From: Patescibacteria group bacterium
GTDB taxonomy: Bacteria > Patescibacteriota > Microgenomatia > UBA1406 > GWC2-37-13
Direction: 5' to 3'
Length of the DNA stretch: 64,000 bases
Assembly: GCA_026415975.1 (NCBI GenBank)
Contig: JAOAFZ010000001.1
Coordinates: 248,001 to 312,000 of the forward strand
The notes beneath the pieces are model-generated. The model saw nothing but the letters and a program-made list of their open reading frames with translations, ran no database searches and was not told where the DNA came from. Shown here one piece after another: positions 1 through 64,000 of the stretch. Positions within the stretch are counted from its first letter, which is position 1. Each line of letters opens with the position of its first letter. A program made the position numbers and the translations under genes.

Positions 1-396
1 GGAGCCGAATTTCGTGAATCTCTCGCAGTACATTACCATGAGATGCCGGAAATAAACTTTGATAAAGCTGTTCTTGAAAATCTTAAATCTGGCTCTGCCT
101 ACGTAGTTATGGAAGATATCGGCTGGAGTGATGTAGGAGCATGGGAAGCACTGAAGGAGGCGCTCGCGGGAAAAAAGAGTGACACCGTCACAAAAGGGAA
201 TGTATTAGTGGATAAATCCTACGACAGCCTTGTCTATAATTTTCAGGATGATAAACTGGTAGTTGCCGTGGATCTTGAAGATATTGTGGTAGTCAATACC
301 AGGGACGTGATACTTGTAGGTAAGAAATCCACCAGCTCAAAGATAAAAGGAATTGTTGAAAGTTTTGCAGGAACCGAGCGGGAAAAGTATACTTGA
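1..396 (+). CDS. Mannose-1-phosphate guanylyltransferase, C-terminal part (cut by window edge)
   Basis: The reading frame is open from base 1, so the 5' part lies outside the window. The visible end contains SLAVHYHEMPEINFD, then VVMEDIGWSDVGAWEAL, which matches the GWSDVG(S/A)W segment of GDP-mannose pyrophosphorylases, followed by the left-handed beta-helix-like tail with VDLEDIVVVNTRD. These enzymes make GDP-mannose from mannose-1-phosphate and GTP in the cytoplasm for surface glycans. The next gene is a polyprenyl-phosphate sugar transferase, which supports a polysaccharide locus. The family is clear from the tail; nucleotide and sugar specificity rest on family resemblance only. Confidence 0.8.
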   Translation, partial: GAEFRESLAVHYHEMPEINFDKAVLENLKSGSAYVVMEDIGWSDVGAWEALKEALAGKKSDTVTKGNVLVDKSYDSLVYNFQDDKLVVAVDLEDIVVVNTRDVILVGKKSTSSKIKGIVESFAGTEREKYT

Positions 397-415
397 ACAG
401 CTAATTCTACTGCGT

Positions 416-1069
416 ATGTATCTGCGGACTTTCTATATACGACATCTAAAGCGCATACTTGACGTTGCCCTAGCGTTGGTATTGATTGTTTTTTTTTCTC
501 CGGTTTGTGCCGTGCTTGCCATAGCAATCCGCCTCGACTCGGAGGGTCCGGTACTCGCTGATGTTCCGGAACGTATAGGCCAAAATGGTAAGCCATTTAA
601 GATGTTCAAGTTCCGTTCCATGGTTACGAATGCACATGAGCTACTTCGCACAGATCCTTCTTTTGCAGAGTTATTCAAAGAATATAAGAAGGGGAGTTAT
701 AAACTGAAGAATGACCCCCGTATCACCCGGGTCGGTAAATTTATTCGAAAACACTCACTTGATGAGATACCACAATTAATCAATGTGCTCATGGGAGATA
801 TGAGCGTTGTAGGACCGCGGGCATATTACCCGGATGAGCTCGAAAATCAGCAGCGGGAATTTCCTCATGTTCGCAAGCTCGTGAAGAAGGTTCTCTCGGT
901 TAAGCCCGGTATGACTGGACTTTGGCAGGTAAGCGGCCGTTCAGAAATTAACTTTGACGAGCGCATTGTAATTGACGCACGTTACGTAGATACGTTATCA
1001 TTGCTGAACGATCTAGTTATAATATTCAAGACCCCGTGGGTTATGCTTACGGGCAAAGGTGCAGTATAG
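416..1069 (+). CDS. Undecaprenyl-phosphate sugar-1-phosphate transferase (bacterial sugar transferase family)
   Basis: About 217 residues. One N-terminal membrane segment (roughly residues 11-35) is followed by the cytoplasmic catalytic domain of the WcaJ/PglC-type monotopic transferases: FKMFKFRSM, DPRITRVGKFIRKHSLDEIPQLINVL, MSVVGPRA and KPGMTGLWQVSGR are all family signatures. It should load a sugar phosphate onto undecaprenyl phosphate to begin a surface glycan. The open frame extends upstream to a TTG at 353 inside the previous gene. The ATG at 416 gives MYLRTFYIRHLKR directly before the membrane helix and is the better start. The sugar substrate cannot be told from sequence. Confidence 0.85.
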   Translation: MYLRTFYIRHLKRILDVALALVLIVFFSPVCAVLAIAIRLDSEGPVLADVPERIGQNGKPFKMFKFRSMVTNAHELLRTDPSFAELFKEYKKGSYKLKNDPRITRVGKFIRKHSLDEIPQLINVLMGDMSVVGPRAYYPDELENQQREFPHVRKLVKKVLSVKPGMTGLWQVSGRSEINFDERIVIDARYVDTLSLLNDLVIIFKTPWVMLTGKGAV

Positions 1070-1079
1070 TTCTACCGTC

Positions 1080-2939
1080 ATGATAAAAACAAAACGTAAT
1101 AAAAAATTGAAGTTTCTATTTATCGGACTTGGTGTGATCGGAGCACTGCTGCTTGCTGTTGCCGTATTTGCCTACTTCTCTCTCTATTTGCCTTACACCC
1201 GTATCAGGGCGAAAGGTGAAGTTCTTGTTGCAACTGCACAAACGATGCGAGAAGACTTCAAGAAAAACGATATTGATATCCTGAAGGAAAAAATGAAAAC
1301 AATTGACTCACAGTTTCAGGATTTTGAGAAAGAAGCTCGAAGTGTATATTGGCTGTCGTTTGTTCCCCAGATCGCTGATTTCAAGAGTGCAGTGGAAGCA
1401 GGCGACTACTTGATAGAGGCCGGTAAACAGAGCATTGATGCAATCTATCCGTATGCAGATCTTATCGGTTTCAAGCAGGGACAAGCGTCCTTTGTTGAAA
1501 AATCTGCGGAAGATCGTTTGCAGACCGCAGTCCTGACTCTCGATAAAATGCTTACGAAAGTTGACAGCATATCGGCGAACGTTGAGAAGGCCCAGGAAAA
1601 GATTGCAACGATTGATCCGCAACGATATCCGGAGAGAATTGGCACGACGGAGGTGCGTAGTCGTCTGGTGCAGGTAAAAGACGGTTTTAACGGTGCGGCT
1701 TCATTTTTCGTCCAGGCAAAACCACTTGTAAAGCAGCTGCCGAAGATGCTTGGGAAAGACAAAGAGATGACGTACCTTATCCTCTTTCAAAATGAGCACG
1801 AGCGACGTGCAACAGGTGGCTTCCTTACAGCCTATGCTGTCATGAAAATAAAGGACGGCAAAATTGAGCTTGAGAACTCAACAAATATTTACGATCTTGA
1901 CGACACAATCTCCAAACGTCCTCCGCTTCCCGATAAGATCAGAAAATATCATCTTAATGTAAACCAGTTCTGGATTCGGGACAGTAACCTTTCACCTGAC
2001 CTGGTTGAATCCATAAAGCTATTTGAGTCACTTTATGCAAACTCAAGCAGCAAGAAGAGCTATGATGCGATTGTAACAATAGACACCCATGTGCTCGTAG
2101 ACCTGCTGCGTATCTTCGGAGATACCGAGGCAGGCGGCATTACTTTCTCTGCCAGGGAAGATAAACGGTGCGATTGTCCACAGGCGATATACGAGATATT
2201 TGACAACGTCGGCCGGCCCGTAGGATACATCCGGGAAAACCGGAAAGGAATCCTGGGAGATCTTATGTATGCGCTGTTTTTTAAAGCTATCGGTTTTTCG
2301 CCCTCGAAGTACTGGGGACCTATGGCGGAAAAGATGTTTCAAAACCTCGACGAAAAGCATATCCTCCTGAACTTCAAGGATGAAGAAATTCAAAAAGCTG
2401 TTGAGCAGATGAATTACGGAGGGAGAATAGCAATGACTGAGGGCGACTATCTCCATATCAGCAATGTGAATTTCTCCGGGGCAAAATCAAATCTGTTTGT
2501 GAGCGAGGATATTGTATCCGAAACCACATTTGAAAACGGTAGTATTCAGCGTGAAGTCCGCATTGTTTTTAGGAACCCCTACGAGCACTCTGACTGTAAC
2601 TTGGAGCGTGGTGGACTATGCTTGAATGCTACACTGCGAAACTGGATTCGGTTTTATGTCCCAGAGGGTGCAAAGCTGATTGAGATGAAAGGCTCCAAAA
2701 CTGAGGTTCTTACCTATGAAGAACTTGGAAAAACCGTTTTTGAAGGATTCATGGAAGTAAAGCCGAAGGGTCGGGCTGAGGTTATTCTTACCTACACATT
2801 GCCTCCCCGTATAACGAAAGAAAACTATGCCCTCATGGTGCAGAAGCAGCCGGGGGTTAGTAAACAGACATTGAAGATTGATGTCGATGGGAAGACAAAG
2901 TATAATGGACCATTCGATGTCGATCAGACGATTAAATAG
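1080..2939 (+). CDS. DUF4012 envelope protein
   Basis: About 619 residues: a short basic N-terminus, one membrane helix (residues about 10-32), then a large extracytoplasmic part. The DUF4012 signature is clear in YLILFQNEHERRATGGF followed by the WIRDSNLSPDL segment. Proteins of this family are common next to polysaccharide genes in Patescibacteria and Actinobacteria; their biochemical role is not established. The open frame starts at a GTG at 1059 inside the previous gene, but the ATG at 1080 begins the basic, helix-preceding MIKTKRNKK and is preferred. The stop codon is followed after one base by the recO start, so the two are probably co-transcribed. Confidence 0.8.
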   Translation: MIKTKRNKKLKFLFIGLGVIGALLLAVAVFAYFSLYLPYTRIRAKGEVLVATAQTMREDFKKNDIDILKEKMKTIDSQFQDFEKEARSVYWLSFVPQIADFKSAVEAGDYLIEAGKQSIDAIYPYADLIGFKQGQASFVEKSAEDRLQTAVLTLDKMLTKVDSISANVEKAQEKIATIDPQRYPERIGTTEVRSRLVQVKDGFNGAASFFVQAKPLVKQLPKMLGKDKEMTYLILFQNEHERRATGGFLTAYAVMKIKDGKIELENSTNIYDLDDTISKRPPLPDKIRKYHLNVNQFWIRDSNLSPDLVESIKLFESLYANSSSKKSYDAIVTIDTHVLVDLLRIFGDTEAGGITFSAREDKRCDCPQAIYEIFDNVGRPVGYIRENRKGILGDLMYALFFKAIGFSPSKYWGPMAEKMFQNLDEKHILLNFKDEEIQKAVEQMNYGGRIAMTEGDYLHISNVNFSGAKSNLFVSEDIVSETTFENGSIQREVRIVFRNPYEHSDCNLERGGLCLNATLRNWIRFYVPEGAKLIEMKGSKTEVLTYEELGKTVFEGFMEVKPKGRAEVILTYTLPPRITKENYALMVQKQPGVSKQTLKIDVDGKTKYNGPFDVDQTIK

Positions 2940-2940
2940 T

Positions 2941-3465
2941 ATGCGTAATATCGGAAAGTCGCGGGCGATAGTACTTCGCAAACGTGCGTTGCCACAAAAA
3001 GATCTTGTTGTGACTCTCTTTACGCAGGAATACGGCAAGGTTATCGTGATATCGAAAGGAGCACGTACCCTCGCGAGCAAACGCGCGTCTCATCTGCAGT
3101 CCGGAAATTTACTCGAAGCAAATTTAGAGCTGGGTGACGAGTATGCATATCTGAAGCAGACTTCCCTGGTTTCAGCCTTCGGTAAGCTGAAAGAGAGTTT
3201 TCCAAAGCTACAGTTTCTCTACACTTTTTTATTTGTTCTGGACCGTATCCTTCCGGAACGTCAACAGGAAAGTAATGTATACGAACAGACTATACGTTTT
3301 TTATCCGGACTTTCCGTGCTTGAGAGTGGATTTGGTGGGTACACCGAGCGTAGTCTTGATATGATCCTCGGGATTCTTGGGTATTATCGCGAACAGCACA
3401 TTGCTCTGGCGCCCTATATTGAAGAGTTGCTAGATGCAAAACTGCCATTGCATGATATAATCTAA
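2941..3465 (+). CDS. recO: DNA repair protein RecO, short form
   Basis: About 174 residues beginning MRNIGKSRAIVLRKRALPQKD, the OB-fold start of RecO, with TLFTQEYGKVIVISKGAR as the typical strand pair that binds single-stranded DNA. A helical middle follows (FLFVLDRILPERQQES). RecO helps load RecA in the RecFOR pathway. Well-studied family members are about 240 residues with a zinc-binding C-terminus; this one stops early and shows no Cys cluster, which fits reduced Patescibacterial versions. The ATG at 2941 follows the DUF4012 stop by one base and was chosen over upstream starts that would overlap that gene. Confidence 0.8.
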   Translation: MRNIGKSRAIVLRKRALPQKDLVVTLFTQEYGKVIVISKGARTLASKRASHLQSGNLLEANLELGDEYAYLKQTSLVSAFGKLKESFPKLQFLYTFLFVLDRILPERQQESNVYEQTIRFLSGLSVLESGFGGYTERSLDMILGILGYYREQHIALAPYIEELLDAKLPLHDII

Positions 3466-3469
3466 CGAT

Positions 3470-4831
3470 ATGGATAAACTGATAGCATTGTGCAAACGTC
3501 GCGGGTTTGTTTTTCAGACCTCTGAGATATATGGCGGGCTTGCAAACTCCTATGATTATGGTCCCCTCGGCGCAGAGTTACTTCGTAATATACGCAATCT
3601 CTGGTGGCGGGAGTTTATTCAAAAACGTCCGGACATGGTTGGCCTTGATACCCAGATCCTTCTTCATCCCGAAACCTGGGTTGGATCAGGGCATGTTGCT
3701 TCATTTTCCGATCCGCTTGTAGAAGATACCGTGACTCATAAACGGTACCGTGCAGATCATTTGATCGAGTCATGGCTGGAAAAAAACGGGCGCACTGATG
3801 TTGTTGTTGAGGATATGAAAATCGATGAGATGGCTGATTTTATCGTGCAGAATGAGATTAAAAGCCCCGATGGTAATGATATTACCAGACCCAGGACCTT
3901 CAATTTATTATTTGAGACGGCAATCGGCGCAGTAGCCGGTGAAAAGTCGAAGGTTTATCTCCGAGGAGAGACGGCTCAAGGTATTTTTACAGACTTTAAA
4001 AATATTGTTCAGTCTACGCGTGTCCGATTGCCGTTTGGAGTAGGTAACATAGGAAAAAGTTTCCGCAATGAGATTACCACCGGACAGTTCATTTTCCGAA
4101 CTATAGAATTTGAACAGGCGGAGATTGAATACTTTTTCGATCCGGAAAGTACTGACTGGAAGTTACTCCTGGAAAGCTGGAAAAAAGCCATGTGGCAGTT
4201 TGTAACGGAAACTTTGGGAATTCGTGAGAGCAACCTCCGCTGGCGTCGTCACACAGACAAGGAACGGAGTCATTATAGTAAAGACACCTATGACCTAGAT
4301 TATCACTTCCCCTTCGGCTGGAAAGAATTATGGGGAATTGCGTACCGCACCGACTATGATTTACGCCAGCATCAGGAACATTCAGGGCATAATATGGAGT
4401 ATACGGACCAAAGTTCCGGTAGAAAGTTCATACCACATGTTATCGAACCAGCGCTGGGAATAAATCGCACGTTTCTCATGGTGATTGCGGATGCGTACTG
4501 GGATGACGAGGCAAATAACCGGACAGTACTGAAACTGCATCCTTCTCTTGCACCATTTCGCGTTGCTGTGTTCCCTCTTGTAAAAAATAAGGAAAAACTG
4601 GTTCAAAAGGCTAAAGAAGTATATTCGCAGCTTGCAGAAAAGTACCGGGTAGCCTGGGACGATAGGGGCAATATCGGGAAACGGTATCTTTATCAGGATG
4701 AAATCGGTACACCCTTCTGTGTTACAATAGATTACCAGACACTTGAAGACGGTACTGTCACTGTTCGTGATCGCGACACCACAGAACAGGTAAGAGTCGC
4801 GTTGACGCAACTAGCTGACCACATCGGGTAA
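3470..4831 (+). CDS. glyS: Glycyl-tRNA synthetase, single-chain (alpha2) class II type
   Basis: 453 residues. It charges tRNA-Gly with glycine in the cytoplasm. The N-terminal FVFQTSEIYGGLANSYDYGPLG is the hallmark of the single-subunit GlyRS found in archaea, eukaryotes and many monoderm bacteria, unlike the two-subunit GlyQ/GlyS enzyme. Class II motif 2 is seen at GIGKSFRNEITTGQFIFRTIEFEQAEIEYF-like residues in the centre, and motif 3 near GINRTFLMVIADAYWDD. The C-terminal anticodon-binding domain begins around FRVAVFPLVKNKEK. Length is normal for the short form. It starts five bases after recO and is likely in the same operon. Confidence 0.95.
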   Translation: MDKLIALCKRRGFVFQTSEIYGGLANSYDYGPLGAELLRNIRNLWWREFIQKRPDMVGLDTQILLHPETWVGSGHVASFSDPLVEDTVTHKRYRADHLIESWLEKNGRTDVVVEDMKIDEMADFIVQNEIKSPDGNDITRPRTFNLLFETAIGAVAGEKSKVYLRGETAQGIFTDFKNIVQSTRVRLPFGVGNIGKSFRNEITTGQFIFRTIEFEQAEIEYFFDPESTDWKLLLESWKKAMWQFVTETLGIRESNLRWRRHTDKERSHYSKDTYDLDYHFPFGWKELWGIAYRTDYDLRQHQEHSGHNMEYTDQSSGRKFIPHVIEPALGINRTFLMVIADAYWDDEANNRTVLKLHPSLAPFRVAVFPLVKNKEKLVQKAKEVYSQLAEKYRVAWDDRGNIGKRYLYQDEIGTPFCVTIDYQTLEDGTVTVRDRDTTEQVRVALTQLADHIG

Positions 4832-4854
4832 CAAGTGGTTTTACTTTTACCATT

Positions 4855-4865
4855 TATAGTCATTC
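4855..4865 (+). promoter_or_regulatory. Leaderless promoter -10 box before the 4866 gene
   Basis: TATAGT at 4855-4860 lies five bases before the ATG at 4866, so the expected transcription start is on or next to the initiation codon. No Shine-Dalgarno can lie in such a transcript. Called from pattern only. Confidence 0.5.
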
Positions 4866-5336
4866 ATGGAAGCAATACTTAAAAATAAGGCTCTAGTTGC
4901 TGCCGGTGTCGTAGTGGTTATTATTCTTGCAATTTTCGGTGTTCTTGCATCCCGGAGTTCGGTACAACCTTCTGCTCCTCAGACTGCTACCAAGGAAGAA
5001 GCCGAAGAGGCTCCGGTGCCGACGGTAGATTCTTCAGTAAAAGTCACTCTGGAACCACTAAATTCTAACCGTGAAGTTAAAATAACGGTAAATAACGCTC
5101 CGAAAGGAACGAACACTATCGATGTGGAAATGTCCTACGAGACTACTGACCAGAGTCTCGAGGGGGTAATTGGTCAAATCAAAATCAGCGATGGCTCCGG
5201 TACCGAAAAATTCACTCTGGGGACCTGTTCATCCGGGACCTGCCGCTACCACAGTCTTGCAAGTGATATCCGTCTTGTATTGAAATTTAATGGCGACTAC
5301 GGAGAGAAGATCTTCGAAAACAGTTACGCACTGTAA
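4866..5336 (+). CDS. Membrane-anchored extracytoplasmic protein of unknown function
   Basis: 156 residues. One N-terminal membrane helix (about residues 9-28, LVAAGVVVVIILAIFGVLA), a Ser/Pro/Glu-rich linker, then a beta-rich domain of about 110 residues (SVKVTLEPLNSNREVKITVNN-type strands) containing two cysteines close together in TCSSGTC. No known domain is recognised; an immunoglobulin-like fold is a guess from the strand pattern. It lies between glyS and rpsT and has its own leaderless-type -10 box. Confidence 0.6.
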   Translation: MEAILKNKALVAAGVVVVIILAIFGVLASRSSVQPSAPQTATKEEAEEAPVPTVDSSVKVTLEPLNSNREVKITVNNAPKGTNTIDVEMSYETTDQSLEGVIGQIKISDGSGTEKFTLGTCSSGTCRYHSLASDIRLVLKFNGDYGEKIFENSYAL

Positions 5337-5367
5337 TCAGTATCAGTATTAGTTTATTCTGGAAGAA

Positions 5368-5381
5368 AGGAGGTGTTTTCA
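5368..5381 (+). promoter_or_regulatory. Strong Shine-Dalgarno that sets a UUG start for rpsT
   Basis: AGGAGG at 5368-5373 is eight bases before the TTG at 5382. The GTG at 5373 overlaps the Shine-Dalgarno and would add three residues not seen in S20 proteins, so the TTG is the start. Confidence 0.75.
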
Positions 5382-5627
5382 TTGGCAAATAATAAATCAG
5401 CAAAAAAGAGAATCCGCCAGAACGCAACCCGTCATTCCAGAAATGAGCAGCATAGAAACAAAGTACGTCGGGTGCTAAAGGAACTCGTAAAGGCAGCCGG
5501 TTCAGTAACCAAGGAGATGGTCTCCAATGCACAGTCTACAATCGCGAAGGCATATAAAGCTGGAGTGCTTTCGAAAGGACAACGCGACCGCTACACTCGA
5601 AAGGCTATGAAAAATAGTGTAAAGTAA
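5382..5627 (+). CDS. rpsT: 30S ribosomal protein bS20
   Basis: 81 residues from the TTG start: MANNKSAKKRIRQNATRHSRN, then a basic helical bundle ending KAGVLSKGQRDRYTRKAMK. bS20 binds 16S rRNA in the small-subunit body. The highly basic composition and the ANxKSAKKR opening are diagnostic. A perfect AGGAGG precedes a UUG start; UUG initiation is also known for E. coli rpsT, where it matters for autoregulation, so the rare codon may be functional here. The pilN-like gene begins four bases after its stop. Confidence 0.93.
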   Translation: MANNKSAKKRIRQNATRHSRNEQHRNKVRRVLKELVKAAGSVTKEMVSNAQSTIAKAYKAGVLSKGQRDRYTRKAMKNSVK

Positions 5628-5631
5628 TAGA

Positions 5632-6168
5632 ATGAAGTACTACATCAACTTGTTCCCTGAAAAGGAAAAAGATGCTGTAGACCGGGTTATGTATTTTGCA
5701 TTTCACTACCTGCGTTATATTCTTGTTATAACGCAGTTTGTTGTTATATGCGTTTTTTTCTTCCGATTTAAGGTTGATCAGGAAATAGTAGACCTTAAGG
5801 ATGGACTCCAACAAAAGCAACAGATTATCGAGGCGACAAAGGGACTTCTCGGGGAAGTAGTCTACCTAGAAAAGAAGACTGAACAAGTCAGTGATATCGT
5901 GGCAAAGCAGGACAGGTTTAACGATCTGTATAATTATTTTATCAATAGCCTTCCGCCCGAAATCGTACTCCAAAATGTCAGTATTGATCATGAAAAGATC
6001 TCCTGTAGCGGTTACTCCCTGGATGCGGCAATAATACAGGGCTATGAGGCCAAGTTAATCGCAGAAGGAATATTCGGATCCGTCGAGTTGACGGGTTTAC
6101 GAAAATCGGAAACCGGTTTCTCATTTTCAATGGTTCTTACTAAGTTTAAAGAAAGCAACGGTGGATAG
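5632..6168 (+). CDS. PilN-like type IV pilus inner-membrane assembly protein
   Basis: 178 residues: short cytoplasmic N-terminus opening MKYYINLFPEKE, which resembles the conserved INLLP peptide by which PilN contacts PilM, then one membrane helix (about residues 28-48), a coiled coil (residues about 50-90) and a ferredoxin-like C-terminal domain. In type IV pili PilN pairs with PilO to align the assembly machine. It overlaps the PilO-like gene by eight bases. Assignment is from architecture and gene order; identity is too low to be certain by eye. Confidence 0.65.
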   Translation: MKYYINLFPEKEKDAVDRVMYFAFHYLRYILVITQFVVICVFFFRFKVDQEIVDLKDGLQQKQQIIEATKGLLGEVVYLEKKTEQVSDIVAKQDRFNDLYNYFINSLPPEIVLQNVSIDHEKISCSGYSLDAAIIQGYEAKLIAEGIFGSVELTGLRKSETGFSFSMVLTKFKESNGG

Positions 6169-6781
6169 CAAAGAACTTCTGCAACATGTACTTAACAAGC
6201 GGGTAAAAGATTATTCTTATCCTATAGTTTTTTTTATCTTATTTTCAGTGTTTTTGTTTTTTGCCATCCGTCCGAATCTAGTAACTGCATTTACCCTTCA
6301 ACAGGAACTTGAACAGCTACGTGCTCAGGACGAACAATATGAGAATGTAATTCTTAATATTGTTAAGTACCAGAGTCTAATTGAGAATACCAGAGACGAC
6401 TTCGTTTTACTCGAGGATGCAGTTCCTGACTCTCCTGAAATTTTTAATATTGTCCGTGATATTCGCATTGCTGCCACAGCCAGTGGCTTAATAATAAATG
6501 AACTTGAGATTAGTCAGGTAGTATTAAAGGATACTCCCAAGGATGCAGATGGTGATGGTAACATTGAATCAACAAAAAATACAGAGCGGCAATCGTATAC
6601 AATAAGGTTTAACCTCCCTGCCGGTTTTACAGATGTAAGGAATTTTATGGCACGACTTACGAATCAGCGACGCCTGAAAACAGTTGAAGCAATCCGGGTA
6701 AATACCACTACTCAACCGGGGACCAGTAGTGCAGTATTTAATTTTTCGTTTGACGTAACAGGGTACTATTTACAGCTATGA
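6161..6781 (+). CDS. PilO-like type IV pilus assembly protein
   Basis: 206 residues from a GTG start. One membrane helix (about residues 21-40), a coiled coil (about 45-85) and a C-terminal domain with FNLPAGFTDVRNFMARLTNQRRL, like the GxYxxlxxFlxxL segment of PilO-family proteins. It carries an odd acidic insertion DADGDGNIE that resembles a calcium-binding loop. Translationally coupled to the PilN-like gene (overlap of eight bases) and to the next gene (ATGA overlap), so the three form one unit. Confidence 0.65.
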   Translation: MDSKELLQHVLNKRVKDYSYPIVFFILFSVFLFFAIRPNLVTAFTLQQELEQLRAQDEQYENVILNIVKYQSLIENTRDDFVLLEDAVPDSPEIFNIVRDIRIAATASGLIINELEISQVVLKDTPKDADGDGNIESTKNTERQSYTIRFNLPAGFTDVRNFMARLTNQRRLKTVEAIRVNTTTQPGTSSAVFNFSFDVTGYYLQL

Positions 6782-6966
6782 AACAAAAAGAACTACTTAT
6801 CATTGCAGTAAGTATTTTTTTGACTATAGTCGCGTGGGTAAGTATAGAATTGTATAAAGTTCGTACCAGCGAGGTGGTCGGTCAGCCAATCACCTTACCA
6901 AAAGTAGGGAATCACACCATTGATATAAATGTTCTTGAAAGGTTACGCGAAAAATCGCAGCAATAG
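6778..6966 (+). CDS. Small single-helix membrane protein in the pilus cluster
   Basis: 62 residues: a membrane helix near the N-terminus (about residues 6-24) and a short tail with LPKVGNHTIDINVLERLREKSQ. It starts inside the stop of the PilO-like gene (ATGA overlap), so it is co-translated. Position and topology suggest a small partner of the PilN/PilO pair, perhaps a reduced PilP-like piece, but no domain can be recognised. Confidence 0.6.
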   Translation: MKQKELLIIAVSIFLTIVAWVSIELYKVRTSEVVGQPITLPKVGNHTIDINVLERLREKSQQ

Positions 6967-6975
6967 TGAATAATC

Positions 6976-8397
6976 ATGTACTCAGATTTATATATTAAGC
7001 GACCGCGATTCGGGAGAACAAAGCGCATAATGTTGCTGGTCTTTGCCCTGGCATGTGTTACAGGTATTGGTATTTATTTTATGCTGTATACTCCCCGTAC
7101 CCGTGCATCTGAAAGTGATCTCATCTCACATGAAGTTGTAAATATAAATAGAAACCAGTTTGGTGTATTCTGGAAAACCGGAAGTCCGTCCGCCGGAAGT
7201 ATAGTCTACGGGGACAGCCCTTCTACTCTAAGCCGTGTTGTTTACGACGAACGCGATCCTGCGGGACAGGGAAAACCATTCCAGTCCCACCTTGTACTTG
7301 TTTCGGATCTGGAACCCGGAAAGACCTACTATTACGCTCTAGTATCAGGCTCAACCTGGATCATGAATGATGATGGGAATCCATTTGCAGTAACGCTTCC
7401 GAAAAACGCACCCTTAGGTGCTTTTCCACAACCCGCATACGGAAAAGTCACAATCGAGTCAGGCATTCCGGTAGACACCGGCATCATCGTACTAAGAAAA
7501 GGAGATGCATACCCGCTCGCAGTTCGAACAAGACGCACTGGTGAGTGGCTAATGCCGTTGCAAAATATATACAGTTCGAAGACAAATGAACCCACCGGCG
7601 TAGGTAAAGAAGAAATTATTACACTTGAAATTGTAGATGCTACATTGCGCACTTCGCGGATTAAGGCAAAAGCAAACATGCTCTCACCGCTTCCCGAAAC
7701 AATAATTATTGGAAAGGATTACAGTTTTATTGATGAAGGAGCGGTACTTTCTGCATTTTCAGGCGAGAGCAAAAGATCCACCGGAGAGACAGATATATTA
7801 TTTCCGAAAGAGGGGGCTATCATTCCCTCCGGACGTCCGCTCATCCGGGGTATAGCCGTTCCGGGAATGAGAGTGACGGTAATGATATCCTCGGATCCGG
7901 AGATCCGGCTTGAAACGCGGGCTGATGAAGACGGAAAATGGCATGTTAGTCTTGCGAAACCACTTCCACCTGGAGAGTATTTCCTGAAGATGAACACGCT
8001 TCGTGCTGATGAAGAGCCGGTAGAGCGAGTGAGGACCTTTACAATTACAAAAAGTGGCGAACAAGTACTCGGCGACGCTACGGGTTCAGCATCACCGGCG
8101 CCCGCCTCACCATCACCCAGTCCGGAGCCAACTAAAGAACCAGCAAGCAAACCAAGCCCGCTACCTACCGATCTGCCAGAGATTGAACCGTCACCAAGCC
8201 TGCCTGTAAGCACACCGGTTCCTGCAACACCCTCTGCGGAATTGTTAGTCCCGATTTCTGAAGTTTCACCTTCACCGGCATTAATGGGGCCTACGGGCAC
8301 TCCGATACCCCCGGTACCCGGGGGGAATAGCACGACGTTTACACTGATATCTCTGGGATTATTCATAGTCGGGGCCGGAGCTCTGTTATTGTTATAA
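6976..8397 (+). CDS. Secreted, membrane-tethered protein with fibronectin/Ig-like domains and Pro/Ser-rich stalk
   Basis: 473 residues. An N-terminal membrane helix (about 18-38) is followed by a fibronectin-III-like domain (FGVFWKTGSPSAGSIVYGDSP ... LVSDLEPGKTYYYAL), then an Ig-like domain with FPKEGAIIPSGRPLIRGIAVPGMRVTV, typical of bacterial Ig-like folds that sit on cell surfaces. Residues about 370-450 are a Pro/Ser/Glu/Thr-rich stalk, ending in a hydrophobic helix with no basic tail. It follows the pilus genes by nine bases, so it may be an adhesin or pilus-associated surface protein. Function unproven. Confidence 0.6.
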   Translation: MYSDLYIKRPRFGRTKRIMLLVFALACVTGIGIYFMLYTPRTRASESDLISHEVVNINRNQFGVFWKTGSPSAGSIVYGDSPSTLSRVVYDERDPAGQGKPFQSHLVLVSDLEPGKTYYYALVSGSTWIMNDDGNPFAVTLPKNAPLGAFPQPAYGKVTIESGIPVDTGIIVLRKGDAYPLAVRTRRTGEWLMPLQNIYSSKTNEPTGVGKEEIITLEIVDATLRTSRIKAKANMLSPLPETIIIGKDYSFIDEGAVLSAFSGESKRSTGETDILFPKEGAIIPSGRPLIRGIAVPGMRVTVMISSDPEIRLETRADEDGKWHVSLAKPLPPGEYFLKMNTLRADEEPVERVRTFTITKSGEQVLGDATGSASPAPASPSPSPEPTKEPASKPSPLPTDLPEIEPSPSLPVSTPVPATPSAELLVPISEVSPSPALMGPTGTPIPPVPGGNSTTFTLISLGLFIVGAGALLLL

Positions 8398-8418
8398 GAT
8401 GTTTGGTCACAAAGTGAT

Positions 8419-8447
8419 TTGCAAACGAAGTGACGGTTCTATACAAT
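8419..8447 (+). promoter_or_regulatory. Sigma-70-type promoter giving a leaderless transcript for the 8453 gene
   Basis: A -35 box TTGCAA at 8419-8424 and a -10 box TACAAT at 8442-8447 are separated by 17 bases. The ATG at 8453 begins only five bases after the -10 box. Confidence 0.65.
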
Positions 8448-8452
8448 GAGCT

Positions 8453-9169
8453 ATGGCTAAAAAAGCAACAACGATCGTGCTGGTTGTAGTCGTACTGTTT
8501 TTGCTTGCCAGTACAGTTTATGTCTCGATAATCCTAACGAGTGAAGACAATGCTCCGACGACACCACGGAACTCACAGGCATCCGAAATAGAAGACGGTA
8601 CTACAGCCGTTGAACCCGGTTTGCCCCCGGGAGCAGACCCTGCAGGATTTCCACCCTCCGATGCATCTTCGCAGTCTGATCAGGGAGTTGTCATGGAACC
8701 CCCAAGTGAAACCCTGGAAAGTTCCGTTAGAAACCCTGCTGAAGCAGACACTGCGTCTTCTCTTCCCGCTGAAGAGCAAGTAGTACAGCCAACAGTTGAT
8801 CCAGCCGCTCCACTCGCTGATGCTGTTGTAGATCCGGCAACTGGCGAGAGGGTTACCTCGGAGAATGGATCTGAACGCTCATCCCAGGATGGGGACTTGC
8901 TTGCATATGCAAACCCGACACCGGTGGAAACGGACTATTCCACAGGTTCTCTGGTTGGTAGCCCAACAGGTTCAAAGAATCTCTCGCCATCACCCTCAAT
9001 TACCAGCCTACCGGAAACCGGTGGTGGTCATCAGATTGCTTCTGCTTCACCAACCAGTGCGATAACCGCAGCTCCATCCAATACCCTTCCGGTTGCGGGA
9101 GGTCTCGGAGCAACGGTAGCAGTAGTGCTAGTCGCAGGAATAACCATTGTCGCTTCATTATTGTTGTAA
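8453..9169 (+). CDS. Low-complexity surface protein with possible sortase-type C-terminus
   Basis: 238 residues. An N-terminal membrane helix (about 7-27) is followed by about 170 residues rich in Pro, Ala, Ser, Glu and Thr with no globular look. Near the C-terminus are LPETGGG and, later, LPVAGG directly before a hydrophobic helix that ends the protein. LPETG is the canonical sortase A-type motif, but it lies about 28 residues before the helix and the usual basic tail is absent. A sortase is encoded at 18232. It could be a cell-wall stalk; no enzyme function is visible. Confidence 0.55.
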   Translation: MAKKATTIVLVVVVLFLLASTVYVSIILTSEDNAPTTPRNSQASEIEDGTTAVEPGLPPGADPAGFPPSDASSQSDQGVVMEPPSETLESSVRNPAEADTASSLPAEEQVVQPTVDPAAPLADAVVDPATGERVTSENGSERSSQDGDLLAYANPTPVETDYSTGSLVGSPTGSKNLSPSPSITSLPETGGGHQIASASPTSAITAAPSNTLPVAGGLGATVAVVLVAGITIVASLLL

Positions 9170-9235
9170 CGAGCATCTAAACCTCTGCCGCTCGTGCATT
9201 ATTGCAAGACGGCGGTTGTTTTGTTGTTTAGCGCT

Positions 9236-9919
9236 TTACGCTCCTGCTGCAATCCGGGCGATCGCAAGAAATGTGGATACCTGTAAAGAAGCTCCCCCAA
9301 TTAGAAGGCCATCAATTTCAGAAGAGGCAAGGTACTCTAATGCAGATGACTCAGTTACGCTCCCTCCATAAATAAAAACAGCACCTGGAGGAAGCGCAAA
9401 CGTTGACTTTCTTGAAAGAACAGTCTGAAGTGGCATATTATTTCCGGTTCCAATTGCTTCTACCGGTTCAAAAGCAATAAACCGCACTCCGGGATGGATT
9501 ACATCTTGTGAATTCCGAATGCATAGTACCGGTTGTAGCTCTACTTCACCGGTTCGCTGTACCTGTTCTGCAAGCTCCGCATCAGTTTCGCCGAAGTAGC
9601 TTCTTCGCTCGCTATGTCCGATTAAAACATAGGTTACAATACCCCGGAGCATTCTTGCAGTAACTTCACCGGTGAATGCGCCGCCGGCCTTTTCTGATAC
9701 AGTTTGTGCACCTACCCGTATCTGTTTCAATCCACGTAAAGCAGCTAAAGTCCGGTCAAGATACGGAAATGGTGGAAAGATGACCAATTCAATTGCTCCG
9801 GTATCAAGGGAGTTACGCAACAGTCTGTCTGCATTAAGAGCATCTTTAAACTCACGAAGCCATTGATCAACTTCCTGAACCGTCTTATTTGCTTTCCAGT
9901 TGCCGAGGATGTACTTCAT
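9236..9919 (-). CDS. tpiA: Triosephosphate isomerase
   Basis: 227 residues; interconverts dihydroxyacetone phosphate and glyceraldehyde-3-phosphate in glycolysis. Catalytic residues are visible: Asn and Lys in ILGNWKANK, the electrophilic His in IGHSERR, and the base Glu in AFEPVEAIGTG. The phosphate-binding loop IYGGSV is present. The loop-6 hinge normally reads EPVWAIGTG; here Trp is Glu, an uncommon change. The start at 9919 gives MKYILGNWK, matching the family; the longer upstream frame would overlap the divergent helicase gene. A TATAAT lies 12 bases upstream on the minus strand. Confidence 0.93.
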   Translation of the reverse strand: MKYILGNWKANKTVQEVDQWLREFKDALNADRLLRNSLDTGAIELVIFPPFPYLDRTLAALRGLKQIRVGAQTVSEKAGGAFTGEVTARMLRGIVTYVLIGHSERRSYFGETDAELAEQVQRTGEVELQPVLCIRNSQDVIHPGVRFIAFEPVEAIGTGNNMPLQTVLSRKSTFALPPGAVFIYGGSVTESSALEYLASSEIDGLLIGGASLQVSTFLAIARIAAGA

Positions 9920-9927
9920 ACGTCTGG

Positions 9928-9941
9928 TATGATTATACTCT
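9928..9941. promoter_or_regulatory. Overlapping divergent promoters for tpiA and the UvrD-type helicase
   Basis: On the plus strand TATGAT at 9928-9933 stands eight bases before the helicase ATG at 9942. On the minus strand TATAAT covers 9937-9932, 12 bases before the tpiA ATG at 9919. The two -10 boxes share bases, and the two genes' start codons are only 22 bases apart. No good -35 box was found for either. Confidence 0.45.
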
Positions 9942-11741
9942 ATGTCGGTTTTGATTGACGAGTTAAACAAAAATCAGCGAGAAGCAGTCCTTGCAGTAGA
10001 CGGACCTTCGATGGTTCTGGCAGGAGCAGGCTCCGGTAAAACCCGGGTACTTGTGACAAAAGTAATACATATGATTACTGTACGGCAAATACCTCCTGAG
10101 CAGATCGTCATGATAACCTTTACAAACAAAGCAGCCAGGGAAATGAAAGAACGTATAGCATCTGTATTAGGCACAGAAGGGAAGATATCACTCGGATATA
10201 TCGGAACATTTCACTCATTCTGCTGCCGTAACCTGCGAAAAGACGGCCCCCATATAGGACTGGATCGTAGCTTTACTATCTTCGACTCCGATGACCAGCT
10301 CGCGATTATAAAAAAAGCATTGAAGAAACTCGACGCGGGTAAACTGACCCCTGCTTATTTTCTGAACAGAATCTCTGATGCAAAAAATCAGCTGATCCCT
10401 CCGGACCGTTTTTTGGAAGTTTATTCTTTTTATCGGGCTCCGGAGGTTGCAGAAGTATATGAAACATATCAGAATGAATTACGAAAAAATAATGGTGTTG
10501 ATTTTGATGACCTGATAATGTTGTGTGTGCAGCTCTTTATGAAGCATCCTGCAGTGCTTGATGATTACCAGGAGCGTTACCGATATTTGCTTGTGGATGA
10601 ATTTCAGGATACGAACTACGCACAATACGTATTAACCCGCATGCTGGCAAGCAAATACCGAAATATTACTGCGGTAGGAGATTTTTCTCAAAGCATATAT
10701 TCATGGCGAGGGGCGGATATTCGTAACCTGGAGAAGTTTTCTTCAGATTTTGCCGGATCCAGGGTCGTTTATCTTGAAGAAAACTATCGCTCAACCCAGA
10801 AAATCCTCGATTTCGCATATGAAACAATCTCGAAAAATACCGGTCACCCGATTTTAAAACTGGTAACCTCCAATGAAGAAGGAGAGGACATCATAATTTA
10901 TGATGCTGACAATGAAGAGGAAGAAGCACGGTATGTAGCCCGGCAGATTGCGTCAGAGCTTGAACTCGGGCTATCATATGCTGACATGGCGGTTTTGTAT
11001 CGGACGAATGCGCAGTCACGTGCTATTGAAGAATCATTCCTGCACCACGGCATTCCATACACCTTAATCGGAGGAGTACGATTTTACGAGCGGAAGGAAA
11101 TTAAGGATATTCTTTCGTATCTCCGTCTTTTTGTCAATCCTGCGGATGAAATTTCCGCAGAACGGATAATAAAGATGGGTAAACGCAGATGGAATGTATT
11201 TAAAGAGTTTCACACAAAGCTCCAGGACAGATGGAGAGATTATTCCACTAGTGAGCTGATCAAACGGATCTACGATGCAACCGGTTATTTGAAGCAATAT
11301 GATCCCGACGTGGAAGAGGACTACGTCCGGCTGGAAAATCTTCGTGAACTCCAGTCCGTTGCGCATACCTTTCCGGATCCCGTTACCTTTCTTGAACAGG
11401 TAGCTCTCGTAGAATCAGAATACAGCGAAGGAGAAAAGCGTGGGAAATCCGCAGATGGTGTCCGCCTCATGACAATGCATCAGGCAAAAGGTCTCGAATT
11501 CCCGGTAGTATTTATTGTCGGACTTGAAGAGGGAATCCTACCGCACTCTCGCTCGATTGATGATGTACAGCAACTGGAAGAAGAAAGACGGCTTTTTTAT
11601 GTTGCGATAACCCGGGCGATGAAACGACTTTATTTAACGTATGCGCGGCGTCGTTTTATTTTCGGCAGACGTATCGAACGTCTAAAATCCCGTTTTATAC
11701 GTACTCCTGCCGATGATTATGATGAGGGATATTATCTCTAA
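9942..11741 (+). CDS. UvrD/PcrA-family 3'-5' DNA helicase
   Basis: 599 residues, an SF1A helicase for repair and replication-conflict work. Motifs in order: Q-motif region LNKNQREAVLAVDGP, Walker A GAGSGKTRVLVTK (about residues 28-40), motif Ia ITFTNKAAREMKER, Walker B VDEFQDTN, motif III VGDFSQSIYSWRGAD, motif IV LEENYRSTQKIL, motif V MTMHQAKGLEFPVVF and motif VI EERRLFYVAITRA. It is shorter than the roughly 720-residue PcrA/UvrD proteins and lacks their long C-terminal tail. The MSVLIDELN start fits the family. Confidence 0.93.
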   Translation: MSVLIDELNKNQREAVLAVDGPSMVLAGAGSGKTRVLVTKVIHMITVRQIPPEQIVMITFTNKAAREMKERIASVLGTEGKISLGYIGTFHSFCCRNLRKDGPHIGLDRSFTIFDSDDQLAIIKKALKKLDAGKLTPAYFLNRISDAKNQLIPPDRFLEVYSFYRAPEVAEVYETYQNELRKNNGVDFDDLIMLCVQLFMKHPAVLDDYQERYRYLLVDEFQDTNYAQYVLTRMLASKYRNITAVGDFSQSIYSWRGADIRNLEKFSSDFAGSRVVYLEENYRSTQKILDFAYETISKNTGHPILKLVTSNEEGEDIIIYDADNEEEEARYVARQIASELELGLSYADMAVLYRTNAQSRAIEESFLHHGIPYTLIGGVRFYERKEIKDILSYLRLFVNPADEISAERIIKMGKRRWNVFKEFHTKLQDRWRDYSTSELIKRIYDATGYLKQYDPDVEEDYVRLENLRELQSVAHTFPDPVTFLEQVALVESEYSEGEKRGKSADGVRLMTMHQAKGLEFPVVFIVGLEEGILPHSRSIDDVQQLEEERRLFYVAITRAMKRLYLTYARRRFIFGRRIERLKSRFIRTPADDYDEGYYL

Positions 11742-11747
11742 TTGAGT

Positions 11748-11763
11748 TATACTATGATTGAAT
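11748..11763 (+). promoter_or_regulatory. -10 box with very short leader before the acyltransferase gene
   Basis: TATACT at 11748-11753 lies ten bases before the ATG at 11764. An in-frame TTG at 11758 is even closer. No -35 match was found at the usual spacing. Confidence 0.4.
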
Positions 11764-12366
11764 ATGCCCGGATTGCATGATCGTCACGGAAGGGTTTTGA
11801 GCTGGCCAGAAGTTGCTAGCAAGATCCGTTTCCGTATAAAAAAAACCGGAATTGAGTTTCTTGTATTTATATTGCACTGTGCGGGATCTATACCTTCACA
11901 CATTCTGCGGAATCTGATCTATCGGGTTGCTGGAATCAAAATCGGAAAGGGTTCTACGATACATACCGGTGCCCATTTTTATAACCCTAACCGTATAGTG
12001 ATTGGAGAAGACTCGATAATTGGTGAGCGGGCGGTCCTAGATGGTCGTGAAAATCTTAGTATCGGGAATCATGTTGATATTGCCAGTGAGGTAATGATCT
12101 ACAATGCTTACCATGATTTGAACGATCCGCAGTTCGGATCGGTGATGAAACCGGTTGTGATAGAGGACTATGTCTTTATCGGACCACGGGCAATTATTCT
12201 TCCCGGAGTGACGATCAGGCGTGGAGCAGCAGTTGCCGCCGGAGCGGTAGTAACCCGCGATGTCCCGGAGCGTGCAATCGTTGCGGGCATACCTGCTGAA
12301 AAAATAGGCGAGCGTAACGAGTCAGCATTGAACTATAAACTCGGGAGGGCTGACTGGTTTCGTTGA
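11764..12366 (+). CDS. Left-handed beta-helix acyltransferase (WcaF/maltose acetyltransferase type)
   Basis: About 200 residues. After a hydrophobic N-terminal stretch, hexapeptide repeats form a left-handed beta-helix: IKIGKGSTIHTGAHF, IVIGEDSIIGERAVLDG, LSIGNHVDIASEVMIYN, with the catalytic His in the YHDLNDP loop, then VFIGPRAIILPGVTIRRGAAVAAGAVVTRDVPERAIVAG-type turns. Such enzymes O-acetylate sugars, usually for cell-surface glycans. The acceptor is unknown. Its stop codon abuts the stop of the convergent HAD gene with no spacer. Confidence 0.85.
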   Translation: MPGLHDRHGRVLSWPEVASKIRFRIKKTGIEFLVFILHCAGSIPSHILRNLIYRVAGIKIGKGSTIHTGAHFYNPNRIVIGEDSIIGERAVLDGRENLSIGNHVDIASEVMIYNAYHDLNDPQFGSVMKPVVIEDYVFIGPRAIILPGVTIRRGAAVAAGAVVTRDVPERAIVAGIPAEKIGERNESALNYKLGRADWFR

Positions 12367-12999
12367 TTATGGTATTAAATGAGTCCGAAGCTGTCCCGGC
12401 GTGTCTGCAATCAAAAAAGGATTCCCCCTTGCAAGAAGCTGACGTGAATGCAAACCCCATGTTACTGCAATAACCCTGATACCTGCTTTCCGCGCGGCCG
12501 CAATGTCACGGAGCTCATCTCCTATATAGATCACTTCGGATTGTTTTAAGTGGCGCTCTCTCATAAAAAGGCGAAGCGCATGGTCTTTTCCAAAAAGGGA
12601 AGGCAAACTGATGACTGAACTGACTGTTTGAATTGAATTATTGCTCAAAAATAATTCGACATTCTTTCTCGAATTTGACGTCAGTATCCCAATCTCGATT
12701 CCCGCATTGTGGAGAGAAGCAAGCACTTCGAGCATTCCATTGTAAGGCCGGATTTTAGCCATATTTTCATGGAGACGGTTACGCAGTTGCAACAATAAGC
12801 CCGGAAGCTCGATCCATGACACACCAAGCATCGTCATAACCTTAGCGTAGGGTAAACTACGGTATTCTCCAATTTCTTGAGGTTGGATAATTTTTTTTCC
12901 CTGTGCCGATCTAATTTCATTAAAGAGAGATACTCCATAGGACAGCGTATCCGCAATTGTGCCGTCAAAATCAAATAATACGGTGCGGGTGTTGTTCAA
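12367..12999 (-). CDS. HAD-superfamily phosphatase (phosphoglycolate phosphatase-like)
   Basis: About 210 residues. HAD motif I is FDFDGTIADT near the N-terminus, motif II is ILTSNSRKN, and motifs III/IV are FGKDHALR and YIGDELRDIAAARKAG. A helical cap sits between motifs I and II. It removes phosphate from a small metabolite; the 2-phosphoglycolate and nucleotide phosphatases are the nearest well-known relatives, but substrate cannot be assigned. A TTG start at 12999 overlaps the VanW gene stop as TTGA and fits coupled translation; the longer ATG start would overlap VanW by about 40 bases. Confidence 0.85.
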   Translation of the reverse strand: MNNTRTVLFDFDGTIADTLSYGVSLFNEIRSAQGKKIIQPQEIGEYRSLPYAKVMTMLGVSWIELPGLLLQLRNRLHENMAKIRPYNGMLEVLASLHNAGIEIGILTSNSRKNVELFLSNNSIQTVSSVISLPSLFGKDHALRLFMRERHLKQSEVIYIGDELRDIAAARKAGIRVIAVTWGLHSRQLLARGNPFLIADTPGQLRTHLIP

Positions 13000-14447
13000 C
13001 GTGGTTTTTTTCCGACAAGAAATACTGCCTGCCATGGGCGATATGAAGAAAAGAATTCTTTCTCAAATGAAACTTTACCATCTTTTACAACTTTATAGGT
13101 AAATTTCGATTTTGCTCCCCATGCAGGGTACTCTACCTGCTTGCGTTCACCTTCAAACATATTCGGGTCTTCTTCCTCTCTCGGTTCAGGAGGTGGGACT
13201 TCATCCCATACCGTAGCTTCAGATAACTCAATCTGGCGGGAATCTTTTTTTCCATATAACTTAAAATACAGCAAACGATTTTCCGGCTCTTCGGAGATTT
13301 GAATCAAGATGTGAGCCGGAGTATCGTTGATAAATCTCAGATCGACGGTGGGGGTATATATTGTGGCATCAAAACCCGGCTTTGCATCATTCTCGTAGTA
13401 CGAAACCCGGTATGCATGTGCGTGACGTTCCACAATAGGTAGTCCTGCTTGTAATGCCGCACGGAACGCTGTAGTGGAGACTTGACAAACACCGCCGCCA
13501 TCACCGAGCACCGTTTTTCCGTTTTTTATAATGTACGATGGGCGATATCCGGTACTGGAGGAGATATCTCCGATGGTTTTATTAAAAGAAAAGGTATCTC
13601 CCGGAGCAATCAACACCCCGTGAAACTTTGAGGCTGCAAGACGGAGATTATAAATCCTGTCTTCGGATGAACCCGAATAATCGGAGACGCCCTCTGCGAT
13701 CAGCTCTTCTATACCGAAATCATTCGCTTTTGCCAATGTAATCTTTGGCTCAACAGGTTTGTCTTTGAGCGTAATTATTTTTGAGGCTGGGCGTACAGAA
13801 ATTTCAGCCAGTGTTTTCTCCAGATCTGAACGAAAGGCATCCTTGTTAATTTCTCTCCCCTTGCGGTCTGCCTGGAACGACTTCACCATTCCATCTTCAA
13901 AAGTGAATAATGCATTTTGAGCAGGTATGTTGTACAGATCTGCCGCCTGTGAAATAAATGTTTCAAACGGGTCGGAATTATATTGCAGCTTCGTTTCAAA
14001 TGCCGGTTGCAGCAAACCGAAGGACAGTAGAAATAGTTCCCGCAACCGGGTGGGTATGTGCTCGGATCTTCCCACAAGGTATGCACGGTTTACAACATCT
14101 TCAATATTTTTCCGCAGTCCGATCTGTTCAGCAGAAATAGTCCCAATTTTCTGACTACGATATTCTATCCAGATAACAACATCCTCCAGATCGCTCTCAG
14201 CATAGGAAGAGTCAGCAAGCAACTCGGCTATGGTTTTTCCACCAACCGGTTTGCCGTCAATCTGAATACCCGGATACATTGCTTCCCCGGTCTGCACGAC
14301 CATTTCCCGGATACGATATGCAGGATATGCGATAGAAGCTATGACACCAATCACAAGAAAAACGAGTACAATGTATACTGCAGCACGTATACCGGGGTGT
14401 ATTCTTTTCAGTACATTCCGGTGATGTTTCATTAAATGTTGCACCAT
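12996..14447 (-). CDS. VanW/YoaR-family cell-wall protein
   Basis: 483 residues. A membrane helix (about 22-46) is followed by a peptidoglycan-binding-like region (PG_binding_4 type), then the VanW domain with FSFNKTIGD, GYRPSYIIKNGK, GDGGGVCQVSTT and RHAHAYRVSYY, which is the family core, then a C-terminal G5-like strand region (KFTYKVVKDGKVSFEKEFFSSY). VanW proteins occur in vancomycin-resistance clusters and widely in monoderms; their reaction is not known. A second ATG at 14429 is possible. TATTAT at 14464-14459 on the minus strand lies close upstream. The gene is divergent from the 14452 gene with only four bases between start codons. Confidence 0.85.
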   Translation of the reverse strand: MVQHLMKHHRNVLKRIHPGIRAAVYIVLVFLVIGVIASIAYPAYRIREMVVQTGEAMYPGIQIDGKPVGGKTIAELLADSSYAESDLEDVVIWIEYRSQKIGTISAEQIGLRKNIEDVVNRAYLVGRSEHIPTRLRELFLLSFGLLQPAFETKLQYNSDPFETFISQAADLYNIPAQNALFTFEDGMVKSFQADRKGREINKDAFRSDLEKTLAEISVRPASKIITLKDKPVEPKITLAKANDFGIEELIAEGVSDYSGSSEDRIYNLRLAASKFHGVLIAPGDTFSFNKTIGDISSSTGYRPSYIIKNGKTVLGDGGGVCQVSTTAFRAALQAGLPIVERHAHAYRVSYYENDAKPGFDATIYTPTVDLRFINDTPAHILIQISEEPENRLLYFKLYGKKDSRQIELSEATVWDEVPPPEPREEEDPNMFEGERKQVEYPAWGAKSKFTYKVVKDGKVSFEKEFFSSYRPWQAVFLVGKKPR

Positions 14448-14451
14448 CGGT

Positions 14452-15975
14452 ATGGTTGATAATAATCCAGACAGTCCAAAAAATCAATCGGGGCCGATTT
14501 TCGAAAGTGTGCCAATAGAAGAAGTACCCCAGGCGTTTTCGCCGGAGGCACCTCTCCCTGAGACGGAGGAGCCCGTACCTGCCCCTGCAGAAGCCTTTTT
14601 AGCTGCTCCGCCACCGGAACTCACCGGTGATCTTCCTCCGCTCTACGAAGAAAGCAAGGCACGTTATTTTATCATTGGTGGTGCGGTTCTTGTTTTCCTT
14701 CTGGTCTTCGGAAGCGTACTGGCATTTTTATTAACACGTGGGCAGCCAAAACCAACCCCGCCAAAAGATGTCAAACTCGTCTATTGGGGGCTCTGGGAGG
14801 ATGCACAGGTTATGCAGCCTCTTATAGACGAATATCAGAAGGCAAATCCGGGAGTAAGTATTTCGTATGAGCCGCAATTGCATATTGATTATCGTCAGAA
14901 ATTACTCTCGAGAAGTGCGAATAACCGTGGGCCTGATATCTTTCGGTTCCATAACACCTGGCTTCCTCAGCTACGGGAAATTGCCGCACCCTTACCAGCG
15001 GAGATTATTTCAGCTGATGAATACGCGAAGACTTTTTATCCGATTCATCTGAGCGATTTGACTTTTGAAGAGCAGATTTATGGGATCCCGTTAATGCTTG
15101 ATGGTATTATCATGATATATAACGATAATCTTTTTCAGCGTGCCGGAGTTGGCGCACCGCCGGCAAACTGGATCGGTGATTTGGAAGAAATTGTCACTAC
15201 TTTAACAGTCCAGGATAGGGACGGGAAAATTGTCACTTCAGGTGTAGCGATGGGTACAGCCAATAATATTGATCATTTTTCGGAAATTTTCGGTGTACTC
15301 ATGCTTCACAATGGCGGTTCAGTTTTTGCTATCGATTCTAAGGAATCTGTAGAAGCATTAAAAGTTTTCCGTCAATTTGGCGAGACAAACATATGGAACG
15401 ATACCATGCCGAATTCCATAGAAGCATTTCGCGCTGAAAAAGTTGCAATTATCTTTGCTCCATCATGGCAGCTTATCAGAATAAAAAGCGGAGAATCTTC
15501 ATCGCTCCCGATAAAAACGGCACCACTTCCCGCAGGCCTCGATGGGAGATCGCTTTCCCTGGCATCGTACTGGGTTGAAGGTGTTTCAAAAAAAAGTGCA
15601 AATCAGGTTGAGGCATGGAAATTCCTGAAGTATCTTTCGGAACGGGAGTCACAGGAAAAAATGATTGAGCTTCAGAAAAAAAACCGTGGAATTACTATAG
15701 TATCTTCGAGGCAGGATATGAAATCAGCCTTTGAAAGTGATCCATTACTCGCCCCTGTTGTCCAGCAGGCATCGGTGTATCGTTCATTACCCCTTGCGGA
15801 CCGTACCTTCGACAAAGGACTTAACGATGAACTAATATCGTATCTAAAAAATGCAGTTAACAGTACGATAGCGGGCGTAGATTATGGAGAAGCTCTAAAG
15901 ACTGCTCAACAGGGCTTCCGTACCGTGTTTGAACGTTATGGCCTGAAAGATACTACACAACCGGCGACAAAATGA
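14452..15975 (+). CDS. Membrane-anchored extracellular solute-binding protein (ABC sugar-binding type), orphan
   Basis: 507 residues. Residues 1-72 are a Pro/Glu-rich cytoplasmic tail, 73-96 a membrane helix, and the rest is a family 1 solute-binding fold (VKLVYWGLWEDAQVMQPLIDEYQKANPG; PDIFRFHNTWLPQL; YGIPLMLDGIIMIYNDNLF; AWKFLKYLSE). Typical binding proteins are lipoproteins placed next to permease genes; here there is a helix anchor with a long cytoplasmic tail and no permease or ATPase nearby. It may feed a distant transporter or act as a sensor or adhesin. Ligand unknown, probably an oligosaccharide by family. Confidence 0.8.
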   Translation: MVDNNPDSPKNQSGPIFESVPIEEVPQAFSPEAPLPETEEPVPAPAEAFLAAPPPELTGDLPPLYEESKARYFIIGGAVLVFLLVFGSVLAFLLTRGQPKPTPPKDVKLVYWGLWEDAQVMQPLIDEYQKANPGVSISYEPQLHIDYRQKLLSRSANNRGPDIFRFHNTWLPQLREIAAPLPAEIISADEYAKTFYPIHLSDLTFEEQIYGIPLMLDGIIMIYNDNLFQRAGVGAPPANWIGDLEEIVTTLTVQDRDGKIVTSGVAMGTANNIDHFSEIFGVLMLHNGGSVFAIDSKESVEALKVFRQFGETNIWNDTMPNSIEAFRAEKVAIIFAPSWQLIRIKSGESSSLPIKTAPLPAGLDGRSLSLASYWVEGVSKKSANQVEAWKFLKYLSERESQEKMIELQKKNRGITIVSSRQDMKSAFESDPLLAPVVQQASVYRSLPLADRTFDKGLNDELISYLKNAVNSTIAGVDYGEALKTAQQGFRTVFERYGLKDTTQPATK

Positions 15976-15980
15976 TTTGT

Positions 15981-15994
15981 TAGAATAATGTATT
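15981..15994 (+). promoter_or_regulatory. Extended -10 promoter with short or absent leader for the 15995 gene
   Basis: TGTTAGAAT ends at 15986, a TGn-extended -10 box, and the ATG begins at 15995, eight bases later. Transcription is expected to start at or just before the ATG. Confidence 0.5.
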
Positions 15995-18208
15995 ATGCAA
16001 CTTCCTCAGTTTTTCAGAAAAAAGGAGGATTCAAAAGATTCTTATTTTGGTCTGTTTTTACGGAGTGAAAGTGCAGTAGGGTTCGTATTTGAGATTGAAA
16101 ACAATGAGGTTCGGCCCGTGGCTAAGGAACTTATTAAATACTCCAATGGCTGGCAAAATATAGTCGACGACATTGATCAGCTGCTCTCCATTCTGGAAAA
16201 TGAGACCAATATCACTGTTTCTTCATGTATCTATTTTGTGTATTCCTACTTTGTGGATAGTAAAACAGGTGACTTGCAGGAGCCATACAAAGGTGTAATG
16301 CGACGGATCTCAAAAGAACTGGAACTGAAACCACTGGGGTATATCGAGTGTCACGAGGCGATCAAAGAGATGTTTGAAAAAGAGGAAGGGGTTCCATTGA
16401 ACTGTGTACTTGTAGAAGTTGATGCACGTCATGTCTGCCTGTATGTTTACAAAGGCGGTAAATTAATACATTCTGATAACTCGCCTCGGACTGACTCTGT
16501 TGCGGAGGACATTGCTGCAATTGTCGAACGGAAAGAAGACCAGTTTCTGTTGCCTTCGCGAATGATAGTTTACGGCAGTGGTTCACTCACTTCCGAGCTT
16601 GATGCTCTGCGTATGTATACCTGGAAAGATGACGTCTTTATTCAGACTCCACGGATTTACGGACTCGGTGCGGAAACAGTACTCAATGCGCTGAGTGCTA
16701 CTTTCATGGAGCAGATAAATGGAGAATTTCCGGAAGAAATGATAGATGAAGATTTGAAAGATCTGCCTCAGGATAATCCCGACATGCCAGCGACGACGAT
16801 TTCCGGCTCCATGGCGCCTGAACCCGAAAAGGACATCTCGGATATTTTGACCATTGCAGAAGATGAAGGTCCGCTTACGGATTCTGTCCCGCGGCAGCAA
16901 CGCGGGAAAGATCATCCCAGCAAGAAAGCTAAGAACGATACTGATGATGAAGAAGATGAAGCAGAAAAGGTAGGCTTTTTTATCGGTACTGACGTGGCTG
17001 ATCTTCCGGATTTGCCTGCTAAGCAAACTCCTGCGCTAAGGATGGGCTTTTTGAAAGACAGGAAGTTGCCGACTCTTCCGGCAATATCACTTCCGAAGGC
17101 AGGTGGAAAGCAAGTTGTTGCAGTAGTTTCAGTACTTGCCATACTTGGGGGGCTCGGAGCAGCACAGTATTTTTTGCATACGTCCACGGTAGAAGTTTAT
17201 CTCCCCTCTGAAACGATTTCCGAGACAGTTGCACTTGAGGCAAGTACCGGACGAAGCTCCATAGTTTCCGCAGATACTACAACAATTGAAATTTCCGATA
17301 GTATTGCAACTTCGGGCCAGCGTGAAGTTGGAGAAAAGGCAAAAGGCACTGTTACTTTGTACAATTTTGATGATCGGCAGGTTACTATTCAAGCCGGGAC
17401 GGAGCTTAAAGTTGACTCATTAGTGTTCACTCTGGACTCAAATGTAGAGATTGCCTCCCGCTCCGGATCAGTCGCCAGTCGTACCGCGGGAACCAAAGAT
17501 GCAAGTGTTACCGCGGTCGCAATCGGCGCGGAATCGAACATTGCAAAGGATAAGCAACTCAATATTCCATCTTTAGGTTCGAGGGATGTCTATGCAGTTG
17601 CCAAAGAAACTTTTACCGGAGGAAGTAAGCGCAAAGTGCAGACTGTGGCAAAAACAGATATTGCCCAGCTTGAAAAACGGGTACTTGCAAAAGCTCAGGA
17701 GCAAAGTGAGGTAAAGTTGAAATCTGCATCCGGGGGAAAGCTGCTCTCTGACCTCACCGAGTTTGAAATTACAAAGGCTAAATACTCGGGTGAAGTAGGT
17801 CAGGAAGCAGATGAAGTAACGGTGTCTGCTACTGTTGAGGTGCGGTATTACCTTGCAAAAGATGAGACACTTCGGACTGAGATTCTCGGGAAACTGTCAA
17901 ATGATGTTCCCTCAGGATTTAAAATTGATACCGACAAGATATCCTACCGGATCACAAGCTCACAGAAAGTCGAAGATACCATTAATATGAATGTGCTTGG
18001 TGAAGCTGTAGCAGTAAAACAGGTTGATCCGGCAAAAATTGCACGCTCACTCGTCTGGAAAAGTAAAGATGAAGCAAGAAAAATCCTTCGAGAAGAATTT
18101 GAAGTCGAAGATGTGGTTGTCCGGGAGAACCATTCGCCGCTATTCTTTTTATCCGGTCTGCTTCCATTACAACCAGGTAATATTACTGTTGAATTTAAAA
18201 TCAGATAA
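15995..18208 (+). CDS. Large membrane protein: actin-like N-terminus, acidic linker, baseplate-J-like extracytoplasmic region
   Basis: 737 residues in three parts. Residues 1 to about 240 look like a PilM/FtsA-type actin-like fold (GLFLRSESAVGFVFEI, LVEVDARHVCLYVYKGGKL, MIVYGSGSLTSELDAL). Residues about 250-360 are an acidic, disordered linker. A membrane helix lies near 370-390 (VVAVVSVLAILGGLGAAQYFL). The rest is beta-rich and repeats GTVTLYNFDDRQVTIQAGTEL and KDASVTAVAIGAESNIAKDKQLN, which resemble baseplate J-like proteins common in Microgenomates. The arrangement would couple a cytoplasmic ATPase-like fold to an outside strand assembly. Function is not established; the domain calls are by eye. 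Confidence 0.6.
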   Translation: MQLPQFFRKKEDSKDSYFGLFLRSESAVGFVFEIENNEVRPVAKELIKYSNGWQNIVDDIDQLLSILENETNITVSSCIYFVYSYFVDSKTGDLQEPYKGVMRRISKELELKPLGYIECHEAIKEMFEKEEGVPLNCVLVEVDARHVCLYVYKGGKLIHSDNSPRTDSVAEDIAAIVERKEDQFLLPSRMIVYGSGSLTSELDALRMYTWKDDVFIQTPRIYGLGAETVLNALSATFMEQINGEFPEEMIDEDLKDLPQDNPDMPATTISGSMAPEPEKDISDILTIAEDEGPLTDSVPRQQRGKDHPSKKAKNDTDDEEDEAEKVGFFIGTDVADLPDLPAKQTPALRMGFLKDRKLPTLPAISLPKAGGKQVVAVVSVLAILGGLGAAQYFLHTSTVEVYLPSETISETVALEASTGRSSIVSADTTTIEISDSIATSGQREVGEKAKGTVTLYNFDDRQVTIQAGTELKVDSLVFTLDSNVEIASRSGSVASRTAGTKDASVTAVAIGAESNIAKDKQLNIPSLGSRDVYAVAKETFTGGSKRKVQTVAKTDIAQLEKRVLAKAQEQSEVKLKSASGGKLLSDLTEFEITKAKYSGEVGQEADEVTVSATVEVRYYLAKDETLRTEILGKLSNDVPSGFKIDTDKISYRITSSQKVEDTINMNVLGEAVAVKQVDPAKIARSLVWKSKDEARKILREEFEVEDVVVRENHSPLFFLSGLLPLQPGNITVEFKIR

Positions 18209-18231
18209 CCGGAAGTTGTCTATTTAAACTT

Positions 18232-18981
18232 ATGCCTCTCTACTCATATGTAAAGGAGTATCCCCGACCCCGTCATCAATTTGCCAGGACATTCTCCTAC
18301 GTATTTCTTACCCTGGGCACCCTCCTGATGTTCTGGTCATTCTATCCCATAATCTCATTTGAGATCTATTCACGGCTTTTTATTGAACAAGGCTATGCAA
18401 GCCCGGTACCGCGATCACAATTGGCATCCTCTGTTCAGGAATCACGGTCAGTTCTTGGGAGCTATGATGCTTTTTCGAGTAATCTTAGGGATTTTGCCCA
18501 GGCGAGTGTCTGGTTTCCTTCACGGCCGCAGGTTGTAGTCTCAAATGAAATTACTGTTCAGGAGTACCAGCTTACCATTCCCCGGTTAAACATAATTGGA
18601 GCAACCGTGCGTGTTGGTGCGGATGACCTCAGTCAGAGTCTGATCCACTATCTGCCGACTTCACTTCCCGGAGAGTACGGAAATGTAGCGATTTTCGGTC
18701 ATTCAACTCTACCACAGTTGTACAATCCAAAAGACTATAAGACGATATTCACCTATCTTCCTTCCCTGGAAAAAGGGGATACAATTAAAGTAACGATGGA
18801 AGGTCAGGAATATGAATATGAAGTATTTGAGATGTTTGTCGTTGAACCGGACCAGGTTAGTGTTCTGGAACAGCGTTATGACAACTCATATCTCACCTTG
18901 ATTACGTGCGTTCCACCGGGTACCTTTTGGAATCGGCTGGTCGTACGGGCAAAGATGAAATCACTTCCGAAAACTCTGTGA
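18232..18981 (+). CDS. Sortase-family transpeptidase (class D/E-like)
   Basis: 249 residues. An N-terminal membrane helix (about 19-44) is followed by the sortase barrel starting YQLTIPRLNIIGATVRVG. The catalytic triad is visible: His in NVAIFGHSTLP, Cys in YLTLITCVPPGTFWNRLVVRA, and Arg in the same segment. Sortases cut a C-terminal sorting motif and join the protein to cell wall or to another protein. A possible substrate with LPETGGG lies at 8453. The gene stands directly before the penicillin-binding protein gene, in keeping with a cell-wall role. Confidence 0.88.
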   Translation: MPLYSYVKEYPRPRHQFARTFSYVFLTLGTLLMFWSFYPIISFEIYSRLFIEQGYASPVPRSQLASSVQESRSVLGSYDAFSSNLRDFAQASVWFPSRPQVVVSNEITVQEYQLTIPRLNIIGATVRVGADDLSQSLIHYLPTSLPGEYGNVAIFGHSTLPQLYNPKDYKTIFTYLPSLEKGDTIKVTMEGQEYEYEVFEMFVVEPDQVSVLEQRYDNSYLTLITCVPPGTFWNRLVVRAKMKSLPKTL

Positions 18982-18985
18982 TGTA

Positions 18986-19014
18986 TTGATTTTGAGCAAT
19001 ACCGCCTGTATACT
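18986..19014 (+). promoter_or_regulatory. Promoter of the penicillin-binding protein gene
   Basis: A -35 box TTGATT (18986-18991) and a -10 box TATACT (19009-19014) are 17 bases apart. The ATG at 19024 lies nine bases past the -10 box, so the transcript would be leaderless or carry only two or three untranslated bases. Confidence 0.6.
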
Positions 19015-19023
19015 ATCGTCTCG

Positions 19024-21417
19024 ATGAAGGAACGGATAGCAATATTTAATAATGGTCTCAAGAAAGAGCTTCCTGAAGCTCTTTTTTTTCTTCTTTATTT
19101 CCTCGTACTGGGGGTGGTTTATCTTGGGCGTGCAACACAGACAATTTCGCTTCTTTACCGTGATGCCATACTTTGGCTTATCTTGAAAGTGCAAAAAATT
19201 GTTCAGAAACTAAACCTACCTGTTCACTTTATGCACTGCATCGAGCGTGCCCGTCAAATATACATAACTGGTAGGCACTGCTTTAGATATTATCTAGTAA
19301 AGACTGCCATAACAGTCCGTAAAATTAATTTCTCTCAAAAAAAAGGTCCTGATATCCAGGCAATATCATCTATCCTAATAGGTAAATGTATAGGTTTTAA
19401 ACATACCCTTCATTGCGTTGCTAAAGCCAGTCAGCGTATTATACTTTCACCCCGATTCGGCATGTTGCTTCTAGTGGCTGTCTTATCCGGTGGCGCGTTT
19501 GTATCCTGGCAGGCGTATGATTTTGTTCGCAAACTCCCTTCACCCCGGAATATCGGGAAACTGAATTTTCCCACATCTACGCACATTTATGATCGCAATG
19601 GGAAACTTCTCTATGAAATATATCGCGAACAGAACCGTACGCCGATGAAACTTGCAGAACTTCCCGTGTATGTATCCCAGGCAACGATAGCCACGGAGGA
19701 CAAGGATTTTTACCGTCACATCGGTATTTCACCGATAGGGGGAATGTTACGGGCTTTGAAAGATACATATTTGACAAATGAATTACAGGGTGGATCAACG
19801 ATCACGCAACAACTCGTTAAGTCGGCCTTATTGACACCCGAGAGAACGATTGAGCGGAAAATAAAGGAAGTAATTCTTGCATTGTGGACTGAACAACTCT
19901 TCGAAAAAGATCAAATCCTTGAGATGTATCTAAATCAGGTTCCTTACGGAGGTGCGGCATATGGTATAGAAGAAGCTGCAAAGACATTTTTTGGCAAGCC
20001 CGCATCAAAACTAGCTCTCGAAGAGGCAGCGCTACTTGCCGGTTTACCCCGGGCTCCTTCTATTTACTCACCATATGTAAATCCGGAAGAGGCCACTGCA
20101 CGACGGAATGATGTTCTGAAGCGAATGTTTATGGAGGGCTTTATAGACCAAGAGACCTACGAGCGCACAATTAAAAAACCACTCGTGGTAGTGCCGCCAG
20201 AGATTGAGATTAATGCTCCACATTTTGTATTTTATGTCCGTCAAGAACTGGAGAAGGAGTATGGCGCTTCGGTAGTCGAAGAAGGTGGGCTCAGGGTCAC
20301 GACAACGCTTGACCTTGATGTACAGAGGGAAGTGGAAAAGATTTTACGGGAAGAGCTGGCGAAAGTGAGCTACATGAATGTGCAAAATGGCGCAGTTCTT
20401 GTTACCAGACCGGAAACTGGTGAAATTATCGCCATGGTTGGTTCGGTTGATTACTTTGCTTCTCCATCGGGAGCATTCAATGTGACAACCTCACTTCGTC
20501 AGCCAGGCAGCTCGATAAAACCGGTGATGTATTCGCTTGCCCTGGAAAACGGATACACTGCCGCTACCCTGATCGAGGACAGTCCGCTCGAGATCTCAAT
20601 ACCGGGTAGCGAACCCTACCGGCCGGTAAACTATGATGGGCGTTTTCATGGCAAGATTCCGATTCGTGTAGCACTGGCAAACTCTTACAATATACCCGCA
20701 GTAAAGGTGTTGCAGACGCTTGGTGTCCAGCGTTTTATTACGCACGCTAAAAAGATGGGAATTGATACGTGGCAGGACACTTCCAGGTTCGGTCTGTCTC
20801 TTACGTTGGGTGGTGGTGAGGTTCGTATGACCGATTTGGCTGAGGCCTATGGTGTCTTTGCGAACGGAGGGAAAAGAACGGACCTCACGGCTGTCCGGAA
20901 AATAGTAGACGTTACAGGTAAGGAGCTTGAGACTGTGCGAACTGAGTCTATACCAGTGCTGGACAGCGGAGTGGCGTATATAATGTCTGATATCCTCTCA
21001 GATAATCAGGCACGCATTGCTACATTCGGGCGCGGGTCGTATCTGGAAGTGCCTGGTTATCGGGTAGCAGTCAAAACCGGAACAACAAATGACCTAAAAG
21101 ATAACTGGACCGTCGGGTACACTCCCGATTACGTTGTGACTGTATGGGTAGGTAATAATGATAATACTCCCATGAACCGGTATCTGGTATCCGGTATCAC
21201 CGGGGCTGCACCCATTTGGAATAGAGTTATGTCCTATTTGTTAAGTAGAGAATATCCTAATAGTAAAAACCGCTGGCTTACCAAGCCTGCAAATGTTATC
21301 GAGCAGAACTGTTATGGGAAAAATGAGGTCTTCATGGCCGGGACCGAACGTTCGAGTGCCTGTCAGCAATATCAGCAAATACTCCAGAGTCGCATAGTCC
21401 AGGCTCCCCTCCACTAA
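19024..21417 (+). CDS. Class A penicillin-binding protein (PBP1A type)
   Basis: 797 residues; polymerises and cross-links peptidoglycan. Residues 1-165 are an unusual N-terminal region with a hydrophobic helix (about 18-37) and several basic amphipathic stretches before the usual membrane anchor (LLLVAVLSGGAFVSWQAY). The glycosyltransferase domain follows: ATEDKDFYRHIGISP with catalytic Glu, GGSTITQQLVK, ERKIKEVILALWTEQLFEKDQILEMYLN and GLPRAPSIYSP. The transpeptidase has SxxK in QPGSSIKPVMYSL, SxN in ANSYNIPAVK and KTGTT. The additional N-terminal helix is absent from common PBP1A proteins. Confidence 0.93.
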   Translation: MKERIAIFNNGLKKELPEALFFLLYFLVLGVVYLGRATQTISLLYRDAILWLILKVQKIVQKLNLPVHFMHCIERARQIYITGRHCFRYYLVKTAITVRKINFSQKKGPDIQAISSILIGKCIGFKHTLHCVAKASQRIILSPRFGMLLLVAVLSGGAFVSWQAYDFVRKLPSPRNIGKLNFPTSTHIYDRNGKLLYEIYREQNRTPMKLAELPVYVSQATIATEDKDFYRHIGISPIGGMLRALKDTYLTNELQGGSTITQQLVKSALLTPERTIERKIKEVILALWTEQLFEKDQILEMYLNQVPYGGAAYGIEEAAKTFFGKPASKLALEEAALLAGLPRAPSIYSPYVNPEEATARRNDVLKRMFMEGFIDQETYERTIKKPLVVVPPEIEINAPHFVFYVRQELEKEYGASVVEEGGLRVTTTLDLDVQREVEKILREELAKVSYMNVQNGAVLVTRPETGEIIAMVGSVDYFASPSGAFNVTTSLRQPGSSIKPVMYSLALENGYTAATLIEDSPLEISIPGSEPYRPVNYDGRFHGKIPIRVALANSYNIPAVKVLQTLGVQRFITHAKKMGIDTWQDTSRFGLSLTLGGGEVRMTDLAEAYGVFANGGKRTDLTAVRKIVDVTGKELETVRTESIPVLDSGVAYIMSDILSDNQARIATFGRGSYLEVPGYRVAVKTGTTNDLKDNWTVGYTPDYVVTVWVGNNDNTPMNRYLVSGITGAAPIWNRVMSYLLSREYPNSKNRWLTKPANVIEQNCYGKNEVFMAGTERSSACQQYQQILQSRIVQAPLH

Positions 21418-21471
21418 TTTTTTTTCAGAGTTAGATCAAGCATCCGATGGTGCCACGCGAAGTGCAGGCAT

Positions 21472-22635
21472 TCACCGGATACGTGCAAGGTAGGTCCGGA
21501 TAGAAGCTTGAATGTCTCCAATAACATCTCCTCCGAATTTTTCTACGAGAGCGTTAGATAGCACGTATGCCAGCATAGCCTCGGAGACGACCCCTCCGCG
21601 TGGCACAATACAGATGTCCGACCTTTCAACAGTTGCCTTTACCGGTTCTCGGGACAAGATATCTACCGTGTTCATCGGCTTGTACAGGGTAGAAATAGGC
21701 TTGTGGTACACACGGACAATAATCGGCATACCATTGGTAACGCCGCCTTCGATGCCGCCGGCACGATTGGTGTTCCGGTCAAATCCCCGGCTACCGTCCG
21801 GGATTATCTCGTCGTGTACTTCCGATCCTGGAAGTCCTGCGGAGAGTATCCCGTCGCCGATTTCCACGGCCTTCACCGACTGGATACTCATGAGCGCCTG
21901 GGCAATTCGACCGTCCAGCCTGCGGTCAAAGTGAACGTAGCTTCCCAAACCTACAGGTACCCCGACAGCCCAGGTCTCCACGATTCCACCCAACGTATCC
22001 ATACGCATGCGGGTATCTTTGATGAGGTCTCGCATCTGCTGCGCGAGTGCGGCGTCGATGCACCGTGTTTCGGGATCGGTAGCATAACTGGCCTTCACGT
22101 CATCGAACCCGTAGTCACGTCTCTTAAGTGAAAGATGTCCGATCCGGATGGTATGGCTGGCGATTTCGATACCGAGGGCGGCAAGAAACTGTTTGAACAG
22201 TGCTCCCGCGGCAACCCGTGCGGTGGTTTCCCGGGCGGACGCTCGTTCCAAGACATTCCGTACATCGTCGAACGCATATTTCTGTACACCGGCCAGATCA
22301 GTGTGTCCCGGGCGTGGCTTTGTAACCCGTGCAGCGGCGCGAACCTCATCCGGTTGTTCCGAAGCGCTCATTGTCGCTCCCCAGTTCTTATAGTCACGAT
22401 TTTCGATCAGGAGTGTCACCGGTGAACCGATCGTCTTCCCAAAGCGGATGCCGGAGAGTATACGGACCTCATCGGTCTCAATCAGCATGCGACCGCCGGC
22501 TCCGGAACCGGTCATGCGCTTCTTCATTTCGGCATGAATGCCATCGAGTGAAATCGGGATTCCGGCAGGGAGTCCCTCCACGGTAACGGTTAAGGCGGGT
22601 CCGTGCGATTCGCCGGAGGTCAGAAAACGGATCAT
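21472..22635 (-). CDS. aroC: Chorismate synthase
   Basis: 387 residues. It converts EPSP to chorismate with reduced FMN, the last shikimate step. Signatures: GESHGPALTVTVEGLPAGI at the N-terminus, RPGHTDLAGVQKY with the conserved His, RASARETTARVAAGA, and DGSRGFDRNTNRAGGIEGGVTNGMPI-type residues in the centre. Full length. It is the last gene of the nine-gene aro operon on the minus strand; its start overlaps the aroD stop by four bases. It faces the penicillin-binding protein gene tail to tail. Confidence 0.96.
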   Translation of the reverse strand: MIRFLTSGESHGPALTVTVEGLPAGIPISLDGIHAEMKKRMTGSGAGGRMLIETDEVRILSGIRFGKTIGSPVTLLIENRDYKNWGATMSASEQPDEVRAAARVTKPRPGHTDLAGVQKYAFDDVRNVLERASARETTARVAAGALFKQFLAALGIEIASHTIRIGHLSLKRRDYGFDDVKASYATDPETRCIDAALAQQMRDLIKDTRMRMDTLGGIVETWAVGVPVGLGSYVHFDRRLDGRIAQALMSIQSVKAVEIGDGILSAGLPGSEVHDEIIPDGSRGFDRNTNRAGGIEGGVTNGMPIIVRVYHKPISTLYKPMNTVDILSREPVKATVERSDICIVPRGGVVSEAMLAYVLSNALVEKFGGDVIGDIQASIRTYLARIR

Positions 22636-23348
22636 TCAGGTGCGGATAAATTGGTAAGGTTGTTTATTTCAGCAAACAGCCGGAGTAAATCCTGATAAGG
22701 TACCTGACCCGGAGCCGTAGCGCCCGTAGGAGCCGCTGCAAAAGTCAGATACGCGCCCAAATATGCTGCGAATATACGGGTTACTACCCCTGCAGGTCCC
22801 ATACCGATACATATCATATCACGAACACCCGCATTCGCCAGGAGCAAACGCAACAGGCGACGGCTATCTTCCTCGGAGCGAGCCATTGTTGCGATCTTCG
22901 CGATTGCGCCGGGGGTACGGTACATTTGATTGACGAGGTCTTGCAGCTCGGTACTATCGGGAGTGGTCTTGAAGTTATGGTACGAAAGTATCAAGCGGGT
23001 TCCTGCAGGTACCGTCGGTTCGACCGCCAGGAATGACCGTAACTCGATATCGACATGGGAGAATCCCCGCTCCAGTGCATGTTTGATTATTTCGATCCTT
23101 TCTGCTTCGAACCCATGAAACAATCCACCCTCTTCTACGGAGCGGCACGTGAAAATGAAGCGGGGATCCATCTGGTTAGCGAGGACATCTACCGCGTCTC
23201 GAGTCGGATGTTCAAGACTATCGAATCGTATTTCGATAAAGTCGAGATCCGGGGGAAGTGTCGCGATTGACTCCAGGAGTGCGTCCACCGCGGGCGCGGT
23301 GACCGGAACGCAGATACGTGGTTTCCCGATGATTTGCTGTTGTTGCAT
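22632..23348 (-). CDS. aroD: 3-dehydroquinate dehydratase, type I
   Basis: 238 residues. It dehydrates 3-dehydroquinate to 3-dehydroshikimate through a Schiff base. The type I pattern is seen: RICVPVTAP, LDFIEIRFDSL (the substrate-binding E-x-R), the catalytic His in RLILSYHNFKTTPD, and the Schiff-base Lys in GAIAKIATMARSEED. Type II enzymes are smaller and unrelated. It lies between aroE and aroC in the operon, two bases after the aroE stop. Confidence 0.94.
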   Translation of the reverse strand: MQQQQIIGKPRICVPVTAPAVDALLESIATLPPDLDFIEIRFDSLEHPTRDAVDVLANQMDPRFIFTCRSVEEGGLFHGFEAERIEIIKHALERGFSHVDIELRSFLAVEPTVPAGTRLILSYHNFKTTPDSTELQDLVNQMYRTPGAIAKIATMARSEEDSRRLLRLLLANAGVRDMICIGMGPAGVVTRIFAAYLGAYLTFAAAPTGATAPGQVPYQDLLRLFAEINNLTNLSAPE

Positions 23349-23350
23349 AG

Positions 23351-24166
23351 TTATGATGGTATGAGTACCGAACGCATAACATCAACCGGTGCCGGCATAC
23401 CGGTATAGAGGGTAAACTGTGCGGTGCCCTGATGAAGAAGCATGTCGGCTCCGTAGATAACCCGGGCTCCAGCCTGTGCCGCCTCGACCAGTAATCGGGT
23501 TTTCCGCGGTGTGTATACGGCATCGAAAACGATGTGGTGTGACCGCAGGTAATGGCGTGGGATCGGCGTCATATCTTTTTGGTCTCCCATGCCAAGCGGG
23601 GTACTGTTCAGCAGGATATCCATCTCCGCAACTGCGGCGATTTCGGTCAGCGGAAAAACCCGTGCTCCAAAGTCATCGGAAAATTCTTTCGCTTTTTCCG
23701 GATCTCGGACGAATACCGACAAGTGTCCTCCGGAAGCAGTTACCGCATATGCCATTGCCCGGGCGGCACCGCCGGCTCCGATCAAGGCTACCCGTTTCCC
23801 CTGCAAGTCTCCGTACGATAGCAGTGGCGTACGCGTACCCAGCCAGTCGGTATTATAGCCGGTCAGTATGCCGTTGTCCTGTACTACCGTATTTACCGCT
23901 CCGATCTTTTTGGCGACGGGATCTAGTGCATCCAGCAGGGGAAGGATGGCGATTTTATGCGGAATTGTAACCGTGAGACCCCGAAAACCAAGTGCACGCA
24001 CACCTGCCACCGCGGCAGCGAGCGAGTCGGTGGTAACACGTGCTACAGTAAAGATATAGTCTAACCCAAGTGCGCGGTACGCTGCGTTATGCATTGCCGG
24101 GGAGAGCGAATGCTCAACCGGATCGCCGATTATGATGCACTGTCTGGTTTTCGCACTGATTCTCAT
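23351..24166 (-). CDS. aroE: Shikimate dehydrogenase
   Basis: 271 residues. It reduces 3-dehydroshikimate to shikimate with NADPH. N-terminal substrate domain: IIGDPVEHSLSPAMHNAAY and LTVTIPHK with the catalytic Lys, then NTDWLGTRTPLLSYG with the catalytic Asp region. The Rossmann domain has VALIGAGGAARAMAYAV and INSTPLGM-like LLNSTPLGMGDQ. Its start overlaps the aroK stop by four bases. Confidence 0.95.
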   Translation of the reverse strand: MRISAKTRQCIIIGDPVEHSLSPAMHNAAYRALGLDYIFTVARVTTDSLAAAVAGVRALGFRGLTVTIPHKIAILPLLDALDPVAKKIGAVNTVVQDNGILTGYNTDWLGTRTPLLSYGDLQGKRVALIGAGGAARAMAYAVTASGGHLSVFVRDPEKAKEFSDDFGARVFPLTEIAAVAEMDILLNSTPLGMGDQKDMTPIPRHYLRSHHIVFDAVYTPRKTRLLVEAAQAGARVIYGADMLLHQGTAQFTLYTGMPAPVDVMRSVLIPS

Positions 24167-24669
24167 GAACGTGTCTGAAACTGGACAATTTGTTTAGCAA
24201 GCTCTTCCGGCGATGCATCTCCGACTGGAAGAATCCGATCCGCATACGCCTTATAGAGCGGATACCGCAGCGAGTATAACGCCTGAGCTGCACGCGCATC
24301 GGTAAATAGAGGACGCGGTGTCGGATCGGCGGCTACGCGATTACGCAGCGTTTCGAATGCAGCGTCAAGAAAGACAACCAGACTATCGCCCTCCCGTAAA
24401 TAGTCGATACAGATTTTATTCATCACCATACCGCCTCCCGTCGAGATAATCACGTTGTTCCTCTTTCGCAGTGAGCGTGCAATCTCAATTTCGGTTTCCC
24501 GTAACAGGAGTTCACCACCAAGTTGGAACACTTCGCTCATATCCGCACAGCCCAGATGATCCAATACCAGTGCATCCGTTTCGAGTACCTCCGACCCGCT
24601 ATGTTCGGCGAGCGCTCGGGCAACAGCTGTTTTTCCCGATCCCATAAACCCAATCAGGACGGTTTTCAT
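24163..24669 (-). CDS. aroK: Shikimate kinase
   Basis: 168 residues. It phosphorylates shikimate at O3 using ATP. Walker A is GFMGSGKTAVARAL at the N-terminus; the shikimate-binding Asp/Arg region is ETDALVLDHLG and ISTGGGMVM; the LID region is VAADPTPRPLFTD. The open frame reaches further upstream, but the ATG at 24669 gives MKTVLIGFMGSGK and overlaps the aroA stop as ATGA, the pattern seen throughout this operon. Confidence 0.94.
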   Translation of the reverse strand: MKTVLIGFMGSGKTAVARALAEHSGSEVLETDALVLDHLGCADMSEVFQLGGELLLRETEIEIARSLRKRNNVIISTGGGMVMNKICIDYLREGDSLVVFLDAAFETLRNRVAADPTPRPLFTDARAAQALYSLRYPLYKAYADRILPVGDASPEELAKQIVQFQTRS

Positions 24670-25937
24670 GATTCCTGTTCGGAACTGGTAATGCCGGCTT
24701 CTGCTAAAACCTCCCAAAAAGAGGGAAACGTTTTTGCCACCACATGCGGATCGGCAATACGCATTCCCGCGAGACGGGCACCGGCTACAGCAAATGACAT
24801 GGCCATCCGATGGTCGTTATATGTTTTAATGAGAGCCGGTTTCGGTTTTCCTCCGTGTATGATGAGTACATCCTCGGTAGCCTCAGTCCTGATTCCCATG
24901 GAACCTAGCTCATTCTGCAGTGCTGCAACCCGTTCGGTTTCTTTGAGTCGCAATGATCGCACTCCCGCGAGAACCGATGTTCCGGGGGCGAAAGCCGCAA
25001 GTACCGCCATCGTCTGTGCCTGATCCGGGCACGACTCGAGTGAAACTGTTACCGGGTGTAGGGTCCCTCCCGTTACCGTCACCGAGTCCGTACCGAACGT
25101 AACCGTAGCACCCAACTTACGGAGCAACTCCGGGAACCGGCGATCTGCCTGTTTCGAATCACCCTTCAGATTTTCAACAGTGATAGTGGAACCGGTTAGT
25201 GCGGCGAGTGCGAAAAAATACCCCGCACTGGAGTAATCGCCTTCGATAGTATATTCCCGGATCGTATACCGACTGGCTTCGGGAACATGGAACCGGTGAT
25301 ATGCTTCGGTGCTGACGTTTACCCCCCAGTCGCGCATCATATCCAGTGTCATTTCTGCGTACGGCCGGGAAATCAGCTCGCCTTCGACCTCGATAGTTAC
25401 TGCTCCTAGTGCCGGAGCCGCCATTAGGAGTGCCGAGAAAAACTGGCTACTGATTCCGCCCGTAACCCGACAGATTCCCCCATGTGCAGGCCTGGTAATC
25501 GTAATCGGGGCGCGATTGCCGGTAACGGCAATTTCTGCGCCAAGCTGTCGCAGACCTTCTACCAGCGGCATGAGCGGTCGTTCGGTAAGCCGGGGGCTTC
25601 CGGTAAGTCTAGTTGTACCGGTCAGGGTTGCCGAAAGTGCTGTCAGAAAGCGGATAGTAGTGCCGGAATCGCGGCAATACAGTTCCCGAAACTCCGCCCT
25701 TTTGCTGTTGCCTGCCTGTACAGTGATCTTCTTATCACTTTGTTGAATTTCATATCCAAGCTTACGCAGGCAGGTTATCATTGCTTCCGTATCGTCACTT
25801 GCCAGGGGATTATGGAGAGTAACCGGTTGCCCGGCAAGTGCAGCCATGCAAAGAGCCCGGTTTGTATAGCTCTTAGAGCCCGGGACTGCAACGCGGGAGG
25901 TTACAGGCTTCCCAATAGGAGTAATCGACCGTATCAT
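24666..25937 (-). CDS. aroA: 3-phosphoshikimate 1-carboxyvinyltransferase (EPSP synthase)
   Basis: 423 residues. It joins shikimate-3-phosphate and phosphoenolpyruvate. Signatures include VPGSKSYTNRAL with the catalytic Lys, CRDSGTTIRFLTALSA in the PEP-binding loop, and SSQFFSALLMAAP, EGDYSSAGYFFALAAL and LRLKETERVAALQNELGSMG, followed by YNDHRMAMSFAVAG. The PEP loop reads SGTTIR rather than the class I AGTAMR. It overlaps aroB by four bases. Confidence 0.95.
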   Translation of the reverse strand: MIRSITPIGKPVTSRVAVPGSKSYTNRALCMAALAGQPVTLHNPLASDDTEAMITCLRKLGYEIQQSDKKITVQAGNSKRAEFRELYCRDSGTTIRFLTALSATLTGTTRLTGSPRLTERPLMPLVEGLRQLGAEIAVTGNRAPITITRPAHGGICRVTGGISSQFFSALLMAAPALGAVTIEVEGELISRPYAEMTLDMMRDWGVNVSTEAYHRFHVPEASRYTIREYTIEGDYSSAGYFFALAALTGSTITVENLKGDSKQADRRFPELLRKLGATVTFGTDSVTVTGGTLHPVTVSLESCPDQAQTMAVLAAFAPGTSVLAGVRSLRLKETERVAALQNELGSMGIRTEATEDVLIIHGGKPKPALIKTYNDHRMAMSFAVAGARLAGMRIADPHVVAKTFPSFWEVLAEAGITSSEQES

Positions 25938-27016
25938 GTCAGTATCGCCGCAAGCGCCCGCCGCAGGTTCGCCTCGTCAACTTCGCAATCGGCAACTCCC
26001 TCACCAATCTTCCGGATGAGGGTCCACTTTACCATACCGAACTCGCTCTTTTTATCGTGGGAAAGGTTGGTGATCAGCGTGTCAGCGCTTACGTGGCCGA
26101 TCCGGGTGGGGAGTCCGGCATTCGCAATTGCAGACCGAATGGTTTGTACATCCACCGCTGATAAATACCCCGCAAGTTCCGAGAGATGGGCTTCCGCAAT
26201 CATCCCAATCGCAACAGCCTCTCCATGAAGGATGGGTGTCTGCGCTGTCAGCAGATACGCTTCAATCGCATGGCCGATGGTATGTCCGAAGTTTAAGAGC
26301 TTCCTCCGCCCGGTCTGCTCATGAATGTCGGAGATAACGATATCCGCCTTGATCTTGCATGACTCTTCAACGATGTGCATAAGTTCCTGCGGGGTAAATT
26401 CCCGTGGTTTTTTGAGGGTTACGAAACGGAAGTATTCGTCATTGTGAATTAATCCGTGTTTGATGATCTCTGCGAAACCGGAGAGAAACTCCCGATCGGG
26501 GAGTGTTTTGAGCGTACCAATATCCGCGATCACCATTTTTGGCTGTGCAAAGGTGCCGATTAAGTTTTTAATGCCCCCGAAATTGATTCCAGTTTTCCCG
26601 CCGATACTGGCATCTACCTGGGCAAGTACGGTAGTGGGAATATTGATCGCATCAATACCCCGCATGTAGGTGCTCGCAGCGAATCCGCCCAGGTCACCGA
26701 TCATACCGCCGCCGACATTTACCACACAACTTTTCCGGTCGAATCCGTGTGCAAGGAGCCGCTCCCAAATAAAGGTGACCCGCTCTATCGCCTTGGAATC
26801 CTCTCCGGCTGGAACCACGATACGAAGCGCATCTGCCGGAAAGAGCATGGGGTGCTGTGCTAATACCTCTGCTGCAACCGTCTCATCTGTTACAACTGCG
26901 ATCTTCGAGTACTGCTCCAGACGCAGAACATCGGTTAAGTGCTGTAAAAGACCATCACCGATGACGATCTGGTAGCTTTCGACTCTGCCGGGTATGGTAA
27001 CGGGTACTTTTATCAT
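25934..27016 (-). CDS. aroB: 3-dehydroquinate synthase
   Basis: 360 residues. An NAD- and zinc-dependent enzyme that cyclises DAHP to 3-dehydroquinate. Motifs: VNVGGGMIGDLGGFAASTYMRG, NIPTTVLAQVDASIGGKTGINF, FLSGFAEIIKHGLI and the metal-binding LNFGHTIGHAIE and HGEAVAIGM. Full length. It overlaps tyrA by four bases, consistent with translational coupling along the operon. Confidence 0.96.
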   Translation of the reverse strand: MIKVPVTIPGRVESYQIVIGDGLLQHLTDVLRLEQYSKIAVVTDETVAAEVLAQHPMLFPADALRIVVPAGEDSKAIERVTFIWERLLAHGFDRKSCVVNVGGGMIGDLGGFAASTYMRGIDAINIPTTVLAQVDASIGGKTGINFGGIKNLIGTFAQPKMVIADIGTLKTLPDREFLSGFAEIIKHGLIHNDEYFRFVTLKKPREFTPQELMHIVEESCKIKADIVISDIHEQTGRRKLLNFGHTIGHAIEAYLLTAQTPILHGEAVAIGMIAEAHLSELAGYLSAVDVQTIRSAIANAGLPTRIGHVSADTLITNLSHDKKSEFGMVKWTLIRKIGEGVADCEVDEANLRRALAAILT

Positions 27017-28149
27017 AGGCGAGCGCGTTCCGCGAAAAAAGCATCACGGTTCTTTTTCGCGTTTTCGAAAAAGGGCATGAGCGATTCGCGATCCAGTCCC
27101 TGCGCTTTCACGAAATTGATAAACTCCATTACGCTTACGGCAATGTTATCCGCATTCCGCGCGACAATCTCGGTGTGCATTCTCGGGCTTCCGCTTGCCA
27201 ATCGGGTAATAGACGCAAAGCCGCTCCCGGAGATTGCCAAAGCATCCCGTTTTTTTTCATAGCAGTATGCAAACAGGCACGTTGAGATCAGGAATACCAG
27301 GTGTGAAATAGCCGCCACCTCCCGGTCGTGCTCCTCTCCGGGCATCTCGGAAACCGGCGAACCAAGTGCCATTATCAGCTCGCGCACCCGGGAAACGGTC
27401 TCTGGCTTGTTCGCCTGGTGTGGACAGAGAATCCACGGTTTTTGGACAAAGACCATTGCTTGCGCATTCGCGAAACCGGTCTTCTCGGAACCGGCCATGG
27501 GATGGGTCGGGAGAAACTCGACACAATCCCTTGTAAGTGCCTGAAACTGTACGGTAAGTTCGGCTTTAATACTGCACGTATCAATCACGATCAGTTTCTT
27601 TCCCGTGCATCCCAGTGTCGCTTCCGCAAGTCGGGCTGCAACATCGGCGGCAGCATCGATTGGGGTGGCGATGATAACCAGTTCGACATCACGTGCAATC
27701 TCTTCGAGAGAGTCGTATTCCCGGTCCAGGTACCCATGGGTACTCCCGTAGCGGTTATCGGCGGAATCTCGTTTTACCGTCCCGATAAAAGGAGGGTTCT
27801 TTTTGGACTTCAGCGCTTTGATGATCGAACCTCCAATAAATCCAAGTCCGATCACACCGATCCGGGAGAAGGGTACCGAAGAAACCCGGTTAAAAATACG
27901 GGCTTTTTTATTGAGTTCAATAATTTTACCGTAGATGTCCTCGATATACTCCTTAAGAGCCGGATGCTTTGCCTGCATTTTCAGGCGGGAAATCAGCTCC
28001 TCTTCACGCTTCCGATCGGTAAGCGGGGCGCCGGCTTCGTCTTTGACCACAGCAACTTCATCGGTTATCCGAAACCGCCGGTCAAGTAACGAGAGAATCT
28101 CCGCGTCGATGGTATTCAGTTCGGAGCGCAGTTCATCGAGACTTCTCAT
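27013..28149 (-). CDS. tyrA: Bifunctional chorismate mutase / prephenate dehydrogenase
   Basis: 378 residues. Residues about 1-85 form an AroQ chorismate mutase (LDELRSELNTIDAEILSLLDRRF with active-site Arg, ending near EYIEDIYGKIIELNKKAR). The rest is a prephenate dehydrogenase: Rossmann motif GVIGLGFIGGSIIKAL, then VIDTCSIKAELT, FLPTHPMAGSEKTGF and VAAISHLVFLIST. The layout matches E. coli TyrA. Product is 4-hydroxyphenylpyruvate for tyrosine. The only chorismate mutase seen in the window is this domain, so it likely supplies prephenate to PheA too. Confidence 0.93.
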   Translation of the reverse strand: MRSLDELRSELNTIDAEILSLLDRRFRITDEVAVVKDEAGAPLTDRKREEELISRLKMQAKHPALKEYIEDIYGKIIELNKKARIFNRVSSVPFSRIGVIGLGFIGGSIIKALKSKKNPPFIGTVKRDSADNRYGSTHGYLDREYDSLEEIARDVELVIIATPIDAAADVAARLAEATLGCTGKKLIVIDTCSIKAELTVQFQALTRDCVEFLPTHPMAGSEKTGFANAQAMVFVQKPWILCPHQANKPETVSRVRELIMALGSPVSEMPGEEHDREVAAISHLVFLISTCLFAYCYEKKRDALAISGSGFASITRLASGSPRMHTEIVARNADNIAVSVMEFINFVKAQGLDRESLMPFFENAKKNRDAFFAERARL

Positions 28150-29000
28150 GCGGTTTGGGGAATTACTCCGCCCGGATAAAAACCGAGAACTTTCAACGAA
28201 TTTGTGCTCTTTTTGAACTTTTCAAGAATGGATTGCACATCCGCGAGCGAGGAGCCGTTCCAGTCAAAGTCTACATAAAAAATATACTCGAATGGCTTCC
28301 CGGCAATCGGGCGAGACTCTATTTTGTCTAGGTTCATCTTCCCTTCTGCGAGTGCCTGGAGTGCGGCAAAGAGGCTCCCAGGTTTGTGCGACACCGTGAA
28401 AATAATCGAGCATTTATTGGGGGCTTCCGCAGCCTCCGGCTCTTTTGCTATGACCAGGAATCGAGTGTAGTTGAACTCGTTATCCTGAACGTTTTCCGCA
28501 AGGATATCCAGTCCGTAGATTTCGGCAGTTTCCCGGCTAGCAATTGCTGCTAAAAATGGGTCTTTCTGATCTGCCACAAACTTTGCCGCACCTGCAGTGT
28601 CGGAGTGGATCTCGGATTTAATCCAGGGGTGGTTGGCAAGGAACCGGTCGCATTGCTCAAGCGCTTTGTAGTGCGAAACCACTTTGCTGATGTGCTCTAG
28701 GCGTGTAGCCGGTTGCATGCTGGACTTCGTGCCCAGTAGATGCAGATCAATCTTCAGGTACTGCTCACCCACGACCGCGACATCGTGCTGGTGGAGAAGG
28801 TCGTAGTTATCGTACACCGAGCCGGCAAGGCTATTTTCTACCGGTATCATACCATAATCAAAGTTACCGTTTTCGATACCAGTGAAGATGGCACGAAACG
28901 AAGAGGCGCCAACAAATTCAAACCCAGTTCCGGCAAACTGCCTACGGGCGGCAAGGTACGAGTACGATCCGGGAATACCCAGATAAGCGACGATTTTCAT
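28146..29000 (-). CDS. pheA: Prephenate dehydratase with ACT domain
   Basis: 284 residues. It converts prephenate to phenylpyruvate for phenylalanine. Catalytic part: AYLGIPGSYSYLAARRQF, YGMIPVENSLAGSVYDNYDLL and NYTRFLVIAKEP, the last carrying the catalytic Thr-Arg. A C-terminal ACT domain (IIFTVSHKPGSLFAALQALAE; IESRPIAGKPFEYIFYVDFD) suggests feedback inhibition by phenylalanine, as in known family members. No chorismate mutase domain is present. It overlaps tyrA by four bases and lies 37 bases after the DAHP synthase gene. Confidence 0.94.
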   Translation of the reverse strand: MKIVAYLGIPGSYSYLAARRQFAGTGFEFVGASSFRAIFTGIENGNFDYGMIPVENSLAGSVYDNYDLLHQHDVAVVGEQYLKIDLHLLGTKSSMQPATRLEHISKVVSHYKALEQCDRFLANHPWIKSEIHSDTAGAAKFVADQKDPFLAAIASRETAEIYGLDILAENVQDNEFNYTRFLVIAKEPEAAEAPNKCSIIFTVSHKPGSLFAALQALAEGKMNLDKIESRPIAGKPFEYIFYVDFDWNGSSLADVQSILEKFKKSTNSLKVLGFYPGGVIPQTA

Positions 29001-29037
29001 AGAGGGTCTTGGAGAATATTGTAATGCATACTCATGC

Positions 29038-29982
29038 TCAAATGATATCTTCCGGAGTGGCGAGATCGCGCACCGCAGCTAATTCGGTAACCAGTGTCTG
29101 TAGCTCTGCAGTAGTGATATGCTGATCGGTATCCGTTTCTGATGTGCCGGTTTCGATGAGAATTCCGTCGTACAGGAATGATCCATCATCCATTTTTAGC
29201 TGGAGCGCGTCCAACACAGCGTATACAATCTGTTTGCGCATTTTCGGGCCGTGGGCGTGACTCGGATCGAAGAACAGTTTTGCCCCCGTGGCTATTTTGG
29301 TTCGTTTTGCAATATTATGTACCGGTGCGTTCCGATAGTCGCCTTTATCTGGGACGTCCACTCCCCGGTGTATCAGCACGATATCTCCTTCAAGCTTCCC
29401 GGCATACGCAGTAAGTCCCGCCCAAGTTTTCTCCATCGTGGTTATCCCTGAAAAATCCTCAGAGTTTGCTATATGAACATGTTCGCCGACCCATTTCCCG
29501 TTCTTTATTCCCAAGTGCCAGCCATACGTGCGGCACAGTTCTGCGGTCTGCAAGATGGGCCAGCCGAGCTGGTTCACTGCTGGGTTCCACGGCATAAGCT
29601 TTTTCGCCGGAATGCGATTGCCATACTGAGGAAGCTGGAGCAGGGGACTCATTACTTCCGTGGCGACGAGCATACCGGTCTTCCGGAATACCTCTTCGGC
29701 AATCTCCACACTGGGTGGTACGACAAGATCAACAATGCAACCACCAGCGGTGAGTGATTTTAGATTGTGCATGTACACTTCGAAATCAATGCCCATTCCT
29801 TTTCCCGATGGATCCAGTTCTGTGCGTGACTTGATGCCGACAATGCGGGTTCCTGCTATAGCTTTCTGGGTTACTCCTTCGCGATTGGTAACCGTCATAG
29901 CGGCGATCTCGTAAATCTCGTGCAGATTCTTCCGGTCTATCGAACAGGGTCCTGCAACAACCGCTAGTTTGTTCTGTTTCAT
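29038..29982 (-). CDS. aroF: 3-deoxy-7-phosphoheptulonate (DAHP) synthase, class I
   Basis: 314 residues. It condenses phosphoenolpyruvate and erythrose-4-phosphate, the entry step of the shikimate pathway. Signatures: VVAGPCSIDRKN, GIKSRTELDPSGKG (phosphate-binding Lys-x-Arg), GCIVDLVVPPSVEIAEEVF, VATEVMSPLLQLPQYGNRI, GIKNGKWVG and the metal-binding LFFDPSHAHGPKMRKQIV. No separate ACT or chorismate mutase domain. It is the first structural gene of the operon, behind an aromatic-leader attenuator, so flux into the pathway would be set by that switch. The subclass and symbol are approximate. Confidence 0.88.
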   Translation of the reverse strand: MKQNKLAVVAGPCSIDRKNLHEIYEIAAMTVTNREGVTQKAIAGTRIVGIKSRTELDPSGKGMGIDFEVYMHNLKSLTAGGCIVDLVVPPSVEIAEEVFRKTGMLVATEVMSPLLQLPQYGNRIPAKKLMPWNPAVNQLGWPILQTAELCRTYGWHLGIKNGKWVGEHVHIANSEDFSGITTMEKTWAGLTAYAGKLEGDIVLIHRGVDVPDKGDYRNAPVHNIAKRTKIATGAKLFFDPSHAHGPKMRKQIVYAVLDALQLKMDDGSFLYDGILIETGTSETDTDQHITTAELQTLVTELAAVRDLATPEDII

Positions 29983-30012
29983 AGGATAGTTGAATAATAA
30001 TTTATTAAGGCA

Positions 30013-30042
30013 TAAAAAAAACCGCCCTTTCCCGGGGCGGTT
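30013..30042 (-). terminator. Attenuator terminator of the aro operon with competing antiterminator
   Basis: On the minus strand ACCGCCC (30041-30035) pairs with GGGCGGT (30027-30021) across a seven-base loop, followed by eight U residues (30021-30014). An identical GGGCGGT stands upstream at 30087-30081, inside codons 20-22 of the leader peptide, and can pair with the same ACCGCCC to form an antiterminator. A ribosome at the leader stop codon would cover the upstream copy and let the terminator form. A small CCGC/GCGG hairpin overlapping the upstream copy may serve as the pause structure. Confidence 0.88.
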
Positions 30043-30063
30043 GCTTTTTCTCTTAGTGCTTTT

Positions 30064-30144
30064 TCAGCAATAAGCTCTCGACCGCCCAGAGCGGGTAAAG
30101 TAAAAGAAAAAGTAAAACCAGCTAACATAAAGCATACGACGCAT
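30064..30144 (-). CDS. aro operon leader peptide rich in Trp, Phe and Tyr
   Basis: 26 codons plus stop. Codons 9-16 read Trp-Phe-Tyr-Phe-Phe-Phe-Tyr-Phe (30120-30097), covering all three end products of the operon downstream; residues 6-17 are YVSWFYFFFYFT. The ATG begins six bases after the -10 box TACAAT, so the mRNA should begin at the AUG itself. It precedes a rho-independent terminator and overlaps the antiterminator segment. This is the arrangement of amino-acid leader peptides that sense charged tRNA by ribosome stalling, as in E. coli pheA and trp. The peptide has no other expected function. Confidence 0.88.
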   Translation of the reverse strand: MRRMLYVSWFYFFFYFTRSGRSRAYC

Positions 30145-30150
30145 AGGAAC

Positions 30151-30179
30151 ATTGTAACTGAGTGAAATAGAATCGTCAA
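30151..30179 (-). promoter_or_regulatory. Strong promoter of the aro operon
   Basis: On the minus strand TTGACG (30179-30174) and TACAAT (30156-30151) are spaced by 17 bases. The expected start, seven bases after the -10 box, is the A of the leader-peptide ATG at 30144. Confidence 0.85.
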
Positions 30180-30291
30180 CCGGAAGTGATCTGCAGTACT
30201 ATTGTGCTGGCCGGATACCACGATTATCTTGTTGCCGCGGCGTTCGATGATCCCAAAAAGACTGATCGGGGGTACCGGCTCTTCACTCGAC

Positions 30292-30321
30292 TTGCCATAG
30301 TGGCACAGGAAGGTGTATAAT
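30292..30321 (+). promoter_or_regulatory. Promoter of the trp operon
   Basis: TTGCCA at 30292-30297 and TATAAT at 30316-30321 are 18 bases apart. The predicted start near 30325-30328 coincides with the 5' strand of a GGTAAC/GTTACC helix (30326-30331 with 30431-30436) that could close the T-box stem I region. Confidence 0.7.
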
Positions 30322-30324
30322 CCG

Positions 30325-30583
30325 TGGTAACAGCATGGTACCAAAAGTACCGAAGCCGGGAGCATGGGCCCGGCAAGCTGGCCGGTGAAACGGTCTCTTC
30401 GGGGAATAGTAGCCGGTCCGGGAGCAGCCCGTTACCGCCGCAGGCCGGAATCGCCTGTTCAAAGCAGCGCCGGTCACGAGCCGTCCGCGGAAACGCGCAC
30501 GGGAAGAGCAGGTGGCACCACGAGAAACCTCGTCCTTGCTCATCATACGCACATCGTATGATGGGTTGTGACGAGGTTTTTTT
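30325..30583 (+). promoter_or_regulatory. T-box riboswitch (tRNA-sensing leader) of the trp operon
   Basis: The T-box core AGGTGGCACCACG lies at 30510-30522. Around it the standard antiterminator can form: GAGCA (30506-30510) with TGCTC (30537-30541) flanking the bulge, and ACGAG (30520-30524) with CTCGT (30529-30533) across loop AAAC. The bulge UGGC would pair with a tRNA 3' end GCCA, matching a G73 discriminator as in tRNA-Trp. Upstream are a GGTAAC/GTTACC closing helix and a stable hairpin near 30486-30503. Trp specificity is inferred from the operon; a UGG specifier codon was not located in its usual place on the 3' side of stem I, so stem I is atypical or misfolded by me. Confidence 0.75.
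30526..30583 (+). terminator. Rho-independent terminator of the trp T-box
   Basis: AACCTCGTC (30526-30534) pairs with GACGAGGTT (30570-30578), with a second nine-pair hairpin CATCATACG/CGTATGATG (30541-30549 with 30555-30563) inside, and a run of T at 30577-30583. Its 5' arm overlaps the antiterminator strand CTCGT, so the two folds exclude each other. Confidence 0.85.
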
Positions 30584-30591
30584 ATGCCACT

Positions 30592-31950
30592 ATGCTCAGG
30601 AAATTCCGGTTCGGCCAGAAGCCGACCTATGTAAAATTTGCGGAAGACATCGACCTGTTCGGACTGTTCGAAAGGATCAATGCGGTGTCGGATACCTGCT
30701 TTATCCTCGAGTCGCTCGGGGCGGAGAGTCGGTTGTCGCGATACTCGCTGATCGGTTTCGATCCGCAGCATAACATAGTCGGCGAGCCGAGTGCACTGTT
30801 TCTTGATGGAACACGCTTCGCGGTGCCGAATCCCTACTATGCCCTCCGGGAACTCGTTCCCACCGATATCCTGGCCCGTAATTATGCGGGCGGGTTGATA
30901 GGGTATCTGGGGTACGACGCCATGAACTTCATGGAGCCGGCGCTGCAGGTGCGGCGGTATCCCGGCTTCCCGCCGTTTCGGTTCGGCGTGTACACCGATG
31001 GGCTAGTACTCGATAAGATGACCGGCGAACTGTTCTATTTCCATTACGGCACCAATCGTCAGGCGAAGCTGGAATCCGTGCTCGCCGCTCCTGCGCCGAA
31101 ATACAATCTGACCATTACCCTCGGTTCTGACTCGCTTACTCGCGAGCAGTACGCTCGGACGGTCGAGCAGACAAAAGAGGAAATTCGAGCCGGAAATACC
31201 TTCCAGTGTCAGGTTGGATTCCGGAAAGAGTTTACCCGGTCCGGAAACCCGCTTCCGTTGTATCGCAGATTACGTGAAGTGAACCCGTCTCCGTTTATGT
31301 ACTTTGTGCGGTTCGGAGAGCAGTATATCATCGGCGCGAGTCCCGAATTGCTATTTAAGCTTTCGGATGGCGTAATGGAAACGTACCCGCTTGCGGGAAC
31401 GGTGCGTCGCGGAGCAACCGAAGAGGAAGATACGAAACTGGCGCGGCAACTGCTGAACGACCCCAAGGAAATCGCCGAACATAACATGCTTGTGGATCTA
31501 CACCGCAACGATATCGGCCGTGTGGCGGAGTTCGGTTCCGTAAAAGTGAAAAGTCTGATGGATATCCGGAAATTCAGCCATGTCCAGCACATTTCCAGTG
31601 AGATTTCCGGGCATATCAGGGCCGGTGAGGACATGTTCAGTGCGCTGGCGGCCAACTTTCCCGCCGGCACGCTGACTGGAGCACCAAAAATCGAGTCTAT
31701 GAAGATTATCGACCGGATGGAACCGACTCCCCGCGGACCGTACGGCGGCGCGCTGGGACATTTCGGCTTCAATGGGAACTGTACCTTCGCGATTCCCATC
31801 CGGACGCTGTTTATCGACGGGGAACAAGGGTATACCCAGGCGAGCGGCGGAGTTGTGTATGATTCCACAGCAGAGGGGGAGTATGATGAAGTACAGCGCA
31901 AGATGAGGGCGATAGTTGAGGTATTATCCAGTTTCACCGCGAAGCCATGA
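30592..31950 (+). CDS. trpE: Anthranilate synthase component I
   Basis: About 452 residues. With TrpG it makes anthranilate from chorismate and glutamine. The chorismate-binding C-terminal domain is clear: SPFMYFVRFGEQYIIGASPELL, YPLAGTVRRGATEEED, HNMLVDLHRNDIGRV, FSHVQHISSEISGHI, PAGTLTGAPKIESMKII and GPYGGALGHFGFNG. The ATG at 30592 comes just after the T-box terminator's U run; an upstream GTG lies inside the terminator and is rejected. It overlaps trpG by four bases. Confidence 0.95.
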   Translation: MLRKFRFGQKPTYVKFAEDIDLFGLFERINAVSDTCFILESLGAESRLSRYSLIGFDPQHNIVGEPSALFLDGTRFAVPNPYYALRELVPTDILARNYAGGLIGYLGYDAMNFMEPALQVRRYPGFPPFRFGVYTDGLVLDKMTGELFYFHYGTNRQAKLESVLAAPAPKYNLTITLGSDSLTREQYARTVEQTKEEIRAGNTFQCQVGFRKEFTRSGNPLPLYRRLREVNPSPFMYFVRFGEQYIIGASPELLFKLSDGVMETYPLAGTVRRGATEEEDTKLARQLLNDPKEIAEHNMLVDLHRNDIGRVAEFGSVKVKSLMDIRKFSHVQHISSEISGHIRAGEDMFSALAANFPAGTLTGAPKIESMKIIDRMEPTPRGPYGGALGHFGFNGNCTFAIPIRTLFIDGEQGYTQASGGVVYDSTAEGEYDEVQRKMRAIVEVLSSFTAKP

Positions 31951-32663
31951 AGATTCTTCTGATCGACAACTACGACTCCTTTACCTATAACCTGTATCAG
32001 ATCATGGGCGAGCTGCTGATGGAGGATGGCAGCGCATTCAGACTAGATGTCGAACGCAACGACTCGATTACCGCCAGCCAGATTAAACGGAAGAAGTACG
32101 ACCGCATCGTGATTTCCCCGGGCCCGGGCAGCCCCGACGACCGTGCGTACTTCGGCGTGTGTGCCGAAGTACTCACCGATATCGGCCGTAAGACCCCGGT
32201 GTTTGGGGTATGTTTGGGGATGCAGGGAATGGCCCATTACTTCGGCGGAAAGGTCGTCCGTGCCAGTCAGCCGATGCACGGTAAGACTAGTACGATCGTC
32301 CACGACCGATCGGGAGTATTTTCGGGGTTACCGCAGGGAATCGCGGTGATGCGCTATCATTCGCTCGTCGTCGATCCGGATACCTTGCCGGACTGTCTTG
32401 CGGTAACGGCAACCGTCGCCGCGCCCACTCCGGTTACCGAAGTAGAAACCGCAATTCGGGAGATTCCCTACGAACAGAAGAATCTGGAAGGCGTAAATCC
32501 GGCTATGCTCCTGCGGACCGCGAAGTCCGGTACGGCGGAAATCATGGGCTTGCGCCATACCTCGTTTCCGGTAGAAGGAATCCAGTTCCATCCCGAGTCG
32601 TTTGCTACCGAAGGCGGAAAACTGATGATCCGTAATTTCTTATTTTCTCCCCATGCCACATAA
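31947..32663 (+). CDS. trpG: Anthranilate synthase component II (glutamine amidotransferase)
   Basis: 238 residues. It releases ammonia from glutamine for TrpE. Class I amidotransferase marks: LLIDNYDSFTYNL, ISPGPGSPDD, the nucleophilic Cys in FGVCLGMQGMAHYFGG, and the His-Glu pair in EGIQFHPESF. Common TrpG proteins are about 190 residues; this one has roughly 40 extra residues between YHSLVVDPDTLPD and the His motif (including EQKNLEGVNPAML). It overlaps trpE by four bases and trpD by eleven. Confidence 0.94.
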   Translation: MKILLIDNYDSFTYNLYQIMGELLMEDGSAFRLDVERNDSITASQIKRKKYDRIVISPGPGSPDDRAYFGVCAEVLTDIGRKTPVFGVCLGMQGMAHYFGGKVVRASQPMHGKTSTIVHDRSGVFSGLPQGIAVMRYHSLVVDPDTLPDCLAVTATVAAPTPVTEVETAIREIPYEQKNLEGVNPAMLLRTAKSGTAEIMGLRHTSFPVEGIQFHPESFATEGGKLMIRNFLFSPHAT

Positions 32664-33669
32664 CCACACGATTCACAAACTGCTGAATGGTACCGATCTA
32701 ACCCGCGACGAGGCCGCAGGGCTGCTGGGATGTATGATGGACGGCGTGCTTTCCGAGGTGCAGATCGCCAGCGTCCTCACGCTGATCAAACGGAAGTCCC
32801 CGACCGTCGACGAGCTGGAGGGGTATATCACAGCGATGCGTTCCCGGATGATACGGGTAAGTGCTCCGGAAAACGCGATCGACACCTGCGGCACCGGAGG
32901 AGATGGTCACCATACCTTTAATATCTCGACCGTCAGCGCACTGGTGGTCGCTGCCTGCGGGGTGCCGGTTGCAAAACACGGTAACCGGAGCGCAACCAGC
33001 AAGTGCGGGAGCGCGGATGTTCTGGAGGCGCTTGGTGTGAACATTCTGCTTGAACCGAATCAGGCCACCCGCGTGCTATCAAATGCCGGGATTGTATTCC
33101 TATTTGCTCCTACATACCATCCAGCGCTCAAGCCGATTGCGGTGGTACGCAAACAGCTGCCGTTTCCCACGGTTTTCAACTTTCTCGGACCGTTTTGTAA
33201 CCCGGCCGGCACACGCCACCAGGTGATCGGGGTACCGGATGCCAGAATGGCTACACTTCTGGCAAAGGTAGCCACCCGGCTAGACTATACCCACCTGGCA
33301 ATCCTGACGGGTCCGGACGGGCTGGACGAGGCCGGTCTGCATGCCCCTGCACGCGTTATCACGGTTGCCGGAAAGCGGGTTATGGAAGAAACAATTGATC
33401 CGGTGGCACTCGGGCTGGCTGCAGCTCCGATTTCCGCATTTACCGGCGGTGATGCTGCACAAAATGCGGCAATCGCAAGTGCTATCCTCGACGGAGAACG
33501 CGGTCCACGGCGCGATGTGGTGCTTTTGAATGCAGCCCTTGCGCTGAACGTCGCCGGTGTAGCTTCCGATCTTCCTGCGGGACTGACTATGGCGAAAAAC
33601 GCACTCGAGAGCGGTGCTGCCCGCACCACCCTGCACCAGCTTATTCACCATTCAACTTTAGTGATATGA
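32653..33669 (+). CDS. trpD: Anthranilate phosphoribosyltransferase
   Basis: 338 residues. It transfers the phosphoribosyl group of PRPP to anthranilate. Signatures: AIDTCGTGGDGHHTFNIST, AKHGNRSATSKCGSADVLEALG, and HPALKPIAVVRKQLPFPTVFNFLGP. Full length. It is not fused to TrpG. It overlaps trpC by four bases. Confidence 0.95.
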   Translation: MPHNHTIHKLLNGTDLTRDEAAGLLGCMMDGVLSEVQIASVLTLIKRKSPTVDELEGYITAMRSRMIRVSAPENAIDTCGTGGDGHHTFNISTVSALVVAACGVPVAKHGNRSATSKCGSADVLEALGVNILLEPNQATRVLSNAGIVFLFAPTYHPALKPIAVVRKQLPFPTVFNFLGPFCNPAGTRHQVIGVPDARMATLLAKVATRLDYTHLAILTGPDGLDEAGLHAPARVITVAGKRVMEETIDPVALGLAAAPISAFTGGDAAQNAAIASAILDGERGPRRDVVLLNAALALNVAGVASDLPAGLTMAKNALESGAARTTLHQLIHHSTLVI

Positions 33670-34439
33670 GTATTCTCGATACCATCCTTGCAACTACCCG
33701 AGAGTCGGTTGCCCGCAGAAAGGCGCAGACGCCCGCGAGCAAACTTATCGGTGCCATCGGCACTGCTGGGATCAAGCATTCCTTTTCCGATACGCTCCGT
33801 TCTGCATCGAGGCATCCGGCACTGATCGCCGAGATCAAACACCGGTCGCCATCGGCGGGGGCGTTCGTATCGCGGATTCCGCTCGAAGTGCGTATTAATG
33901 CCTATGAATCGGGTGGTGCATCCGCAATTTCGTATGTTTCGGAGCACGAACACTTCGGCGGTTCGCTGGACGAGCTCCGGAAGGTCGTGCAGCACGCGTC
34001 GGTACCTGTTTTGCAGAAAGACTTCGTGGTAGATACCTACCAAATTCTGGAAGCAGCGGCACACGGAGTAAGTGCGCTTCTCCTGATTGCTCGAATTCTG
34101 GAGCCTGCGGTATTACGAACCTTTATCGTAACTGCACAGGCATATGGTATTGAACCGGTGGTTGAGGTATACGACGAAGCAGACCTGGAAAAAGCGCTTG
34201 CTACTTCCCCCGGAGTTATCGGGGTGAACGCCAGGAACTTGGACACCTTTACCGTGAATATTGCGGCTGCCGGAGCGCTTCTCCGGCAGATTCCGAACGA
34301 TATCTTGCGTATCGGATTCTCCGGGGTAAACGACCGTTCCCATGTGGAGCAGTATGCTGCCGCCGGTGCATCGGCAGTGCTGGTAGGAAGCGCGCTTATG
34401 CAGTCCGATGATCCTGCTCCGTTATTAAAAAAACTCTAG
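33666..34439 (+). CDS. trpC: Indole-3-glycerol phosphate synthase
   Basis: 257 residues, a TIM barrel that closes the indole ring. Visible: ALIAEIKHRSPSAG with the catalytic Lys, LQKDFVVDTYQILEAAAHGVSALLLIA, GVNARNLDTFTV, IGFSGVNDRSHVEQYAAAGASAVLVGSALM. It is monofunctional: the length equals one barrel and no phosphoribosylanthranilate isomerase (TrpF) is fused. Confidence 0.94.
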   Translation: MSILDTILATTRESVARRKAQTPASKLIGAIGTAGIKHSFSDTLRSASRHPALIAEIKHRSPSAGAFVSRIPLEVRINAYESGGASAISYVSEHEHFGGSLDELRKVVQHASVPVLQKDFVVDTYQILEAAAHGVSALLLIARILEPAVLRTFIVTAQAYGIEPVVEVYDEADLEKALATSPGVIGVNARNLDTFTVNIAAAGALLRQIPNDILRIGFSGVNDRSHVEQYAAAGASAVLVGSALMQSDDPAPLLKKL

Positions 34440-34446
34440 AACCACC

Positions 34447-34908
34447 ATGAAGATCTACCGTCCTGATCGTGCGAAACTCGGTCGCTTTTTGATCCCGCCG
34501 CTTATCTTTACTTTGCTGGCAAGCGGCTTTATCGTGGCCGTGATGGGTTTGCATATTGGTGCCCTGCTTACGGCACTTCTTATCGGCGGGGTAGTACTGA
34601 CACCGTTTCTGGTGTTTATTCTGCCAACTTTTCTGCGGGAACAGGTGATTATCGAGGACTTTACCTCGCGGATCTACCTGGTAGTGCTGGTTTTTCGTAT
34701 TAAGCGTGTGCTTACAATCGCAGATATCGATACGATTCGGGAACGCTACCGCGCCGACAGGAAAAGCGGACCGCGGGAGCTGGTGATCACACAGGGAAAA
34801 AAGACTGTCATGATAAGCGAAAGTAAGTACCGGTATGAAGATATCCTTGATATGGTTCAAACCTATAAACAGAAAAATCCCCGGATTCGGGTTTCGTTAC
34901 TTGATTGA
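34447..34908 (+). CDS. Two-helix membrane protein with PH-like C-terminus, inside the trp operon
   Basis: 153 residues. Two adjacent membrane helices (about residues 14-33 and 37-60) are followed by a soluble part with VIIEDFTSRIYLVVLVFRIKRVLTIADIDTIRERY and a strand-rich tail, resembling bacterial PH-like (YdbT/DUF304-type) domains. It is not a TIM barrel, so it cannot be a conventional TrpF, even though this slot between trpC and trpB is where trpF is often placed. It begins seven bases after trpC and ends inside the region before trpB. Role unknown; membrane docking of the pathway or transport control are only guesses. Confidence 0.6.
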   Translation: MKIYRPDRAKLGRFLIPPLIFTLLASGFIVAVMGLHIGALLTALLIGGVVLTPFLVFILPTFLREQVIIEDFTSRIYLVVLVFRIKRVLTIADIDTIRERYRADRKSGPRELVITQGKKTVMISESKYRYEDILDMVQTYKQKNPRIRVSLLD

Positions 34909-34925
34909 TTATTTTATTAACCAAT

Positions 34926-36221
34926 ATGCCCAGTACCCAAACCAAATCCGGAAAACCGGACCTTTTCTTTGATTACCACACACCATTCGACGCCGATGAG
35001 ACTGGCCACTTCGGGTCATACGGCGGGCGGTATGCACCGGAAATGCTGATACCGTCGCTGGAGGCTCTTGATGACGCGTACTCCGAAGCGGTACGGGATC
35101 CGCAGTTTCAGAATGAGTTTTTCTACCACCTAGCTACATATGCCGGCCGGCCAACACCGCTTTACTACGCGGAGAATCTTACCAAAAAGCTCGGCGGCGG
35201 GAAGATTTACCTGAAAAATGAGGGACTCAACCTTACGGGCGCGCACAAGATCACTCACTGCATCGGGCAGGCGCTGATCGCCAGGCGCATGGGAAAAAAG
35301 CGGCTAATCGCCGATACCGGTGCCGGCCAGCATGGGAAAGCCGTGGCAACGATCGCCGCTAAATTCGGTTTCGAGTGTACGGTTTACATGGGAGCTACCG
35401 ACGTGGCTCGCCAGCGTCCCAACGTGTTCTGGATGGAGCGGCTGGGTGCGAAGGTAGTGCCGGTCGAGTTTGGCAACAAGACGCTTAAAGATGCTGTAAA
35501 TGCGGCCATGAAAGACTGGATCACCAATCCGGATGCGCACTTTCTGCTGGGCTCGACGGTAGGGCCGCATCCGTACCCGAGCATGAACCGCGATTTCCAG
35601 TCGGTGGTAGGCATGGAAGTACGCGACCAGATTTCTAAAGCCGAAGGGAAGCTTCCTGATTATCTGATCGCCTGTGTCGGCGGCGGGAGTAATGCTATGG
35701 GTCTCTTTTACCGCTTTCTGAACGACGAAACGGTACAAATGATCGGCGTGGAAGCAGGCGGGCGGGGAACCGGCAAACTCGGCGACCATGCCGCTCGCTT
35801 CGCCGGCGGGAGGGTAGGAGTGGCCGAGGGATACAAGTCGGTCTTCTTGCAGGACGAGAGCGGGAACATTGCGTCCTCGCATAGCGTATCTGCGGGACTG
35901 GATTATCCCGGCATAGGTCCGCAGCTGGCGTACCTTAAGGAGAAAGGGCGAATCGAGGTGGTAGCCGTTACTGACGCAGCAGTTCTGGAGGCATTCAAAC
36001 TGGTGGTTTCTACGGAAGGGATTATCCCTGCCCTCGAGTCTACCCATGCTATCGCGCATGCGGTAGCCCTGGCCCCGAAACTGGCTAAAGACCAGGTGAT
36101 CGTGGTAAACGTCTCCGGAAGCGGAGATAAAGATATCTTTATCATCGCCGAAGCCCTCGGCGATGATAAGTGGAGAACGTTCCTCCGGAAAACGGTTGCC
36201 AGTTATGACGCACAGAAATGA
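34926..36221 (+). CDS. trpB: Tryptophan synthase beta chain, with altered active-site residues
   Basis: 431 residues. A PLP enzyme that joins indole and serine. The PLP Lys is K108 in TGAHK; the phosphate loop GGGSNAMG and the YMGATDVARQRPNVFWMERLGA segment are present. Three normally fixed positions differ: the strand before the Lys reads EGLNLTGAHK instead of EDLNHTGAHK, the catalytic Glu in AETGAGQHG is Asp (D130 in ADTGAGQHG), and SGRGDKD is SGSGDKD. In the Salmonella enzyme the Glu is E109, a catalytic residue. The ATG at 34926 is chosen over an upstream start overlapping the previous gene. It overlaps trpA by four bases. Confidence 0.93.
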   Translation: MPSTQTKSGKPDLFFDYHTPFDADETGHFGSYGGRYAPEMLIPSLEALDDAYSEAVRDPQFQNEFFYHLATYAGRPTPLYYAENLTKKLGGGKIYLKNEGLNLTGAHKITHCIGQALIARRMGKKRLIADTGAGQHGKAVATIAAKFGFECTVYMGATDVARQRPNVFWMERLGAKVVPVEFGNKTLKDAVNAAMKDWITNPDAHFLLGSTVGPHPYPSMNRDFQSVVGMEVRDQISKAEGKLPDYLIACVGGGSNAMGLFYRFLNDETVQMIGVEAGGRGTGKLGDHAARFAGGRVGVAEGYKSVFLQDESGNIASSHSVSAGLDYPGIGPQLAYLKEKGRIEVVAVTDAAVLEAFKLVVSTEGIIPALESTHAIAHAVALAPKLAKDQVIVVNVSGSGDKDIFIIAEALGDDKWRTFLRKTVASYDAQK

Positions 36222-37024
36222 CAAATAGCATATCCAACAAACTCGATACTGCCCTTGCGGGGCTGAAGAAGTCGAAAAAGACTGGCCTGATGACTCACCT
36301 TGTGCTGGGCTATCCCTCGCGCGAACGGGCGATCCGTCTGGCAGCGGAGTTGGAAGAGGGCGGGGCAACGATTCTTGAGCTGCAGATTCCCTTTTCCGAT
36401 CCTATTGCCGATGGCCCAACAATCATGAAGGCCTGCGATGTATCCCTGAAATCCGGGACGACGGTGCATACCGCGCTCGAAGATATCGCTGCCATCTCCA
36501 GAGCTGCCACGATTCCGGTTGTCGTGATGTCTTATTACAACCCGATTTTTGCCTTTGGGGCAGAGGCATTCTGCCAGAAAATAGCTGCGATGGGTGTTAC
36601 CGGCCTCATCGTTCCCGATCTTCCACCGGAAGAAGAAGCCAACGAAGGCTTCCTGGCGGCTTGCAACCGGCATAGTCTGCATGCAATCCGGGTGGTATCA
36701 CCGGCCAGTACTTATCAGCGCCTCCGGCTAAACGCCGATATTGCCAGCGGCTTTGTTTACACTACCAGCAGATTTGGGGTAACCGGTGCGAAAGCCGATC
36801 TGGATCCGCGGCTTATCGGGTATCTGGACCGGCTGCGTACAATTTTCCGCGTTCCGATCGCGGTCGGATTCGGTATCTCGAAGCCGGAGCATGTGCGGGC
36901 AATTCACGGACATGCGGATGTGGTGATTGTAGGGAGTGCGATCATTGATTTTCTGCACCCCTCAGGAGATAATAGCACTAACCGGAACATCCCGGCCTTT
37001 ATCCATTCCCTTCTTTCCCGATGA
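36218..37024 (+). CDS. trpA: Tryptophan synthase alpha chain
   Basis: 268 residues, a TIM barrel that splits indole-3-glycerol phosphate into indole and glyceraldehyde-3-phosphate. The catalytic Glu and Asp are in ILELQIPFSDPIADGPTI; the MSYYNPIFAFG and FVYTTSRFGVTGAK segments match the family's Tyr and loop-6 positions; the phosphate site is IAVGFGISKPEHV and VIVGSAIIDFL. It overlaps both trpB and the next gene by four bases, so the isoaspartyl peptidase gene is in the same transcript. Confidence 0.95.
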   Translation: MTNSISNKLDTALAGLKKSKKTGLMTHLVLGYPSRERAIRLAAELEEGGATILELQIPFSDPIADGPTIMKACDVSLKSGTTVHTALEDIAAISRAATIPVVVMSYYNPIFAFGAEAFCQKIAAMGVTGLIVPDLPPEEEANEGFLAACNRHSLHAIRVVSPASTYQRLRLNADIASGFVYTTSRFGVTGAKADLDPRLIGYLDRLRTIFRVPIAVGFGISKPEHVRAIHGHADVVIVGSAIIDFLHPSGDNSTNRNIPAFIHSLLSR

Positions 37025-37935
37025 CCACAAAACCGGTACTTGTTATTCATGGCGGGGCGATATATGGCGAAGAGGACTATGATCCCGCACTCGATGCGGA
37101 ATATCGTGCTGCATTGCGTCGTTCGCTTAACGCCGGATATGAAATATTGGAAAACGGCGGACCCGCACTGGATGGCGTTGAAGCGGCGGTGCGAGAACTC
37201 GAAGACTGCGGACTCTTCGACGCTGGCCGGGGGGCGGTGTTCACAAGCGACGGCCGGAATGAACTGGATGCGTCAATAATGGATGGAGCTACAAAAAAAG
37301 CGGGTGCGGTTGCCGGGATTAATAAACTCAAACATCCTATTACCGCAGCACGAAAAGTCATGGAAGAAACCTGGCATGTTCTCCTTATTGGAGCGGGTGC
37401 CGAGAAATTCGGTCAGCAATTCGGCTTGGAGATGGTAGATCCGACATATTTCTTCAACGAACGGAAGTACCAACAGTATCTCAAGCTGAAAGAGAACGAA
37501 GAGAAGGCGAAAAAGCACGAAACTGTCGGGGCAGTAGCCCTAGATAAAAACGGCAATCTTGCTGCGGGAACCTCTACCGGTGGTCTGGAAATGAAGCACT
37601 GGGGACGGGTGGGAGATTCCCCCATAATCGGCGCGGGAACCTATGCCGATAACACAACCTGTGCGATTTCGGGAACCGGGGAGGGCGAGTTTTTTATCCG
37701 GACCTCAGCAGCGTTTAATGTTCATGCACTTATGAAGTATCGCAATATGGATCTTGTGTCAGCCGGGAAGCAGGCGCTTGCCGACATCGAAACACTCGGA
37801 GGATCGGGTGGTCTAGTTGGGGTTACCCCTCAGGGAACGATTCTTCTGGAATGTACCACGGGGATGATGTTCCGGGGCGTAAAAACAGTGCAAATGCAGG
37901 GTGTGGCGATACGTATGAATGAGCAGCTTGCGTAA
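37021..37935 (+). CDS. iaaA: Isoaspartyl peptidase / plant-type L-asparaginase (Ntn hydrolase)
   Basis: 304 residues. N-terminal nucleophile family: VLVIHGGAIYGEEDYD and DGVEAAVRELEDCGLFDAGRGAVFTSDGRNELDASIMDG, then autocleavage before the Thr of HETVGAVALDKNGNLAAGTSTGG, and GIGTYAD-like IIGAGTYADNT. These enzymes cleave isoaspartyl dipeptides and asparagine. It is translationally coupled to trpA, an unusual partner, and lies tail to tail with an ATP-grasp ligase gene 31 bases away. It might simply recycle amino acids or act on a product of that ligase. Confidence 0.9.
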   Translation: MTTKPVLVIHGGAIYGEEDYDPALDAEYRAALRRSLNAGYEILENGGPALDGVEAAVRELEDCGLFDAGRGAVFTSDGRNELDASIMDGATKKAGAVAGINKLKHPITAARKVMEETWHVLLIGAGAEKFGQQFGLEMVDPTYFFNERKYQQYLKLKENEEKAKKHETVGAVALDKNGNLAAGTSTGGLEMKHWGRVGDSPIIGAGTYADNTTCAISGTGEGEFFIRTSAAFNVHALMKYRNMDLVSAGKQALADIETLGGSGGLVGVTPQGTILLECTTGMMFRGVKTVQMQGVAIRMNEQLA

Positions 37936-37966
37936 TGTGCCGGATCATTCCTGCCTTGAATTGGAT

Positions 37967-39532
37967 TCAGGATCGCAATGTCGCAATAACTTCCCGCTCG
38001 TATGCATTCAGTTCTTCCTCGGATACCCCTTCTATGCCGACGAAGCACAGATATGCATACCTACGCGAATGATCCGGATCGTGCGCATCATAATTAACGA
38101 ATACGACACGCATCCGGCTTTGTCGGCTGTCCATCGGATTCAGGACAGCCATAAAATCGTCCCGTGCGAATTGTTCGAAGGTGAGAGGAACTTTGCTATT
38201 CATATGAACCCGGGAAATCGGCTGCCCGTCGATCGTACCTCGCCGTAATGCGCTTTCAGTAGCGGAGTATGCGGGACGGACATTCCCCTCTCGGAAGTTT
38301 ATCCGGCTCTTTTCACCTCTCAGTTGTATTTCCTCAGCAGTCGCAAGCAGAATATCGATGTTTATCTGTCCGCGGACCCCTGCAGCACGAAGAACGTTTG
38401 CTGCCCGCTCGACATAATCAATAAATCCGGGATACAACTGGTTATAATATTCCATAAGTCCATCATACGATTCATTCCCGGCATGTTGCCCGTTCCCCAA
38501 AAAACGTTGCTGCGCGATTCCAATTACCGAAATCTTATCTTCGGTGATATTGATGCGCACACAGGGAGAGCCGCTCAATTCCATTGCTCCCTGGGTAAAT
38601 ACCTCCATTCCAGTACGAAAATGTTGATGAAGCGTTTTGCGAATCTCATCGGGATCCCGTGGTACAAAATGCACGTCGCTCCCTCCGATCCCTCCGGCAC
38701 TACTTATAACGAGGCGATCGTACGCCTGAAATTGGCATAATAATTCACGCGCATATGCATCAACTTGGTTTGGATCATGGCGGGTATAGACGGTGCGAGG
38801 AACGGGAATTCCACCGTTCCTCATGAGCCATTCAAAATGAGTTTTCTGGTAGGCCACACTGTTTCGCAAACCAGCCAAAAAATAGGCATACGGATCACCA
38901 TGACTTCGGCCATACCAATACAGCAAGCGGGGATCCATTACGTGGGGAATTACAAGATCCGGAGCGGAATTCTGCGCCATATATTCTGCTACAGAGGAAA
39001 CAATCTTGTATTTACCGGTTAGCGTAACTCCAATGCCCTCGAACGATTCACAAATGCGCTCCAGAACCAATCGTGTCTGCTCAGGATTGCTGCTGCCGAT
39101 AACCAACAGGTCTCCGGGCCGGGTGAATCCGAGCATCAGCGGACCATCTGCCTCTTCGTCCATCATCACCTGCTTTCGAGCTTCCCGTTCAATATCCTGA
39201 AGCGCCCAATAACGTTCGTTGTACCCGAATGCTCCGGAGTTAGCAATTACCAGGGCGGATGCTTTACCAACTGTCGACATGTCCAACTGGGAAAGGAAGT
39301 GTATATTCCCGCGTCCCGGATCGTAACCGACCGGTAGATGCGGGATATCTTGCCGGGTTAGCCATTTTGCCATTTCCGTGGGATGCTCTAGCGCTCCCAT
39401 GAGTAAGTCAGTAATTTCTTCACGCAGGGGGAGGAGGGGCTCATGACCATTGTGGCGGCCATTCATGTCCCGCCCCAGGTCAGCGGGCTGCGGACTCCTA
39501 CCGTACCCGGCCTCGAATTCAGAAACACTCAT
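37967..39532 (-). CDS. ATP-grasp ligase with a pre-ATP-grasp domain (PGM1-like peptide ligase candidate)
   Basis: 521 residues. The N-terminal half (residues about 60-220) has Rossmann-like strands (KASALVIANSGAFGYNERYW; PGDLLVIGSSNPEQTRLVLERI) like the pre-ATP-grasp region of PGM1-type enzymes. The C-terminal half is ATP-grasp-like: FEWLMRNGGIPVPRTVY, RLVISSAGGIGGSDVHFV (glycine-rich ATP loop), VFTQGAMELSGSPCVRINIT, and metal-site residues near QINIDILLATAEEIQLRG and RINFREGNVRP. Such enzymes form amide or peptide bonds with ATP. Substrates are unknown. It stands alone on the minus strand, convergent with the isoaspartyl peptidase gene. Confidence 0.65.
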   Translation of the reverse strand: MSVSEFEAGYGRSPQPADLGRDMNGRHNGHEPLLPLREEITDLLMGALEHPTEMAKWLTRQDIPHLPVGYDPGRGNIHFLSQLDMSTVGKASALVIANSGAFGYNERYWALQDIEREARKQVMMDEEADGPLMLGFTRPGDLLVIGSSNPEQTRLVLERICESFEGIGVTLTGKYKIVSSVAEYMAQNSAPDLVIPHVMDPRLLYWYGRSHGDPYAYFLAGLRNSVAYQKTHFEWLMRNGGIPVPRTVYTRHDPNQVDAYARELLCQFQAYDRLVISSAGGIGGSDVHFVPRDPDEIRKTLHQHFRTGMEVFTQGAMELSGSPCVRINITEDKISVIGIAQQRFLGNGQHAGNESYDGLMEYYNQLYPGFIDYVERAANVLRAAGVRGQINIDILLATAEEIQLRGEKSRINFREGNVRPAYSATESALRRGTIDGQPISRVHMNSKVPLTFEQFARDDFMAVLNPMDSRQSRMRVVFVNYDAHDPDHSRRYAYLCFVGIEGVSEEELNAYEREVIATLRS

Positions 39533-39677
39533 GTTTTGGGAAATGTTTTTCTAGAAAATAAGCAAAAACACGTATTGGTTTAGAGCCACAGTAAGTACTT
39601 GGTATGTATATCTTTCGTGTATTATATCACGAGTACCTTTCAGAAATAAATCAACCACACAGGGCGAGTACTTTCTA

Positions 39678-39707
39678 TTGCATTTCCGTACTGGTATCGT
39701 GTATAAT
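39678..39707 (+). promoter_or_regulatory. Promoter of the ilv-leu operon
   Basis: TTGCAT (39678-39683) and a consensus TATAAT (39702-39707) are 18 bases apart. The leader-peptide ATG at 39713 follows after five bases, so the transcript should be leaderless. Confidence 0.8.
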
Positions 39708-39712
39708 GTGGT

Positions 39713-39754
39713 ATGGTATGTAGCACCGTCATTAACGTTGTCCTATCCCCGTAA
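39713..39754 (+). CDS. ilv operon leader peptide rich in Val, Ile and Leu
   Basis: 13 codons plus stop: MVCSTVINVVLSP. Six of the 13 codons are branched-chain: Val at 2, 6, 9 and 10, Ile at 7, Leu at 11. These are the three products of the genes downstream. The start is five bases after the -10 box; there is no room for a Shine-Dalgarno. Its UAA lies in the loop of a CCCG/CGGG hairpin. It resembles the ilv leader peptides of enteric bacteria in content and position, though not in sequence. It acts as a charged-tRNA sensor by ribosome stalling, by inference. Confidence 0.87.
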   Translation: MVCSTVINVVLSP

Positions 39755-39814
39755 CGGGACGGACGCGTCGTGACGGAAAACGCCCGCCCCGAAACCCGGA
39801 GGCGGTTTTTTTTT
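39755..39814 (+). terminator. Attenuator of the ilv operon (terminator and antiterminator)
   Basis: Terminator: CCGCCCCG (39784-39791) pairs with CGGAGGCGG (39797-39805, one bulged A) across loop AAACC, followed by nine T residues (39806-39814). Antiterminator: CGGGACGGACG (39755-39765), just after the leader stop codon, pairs with CGCCCGCCCCG (39781-39791) at nine of eleven positions. A ribosome at the stop codon would mask the first strand and permit termination; one stalled at the Val/Ile/Leu codons would leave it free. Confidence 0.88.
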
Positions 39815-39836
39815 ATTATTTTCTTAATCAGGTCTC

Positions 39837-40784
39837 ATGGCACATCTCACCACCACCGCACACCCTTACGCGTTCTTTGAAGGGAAAGTCGTACCGGTTG
39901 CAGAGGCAAATGTGTCTATCATGACCAACGCTCTGCAGTACGGTACCGGTATATTTTCCGGTATCCGCGGGTATTATAACGCCGAGGGAGACTTCATCTC
40001 AATATTCCGGCTTGAGGATCATATCAAGCGATTCCTGCAGTCATTCCGGATTATCGGCGTAAAGCTGGAATACGACCACAAACAACTCTGTGAGATCACC
40101 ATCGATCTGATGAAAAGAAATGCACCCCGGACAGACACATATATCCGTCCATTCGGCTATGCCGGTTCGCTGAACCTTTCGCCGAATCTGGAGCGTGACT
40201 CTACTTTCGCGTTTGCGGAGTACATGATCCCTCTCGGAGAGTACATCCCTGTCGACAAGGGTATTTCGGTAATGGTGTCTTCCTGGCGACGGGTAACTGA
40301 CAACACCATACCTTCCCGCGCCAAGATCACTGGTGCATATATGAACTCTGCCCTTGCCAAGCAGGAGGCAAACCGCAACGGTCACGAAGAGGCAATTTTT
40401 CTGAACGAAGCCGGCAGTGTGGTTGAAGGGTCGGCGATGAACATCTTCCTGGTCCGCGATGGCGTGCTAATCACCCCTGCGAAGTATGATGATATTCTTG
40501 AAGGAATTACCCGCCGCAGTATAATTACCCTTGCAAATGATATGGGTATTCCGGTGGAAGAACGAACCGTGGATCGTTCTGAGCTATATGTAGCTGACGA
40601 GGCCTTCTTCAGTGGAACCGGCGCACAGGTGTCGTGGATTTCGGCGATAGACCACCGTCCGGTTGGCGATGGAACTCGCGGCCCGATCACAACGAAGCTC
40701 CAGGAGATGTTCTTCAGGGTTGCCCGGGGTCAGGAGAAAAAGTACGCAAAGTGGTGTACAAAAGTTGCTATTGCAAGCAAATAG
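39837..40784 (+). CDS. ilvE: Branched-chain amino acid aminotransferase
   Basis: 315 residues, fold-type IV PLP enzyme for the last step to Val, Leu and Ile. Visible: AFFEGKVVPVAEANVSIMTNALQYGTGIFSGIRGY, TYIRPFGYAGSLNL, the PLP Lys in SRAKITGAYMNSALAKQEA, EAIFLNEAGSVVEGSAMNIFLV and LEGITRRSIITLA, and FFSGTGAQVSWI. Full length. First structural gene of the ilv operon; the ilvB ATG is one base after its stop. Confidence 0.95.
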   Translation: MAHLTTTAHPYAFFEGKVVPVAEANVSIMTNALQYGTGIFSGIRGYYNAEGDFISIFRLEDHIKRFLQSFRIIGVKLEYDHKQLCEITIDLMKRNAPRTDTYIRPFGYAGSLNLSPNLERDSTFAFAEYMIPLGEYIPVDKGISVMVSSWRRVTDNTIPSRAKITGAYMNSALAKQEANRNGHEEAIFLNEAGSVVEGSAMNIFLVRDGVLITPAKYDDILEGITRRSIITLANDMGIPVEERTVDRSELYVADEAFFSGTGAQVSWISAIDHRPVGDGTRGPITTKLQEMFFRVARGQEKKYAKWCTKVAIASK

Positions 40785-40785
40785 T

Positions 40786-42471
40786 ATGAAAGTAACCGGC
40801 GCTGAAGCGCTCATGAAAACCCTTGTCGATCTCGGAATCGATACTATATTCGGCTATCCGGGTGGTGCGATCATGCCCGTCTACGATGCGTTGTATGGCT
40901 ACACCGATAAAATACGCCACATCCTGGTTCGTCATGAGCAGGGTGCCGCCCATGCGGCGGAAGGCTATGCCCGCATTACTGGTAAGCCAGGAGTCTGTAT
41001 GGCAACCTCGGGTCCCGGTGCAACCAATCTGGTCACCGGTATTGCCGATGCTATGATGGATTCGGTACCCTTGCTCGCGATTACCGGACAAGTACACCAG
41101 GCGCTCATTGGCACGGACGCCTTTCAGGAGACCGATATTATCGGAATTACAACACCGATAACCAAGTGGAACTTTCAGGTCACCTCCGCTTCGGAACTAG
41201 CTGAAGCTGTCGTAAAGGGCTATCGCATTGCCATGGAGGGGAGACCCGGCCCAGTGCTGATCGACATCACCAAGAACGCGCAGTTCGAAGAAACCGAGTA
41301 TCATTTTCCCACGGATGTACGGATCGAAGGCTTTCAGCCGGTAACCACGCCGAATCCCCGCCAGATCCAGATAGCAGCTGAGCTCATTAATAAAGCAGAG
41401 CGGCCGTTTCTTGTGTTCGGTCACGGTGTCCTGATCGCGCGGGCCACTCAAGAACTGATAGCGTTTGCCGAGAAGTCCGGTATACCGGTGGCGAATACGC
41501 TTCATGGTTTGTCCGGCTTCCCTTCTGCTCATCCGCTGTACATGGGCTGGGTAGGCATGCACGGCAACTACGCTACCAATGTCCTCACGAATCAGGCTGA
41601 CGTCCTGATCGGCATCGGAATGCGTTTCGACGACCGGGTTACCGGCCGGCTGGACAAGTACGCAAAGCAGGCGAAGGTGATTCATATCGATATCGATCCG
41701 GCGGAGTTAAACAAGAACGTGCACGCCGAAGTGCCGATCGTCGCGGATGCGAAAAACGCACTTATTGCTCTTACGAAAGCTATTAAGAAGCGTGAACACT
41801 CAGCCTGGATTGCCCGTTTTGCCGAGCTGAGGCAGCAGGAAGTCGAACAGATTATCAAGCCCAACACCGAGCCCAAGGACGATAAAGTCCGCATGGCGGA
41901 GGTAATCCACAGGCTCTCGCAGAAAACAAAGGGTGAGGCGGTAATTGTCCCGGACGTGGGTCAACATCAGATGATAGCGGCTCGCTACTATCAATTCACC
42001 AGGCCGGATAGCTTTATCAGCTCGGGAGGCGCGGGAACGATGGGTTTCGGTTTGCCCGCTGCAATGGGCGCGAAAGTTGCGGCTCCAGAGCGGGAAGTAA
42101 TCTGCATTGCGGGGGATGGCGGATTTCAGATGACCTCGCACGAGATGATGACTATCTCTGCGGAGAACATACCAGTGAAGGTGCTGGTTCTGAACAATAA
42201 CTTCTTGGGTATGGTGCGTCAGTGGCAACAGCTGTTCTTTGAAAGACGCTATTCATTCGTGGATATCAAGAATCCGGACTTTGTTAAGATGGCGGAGAGC
42301 TACTTCGTCCCTGCAGAGAAGGTAACCGACCGCGCCGGGATAGATGCCGCCCTGGACCGAATGCTCGCGGCTAAAGGGCCGTACTTTGTCGAAGTAGTCT
42401 GTGAAAAAGAAGAGAACGTCTTCCCGATGATTCCCTCGGGAGCGGCAATTGACGAAATTCGCTTGTCATAA
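40786..42471 (+). CDS. ilvB: Acetolactate synthase large subunit
   Basis: 561 residues. A thiamine-diphosphate enzyme that makes acetolactate and acetohydroxybutyrate. The catalytic Glu is in LVRHEQGAAHAAEGYAR; the central FAD-binding domain has GMRFDDRVTGRLDKYA; the ThDP motif is GDGGFQMTSHEMMT ... NNNFLGMVRQWQ. The ATG at 40786 gives MKVTGAEALMKTLVDLG, matching the family; longer frames run back into ilvE. It is followed two bases later by its fused regulatory subunit gene. Confidence 0.96.
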   Translation: MKVTGAEALMKTLVDLGIDTIFGYPGGAIMPVYDALYGYTDKIRHILVRHEQGAAHAAEGYARITGKPGVCMATSGPGATNLVTGIADAMMDSVPLLAITGQVHQALIGTDAFQETDIIGITTPITKWNFQVTSASELAEAVVKGYRIAMEGRPGPVLIDITKNAQFEETEYHFPTDVRIEGFQPVTTPNPRQIQIAAELINKAERPFLVFGHGVLIARATQELIAFAEKSGIPVANTLHGLSGFPSAHPLYMGWVGMHGNYATNVLTNQADVLIGIGMRFDDRVTGRLDKYAKQAKVIHIDIDPAELNKNVHAEVPIVADAKNALIALTKAIKKREHSAWIARFAELRQQEVEQIIKPNTEPKDDKVRMAEVIHRLSQKTKGEAVIVPDVGQHQMIAARYYQFTRPDSFISSGGAGTMGFGLPAAMGAKVAAPEREVICIAGDGGFQMTSHEMMTISAENIPVKVLVLNNNFLGMVRQWQQLFFERRYSFVDIKNPDFVKMAESYFVPAEKVTDRAGIDAALDRMLAAKGPYFVEVVCEKEENVFPMIPSGAAIDEIRLS

Positions 42472-42473
42472 CC

Positions 42474-44156
42474 ATGAGTCAGAAATTTACTATTACCGTC
42501 TTTTCGGAGAATAAACCAGGTTTGCTGTACCGTATTTCAGGGCTGTTTCTTAAGCGGAAGATCAATGTTGAGAGTTTAACAGTCTCAGAAGTAGACAAAC
42601 AGGGACTTTCCCGATTCACCATTGTAGTACATCAGAATAAGGACACGGTACAAAAAGTAGTGAAGCAACTCTATCGTATAGTTGAGGTGGTCAAGGTATA
42701 CGAGAACCTTGACGAAGAACTTGTTACTAAAGAAATTGCCTTTATAAAAGTATCTGCGAAGAACCCGGAACGACGACGGGAGATAGAAGATATTGCATAT
42801 CTTTTTGATGCGAAAGTCGTGTATGTGGGAGCTGACTTCATGGTAATTGAAAAAACCGGAAAGGAAGATACTATTGACTCGCTTGTGTCACTGCTTCGTC
42901 CGATGGGAATCAAAGAGTTCACCCGGAGTGGACGAATTGCGGTTCTTAAGGACCAGCTGAGCCTCCCGGGAAAGTTTGCCCATCTGGTGCGCGAACCGGC
43001 TTACGTTACCCAGTCACTGGATGTATCGGCAATAAAAAAGATTCAATTAATGCATACAACTACTCCCGGTTCAATATCGCTGGCACAGGGAATTCCGTCT
43101 TTTAGTACTTATCCACACATCCGAAAAGCTGCAATCGATGCAATCAACGAGGGAAAAGCTGATAAATACACGTCGGGTTACGGCATCGATCCGTTGCGGG
43201 ATGCCCTAGTAGAAAAGGTAAGACGCGATAACAGAATCCCCGTTGAGCGGGAAAATGTCATGGTTACCCATGGAGGGATAGAAGCGCTTATGGCGGTATT
43301 CCTTGCACTTATGAATCCCTCAGATGACATCATAGTGCTCACCCCCGATTATGCATCACACATTACCCAGACCAGGATCGCACGGCATGGCGGGCGTCCG
43401 GTCTTTGTTTCTCTTGATGAAACAGAAAAAGGCTGGGTGCTCGATCCCGAAAAAATTGAAGCTGCTATTACCTACAAAACAAAAGCTATTCTGATTTGTA
43501 ATCCGTGCAATCCTACCGGAAAAGTGTACACAAAACAGGAACTTACGGAGATTGCTCGGATCGCACTTAGGTATAATCTCTTCATCATCAGTGATGAAAT
43601 ATACGAATACTTCCTTTACGACAAGCATCAGCACATCAGCATCGGGAGTTTCCCGGAAGTGCAGGATCGAACTATCTCTATATTTGGCGTCTCGAAAACT
43701 TATGCGATGACCGGCTGGCGTATCGGGTATATCACGGCCAGTCCTGATCTGGTGAGCCAGATATTCAAGATTCATGATTCGCTTGTTACCTGTCCTACTG
43801 CCGTTTCACAATATGCAGCACTGGCTGCAATTACCGGTCCGCAGGATAATGTGCGTGATTACCTCAAAGGATTCACTCGGCGCCGGAAGATCGTGATGGA
43901 CGCGCTCAGGAAGACTGATAAGCTCACTGTAGTGCAACCGGAGGGAACCTATTATGCCTTCCCCAGATTCACCACTCCGGTAGACGACTATGACTTTGCT
44001 GTACGAGCGCTCCGGAATGCGAAGGTGGCGGTAGTCCCCGGCTACGCGTTCGGTCTCGGAGGGGAGTCGCACTTCCGTATATCGTACGGCTGCGAGGAAG
44101 ATGTCCTGCAGCAGGGGATGGAACGGTTAATAGAATATGTAAATGCAATTGTCTGA
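42474..44156 (+). CDS. Fusion of acetolactate synthase small subunit (IlvN) and class I/II aminotransferase
   Basis: 560 residues in one uninterrupted frame. Residues 1 to about 78 are an ACT domain (FTITVFSENKPGLLYRISGLF) and about 84-165 the IlvN C-terminal domain, ending FTRSGRIAVLKD. After a linker of about 20 residues, residues about 190-560 are a PLP aminotransferase of the aspartate-aminotransferase fold: YTSGYGIDPLRDAL, CNPCNPTGKVYT, IISDEIYEYFLY, the PLP Lys in SKTYAMTGWRIGY, and the carboxylate-binding Arg in FRISYGC. IlvN feedback-regulates IlvB. The aminotransferase could serve aromatic or aliphatic keto acids; none of the aro genes supplies one. The joining of these two is not a familiar arrangement. 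Confidence 0.88.
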   Translation: MSQKFTITVFSENKPGLLYRISGLFLKRKINVESLTVSEVDKQGLSRFTIVVHQNKDTVQKVVKQLYRIVEVVKVYENLDEELVTKEIAFIKVSAKNPERRREIEDIAYLFDAKVVYVGADFMVIEKTGKEDTIDSLVSLLRPMGIKEFTRSGRIAVLKDQLSLPGKFAHLVREPAYVTQSLDVSAIKKIQLMHTTTPGSISLAQGIPSFSTYPHIRKAAIDAINEGKADKYTSGYGIDPLRDALVEKVRRDNRIPVERENVMVTHGGIEALMAVFLALMNPSDDIIVLTPDYASHITQTRIARHGGRPVFVSLDETEKGWVLDPEKIEAAITYKTKAILICNPCNPTGKVYTKQELTEIARIALRYNLFIISDEIYEYFLYDKHQHISIGSFPEVQDRTISIFGVSKTYAMTGWRIGYITASPDLVSQIFKIHDSLVTCPTAVSQYAALAAITGPQDNVRDYLKGFTRRRKIVMDALRKTDKLTVVQPEGTYYAFPRFTTPVDDYDFAVRALRNAKVAVVPGYAFGLGGESHFRISYGCEEDVLQQGMERLIEYVNAIV

Positions 44157-44174
44157 TTTTTATTATTTCCTTTT

Positions 44175-45674
44175 ATGGCAATGAAAAAACGGGTTTTCGT
44201 CTTTGACACCACGCTCCGTGACGGGGAACAGGTCCCTGGGTGTCAGCTCAACACTGTTGAAAAAATTGAAGTCGCGAAATCCCTAGAACTCCTAGGTGTC
44301 GATATTATCGAGGCCGGATTCCCGATCTCCAGTCCCGCCGATTTCAATTCGATTGTAGAGATCTCAAAAGCAATCACCGAGCCGATTATCTGTTCGCTCT
44401 CTCGTGCCGTAAAGGCTGACATCGACTGTGCCGCGGATTCGTTGAAATTTGCAAAAAAGAAGCGGATTCATACCTTTATCAGCGCTTCAGATATCCATAT
44501 CAAGCACCAGTTCAAGTCTACCCGTGAGGATATTCTGCAGCGGGCAGTAGAAGCGGTCAGGCTTGCCAAACGGTATGCAGAGGATGTCGAGTTTTCTGCA
44601 ATGGATGCCGGCCGCGCCGATAATGACTATCTCGTCCGGATGTTTGAGGCAGTAATCAAGGCTGGAGCCACGGTCATCAACATCCCGGATACTACGGGTT
44701 ATTGTCTGCCGGAAGAGTTTGCATCTAAGGTGCGATACGTCATCGAGAACACGAAAGGCGTAGATAGAGTAGTCGTCTCTGTACACTGTCACAATGATCT
44801 GGGTCTGGCAACGGCCAATGCGATTGCCGGCCTGCAGGCGGGCGCACGGCAGGTTGAGTGTACGGTAAATGGTATCGGCGAACGTGCCGGGAACACGTCT
44901 CTTGAAGAGACTGTTATGATCCTGCGCACCCGCAAGGATATCGGCCTTGATACTAAGATTAACACGAAACAGATTTATCAGGCTTCCCGGCTTGTTTCAC
45001 GGCTGATGCGCATGCCGGTTCAGCCGAACAAGGCAATTGTCGGAAAAAACGCATTTGCACACTCTTCAGGCATTCATCAGCATGGGGTATTGAACAAGCG
45101 TGAAACCTACGAGATCATCGATCCGGCTGACGTCGGTATAAATTCTTCAGGGATTCTTCTGACAGCTCGTAGCGGACGTTCAGCACTGCGTCACCATCTG
45201 GAGCGGCTGGGGTACCAGCTGGATCAGGATCAACTTGACGAAGCGTACAAGAAGTTCCTTTCGCTGGCCGATAAAAAGAAGGACGTACACGACGACGATC
45301 TACTAGAACTTATGGGCCAGAAGATCGATCGCAAGCGCGGTATCAAGCTGGAACTCTTGCAGGTGGTCTGCGGATCGCCGGTGCATCCGATGGCAGCGGT
45401 CAAGTTGCGCATCAACGGAAAGTCCTATAGCTCCGTGGGCAACGGAAACGGACCGGTGGATGCAGCATTCAATGCCGTGAACGATATCGTAAAAAAGAAG
45501 GTATTGCTCGAAGAGTTTCTGGTGCAGGCGGTAACCCGCGGCAGCGACGATATTGGGAAAGTACATGTGCAGATATCCTACAATGACAATACGTATTACG
45601 GGTACGGATCGGATTCGGATATCATTGTAGCATCTGTAAAGGCATACATTGATGCTCTTAATAAGATCCTTTGA
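44175..45674 (+). CDS. leuA: 2-isopropylmalate synthase
   Basis: 499 residues. It condenses acetyl-CoA and 2-ketoisovalerate, the first leucine step. HMGL-like barrel signatures: [82 protein letters not shown]. The C-terminal LeuA allosteric domain is present ([33 protein letters not shown]), so leucine feedback is likely. Citramalate synthase is a relative, but the [12 protein letters not shown]-type segment and context favour LeuA. A TATTAT at 44161-44166 eight bases before the ATG may give an internal promoter. Confidence 0.92.
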
Positions 45675-45684
45675 TTAAAAAAAT

Positions 45685-46929
45685 ATGGCAGTTTTACTAC
45701 CGGATATCGAAGCGGCCGCTCAGCGGCTTGATGGAGTCGTTAAAAAGACGCTCCTGCAGTATAATGACCGGCTTTCCCAGCAGTATAATGCAAAAATTTA
45801 CCTCAAACGTGAGGACACCCAGATCGTGCGCTCGTTCAAGATACGCGGTGCTTATAACAAAATAAGTTCCCTTAGTGCCGATGAAAAAAAGCGCGGGGTG
45901 GTTTGTGCCAGTGCGGGGAATCATGCCCAGGGAGTCGCGTACAGCTGTGCAAAACTTCAGATACGTGGTGCCATTTTCATGCCTGCCATCTCGCCGACGC
46001 AGAAGGTAGACCGCGTGCGGCACTTCGGCGGGGAGTTTGTCGAGATTGTTCTGGTAGGCTCAAACTTTGATGAAGCCCTTGCTGCCGCGCTTGAGTACGA
46101 ACGAACGAATAATGCCGTCTTTGTCCATCCATTCAACGACGAAGCCGTTATCGCCGGTCAGGGAACTATTGCAAAGGAAATTGATGAGGAACTGGACGGG
46201 AATGTAGACATGGTAATTGCCTGCGTGGGTGGGGGAGGTCTGGTTTCGGGAATCGCCAGTTATTTCAAAGCGAAAAAACCTGAAGTACTGGTTCTTGGGA
46301 GCGAACCGCTCGGTGCAGCGGAGATGCACGCGTCGTTACAGGCGGGACATCTGGTCACGCTCGAAAAAATTGACACCTTCGTCGATGGTGCTGCCATGAA
46401 GGCCGCCGGGGAAATTACCTTCGATATCGTACGCCGGCTGGTCGACGACATTAAGATTGTTCCCGAGGGTAAGGTCTGTAAAGAGATGGTGGATCTGTAT
46501 CAGAACGAAGGAATCGTGGTGGAACCAGCCGGTGCGCTGGCGGTCTCTGCGCTCGATCAAGTTGCAGACCAAATCGCGGGTAAAACAGTCGTCTGTACCG
46601 TAAGCGGCGGCAACAACGACATTCTCCGGTACCCCGAGATTCTTGAGCGGAGCCTGGTGTACCAAGGTCTCAAGCATTATTTTATTGTGGAGTTTGCCCA
46701 GCGTCCCGGACAGCTCCGGCAGTTTCTGGAACATGCCCTCGGTGCGGAAGACGATATCGTCAGATTCGAGTATGTCAAGAAAACTAACAAGGAAAAAGGA
46801 CCGGCACTTGTTGGCATCGAGATTAAAAAGAAAGATGACCTCAAGCGCTTAAAGAACCGCATGGATGCAATCGGGATCAACTATCGCCATATTACCCCGG
46901 ATGATATTATGTATCAGTTCCTGATATAA
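45685..46929 (+). CDS. ilvA: Threonine dehydratase (deaminase)
   Basis: 414 residues. A PLP enzyme turning threonine into 2-ketobutyrate for isoleucine. The PLP Lys is in VRSFKIRGAYNKISSL; then CASAGNHAQGVAYSC, FNDEAVIAGQGTIAKEI, and the phosphate loop CVGGGGLVSGIASYF. The C-terminal region (GLKHYFIVEFAQRPGQLRQFLEHALG) is one ACT-like regulatory unit, shorter than the two in E. coli IlvA. The downstream ridA gene would remove the enamine/imine product of this enzyme. Confidence 0.93.
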   Translation: MAVLLPDIEAAAQRLDGVVKKTLLQYNDRLSQQYNAKIYLKREDTQIVRSFKIRGAYNKISSLSADEKKRGVVCASAGNHAQGVAYSCAKLQIRGAIFMPAISPTQKVDRVRHFGGEFVEIVLVGSNFDEALAAALEYERTNNAVFVHPFNDEAVIAGQGTIAKEIDEELDGNVDMVIACVGGGGLVSGIASYFKAKKPEVLVLGSEPLGAAEMHASLQAGHLVTLEKIDTFVDGAAMKAAGEITFDIVRRLVDDIKIVPEGKVCKEMVDLYQNEGIVVEPAGALAVSALDQVADQIAGKTVVCTVSGGNNDILRYPEILERSLVYQGLKHYFIVEFAQRPGQLRQFLEHALGAEDDIVRFEYVKKTNKEKGPALVGIEIKKKDDLKRLKNRMDAIGINYRHITPDDIMYQFLI

Positions 46930-46956
46930 TCGAATTACTATTTTTTCCTATTCGGT

Positions 46957-48012
46957 ATGAAAATCAACTTTGGAGGCGTCATAGAAGACGTCGTAACCCA
47001 TGAAGAGTTCCCGCTTGCGAAAGCACAGGAAGTCCTGAAAGATGAAATAGTTGCAGTTCTTGGCTATGGTGTCCAGGGACCGGGACAGTCACTGAATATG
47101 CGCGACAATGCTATTCGGGTGATCATCGGGCAGCGGAAAGGCGGCAAATCCTGGGAAAAGGCGCTTCGGGATGGCTGGATAGAGGGAGAAACCCTCTTTG
47201 ACATCGAAGAAGCGGCAGAACGCGGCACGATTATTCAGTTTCTTCTCTCCGATGCGGGGCAGAAAGAGTTCTGGCCAACCCTCAAGAAACATCTTACGAA
47301 AGGAAAAACCCTCTGTTTCTCCCATGGCTTCGGGGTAACGTATAAAGATCAGACAGGCATCATTCCGCCGCAGGATATCGATGTTGTTCTTGTGGCTCCC
47401 AAGGGGTCAGGACTTTCGGTTCGCCGGAACTTCCTGGATGGCTCGGGTATCAACAGCTCAATTGCGGTATACCAGGATGCAACGGGGAAAGCTTGGGAGA
47501 AGGTAAAGGCTCTTGGTATTGCAGTTGGCTCTGGCTACCTATTTCCCACCACCTTCGAGAAAGAGGTGTACTCTGATTTGACCGGTGAACGGGGTGTGCT
47601 GATGGGCGCGCTTGCTGGTGTTATGGAGGCACAGTACAATGAACTGCGCAAGCACGGTCACAGCCCGTCAGAGGCTTTTAATGAAACAGTGGAAGAACTT
47701 ACCCAGTCGCTGATCCGCCTGGTTGGCGAAAATGGAATGGACTGGATGTATGCCAACTGTTCCACCACGGCCCAGCGAGGGGCGCTTGACTGGAAGGATA
47801 AGTTCCGCGATGCTGTGGCACCGGTATTTGCTGATCTTTATGAAAGCGTAGCCAACGGTACTGAGGCGCGGATCACGATCGAGCGAAACAGCCAACCAGA
47901 CTACCGCGAAAAACTGGAGGAAGAACTCAAGAAAATGCACGATTCCGAGATGTGGAGTGCTGGTCGAAAGGTCCGTGAGCTGCGACCTGAAAACTGGAAG
48001 AAACGCGGATAA
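46957..48012 (+). CDS. ilvC: Ketol-acid reductoisomerase
   Basis: 351 residues. It isomerises and reduces acetolactate with NAD(P)H and magnesium. Motifs: VAVLGYGVQGPGQSLNMRDN (nucleotide fold), KTLCFSHGFGVTYKDQ with the conserved His, VVLVAPKGSGLSVRRNFLDG, and the metal-binding SDLTGERGVLMGALAGVMEAQYNEL-like segment. The GYGVQGPGQSLNMRDN form and lengthy C-terminus resemble the yeast/Bacteroidetes branch more than the commonest class I bacterial enzymes. Next comes a 197-base gap before ilvD. Confidence 0.93.
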   Translation: MKINFGGVIEDVVTHEEFPLAKAQEVLKDEIVAVLGYGVQGPGQSLNMRDNAIRVIIGQRKGGKSWEKALRDGWIEGETLFDIEEAAERGTIIQFLLSDAGQKEFWPTLKKHLTKGKTLCFSHGFGVTYKDQTGIIPPQDIDVVLVAPKGSGLSVRRNFLDGSGINSSIAVYQDATGKAWEKVKALGIAVGSGYLFPTTFEKEVYSDLTGERGVLMGALAGVMEAQYNELRKHGHSPSEAFNETVEELTQSLIRLVGENGMDWMYANCSTTAQRGALDWKDKFRDAVAPVFADLYESVANGTEARITIERNSQPDYREKLEEELKKMHDSEMWSAGRKVRELRPENWKKRG

Positions 48013-48027
48013 AAGAGTAAGACCTTC

Positions 48028-48189
48028 TTGCTAAGAAAATTTAACCGCGATTGCCTGTCGCAGGAGCTGGTCATACTCAAGGACATTATAGGCGATGGTG
48101 TTATCATGGGTGGTATTGCGCAGGATGCGCCTGCATTCAATATGAGAAAGAACGGTCAGGTGAGTATGGTATACTTTAAAATTAGTTAA
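48028..48189 (+). CDS. Possible small protein between ilvC and ilvD
   Basis: An open frame of 53 codons from a TTG at 48028 to a TAA at 48189 fills most of the 197-base gap in an otherwise tight operon. The product would contain [20 protein letters not shown] and end in VYFKIS. No family is recognised and no Shine-Dalgarno is seen. A TATACT at 48170-48175 near its end may instead promote ilvD. It may be a remnant, a true small protein or chance. Confidence 0.25.
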
Positions 48190-48209
48190 TCTTTTCTCTT
48201 GGTCTGAAA

Positions 48210-50015
48210 ATGTCTAAAGCCGGTGATTGTAAAAACTGCGAGTGTTGTTGCGGAGCATTTCCCTCGAACAAATGTGAAACTGTTCCGGAATTGACCGTAG
48301 ACACCTCCGCTTTAAAAACCCGGAGTAGAGATCTTACCTCGGTACCTGGAGATAAAAACTGGGTAAAGCGCGCGCCAGCCAGAGCGATGATGCGGGCCGT
48401 GAACTACAGCGATGCCGACTTCGAGAAACCACTCATCTGCGTTGCCGCTCCGTATTCTGATGTTTCTCCCTGTAATAACCATATCTTCGAGCTGGGCAGG
48501 ATCATCGAGGACGAGGTGGAACGTTGCGGGGGTAAGCCGTACATCTTTGGCACTCCGGTGGTAACAGACGGAGAGGCCATGGGTACAGAGGGAATGAAGT
48601 ATTCGCTGGTATCTCGGGATCTGATCGCGGACTGTATCGAGGCAATGACCGAAGCGTACTCCGCCGATGGTGTAATAGCCCTCTCCGGCTGCGACAAAAC
48701 AATTCCAGCATCGCTTATGCCGATTGCACGGCATAATCTGATCGGAATAACTCTCTATGGGGGGTCCATCAGACCCGGACATCTGAACGGGGAAGATCTT
48801 ACCGTCGTGAGTATCTTCGAGGCGGTAGGTGCACATGGTGCCGGGAAAATTGACGATAAAACCCTACATGAAGTTGAGTGCCATTCTTGCCCGGGAAATG
48901 GCGCATGCGGAGGTATGTATACTGCCAATACCATGTCCTCCTGCATCGAAGCTATGGGAATGGCACTTCCGGGCAGTTCTTCCCATGTGGCCACAGACGA
49001 ACATAATGCTCTCTCTGCCGAGAAGAGGCTTGATTGTATCAATACCGCTCGGGCGATCTTCAACCTCATGAAGCTGAATATCCGTGCCCGGGATATCATG
49101 ACCTTCAAGGCTTTCGAGAATGCGATCACACTCATGATGGCCTTGGGAGGTTCCACAAACGGAGTGTTGCACCTGCTTGCCCTGGCCCGTGAGGCGGGGG
49201 TTGATCTGAAAATAGACGACTTTAATAGGATCGGAGCAAAGGTGCCCCTTCTTGGCAATCTTAAACCCTTCGGCAAGTATGTAATGAACGATCTTTCCCG
49301 GATTGGAGGGGTGCCGATGGTAATGAAGCTACTCTTGCGGGCTGGTTATCTGCACGGAGACTGTATTACTGTTACTGGGAAGACAATCGCCGAAAATCTC
49401 GAGACTGCCCCCGATTTTCCAAAGGATCAGGACATTATCTACCCGCTTGAGAGGCCATATGCGCCTCCGGGTAACCATATTCTCATTGTACGGGGAAACC
49501 TTGCTTCAGAGGGTGCAGTAATCAAGTTGAGCGGGAAAGAACTTAAAAAACACGTTGGTCCGGCACGAGTCTTCGAGCGCGAGGAGGATTGTCTTCAGGC
49601 TATCCTGGACGGAAAGATCAAGAAAGGTGATGTCATTGTGATTCGCTATGAAGGACCGAAAGGCGGACCCGGAATGCGTGAGATGCTTTCACCCTCTGCC
49701 GCGCTCATGGGAGCTGGTTTAGGGAAAGATGTAGCACTTATTACTGACGGGCGGTTTTCCGGGGGAACTCACGGGATAATGGTGGGCCATGTATCTCCGG
49801 AAGCAGCTGCAGGCGGGCTTATTGCGCTTGTAGAAGAAGGAGACTCTATAGAACTGAATATTACCACCCGGGAAATAACGCTCCATGTCGATGAAGAAAC
49901 TATTGCCGCCCGTCGATCCAAGTGGACGCCACCTAAGCCGCGGTATACACGGGGATTGCTGTATAAATACGCTACCCTCGTGTCCAGTGCCAGCGAAGGT
50001 GCGGTAACCAGTTAA
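48210..50015 (+). CDS. ilvD: Dihydroxy-acid dehydratase with a Cys-rich N-terminal extension
   Basis: 601 residues. An iron-sulfur enzyme dehydrating dihydroxy acids to 2-keto acids. The cluster Cys residues sit in [25 protein letters not shown] and [17 protein letters not shown]. The family core begins at [25 protein letters not shown]; ahead of it are about 33 extra residues with six Cys in the first 22 (C7, C10, C12, C13, C14, C22), a pattern suited to metal or cluster binding. If the start were placed later the extension would be lost, but the ATG at 48210 leads directly into it in frame. Confidence 0.93.
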
Positions 50016-50065
50016 ATTCAAAAATGCATCCCGGGTTTTTCCATTGATAATTCTCATTTTCTCAT

Positions 50066-50437
50066 ATGAACATCATTCAGACAGACCTCGCTCCTGCAGC
50101 AATCGGGCCGTATTCCCAGGCAATAGAGAGCAACGGCTTTGTGTTTTGTTCCGGACAGATCGGTCTGAACCCGGAAACTGGTGAACTCGTGAAAGGCTTT
50201 GATGAGCAGGTGCATCAGATTATGCGGAACATCCAGGCTGTACTGGAAGCAGCGGAACTCACGCTGGATCGGGTGGTAAAGACTACGGTATTTCTTACTG
50301 ACATGAACGATTTTCCAGTGTTCAACGACATCTACGAACAGTTCTTCCATGAACATCGTCCGGCACGGTCAACGGTTGCAGTGAAAGCTCTTCCAAAAGG
50401 TGCAAAGATCGAAATCGAGGTAATTGCGGTAAAGTAA
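50066..50437 (+). CDS. ridA: RidA-type 2-iminobutanoate/2-iminopropanoate deaminase
   Basis: 123 residues. It hydrolyses reactive enamines/imines made by threonine dehydratase, protecting PLP enzymes such as IlvE. Signatures: APAAIGPYSQAIESNGFVFCSGQIGLNPETGEL, IQAVLEAAELTLDRVVKTTVFLTDMNDFPVFN and the active-site Arg in PARSTVAVKALPKGAKIEIEVIAV. It ends the operon that begins with ilvE and holds ilvA, a fitting partner. Confidence 0.95.
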   Translation: MNIIQTDLAPAAIGPYSQAIESNGFVFCSGQIGLNPETGELVKGFDEQVHQIMRNIQAVLEAAELTLDRVVKTTVFLTDMNDFPVFNDIYEQFFHEHRPARSTVAVKALPKGAKIEIEVIAVK

Positions 50438-50461
50438 TCGTCCACTGCGGTTCCGACTGTG

Positions 50462-50474
50462 TATAATGACCTTG
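50462..50474 (+). promoter_or_regulatory. Leaderless promoter of the glycosyltransferase gene
   Basis: A consensus TATAAT at 50462-50467 lies seven bases before the ATG at 50475. An earlier ATG at 50466 overlaps the -10 box itself and cannot be the start of this transcript. No good -35 box is seen. Confidence 0.6.
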
Positions 50475-52226
50475 ATGCATGCTTTCAAGAAAGCTCTGTA
50501 CCGGTATCCTATACGATTTTTGCTGCTGGGAATTCTGGTGCTTGCTCTTTTTCTTCGTTTCTGGGATCTTGGGGGAATTCCAGCCGGTTTACATGACGAC
50601 GAGGTTGCAAATGCTTACGTGGGAAAGTATAGTCTCATCCATGGAGTAGACCTTTATGGCAATCCGTTTCCCCTCCTATACTTCGACAAGTTCGGTGATT
50701 ACCCTCCGGTTCTTCCCATGTACCTCTCCGGAGCGGGCGCGCTCCTTTTTGGTGATACGGTTTTTGGAGCCCGTTTTTTTCATGCACTTGCCGGTGCAGT
50801 TACAATAGTCCCGGCATACCTGCTCGGTCTTCTGGTGTTCCGGAGAAAGAAGACAGCGCTTCTTGCGGCTTTTTTCACCGCTCTCCTTCCGTGGCATCTG
50901 GTGCTTTCTCGTACCAGTGCGGAAGGGGTTGTTGCGTCCTTTGTATTTCTGTGCGGTATTGTCGCAGTTCTCTGTGGAATCAGCCGCTCTAGTACAAACG
51001 GTGCCCTTATCGCAGTGGGAGGATTTACCGGTCTGATGCTTACCTACCTGCTCTATCCGGGATACCGGGTTATTGTACCCCTGGCACTGCTTCCGTTGCC
51101 GCTAATGCTTGCTGCCCGCCGTCACAGGAAACCGGTGCTCCTGGCAGGATTGTTAGCCGTGGTGGTTGCCTTCGCCGCAACCGGTCTTATTTTCCGGACA
51201 GAGTGGGGGAAAGGGCGGTTCCAGCAAACCTCCATCTTTACTTCAGCATTCGATATCGAAGGGAAGCTGCAACGACTTATATTTAATGAAGATTCAATCC
51301 TGATTGCCCGCATATTCAACAATAAGGTGGTGGGATACTCCCGGGGACTGGTAGAGTCATATCTTACCTATTGGTCTCCCGGTTTTCTCTTTTTTGAGGA
51401 AGGGCAGTCGAAACATTATTCGGTACCCATGCACGGAGTAGCGTATCTGGTTTTTATACCGCTCCTTCTTGCGATTGTGCGGTTTGTCTGGACGCAAAAA
51501 GAGCCTTTGCGCATCCGGTCGGTTCAAGCCTGGTTTTTCTGGTTACTCCTGATCGCCCCGATACCTGCGGCACTCACGGCAACTGAGTCGCCGAATATTC
51601 ACCGGAGTCTGCCGTTCGGACTATTGCTTACGATTGCAGCTGCTTATGGGTTTACTTTGCTGGAGCGGTTTCCGAAACCGGAATACCGGAAGCGGCGGAT
51701 TCCGGTGGTGGAGGGTATACTTGCTGTGGTTCTCGCAGTTGAGGTCGTCTTTTTCATGCACGCATATTACCAGCATGCAAGCATGTATACTGCACCCTTC
51801 CGGAACAGCGGAAATAAGGAACTGGTAGAGTACCTTGTCCGAGAGCGCGGGAATTATGGACGGGCGATCATTTCGAACGATCAGCGCTGGTTGCCGGTAC
51901 ATTACCTGTATTACACATCCCAATATCCCCGGGAACTTGCAGGTACCTTCGGGAAAAACTTTCGGGTTTCTCGGCTGGACAATCTGGAGTTTTCCGAGAT
52001 CGTTTGCCCCACGGTGACAGCCTGGGAATCGTACCAGCAGACCGGTACCGTGCCTGACCCGTCGGTACTCTATGTGGAACCCATCGGCTGTAAAGAGGGG
52101 CGGGTTGCAAATAAGTATGACGACCGTTTTACGTACATAGAAACTATTAAGCGAACCGACTTCAGTGATGCATTCTATGTACTCCGCTGGAACGTGCAGC
52201 AGGGATTGAGAACCAGAGCTGAATAA
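50475..52226 (+). CDS. Membrane glycosyltransferase of the PMT/ArnT (GT39) type
   Basis: About 583 residues with about eleven hydrophobic helices. The first periplasmic loop holds GGIPAGLHDDEVANAYVGKYSLIHGVDLYG, where the DDE fits the acidic catalytic motif of the GT-C enzymes, followed by DKFGDYPPVLPMYLSGAGALLFGDTVFGARFFHALAG as in dolichyl/undecaprenyl-phosphate sugar-dependent transferases. The C-terminal soluble part is about 130 residues. It likely glycosylates surface proteins or lipids outside the membrane; acceptor unknown. It has its own promoter and sits between the ilv and leu units. Confidence 0.8.
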   Translation: MHAFKKALYRYPIRFLLLGILVLALFLRFWDLGGIPAGLHDDEVANAYVGKYSLIHGVDLYGNPFPLLYFDKFGDYPPVLPMYLSGAGALLFGDTVFGARFFHALAGAVTIVPAYLLGLLVFRRKKTALLAAFFTALLPWHLVLSRTSAEGVVASFVFLCGIVAVLCGISRSSTNGALIAVGGFTGLMLTYLLYPGYRVIVPLALLPLPLMLAARRHRKPVLLAGLLAVVVAFAATGLIFRTEWGKGRFQQTSIFTSAFDIEGKLQRLIFNEDSILIARIFNNKVVGYSRGLVESYLTYWSPGFLFFEEGQSKHYSVPMHGVAYLVFIPLLLAIVRFVWTQKEPLRIRSVQAWFFWLLLIAPIPAALTATESPNIHRSLPFGLLLTIAAAYGFTLLERFPKPEYRKRRIPVVEGILAVVLAVEVVFFMHAYYQHASMYTAPFRNSGNKELVEYLVRERGNYGRAIISNDQRWLPVHYLYYTSQYPRELAGTFGKNFRVSRLDNLEFSEIVCPTVTAWESYQQTGTVPDPSVLYVEPIGCKEGRVANKYDDRFTYIETIKRTDFSDAFYVLRWNVQQGLRTRAE

Positions 52227-52234
52227 GGTATACT
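52206..52234 (+). promoter_or_regulatory. Promoter of the leuC operon
   Basis: TTGAGA (52206-52211) and TATACT (52229-52234) are 17 bases apart, inside the end of the glycosyltransferase gene. The leader ATG at 52241 begins six bases after the -10 box. Confidence 0.8.
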
Positions 52235-52240
52235 ATTCCC

Positions 52241-52297
52241 ATGGTAATCACGGCAAACGCTATTGCATCAGATGCGCTAGACTTGACTCGTACTTGA
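52241..52297 (+). CDS. leu operon leader peptide
   Basis: 18 codons plus stop: MVITANAIASDALDLTRT, with Val at 2, Ile at 3 and 8, and Leu at 13 and 15 as CTA and TTG. Regulatory codons are less dense than in the aro and ilv leaders, but the position, leaderless start and downstream terminator are the same. The two Leu codons lie 13-19 bases before the stop, so a ribosome stalled there would leave the antiterminator strand exposed. Function as a leucine sensor is inferred. Confidence 0.75.
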   Translation: MVITANAIASDALDLTRT

Positions 52298-52344
52298 GCG
52301 GGGAATAGTTTTGTGTCGCCCGCTCGCAAAAGCGGGCTTTTTTT
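52295..52344 (+). terminator. Attenuator of the leu operon (terminator and antiterminator)
   Basis: Terminator: GCCCGCT (52318-52324) with AGCGGGC (52331-52337), then seven T residues (52338-52344). Antiterminator: GAGCGGG (52296-52302), overlapping the leader UGA, pairs perfectly with CCCGCTC (52319-52325). The ribosome at the stop codon would block that strand. The leuC Shine-Dalgarno GGAG follows directly at 52347-52350. Confidence 0.87.
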
Positions 52345-52359
52345 GTGGAGACAACTAAA

Positions 52360-53769
52360 ATGAAAAACCAGCCAAAAACCATCATCGATAAACTCTGGGA
52401 CGCGCATGTTGTTCGTCAGGAAGACGGGTATCCCGCTGTGCTGTTTATAGATGCACATTTAGTACATGAAGTTACCAGTCCCCAAGCATTTGATGGATTG
52501 CGTGCCCGGGGTTTGCCGGTATTCCGGACCGATCGCACCTGGGCCACCATGGATCACAATGTGCCCACAAAGGATCAGCATTTGCCAATTAAAGAGCTTC
52601 TGTCCCGCAAGCAGGTCGAGATGCTCCGCAACAACTGCGAGGCATTCGGTGTACGGCTCTACGGTCTGGGGCACCCGTGGCAGGGAATTGTACATGTCAT
52701 CGGTCCCGAGCTCGGAATTACCAAACCCGGAATGACCATAGTCTGTGGCGACAGCCATACCTCTACTCACGGTGCATTCGGTGCGATGGCCTTCGGAATC
52801 GGGACATCAGAAGTGGAGCAGGTAATGGCATCCCAGTGTATCCTGCAGTACAAACCCAAAACCATGAAGATCGAGGTGAACGGGAAGCTTGGGACGGGTG
52901 TGGTTTCCAAGGACATAATTCTTTACATAATAAGCAAACTCTCTGCATCCGGCGGCACCGGGTATTTTGTGGAATATGCCGGTGATACAATATGTAGCCT
53001 CTCGATGGAAGCCCGAATGACGATCTGTAACATGAGCATAGAGATGGGTGCCCGAGGTGGGCTCATTGCCCCGGATGAGACTACCTATGCATACATGAAG
53101 GGTCGCGAGTTTATGCCAAAAGGCGATGAATGGGAAAAAGCAGTCGCATACTGGAAAACTCTTCCCACCGACGAGGGCGCTTCCTTTGATCGCGTCGAGA
53201 CGTTCCGTGCCGAAGACATCGAGCCAATGATAACCTATGGCACTAATCCGGGTATGGGCATCGGCATTTCTGGCTCAATACCTGTCCCCGCAGATCTTCC
53301 CTCCGAAAACGACCGGAAAAGTCTAGAGAAGTCTCTAAAATACATGGGCCTCACCCCGGGTCAGCGGATACTCGGGCAGCGTGTAGATTACGTCTTCTTT
53401 GGCAGCTGTACCAACTCACGTATCGAGGATTTCCGGCTTGCTGCACAAATCCTGAAGGGACGGAAGAAAGCTCCAACGGTAGAAGCATATCTGGTTCCCG
53501 GTTCATACCAGGTCATGGAACAGGCAAAAAGAGAAGGTCTGGACCGTGTTTTCGCGGAAGCCGGCTTTGAGCTTCGTGGCGCCGGCTGTTCAGCTTGTTT
53601 GGGAATGAATGAGGATAAGATTCCGGCCGGAAAATACTGCGTTTCAACGAGCAATCGCAACTTTGAGGGTCGTCAAGGGCCGGGTGCCCGTACGATGCTC
53701 GCCAGTCCGCTGACTGCTGCTGCAACGGCAATCCGCGGGGTAGTTACCGATCCACGGGAATTTTTGTAA
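52360..53769 (+). CDS. leuC: 3-isopropylmalate dehydratase large subunit
   Basis: 469 residues. With LeuD it isomerises 2- to 3-isopropylmalate through a [4Fe-4S] cluster. Signatures: [45 protein letters not shown], the cluster Cys in [14 protein letters not shown] and [14 protein letters not shown], and [22 protein letters not shown]. The E. coli-type length points to a dedicated leucine enzyme. The ATG at 52360 has a GGAG nine bases upstream; the open frame begins at a GTG at 52345 that touches the terminator. Confidence 0.96.
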
Positions 53770-53773
53770 TCGT

Positions 53774-54529
53774 ATGAAATCAGATTTACTATCCTCCATA
53801 ACACCAGTAGCCCTGGTTACCGGCGGCTCAAAAGACATCGGTGCGGCGGTAGCAATCCGTTTGGCGGAAGCAGGCTATGATATCGCCGTTACATACCATC
53901 ACGACCGGGATGGCGCGCAAGAGACCGTTCGCCGGGTACAGGAATTGGGCCGTCGTGCCAATGCCATTGCTGCTGATCTGGTACAGGAAGTCGACTGTGA
54001 GCGTACCATACGCGAAACGATGCAGCAATTCGGACGACTAGATGTCCTCATAAACAACGCGGGCGGTTCACGAAAAGGCGACACCTGGGATGGAGAGCCT
54101 GCTGTCTGGCATGACGTGTTTATGGTAAACATTATCTCTGTGCTCCAGCTTTCTAAGCTTGCCATACGGCATTTTCGCGAGCAGGGGAATGGCACGATCG
54201 TCAATGTCTCCTCCCGTTTTGGACTTGCGGGAGATCCGGTTCGAATTGCCTATGCGGCTTCCAAAGCGGCACTCATCAATATCACCAAATCTTTAGCCAA
54301 AGAGCTGGCACCACTCGGAAGATGCAATTGTGTTGCTCCCGGTGCCACCGCGGCTGGGTACTGGAAACAGGTTGCAGATGCAACCGATGCCGAAGTGGAA
54401 AAGATCCCGCTAAAGACCATTAATACACCCGATGACGTTGCAAATACTATTTTATTCCTCGCTACCGATCAATCGCGCACCATGACCGGACAAACTGTGG
54501 TTATTGACGGAGGATATCTTTTACGCTGA
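53774..54529 (+). CDS. Short-chain dehydrogenase/reductase set between leuC and leuD
   Basis: 251 residues, classical SDR. The cofactor loop is TGGSKDIG (residues 16-23; usually TGxxxGIG), NNAG lies at 94-97, and the catalytic Ser146/147, Tyr160 and Lys164 are in VNVSSRFG and IAYAASKAA. The C-terminus TMTGQTVVIDGGYLLR is normal for 3-oxoacyl reductase-like proteins. It lies four bases after leuC and three before leuD, so it belongs to this leucine-regulated operon, yet no leuB is found in the window. It may oxidise 3-isopropylmalate or another hydroxy acid; the usual annotation would be 3-oxoacyl-ACP reductase-like. Confidence 0.88.
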   Translation: MKSDLLSSITPVALVTGGSKDIGAAVAIRLAEAGYDIAVTYHHDRDGAQETVRRVQELGRRANAIAADLVQEVDCERTIRETMQQFGRLDVLINNAGGSRKGDTWDGEPAVWHDVFMVNIISVLQLSKLAIRHFREQGNGTIVNVSSRFGLAGDPVRIAYAASKAALINITKSLAKELAPLGRCNCVAPGATAAGYWKQVADATDAEVEKIPLKTINTPDDVANTILFLATDQSRTMTGQTVVIDGGYLLR

Positions 54530-54532
54530 CCT

Positions 54533-55138
54533 ATGAAACATCGGAAACTGACTGTATTCACCAGTACCGCCGTTCCGCTTCCCGACGAGAATATAGACAC
54601 TGATCAGATTATCCCAGCACGCTTCCTGAAAGCAACCACCAGGGAAGGCTTTGGTGAAAACCTTTTCCGCGATTGGCGGTACAATCCGGACGGCACGCCG
54701 AAAACGGAGTTCGTGCTCAACAACCCACGATACTCAGGGGAAATCCTGGTTGTTGGGAAGAACTTCGGCTGCGGCTCCTCCCGGGAACATGCGGCGTGGG
54801 CGCTGGTAGACTACGGCTTCAAGGCCGTTGTATCGAGCTTTTTCGCGGATATCTTTAAGGGCAATGCGCTCAACAATTCGCTCCTGCCGATCGTGGTACC
54901 AGAAGCGTTCCTCCAAAAGCTTCTGACGATGGTACAGGAGCATCCGGAGACGAAAATCACCGTAGACCTGCCGAAGCAGACTGTTTCGGTGGAGGGCACC
55001 GACCTCATACACGGCTTCGATATCAACCCCTACAAGAAAGCCTGTCTCATAAACGGCTACGACGACATCGATTACCTCATGAGCCTTGCCGGAGATATTG
55101 CAGCTTTCGAGAAGGCCCGGAAGCAGAAGTTTCTTTAA
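54533..55138 (+). CDS. leuD: 3-isopropylmalate dehydratase small subunit
   Basis: 201 residues, the swivelling domain partner of LeuC. Signatures: NIDTDQIIPARFLKATTREGFGENLFRDWRY, NFGCGSSREHAAWALVDYGFKAVVSSFFADIFKGNALNNSLLPI and the C-terminal Tyr/Lys-rich HGFDINPYKKACLINGYDDIDYL. Bacterial type. Last gene of the leu unit; followed by a convergent gene with no obvious terminator. Confidence 0.96.
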   Translation: MKHRKLTVFTSTAVPLPDENIDTDQIIPARFLKATTREGFGENLFRDWRYNPDGTPKTEFVLNNPRYSGEILVVGKNFGCGSSREHAAWALVDYGFKAVVSSFFADIFKGNALNNSLLPIVVPEAFLQKLLTMVQEHPETKITVDLPKQTVSVEGTDLIHGFDINPYKKACLINGYDDIDYLMSLAGDIAAFEKARKQKFL

Positions 55139-55206
55139 CTGCGGTCAAATATTTGTGAAGTACAGCTCTGGGTTATAAGCTCAACGATGACAGATCCTGG
55201 GCGTGG

Positions 55207-55842
55207 TTACCGGTTACGATGGGGCGGCGGATATAGTGACGGAAGAGCTTTTCTCGGTGCAGAATAGCACAGAGTAGGTGACTGTTTTCCTTGCGGCTGC
55301 AAGTCGGAACTGTGCACTCTCCCATGAGACCCTGTAGTCGACCGAAGCAACCGGTAATCTTGAGTAATTCCGGAGTCCGAGGGAGGAAGCGGGGAGGCGG
55401 TGGTGCGGAATTTCCGGATAATATTCCGGTTGCCCGGTAGCAGGAAAATCGACCGCTTCACCGGCTCAAGTCGGATAACATATTCCGTGTCTGGTTTCAG
55501 CGGCAAATCAGTGATAATTCCTAGCGTAGGAGTTTCAGCTTCGCCGGAGATAGTACGATTCATCCGAGAAATAGAGTAGTATGAAGTACTGTGTAAATCG
55601 AGCGGCGGATTACTTCTTATATGATATTTAGGGATCTCCGTGCCGGGTGCGAACATCACTCGCATGAGTTCGGGCCATCCCGGGTTTACCGGTACGGTTC
55701 CGGTTATCTCCAGCGGCAACACGGTAACCGGTTGGGGTATCGAGGCATAAGAAGTATATTCATGAATCAACCAGAGTGCTATGGATATGCTAACAACTCC
55801 CAGAAAAATATATTTTTTCAGTCTATACGTTTGTGTTTTCAT
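55207..55842 (-). CDS. Membrane-anchored Ig-like surface protein, function unknown
   Basis: About 211 residues. After MKTQTYRLKKY comes one membrane helix (about residues 12-30) and a beta-rich part (VLPLEITGTVPVNPGWPELMRVMFAPGTEIP ... LPLKPDTEYVIRLEP) that resembles a bacterial Ig-like (BIG_5) strand pattern. The last 50 residues are Ser/Pro/Arg-rich and look disordered. The start at 55842 follows the CHAP gene stop by seven bases; an upstream ATG would overlap it. Confidence 0.5.
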   Translation of the reverse strand: MKTQTYRLKKYIFLGVVSISIALWLIHEYTSYASIPQPVTVLPLEITGTVPVNPGWPELMRVMFAPGTEIPKYHIRSNPPLDLHSTSYYSISRMNRTISGEAETPTLGIITDLPLKPDTEYVIRLEPVKRSIFLLPGNRNIIRKFRTTASPLPPSDSGITQDYRLLRSTTGSHGRVHSSDLQPQGKQSPTLCYSAPRKALPSLYPPPHRNR

Positions 55843-55849
55843 CGGGATA

Positions 55850-57019
55850 TTACTGCTGATCATACCTGAGCCAGTGACTCGGAACCCACGCATCAGCAGC
55901 GCTTTCTCCCTCGTCGTTAGTAATAGTTATTTTTTTCTCGTCGTCGTAGGTAATCCGGAATTCGTATTCCGGATGGGTAGCATTTGCGTTTGCCACGGTA
56001 ATCCGATCAGGTGTCGCCTCGATAACCACACCGACGTGGTTGTCATCGTTCGCCGCCCAGACGGCAACATCCAGTGGCCGGGGTGGGTCGGTAGATGATC
56101 CACTGGCATGGACTGCAAAAACATCATCAAACCGAATCCAGGTTCGGGCATCTCCGTAAACCTTCCCCTTAAGAGATATTCCGTTCATGTTATATACCAT
56201 GGCGACATAGGCCGTGCACTGGAGATAGTGCTGGGGATTGTATGCGGGATGCCATAATTGATCCCAGGTATATACTTCCTTCACTGCTGTCGGTATGTCA
56301 TCTCCGAAGGGATTGCTGGCAAAGCGTGAATAGGTAGCGATCTGTTCTGTAAACAAGGCGCCTGTTATCAAAGGGACTCCAAGGGCTGGGGGAAGGAACA
56401 CGGATGCGCCGGCGGGAAGCAGCGGGTGAATGCGCGGGGAAGGTGTGTCCGGTTTTATCCCGTGAGCGGAAACAGATCTTTCGTTTTTGCGGTTGTCGTG
56501 GTGGTATATATGATCTGATGGATTGTTGGTTCTCAGATACTGTAGAATCCGTTCCCGAAGGGTTCTATATGCGGGAAACCTGTCCCGAAGTAGATAGAGT
56601 GGCGTTAGGGTGTCTACGAGCCCGGAACTACCGGGCAAGCCAAACGCGCTTATAAGCAGTCGTGTTGAAAGCAATCCATCGGGTAGCAGATACCCGCTCA
56701 GTTTGTGTTTCATGAAATTTCCGGAACCCGAAAGGGAAAAAGGTGATGTACGATGCAGATCGCGGTACAAGGACGGATTTGTTTTTTCGGAATTCCCCTG
56801 TCGTGCCACGTCGTATACCTGACCTCCCGCATGGCTTGCTCCGGAATTAGGGTGTTTGGAAATTGCATCCGGAACCGTAGGGAGTGGTTGAGCTTCGCCC
56901 TCCACATTCGGAAGGGTACCGACTCCGAATTCTTCCGGTGAAAGGGTTCGGGCGTATACCCGGGGCGTAGTTAGCAACAGTGCACTGATCAGCACAATTA
57001 AAGTTATGTAATTACACAT
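55850..57019 (-). CDS. Secreted CHAP-domain amidase/peptidase
   Basis: 389 residues with an N-terminal signal peptide (MCNYITLIVLISALLLTTP ... YAR). The C-terminal 130 residues form a CHAP domain: YTWDQLWHPAYNPQHYLQCTAYVAMVYNMNG contains the nucleophilic Cys, and DVAVWAANDDNHVGVVIEA holds the catalytic His. CHAP enzymes cut peptidoglycan peptide bonds. The middle is a helical region with no recognised domain. It lies beside Tad pilus genes and could open the wall for the pilus or act in cell separation. Confidence 0.8.
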   Translation of the reverse strand: MCNYITLIVLISALLLTTPRVYARTLSPEEFGVGTLPNVEGEAQPLPTVPDAISKHPNSGASHAGGQVYDVARQGNSEKTNPSLYRDLHRTSPFSLSGSGNFMKHKLSGYLLPDGLLSTRLLISAFGLPGSSGLVDTLTPLYLLRDRFPAYRTLRERILQYLRTNNPSDHIYHHDNRKNERSVSAHGIKPDTPSPRIHPLLPAGASVFLPPALGVPLITGALFTEQIATYSRFASNPFGDDIPTAVKEVYTWDQLWHPAYNPQHYLQCTAYVAMVYNMNGISLKGKVYGDARTWIRFDDVFAVHASGSSTDPPRPLDVAVWAANDDNHVGVVIEATPDRITVANANATHPEYEFRITYDDEKKITITNDEGESAADAWVPSHWLRYDQQ

Positions 57020-57088
57020 AACATGAAAGGTACTCTACAGAAAGATTTTATGCAAGATGTATAAATGTATCAAAATATCGGAGATTTG

Positions 57089-57457
57089 TTACTTCATGCG
57101 GATAGCGACTGCCGTAGATATCAGCAAGGTATCCGGAATCACAATACCGATGAGGCTTGTACCCGCATAGGTATAGCGCGCAGTAAGGGTGGTTTTCTCC
57201 CCAATAGCACTGCCGGGGGTACACGATACGGATACGGCGTCATGTTCAAAATTTGCTTTTACGTAGTCGATTGCCAGGTTACAGTTGTTTGTTTTTGCCA
57301 GAACCTGTACTCCGGCATGGGTAGCGTTTTGCAGGGTGAGCTTGGATTTTACGAGCAATCCGAAGAAGACTATCATCAGGAAAACCGCAAACACAGCCGG
57401 AAAGGTAATGAGAAACTCAATGCTGGCCCAGCCTTGTTGTTTCCTGCACCGCACCAT
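57089..57457 (-). CDS. TadE-type minor pseudopilin
   Basis: 122 residues. A short basic N-terminus, then GWASIEFLITFPAVFAVFLMIVFFGLLV, a prepilin-like cleavage site after Gly with Glu at +5 and a hydrophobic helix, as in TadE/TadF proteins. The rest is extracytoplasmic and has two Cys (NNCNL and SVSCTPG), which could form a disulfide. It is encoded six bases after the CpaB-like gene in the Flp pilin unit. Confidence 0.75.
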   Translation of the reverse strand: MVRCRKQQGWASIEFLITFPAVFAVFLMIVFFGLLVKSKLTLQNATHAGVQVLAKTNNCNLAIDYVKANFEHDAVSVSCTPGSAIGEKTTLTARYTYAGTSLIGIVIPDTLLISTAVAIRMK

Positions 57458-57462
57458 ACTAT

Positions 57463-58227
57463 TTAGCGGGGGCGTTGCCCGGAACTGGTAGCAGAGGGAG
57501 AGTCTGTTTCAGCTGAACGATCGACGGGAGTTTTAGCAGCGTGTGCATCCTGCTGGGCGCGTAGCACAATCTGATACTTCCAGTCACCGTTTTGGCGCGG
57601 CAGGATGGCTTCTACTTCAGCACCGGTCAGCCGGAATCCGACGAAGAGAATTCCGCTCGATCCGTTTTCACCACCACGCAGTACATCTACAACCGGTACC
57701 GTAGAAAGGAGCGCAACGGCACGGAGTGTGTCCGTACCCTTGATATTCACTGCATATATGTCCACCACGTTTCCAATCCGGAGGTCCGGTGGAAATTGGT
57801 GGACGTCCTGCTGAGAAAGGTAATACACACGGAAGCCGCTTTCCAGAGCACCGGCGATGCCTGCGGATAAGTCCTGTTTCGAGGTGCCGAATAGTGAGGG
57901 ACTCAGAATATCCCCTTCGGCTACTCCGACGACAACCTTCTTCCCGATGATCGAGGACACTTCATCTTTTCTAAGTGCATTGGGAGGCACTGAATCGGGA
58001 GAAACAGTCAGCAAGCCGATAGTTTCTGCGGTAATGCTTCCCTGGGCTGGAATCGCAGTCCGAGCCACAAGGATCTGCACCGGTTGCGGTTTTATTTCCC
58101 GAGACTGAGTGTACATCGAGTATGCAACGCCTCCCGCCAGAAGCAACGTCAGAACAAGACCGGAGATATTCCGGATAAGGCGAATCATACGATTCCGGCG
58201 TGAGACATCAGCAGTGCGTTTCATCAC
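57463..58227 (-). CDS. cpaB: CpaB/RcpC-like Flp pilus assembly protein (SAF domain)
   Basis: 254 residues. A membrane helix (about 19-40) is followed by the SAF domain: VQILVARTAIPAQGSITAETIGLLTVSPDSVPPNALRKDEVSSIIGK and VGVAEGDILSPSLFG, as in CpaB and flagellar FlgA. A second domain (RIGNVVDIYAVNIKGTDTLRAVALLSTVPVVDV) matches the RcpC-CpaB C-terminal region. The last residues are Ser/Thr-rich. Its start overlaps the flp pilin stop by four bases. In diderms CpaB works with the secretin; here no secretin is seen. Confidence 0.85.
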   Translation of the reverse strand: MMKRTADVSRRNRMIRLIRNISGLVLTLLLAGGVAYSMYTQSREIKPQPVQILVARTAIPAQGSITAETIGLLTVSPDSVPPNALRKDEVSSIIGKKVVVGVAEGDILSPSLFGTSKQDLSAGIAGALESGFRVYYLSQQDVHQFPPDLRIGNVVDIYAVNIKGTDTLRAVALLSTVPVVDVLRGGENGSSGILFVGFRLTGAEVEAILPRQNGDWKYQIVLRAQQDAHAAKTPVDRSAETDSPSATSSGQRPR

Positions 58228-58391
58228 TGTGTGCCTGAACCCTGGATCTGCTGTTGCAGCTTAGTACCTTGGGTAGAGATTGCGCCGGTGACCGTAGTAA
58301 TAACCGCGGTAACAACACCAACAATAATAATCGCGCCGACGATGTATTCCATGGTGGTCCAGCCGGCCTGGAGCTTTTTCGAGTCCTTCAT
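58224..58391 (-). CDS. flp: Flp-type IVb pilin
   Basis: 55 residues. MKDSKKLQAG is the leader with cleavage expected after Gly10; mature protein begins WTTMEYIVGAIIIVG with the hallmark Glu-Tyr at positions 5 and 6. The length and the single helix fit Flp pilins. The open frame extends upstream, but the ATG at 58391 gives the correct leader and lies five bases after a TATATT. The pre-pilin peptidase gene was not seen in this window. Confidence 0.87.
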   Translation of the reverse strand: MKDSKKLQAGWTTMEYIVGAIIIVGVVTAVITTVTGAISTQGTKLQQQIQGSGTQ

Positions 58392-58493
58392 ACGAAAATA
58401 TAAGTGCGTGTACCGTATTGTCCAAACACGCACCGGAAATATAATAGGACAATTACATAATCAAAATTACGGTTTTCGTATTATAATACCAGT
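58392..58493. promoter_or_regulatory. Divergent leaderless promoters of the two Tad pilus units
   Basis: Minus strand: TATATT (58402-58397), five bases before the flp ATG at 58391, with a TTGGAC-like -35 at 58425-58420. Plus strand: TATAAT (58482-58487), six bases before the ATG at 58494. Both units would be leaderless. Confidence 0.65.
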
Positions 58494-59051
58494 ATGCGTA
58501 ATTGTCTATATCAAAACGGAGACGGCTCTATAGCAATATCATCTCTAATGTTTGTACTCCTTGGAATTGTGATGCTCGGTTTCGTTATCGAATCCGGGCG
58601 TCTGGTCCAGGCAGCGAGTCATGCCGAGAACAGTACCAATCTGGCAGGTCTTGCCGGTGTAACCCGGTACACCGACACTTTTCTCAAGAAACTTGAGGAA
58701 ACCTATGATTCCAAAAAGCCGGAGGCCGAAATGGAGATTCGGGATGAAGCGGACGCTGCAGGCGAGATTCTTACTCCGGAAGAGTTCAAGGAGCGGGTAA
58801 TCGAGCGTACGAAAGAAAAGGTTGCGACGGAGCTTGCCGTAATCCGCTCTGCGGCCCGGAGAAGCTGTATCTCGGGTGCGACTGAAATTCTCGAGGAAAA
58901 TAAACTCATCGTAGAATCAGTCACCTGCAGCGATACTGATGTAGTAGTTGAAGGATACGTCCGCTATTCTCCATTTATTGCAGCACCGGGATTTAAACCG
59001 GGCAAAATCAGCAGACGGGATTCGGTTGGCATTGCTATTTCAACCCCATGA
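58494..59051 (+). CDS. TadE/TadG-like pilus protein
   Basis: 185 residues. The N-terminus QNGDGSIAISSLMFVLLGIVMLGFVIESGRLVQAASHAEN matches TadE/TadG proteins: a Gly-rich prepilin-like start, a hydrophobic helix, then RLVQAASHAENSTNLAGLAG, which is typical of TadG-like proteins. A charged helical middle and a C-terminal beta part (SVTCSDTDVVVEGYVRYSPF) follow. It heads the plus-strand tadB-tadC-cpaF-cpaE unit; its stop overlaps the tadB start. Confidence 0.75.
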   Translation: MRNCLYQNGDGSIAISSLMFVLLGIVMLGFVIESGRLVQAASHAENSTNLAGLAGVTRYTDTFLKKLEETYDSKKPEAEMEIRDEADAAGEILTPEEFKERVIERTKEKVATELAVIRSAARRSCISGATEILEENKLIVESVTCSDTDVVVEGYVRYSPFIAAPGFKPGKISRRDSVGIAISTP

Positions 59052-60001
59052 CACTACTCTTGTCACTGGCACTATTCAATATTCTCTTTTTTGCCGGATG
59101 GCTCGTGGCTGACTATATCGGGTTTGTCAGGAAACGGAATGTATTTTTGGAGAGGAATGCTAGGCTTACCGATCGCCCTCTTACCAGCCCTGCCGACCGA
59201 ATCGCCGCATTCCTTCCTCCCGGACCTGCAGGGTATATCACCGGTCTTATGGACCGGTTTCAAAGTTCCCGTAGCAATACATCGGCACTTGAGCGGGAGT
59301 TTACTCCGCGGAATATACTTCTCCTGAATGTGTCACTTTCCTTTCTTGCGTATGTGTTCCAGTCTTCATTCGGACTGCCGTGGTTTTACACCCTTATTCC
59401 CGGCATAGTGGCACAGGTACTTGTATTCGCAAAACTGAAGATGCAGCGGGACCGGCTAAAAGATGCACTGGATGCAAAACTGCCCGAACTCCTGGACATT
59501 ATGGCCAGGGTATACCGAGTGCATACCGATCTGCGTGTTGCAGTACGTGAGGTATCACGCCATGCAACCGACCCCGAGGTTGCCAAGCTCTTTGCCGAGG
59601 TTTCATCGATCTCCCGTTTCGGATATACAGTAGAAGAGGCGCTGGAGCTAACCGCAAAACGTGTCGGAAGCGATGATTTTGACTTTCTTATTGCATCAAT
59701 AAAAATGAATACTCCGCTCGGCGGAAACCTGGCTACCCTCTTCGAAAAAACCGCTGCGATTATCCGTCAGCGGAAAGAGACGGTTCAAGAGATAGGGAAC
59801 ATAATGTTTCAGAGTAAGATGTCTGCTGTTGTTTCGGCTCTCCTGGTGCCACTCATCATTGTGGTTTCGTTTGCAACGAGCGAAAAATACCAGGAAGTAT
59901 TGCTTAAAAATCCCACCGGGAGGCTGGTGTTTCTGGTTTGTTTGGTCTGGTGGGCAATTGGAGTAGTTATAATCCGTAAAAATTCCCGTATTCGTATATG
60001 A
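59048..60001 (+). CDS. tadB: TadB-like inner-membrane platform protein
   Basis: 317 residues of the GspF/T2SF type. Two N-terminal helices, a cytoplasmic four-helix part (LKDALDAKLPELLDIMARVYRVHTDLRVAVREVSR and FGYTVEEALELTAKRVGSDDFDFLIASIKMNTPLGGNLA), and C-terminal membrane helices. TadB and TadC form the platform on which the pilus ATPase acts. It is coupled to the neighbouring genes by four-base overlaps. Confidence 0.87.
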   Translation: MTLLLSLALFNILFFAGWLVADYIGFVRKRNVFLERNARLTDRPLTSPADRIAAFLPPGPAGYITGLMDRFQSSRSNTSALEREFTPRNILLLNVSLSFLAYVFQSSFGLPWFYTLIPGIVAQVLVFAKLKMQRDRLKDALDAKLPELLDIMARVYRVHTDLRVAVREVSRHATDPEVAKLFAEVSSISRFGYTVEEALELTAKRVGSDDFDFLIASIKMNTPLGGNLATLFEKTAAIIRQRKETVQEIGNIMFQSKMSAVVSALLVPLIIVVSFATSEKYQEVLLKNPTGRLVFLVCLVWWAIGVVIIRKNSRIRI

Positions 60002-60837
60002 AGATGCCTGTTCCTCCCAGCTATTGGATCGATCGGCTTACCGTTTCGCAGGATCCGGTATATATCCTGGTACGGAGTAGCGTCGGGTCACTCCAGCAGC
60101 ACCTGCGGAAGGTCGGAAACCGGCTTTTTGCCTCACCGGTCTTTATACGTTCGGTACTCTCGGCAGATACTCGGAAATCCCTGGAAACCGCAGGTATTGC
60201 TGAGATTCAGTATCGTTACTGGAAGGGAGTCTGCACCGTTGCCGGAGCGGTTCTCGGATTCATTGTTTACCTTCTGTCGGTCGATACCGTGTTTTCACCA
60301 ATGATGTTACTGGTGCCCGCGTTCGCCGCGGGCGCCTTCATTCTTCCAGATTTTTATCTTGCTGATCGTGAACAGGAAATCGAGTATCAGATTCACACCG
60401 ATTTTCCCCGATTCCTTGATCTTCTGCATTTGTATACCGCCTCTGCCGCCTATGAAAACATCGGAAATGCAATGCATGCGGTTGCGTCGAGTATGAACGG
60501 ACCACTTGGTGAGCGGCTCCGGGACATGACCCGGCTCTACCGGTTTGTGGATGTGGCAACATTCCTTGACGAGATGGAACGCCGGTTTGCGATACCGTTG
60601 GCCAGGGATCTGGTCTCTACACTGCGACTTGCTGAAACATATGGCGGTTCGATCAGTACCAAGATCGGAGCGCTTGCGGAAGAATCTCATAAAGAGCGTA
60701 TGCAGAAAGCCAGGAAGGCCGGACAAACTGCATCTGCAGCCCTGATGGTGCCTTTGATGATTTTTCATTTTCCGGTGGCGATTACGATTTTTCTTGCTCC
60801 TACCGCCCTTGCCCTGAAAGAGGCATTCGGCTGGTAA
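59998..60837 (+). CDS. tadC: TadC-like inner-membrane platform protein
   Basis: 279 residues, second GspF-type protein: YWKGVCTVAGAVLGFIVYLL and a second helix, DREQEIEYQIHTDFPRFLDLLHLYTASAAYENIGNAMHAV, then ARDLVSTLRLAETYGGSISTKIGALAEESHKERMQKARKAGQTASAALMVPL, which is the TadC signature region. It follows tadB with a four-base overlap and precedes the ATPase gene by six bases. Confidence 0.87.
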   Translation: MKMPVPPSYWIDRLTVSQDPVYILVRSSVGSLQQHLRKVGNRLFASPVFIRSVLSADTRKSLETAGIAEIQYRYWKGVCTVAGAVLGFIVYLLSVDTVFSPMMLLVPAFAAGAFILPDFYLADREQEIEYQIHTDFPRFLDLLHLYTASAAYENIGNAMHAVASSMNGPLGERLRDMTRLYRFVDVATFLDEMERRFAIPLARDLVSTLRLAETYGGSISTKIGALAEESHKERMQKARKAGQTASAALMVPLMIFHFPVAITIFLAPTALALKEAFGW

Positions 60838-60843
60838 TTTACT

Positions 60844-62079
60844 ATGAAAACCCACACACGCGAACTTCTGAAGACCGAGTTCATTACCATTATTAAGGAC
60901 TATCCCAACTTTCCGTTTCACGATCGTATCGCGCAGGAAGAGGTTGCCGAGCATGTTTTGGAGCAGGTCTTTGATAGAACAAACGTGTACGTAACTACAC
61001 AGGAAAAGAAAGTGTTACTGAGGGAGTTTCTAGACACAGTGGTATTCGGTTTACGGCAGATTCAGAAGCTTCAGGATGATCCGGAGATCGAGGAAATTAT
61101 GATTAACGGACTCGACACGATCTTCGTAAAAAAACGGTTCAGCGATGGTGTAGAACGGGTAAATGTCAGCTTTGCCAGCCGGCATGAGGTACGTTCGGTA
61201 ATCGAGAAACTTCTGGAAGGCACCGGTCGCCGCATTGACCGTAGTAGTCCGATCGTGGACACCCGGCTGGCAGATGGTTCACGGGTAAACATCGTAATTG
61301 AACCGTTAGCGCTCGGTGGGCCGTATATTACCATCCGGAAGTTCCCGGACAGGCCGATTACTGCAGATGATCTGCTCAGACACGGTACCATTTCCCCTGA
61401 AATGTATACCTTCCTTGGGGCGATCGTGAAGGCACGGAAGAATGTAGTAATCTCGGGAAGTACTGCAGCTGGAAAAACCACCACACTCTCCGCACTACTA
61501 GACTTTGTGGAGGGGGGTGATTTTGGTGATCGGGTTGTTCTCATCGAACAGATTGCCGAGATAAAGTTGCCGGACCGGATCAAAAACCGTGTGCAGCTGG
61601 AAACCCGGCCACCGAACATAGAAGGTAACGGTGAGTATTCTATTCAGGATCTGCTCAAAAACGCGCTCCGGCAGAGGCCTGACCGGATCATTATCGGGGA
61701 AATCCGCGGTGGAGAAGCCTTTGATCTCTTGCAGGCGCTCAATACCGGTCACGACGGAAGCTTTACCACCCTTCATGCAAATTCCTGCACCGATGCACTG
61801 ATGCGTCTGGAGAGTATGGTTTTAATGTCCGGTATGGAGCAGTTGCCCCTCTCGGTAATCCGTACCTGGATCCGGCGCTCTGTCGACTTTGTAATCCAGC
61901 AGAAACGTATGGACGACGGTTACCGGAAGATGGTTGAGATTGCTGCGGTAGATAAATCCGGTTCACTCGATAGTGGCCATATCGCAACCATCCCGATATT
62001 CACATACGAAAACGGAAGATTTCAAAAAGATGCGGATGCTTACAAGCGCTATTTAGCAATTCTTACCAATCCTCGATGA
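60844..62079 (+). CDS. cpaF: Tad pilus secretion ATPase (CpaF/TadA type)
   Basis: 411 residues. A hexameric ATPase that powers Flp pilus assembly. The N-terminal domain has IQKLQDDPEIEEIMINGLDTIFVKKRF; the Walker A is ISGSTAAGKTTTLSALL (about residues 204-220), the Asp box and Walker B lie in VVLIEQIAEIKLP and PDRIIIGEIRGGEAFDLLQALNTGHDGSFTTLHANS. Full length. It overlaps the next gene by four bases. Confidence 0.94.
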   Translation: MKTHTRELLKTEFITIIKDYPNFPFHDRIAQEEVAEHVLEQVFDRTNVYVTTQEKKVLLREFLDTVVFGLRQIQKLQDDPEIEEIMINGLDTIFVKKRFSDGVERVNVSFASRHEVRSVIEKLLEGTGRRIDRSSPIVDTRLADGSRVNIVIEPLALGGPYITIRKFPDRPITADDLLRHGTISPEMYTFLGAIVKARKNVVISGSTAAGKTTTLSALLDFVEGGDFGDRVVLIEQIAEIKLPDRIKNRVQLETRPPNIEGNGEYSIQDLLKNALRQRPDRIIIGEIRGGEAFDLLQALNTGHDGSFTTLHANSCTDALMRLESMVLMSGMEQLPLSVIRTWIRRSVDFVIQQKRMDDGYRKMVEIAAVDKSGSLDSGHIATIPIFTYENGRFQKDADAYKRYLAILTNPR

Positions 62080-63197
62080 CATTCACCATCCGTGCTGCAC
62101 TGGTTCTTGCAGCGAACAACTCAGTTGATCAGAGCGATCACCGGTTTCTCGCCGGAAATATTCATCTGTTTCCCTATCGCGATCTCGATTCGCTCGGAAA
62201 TACCATGTACCATGATGTATTGCTGGTACACGAATCATTCGCTTCTTCCTTCAAGAAAGAGCTCTATCCGAACTCCGCAGTCGTGCTGCTTCTGGACGAT
62301 GGGAACCGGATTGCGGACGTGTATCCGAAAGCAGAGGCGATGGGAGCATTTACCATCCTTACTGCACCGTTTTTGCCTGACCGGCTGGTGGATACGATTC
62401 GCAAGGCATACGATGCTATGCTCCAGAAGAAGAAACAGCTTGCAGAGCATGCCGATTCGGGAAAAGTGGTCGCAGTAACGTCTTTTTCAAACGGGAGTGG
62501 TAAAAGTCTGCTGGCGTATAATCTATCCCGTAAACTAACAACATTTTTCCCCGACCAGGCGGTTTCTCTGATCGATATGAACCGGCCCTTCGGTATTGGC
62601 AAAGCACTTCTGGGAGTAGAGGGGAAACACAGCTGGGATAGCTTGCGTGCAGTGCTCACCGAGGGAAGTGTGTCTCCGCAGAAAGTTACCAATATAACCT
62701 ATGCAACCGGCGATGGATTTGCATATATCGCCGGTCCGACGGAGTATTCAACAAATACACCCTTGAGCGGGAAGCAGTTCAGGAATTTGGCAGATTCGCT
62801 CCAGCCGGTTTACCGGGTTAGCATTTTGGATCTTCCGACCATGACATCTGTCGAGGATATCTCCCGGTTGCAGAGCGTTGACCGGATTCTTATTACTATC
62901 GATGTCACCAGTACATCGGTTCTGGAATCAATGTATGGACTGCGTGAACTCCGTACTGCATACCCGGAGGTATATGGACAGTCCAGGTTTGTGCTAAACC
63001 GTGTTGATGAGTCAGCCGGTCGTGCAGCCGAGTTGGTTGCTTCGAGGCTGGAAGTTGATCCGTACGGGGTAATTGATGAAGATACGGAGGCTGTTCGTTC
63101 GGTACTAGAACAGGGGCGGCTTTTTGATGACCGGACACTGCTTGTTGATAGCCAGATCTACGGGATAGCCGAACGGCTGGTGAAAGAGCTGTTCTGA
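62076..63197 (+). CDS. cpaE: CpaE-like ParA/MinD-family pilus protein
   Basis: 373 residues. Residues about 1-120 look like a degenerate receiver-type domain (VVLLLDDGNRIADVYPKAEAMGAFTILTAPFLPDRLVDTI). The rest is a P-loop ATPase of the MinD/CpaE group: VVAVTSFSNGSGKSLLAYNLSRK, VSLIDMNRPFGIGKALLG, YIAGPTEYS and VSILDLPTMTSVEDIS. The usual KGGxGKT P-loop reads SNGSGKS, lacking the first Lys, which CpaE proteins often change. It positions or regulates the pilus machine. Last gene of the unit. Confidence 0.85.
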   Translation: MTFTIRAALVLAANNSVDQSDHRFLAGNIHLFPYRDLDSLGNTMYHDVLLVHESFASSFKKELYPNSAVVLLLDDGNRIADVYPKAEAMGAFTILTAPFLPDRLVDTIRKAYDAMLQKKKQLAEHADSGKVVAVTSFSNGSGKSLLAYNLSRKLTTFFPDQAVSLIDMNRPFGIGKALLGVEGKHSWDSLRAVLTEGSVSPQKVTNITYATGDGFAYIAGPTEYSTNTPLSGKQFRNLADSLQPVYRVSILDLPTMTSVEDISRLQSVDRILITIDVTSTSVLESMYGLRELRTAYPEVYGQSRFVLNRVDESAGRAAELVASRLEVDPYGVIDEDTEAVRSVLEQGRLFDDRTLLVDSQIYGIAERLVKELF

Positions 63198-63257
63198 GAA
63201 GCGTTTTCACAGGCTAGCATTACCGGTAGTCTATGAAACAGGGATATTTTCCTTGTA

Positions 63258-64000
63258 TTATGTGTATGTGCGAAGTTCTTCTGCTAACCGCCAGGCGTAA
63301 ACATTTATCATCGGGAAGCTTTTTTCGATCCCCAGGCGTTCCATTTCCGCGAGGGTTTCTTCGCTGAGCTTTCTGCTTTCCGCGGCAAAGCCAAGCTTGC
63401 GAAATGTTAACGCAAGTCCAAACCGGTTTAACCAGGTATACGTCCCCCGCACCAGCGGAAACGATCCTGCAGTTGCGAGCCCTTCCTCAAAAAGCTGCCG
63501 CGCCCGCTTTAAGTCGCCTTCGATATATGCCAGAATACCCAGATGCGAGAGAATCACACTCTCGTAAATTTCCCGGTATGCCCGGTCAGGGACGCGGGAT
63601 ATTGCTACGCGGGACTGTTCCAGCAAGAAGCGGGCGCTTCCAATATTGCCCTCCAGCAGGTATCCTTCACTAATATAGCGATAGTTATGCGAGAGATATA
63701 GGTGGTCTTTGAGCTCCAGATAGGTTTTCCAGGCGTGTGCCAAGTGTTCTTTCCCTTCGTCTACCGCTCCGGTCATAAAACAGAGTTTTCCATACCGCTG
63801 ATGCGCAAGTGCCGCAAGACGGGGAGAAGCTCCCTTTCGGGCTAACTTGAGTGCCTCCCGGGCTTTCGCGCGGGCCGTGTGGACATCGCCATGATAGTAG
63901 TACAGACGCGATACCTCTTCAAGAAATATCGAGAGCTGAAGTTCGATATCGTTCTGCTCTTGTGCAAGAGTCTCCATACGCTGGCTGTACGCAGCAACGT
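63258..64000 (-). CDS. TPR-repeat protein, partial (cut by window edge)
   Basis: The minus-strand frame is open from base 64000, so the N-terminus lies outside. At least 247 residues of helical TPR-like repeats are visible: LSIFLEEVSRLYYYHGDVHTARAKAREALKLARKG, RLAALAHQRYGKLCFMTGAVDEGKEHLAHAWKTYLEL, LLEGNIGSARFLLEQSRVAISRV, YIEGDLKRARQLFEEGLATAG. The spacing resembles the TPR part of MalT/LuxR-like ATPase regulators. It is convergent with the Tad unit. No catalytic domain is visible in the part present. Confidence 0.7.
   Translation of the reverse strand, partial: VAAYSQRMETLAQEQNDIELQLSIFLEEVSRLYYYHGDVHTARAKAREALKLARKGASPRLAALAHQRYGKLCFMTGAVDEGKEHLAHAWKTYLELKDHLYLSHNYRYISEGYLLEGNIGSARFLLEQSRVAISRVPDRAYREIYESVILSHLGILAYIEGDLKRARQLFEEGLATAGSFPLVRGTYTWLNRFGLALTFRKLGFAAESRKLSEETLAEMERLGIEKSFPMINVYAWRLAEELRTYT

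Follow-up and report, generated by a model that had tools for sequence, protein, structure and literature searches.

The window, a 64,000-nucleotide stretch of a genome of 1.31 Mb (96.6% complete) whose nearest named relatives are Candidatus Roizmanbacteria, carries on its minus strand a row of nine genes that mostly overlap or nearly touch. All nine encode aromatic-pathway enzymes, which bears out the original prediction of a nine-gene shikimate operon at this site:

29038..29982 (−), DAHP synthase, operon gene 1 (PF00793, 31 bits, above cut-off)
28146..29000 (−), prephenate dehydratase (pheA)
27013..28149 (−), chorismate mutase-prephenate dehydrogenase (tyrA)
25934..27016 (−), 3-dehydroquinate synthase (aroB)
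24666..25937 (−), EPSP synthase (aroA)
24163..24717 (−), shikimate kinase (aroK), start codon uncertain
23351..24166 (−), shikimate dehydrogenase (aroE)
22632..23348 (−), type I 3-dehydroquinate dehydratase (aroD)
21472..22635 (−), chorismate synthase (aroC)

The DAHP synthase is divergent; when a profile of the relatives' enzymes was compared with solved structures, only DAHP synthases were matched, and these weakly. On the opposite strand lies a divergent trp operon (30568–37935 (+)) with trpE, trpG, trpD, trpC, a 153-aa ORF, trpB and trpA, followed by an Asparaginase_2 family gene. The 153-aa ORF (34447–34908) has no Pfam match and sits where trpF might be expected. Ahead of trpE, at 30256–30540 (+), there is a T-box-like element (RF00230, 32 bits, E 3e-5; cut-off 93), which carries AGGTGGCACCACG and a terminator, and a TATAAT promoter at 30292–30321 would start inside the T-box-matched region. 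We found no paper on T-boxes in CPR in our literature search.

The leader region of the operon

Upstream of the DAHP synthase gene we located the following elements, all on the minus strand:

30174..30179 (−), −35 hexamer TTGACG; relatives mostly have a TTGACA-like sequence
30151..30156 (−), −10 hexamer TACAAT, 6 nt 5' of the leader ATG; predicted leaderless start
30064..30144 (−), leader peptide ORF of 26 aa, MRRMLYVSWFYFFFYFTRSGRSRAYC followed by stop; aromatic run kept in 17 loci
30097..30120 (−), regulatory codons Trp-Phe-Tyr-Phe-Phe-Phe-Tyr-Phe, from the leader comparison across loci
30081..30095 (−), segment 2 (CCCG....GGGCGGT), 5' strand of the antiterminator within the leader ORF, from the antiterminator fold
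30031..30042 (−), segment 3 (AACCGCCCCGGG), common to antiterminator and terminator, from pairing tests and fold
30014..30042 (−), intrinsic terminator with stem AACCGCCC/GGGCGGTT and T run, from sequence and fold

These elements agree with what had been described from the sequence of the window, and we can confirm that the promoter (TTGACG and TACAAT with a 17 nt spacer), the 26-residue leader with its WFYFFFYF run, the repeat and the terminator are real. GGGCGGT occurs twice, within the leader (30087–30081) and as the terminator 3' arm (30027–30021), and the ACCGCCC at 30041–30035 can pair with either copy, as had been claimed. The T run (30021–30014) directly follows the terminator stem, and the DAHP synthase gene starts 31 bases past it. 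The hallmarks of an attenuator are therefore present here: a small leader ORF in which codons for the amino acids made by the operon cluster, and an intrinsic terminator before the first gene. A 128-aa ORF in another frame (29979–30365) covers the same region, but it was rejected as the coding frame because it is the aromatic frame that relatives conserve.

Only GTTCCT separates TACAAT from the ATG (30144–30142), so that the A of the ATG is base 7 past the −10 hexamer, and there is no Shine-Dalgarno motif upstream of the window's leader. A −10 box about 6–8 nt upstream of the AUG without a Shine-Dalgarno motif is the arrangement of a leaderless mRNA. From this promoter spacing, with a −10 motif that was identified as a consensus match only, the 5' end of the leader transcript would lie at the start codon.

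Conservation and base pairing in relatives

A search with the DAHP synthase found the gene in 21 family genomes, the window's own included, and in 12 of these, from seven genera, it is preceded by the same layout: a −10 box near an ATG, an ORF for a peptide of 20–35 residues that contains an aromatic run (FYFYFF, for example) and ends in a stop codon, and a terminator between this ORF and the DAHP synthase. In the family genomes that have no leader, the gene mostly sits behind another gene. Five more leaders were found outside the family, two in Levyibacteriota and the others in MAGs labelled Elusimicrobia, Peregrinibacteria and deltaproteobacterium, so that the design stands upstream of the orthologous gene in 16 loci besides the window (17 in all). 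The gene just downstream is also an aromatic-pathway gene in 9 of the 10 relatives tested. A near-consensus promoter with the same spacing, its −10-like hexamer close to the ATG, precedes nearly all of the relatives' leaders; L059 has no obvious −10 box at the usual place. The Phe and Tyr codons stay in frame despite changes between TTT and TTC and between TAT and TAC, and the distance from stop codon to T run is 35–48 nt in most leaders, while little of the peptide beyond the aromatic run is conserved from one lineage to another. One leader ORF (L029) has its aromatic run interrupted by an in-frame insertion that carries a strong hairpin (CGTCCACAGGACGATCGTCCTTTGGACG). On the DAHP synthase tree the leader is clustered yet found in several places (8 changes versus 14.4 when shuffled), a pattern that fits a single origin followed by losses, repeated gain, or transfer equally well.

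The original prediction had also proposed that one switch senses all three aromatic tRNAs. The conservation of Phe and Tyr codons agrees with this for two of them; Trp codons, however, are found in only 6 of the 17 leaders and the trp operon is preceded by a T-box-like leader of its own, which suggests that the sensing of Trp contributes little, if anything, to the switch.

In close Roizmanbacteria relatives the RNA has four segments: CCCAC (segment 1) ahead of the aromatic codons, GGCGGCGUGGG (segment 2) where the ORF ends, CCCAC-CCGCC (segment 3) and GGCGGG followed by the U run (segment 4); the segment 1 pairing of the window does not take the CCCAC/GUGGG form of these relatives. The arms co-vary between species, as in L059 (GGCGGGCGGUAUC/GAUACCACCCGCC) and in L073 (GGGAGGC/GCCUCCC), and the 2:3 antiterminator and 3:4 terminator are mutually exclusive. 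Because a MAFFT alignment mixed the registers of the variable arms, we replaced column counts by a swap-and-permutation test. Over the 17 loci, the 2:3 duplex has a mean energy of −18.9 kcal/mol with a leader's own segments versus −15.5 kcal/mol with species-swapped ones (permutation p 5e-5), and for the 1:2 duplex the corresponding values are −12.8 and −10.1 kcal/mol (p 1.5e-4). The check that had been named in advance, a comparison of related genomes, came out positive for the aromatic codons, the paired arms with compensatory change, the U run and the position of the promoter.

Folding was calculated at equilibrium, without transcription kinetics and with an assumed ribosome footprint of 13 nt. 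When the ribosome is placed at the stop codon, the predicted terminator probability is 0.93–1.0 in 16 of the 17 leaders and 0.75 in the remaining one; when it stalls on an aromatic codon, either the first or a middle one, the mean drops to 0.22, compared with 0.90 for dinucleotide shuffles, the lowest of 100 replicate shuffle sets giving 0.79. The switch in the window is one of the weaker in this set, its stalled terminator probability going down only to 0.50, and for an outlying member (L067) no switch was predicted in this test. Before the terminator arm is made, the window's antiterminator has a predicted energy of −25.5 kcal/mol (z −2.9), and none of 200 shuffles was as stable. The protector pairing of segments 1 and 2 is significant over the set and weak in the window; most leaders are predicted to terminate by default, the exceptions being L028, L030, L032 and L059, where the antiterminator is predicted to be favoured in the ribosome-free full-length RNA.

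Predicted leaderless starts and a threonine leader in the host genome

The promoter arrangement of the leader recurs throughout the host genome (G000). A near-consensus −10 hexamer lies 5–9 nt before the ATG of 163 of 510 first-in-unit genes (32%), where about 20 would be expected. The counts peak sharply at 6 nt, where 64 genes stand against a background of about 4 per position, and Shine-Dalgarno cores form no peak. The 16S end keeps the usual anti-Shine-Dalgarno sequence. Gene starts were assigned mechanically, by taking the first ATG in each long ORF, and these counts may deviate from the true leaderless share. Matches to the −35 element are not commoner at leaderless-type −10 boxes (35 of 164) than at others (36 of 136), and the genome-wide signature is therefore that of the −10 peak alone. 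A second family genome (G045) has the same leaderless signature and a genome from another family (G180) has both signals. By these signals a leaderless leader would be the local norm, and a leaderless start looks like the default in the host genome and not like a special feature of the aromatic switch.

We scanned 1.30 of the 1.31 Mb on both strands for small ORFs that are enriched in a single class of amino acid and followed by a terminator. The site in the window ranks first, being the only ORF with eight of eight aromatic residues and a terminator; the next-best aromatic ORF has six of eight and no adjacent −10 box, and none with a clear −10 box next to it approaches the window's site. The scan also found a Thr-rich leader, likewise predicted to be leaderless (MNSQFTAITTTTP, followed by stop), with a terminator (L170:17285-17326 (+), G000:C4:177285), its −10 box 7 nt before its ATG, directly before a gene identified as thrS (TIGR00418, 629 bits). 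In many Microgenomatia relatives, too, thrS stands behind a Thr leader (MKKEIKFTTTTIS and MKNVSLVLTTTTTR are examples), and 14 of the 15 leaders tested have a terminator and act as switches in the folding test, with a mean stalled terminator probability of 0.05 versus 0.88 for shuffles. In two of these loci (L202 and L203) the ATG of the Thr leader seems to share bases with the CCA at the 3' end of a tRNA-Val gene (CCATG), in which case the leader message would come from the tRNA transcript; in two others (L204 and L215) tRNA-Asp and tRNA-Val lie just upstream of the leader.

Taking both leaders and the −10 peak together, we lean towards the view that in Microgenomatia such as Roizmanbacteria much of the genome is translated leaderless with little or no use of Shine-Dalgarno sequences, and that leaderless attenuation is a standing form of amino acid control there (aromatic amino acids at DAHP synthase, threonine at thrS), neither of which would have been described before.

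The proposed switch, alternatives and known systems

The leader region is very probably a ribosome-mediated transcription attenuator of the trp/phe type, predicted to be leaderless, in front of the nine-gene operon, and the comparative evidence thereby supports the original prediction that a leaderless aromatic attenuator governs the entire operon. In the mechanism that we propose, RNA polymerase would start on the leader AUG or within a base or two of it, and the ribosome would consequently load straight onto the 5' end without a Shine-Dalgarno sequence. When charged tRNA-Phe and tRNA-Tyr (and tRNA-Trp, for the single Trp codon) are plentiful, the ribosome would reach the stop codon and cover segment 2 (GGGCGGU), leaving segment 3 (ACCGCCC) to pair with segment 4 (GGGCGGU); the terminator would thus form and release an RNA of about 131 nt. 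A ribosome stalled on the aromatic codons would instead leave segment 2 free to pair with segment 3 first, and the nine-gene operon would be transcribed.

The same sequence might be read as a plain intergenic terminator behind a small ORF that is rich in Phe and Tyr by chance, the operon being constitutive or served by another promoter. Strong terminators alone are common, G-rich arms could match through composition and Phe codons arise easily in T-rich DNA. However, the leader is conserved across lineages with its Phe and Tyr codons kept in frame through synonymous changes, the swap test, the shuffle control and the uniqueness of the site in the genome all oppose such a reading, and the stretch from promoter to terminator holds no further gene for which the terminator could be of use. 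We regard a plain terminator as highly improbable, and the independent Thr/thrS regulon also makes a chance origin of the aromatic leader very unlikely. That the attenuator is translated from a message with a 5' untranslated region, starting further upstream and using a weak ribosome-binding site, is unlikely: the window's −10 box is a consensus match and the 5' end is read from sequence, which would allow for such a start, but a near-consensus promoter stands at the same spacing before nearly all of the relatives' leaders and Shine-Dalgarno motifs are neither present before the window leader nor enriched genome-wide.

A T-box or small-molecule riboswitch in place of a translated leader could be suspected from the T-box-like element before trpE. 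This element is on the opposite strand and is the only T-box match in the relaxed Rfam search, which gave none on the strand of the shikimate leader; moreover, only about 131 nt are transcribed before termination, and the conserved features are ORF codons that fit the pathway, just as the Thr version before thrS fits threonine. A riboswitch is therefore extremely improbable. It is also very unlikely, though it would add to attenuation and not replace it, that the leader has a function in trans, through its peptide or through the short terminated RNA, in the manner of peTrpL/rnTrpL of Sinorhizobium meliloti; the terminated RNA would resemble rnTrpL in being a small leaderless mRNA (PMC7298713), whereas the lineages share little of the peptide sequence apart from the aromatic run.

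Attenuation by a leader peptide, as proposed here for the aromatic operon, has well-known precedents. At gathering thresholds Rfam has no match within the window, and in a relaxed search the best match on the leader strand is RF01859 Phe_leader (27.4 bits, E 0.027), below its gathering threshold of 55. This family represents the E. coli pheA leader, which is Phe-rich and follows the same switch logic, and the weak match falls at the same place. The E. coli leader uses a Shine-Dalgarno sequence; it controls pheA only, whereas the window leader precedes nine genes. Leaderless leader-peptide attenuators as such, which the original prediction implied to be new, are already known. The S. meliloti trpL transcript begins at the ATG of the leader ORF and has a terminator/antiterminator switch, although in this alphaproteobacterium it is Trp that is sensed, for trpE(G) (PMC7298713). 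Several Streptomyces leaders also begin at the AUG, and S. lividans, with trpL, leuL, ilvL and thrL, has several leaderless leader genes in one genome, thrL preceding thrS as the Thr leader does here; these are Actinobacteria, and no aromatic leader before DAHP synthase is in the list (PMC8079986). The closest parallel in content is aroR of Corynebacterium glutamicum, a Phe-Tyr-Phe attenuator of a DAHP synthase operon (Neshat et al. 2014, as cited in PMC11802643 and PMC4046766). According to these accounts, aroR-aroF likewise has a short leader peptide with stalling at Phe/Tyr codons, but it belongs to a different phylum and operon, only Phe limitation matters and the run has three residues, compared with eight in the window, where a nine-gene shikimate/Phe/Tyr set follows. 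The mechanism is thus a known one, with an aromatic version at DAHP synthase in C. glutamicum, and, as the original prediction supposed, it is apparently unreported in Patescibacteria. A partial literature search, which is no proof of novelty, found no paper on attenuation and leader peptides in Patescibacteria and none describing leaderless translation as a CPR feature.

CPR bacteria are mostly uncultured and streamlined, they often lack amino acid synthesis and little is known of their gene regulation. The findings presented here give this group a concrete, conserved regulatory switch, predicted to act on a whole shikimate operon. Such a switch would imply coupling of transcription and translation in these cells. 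Together with the genome-wide signature, it suggests that leaderless initiation is among this lineage's normal modes.
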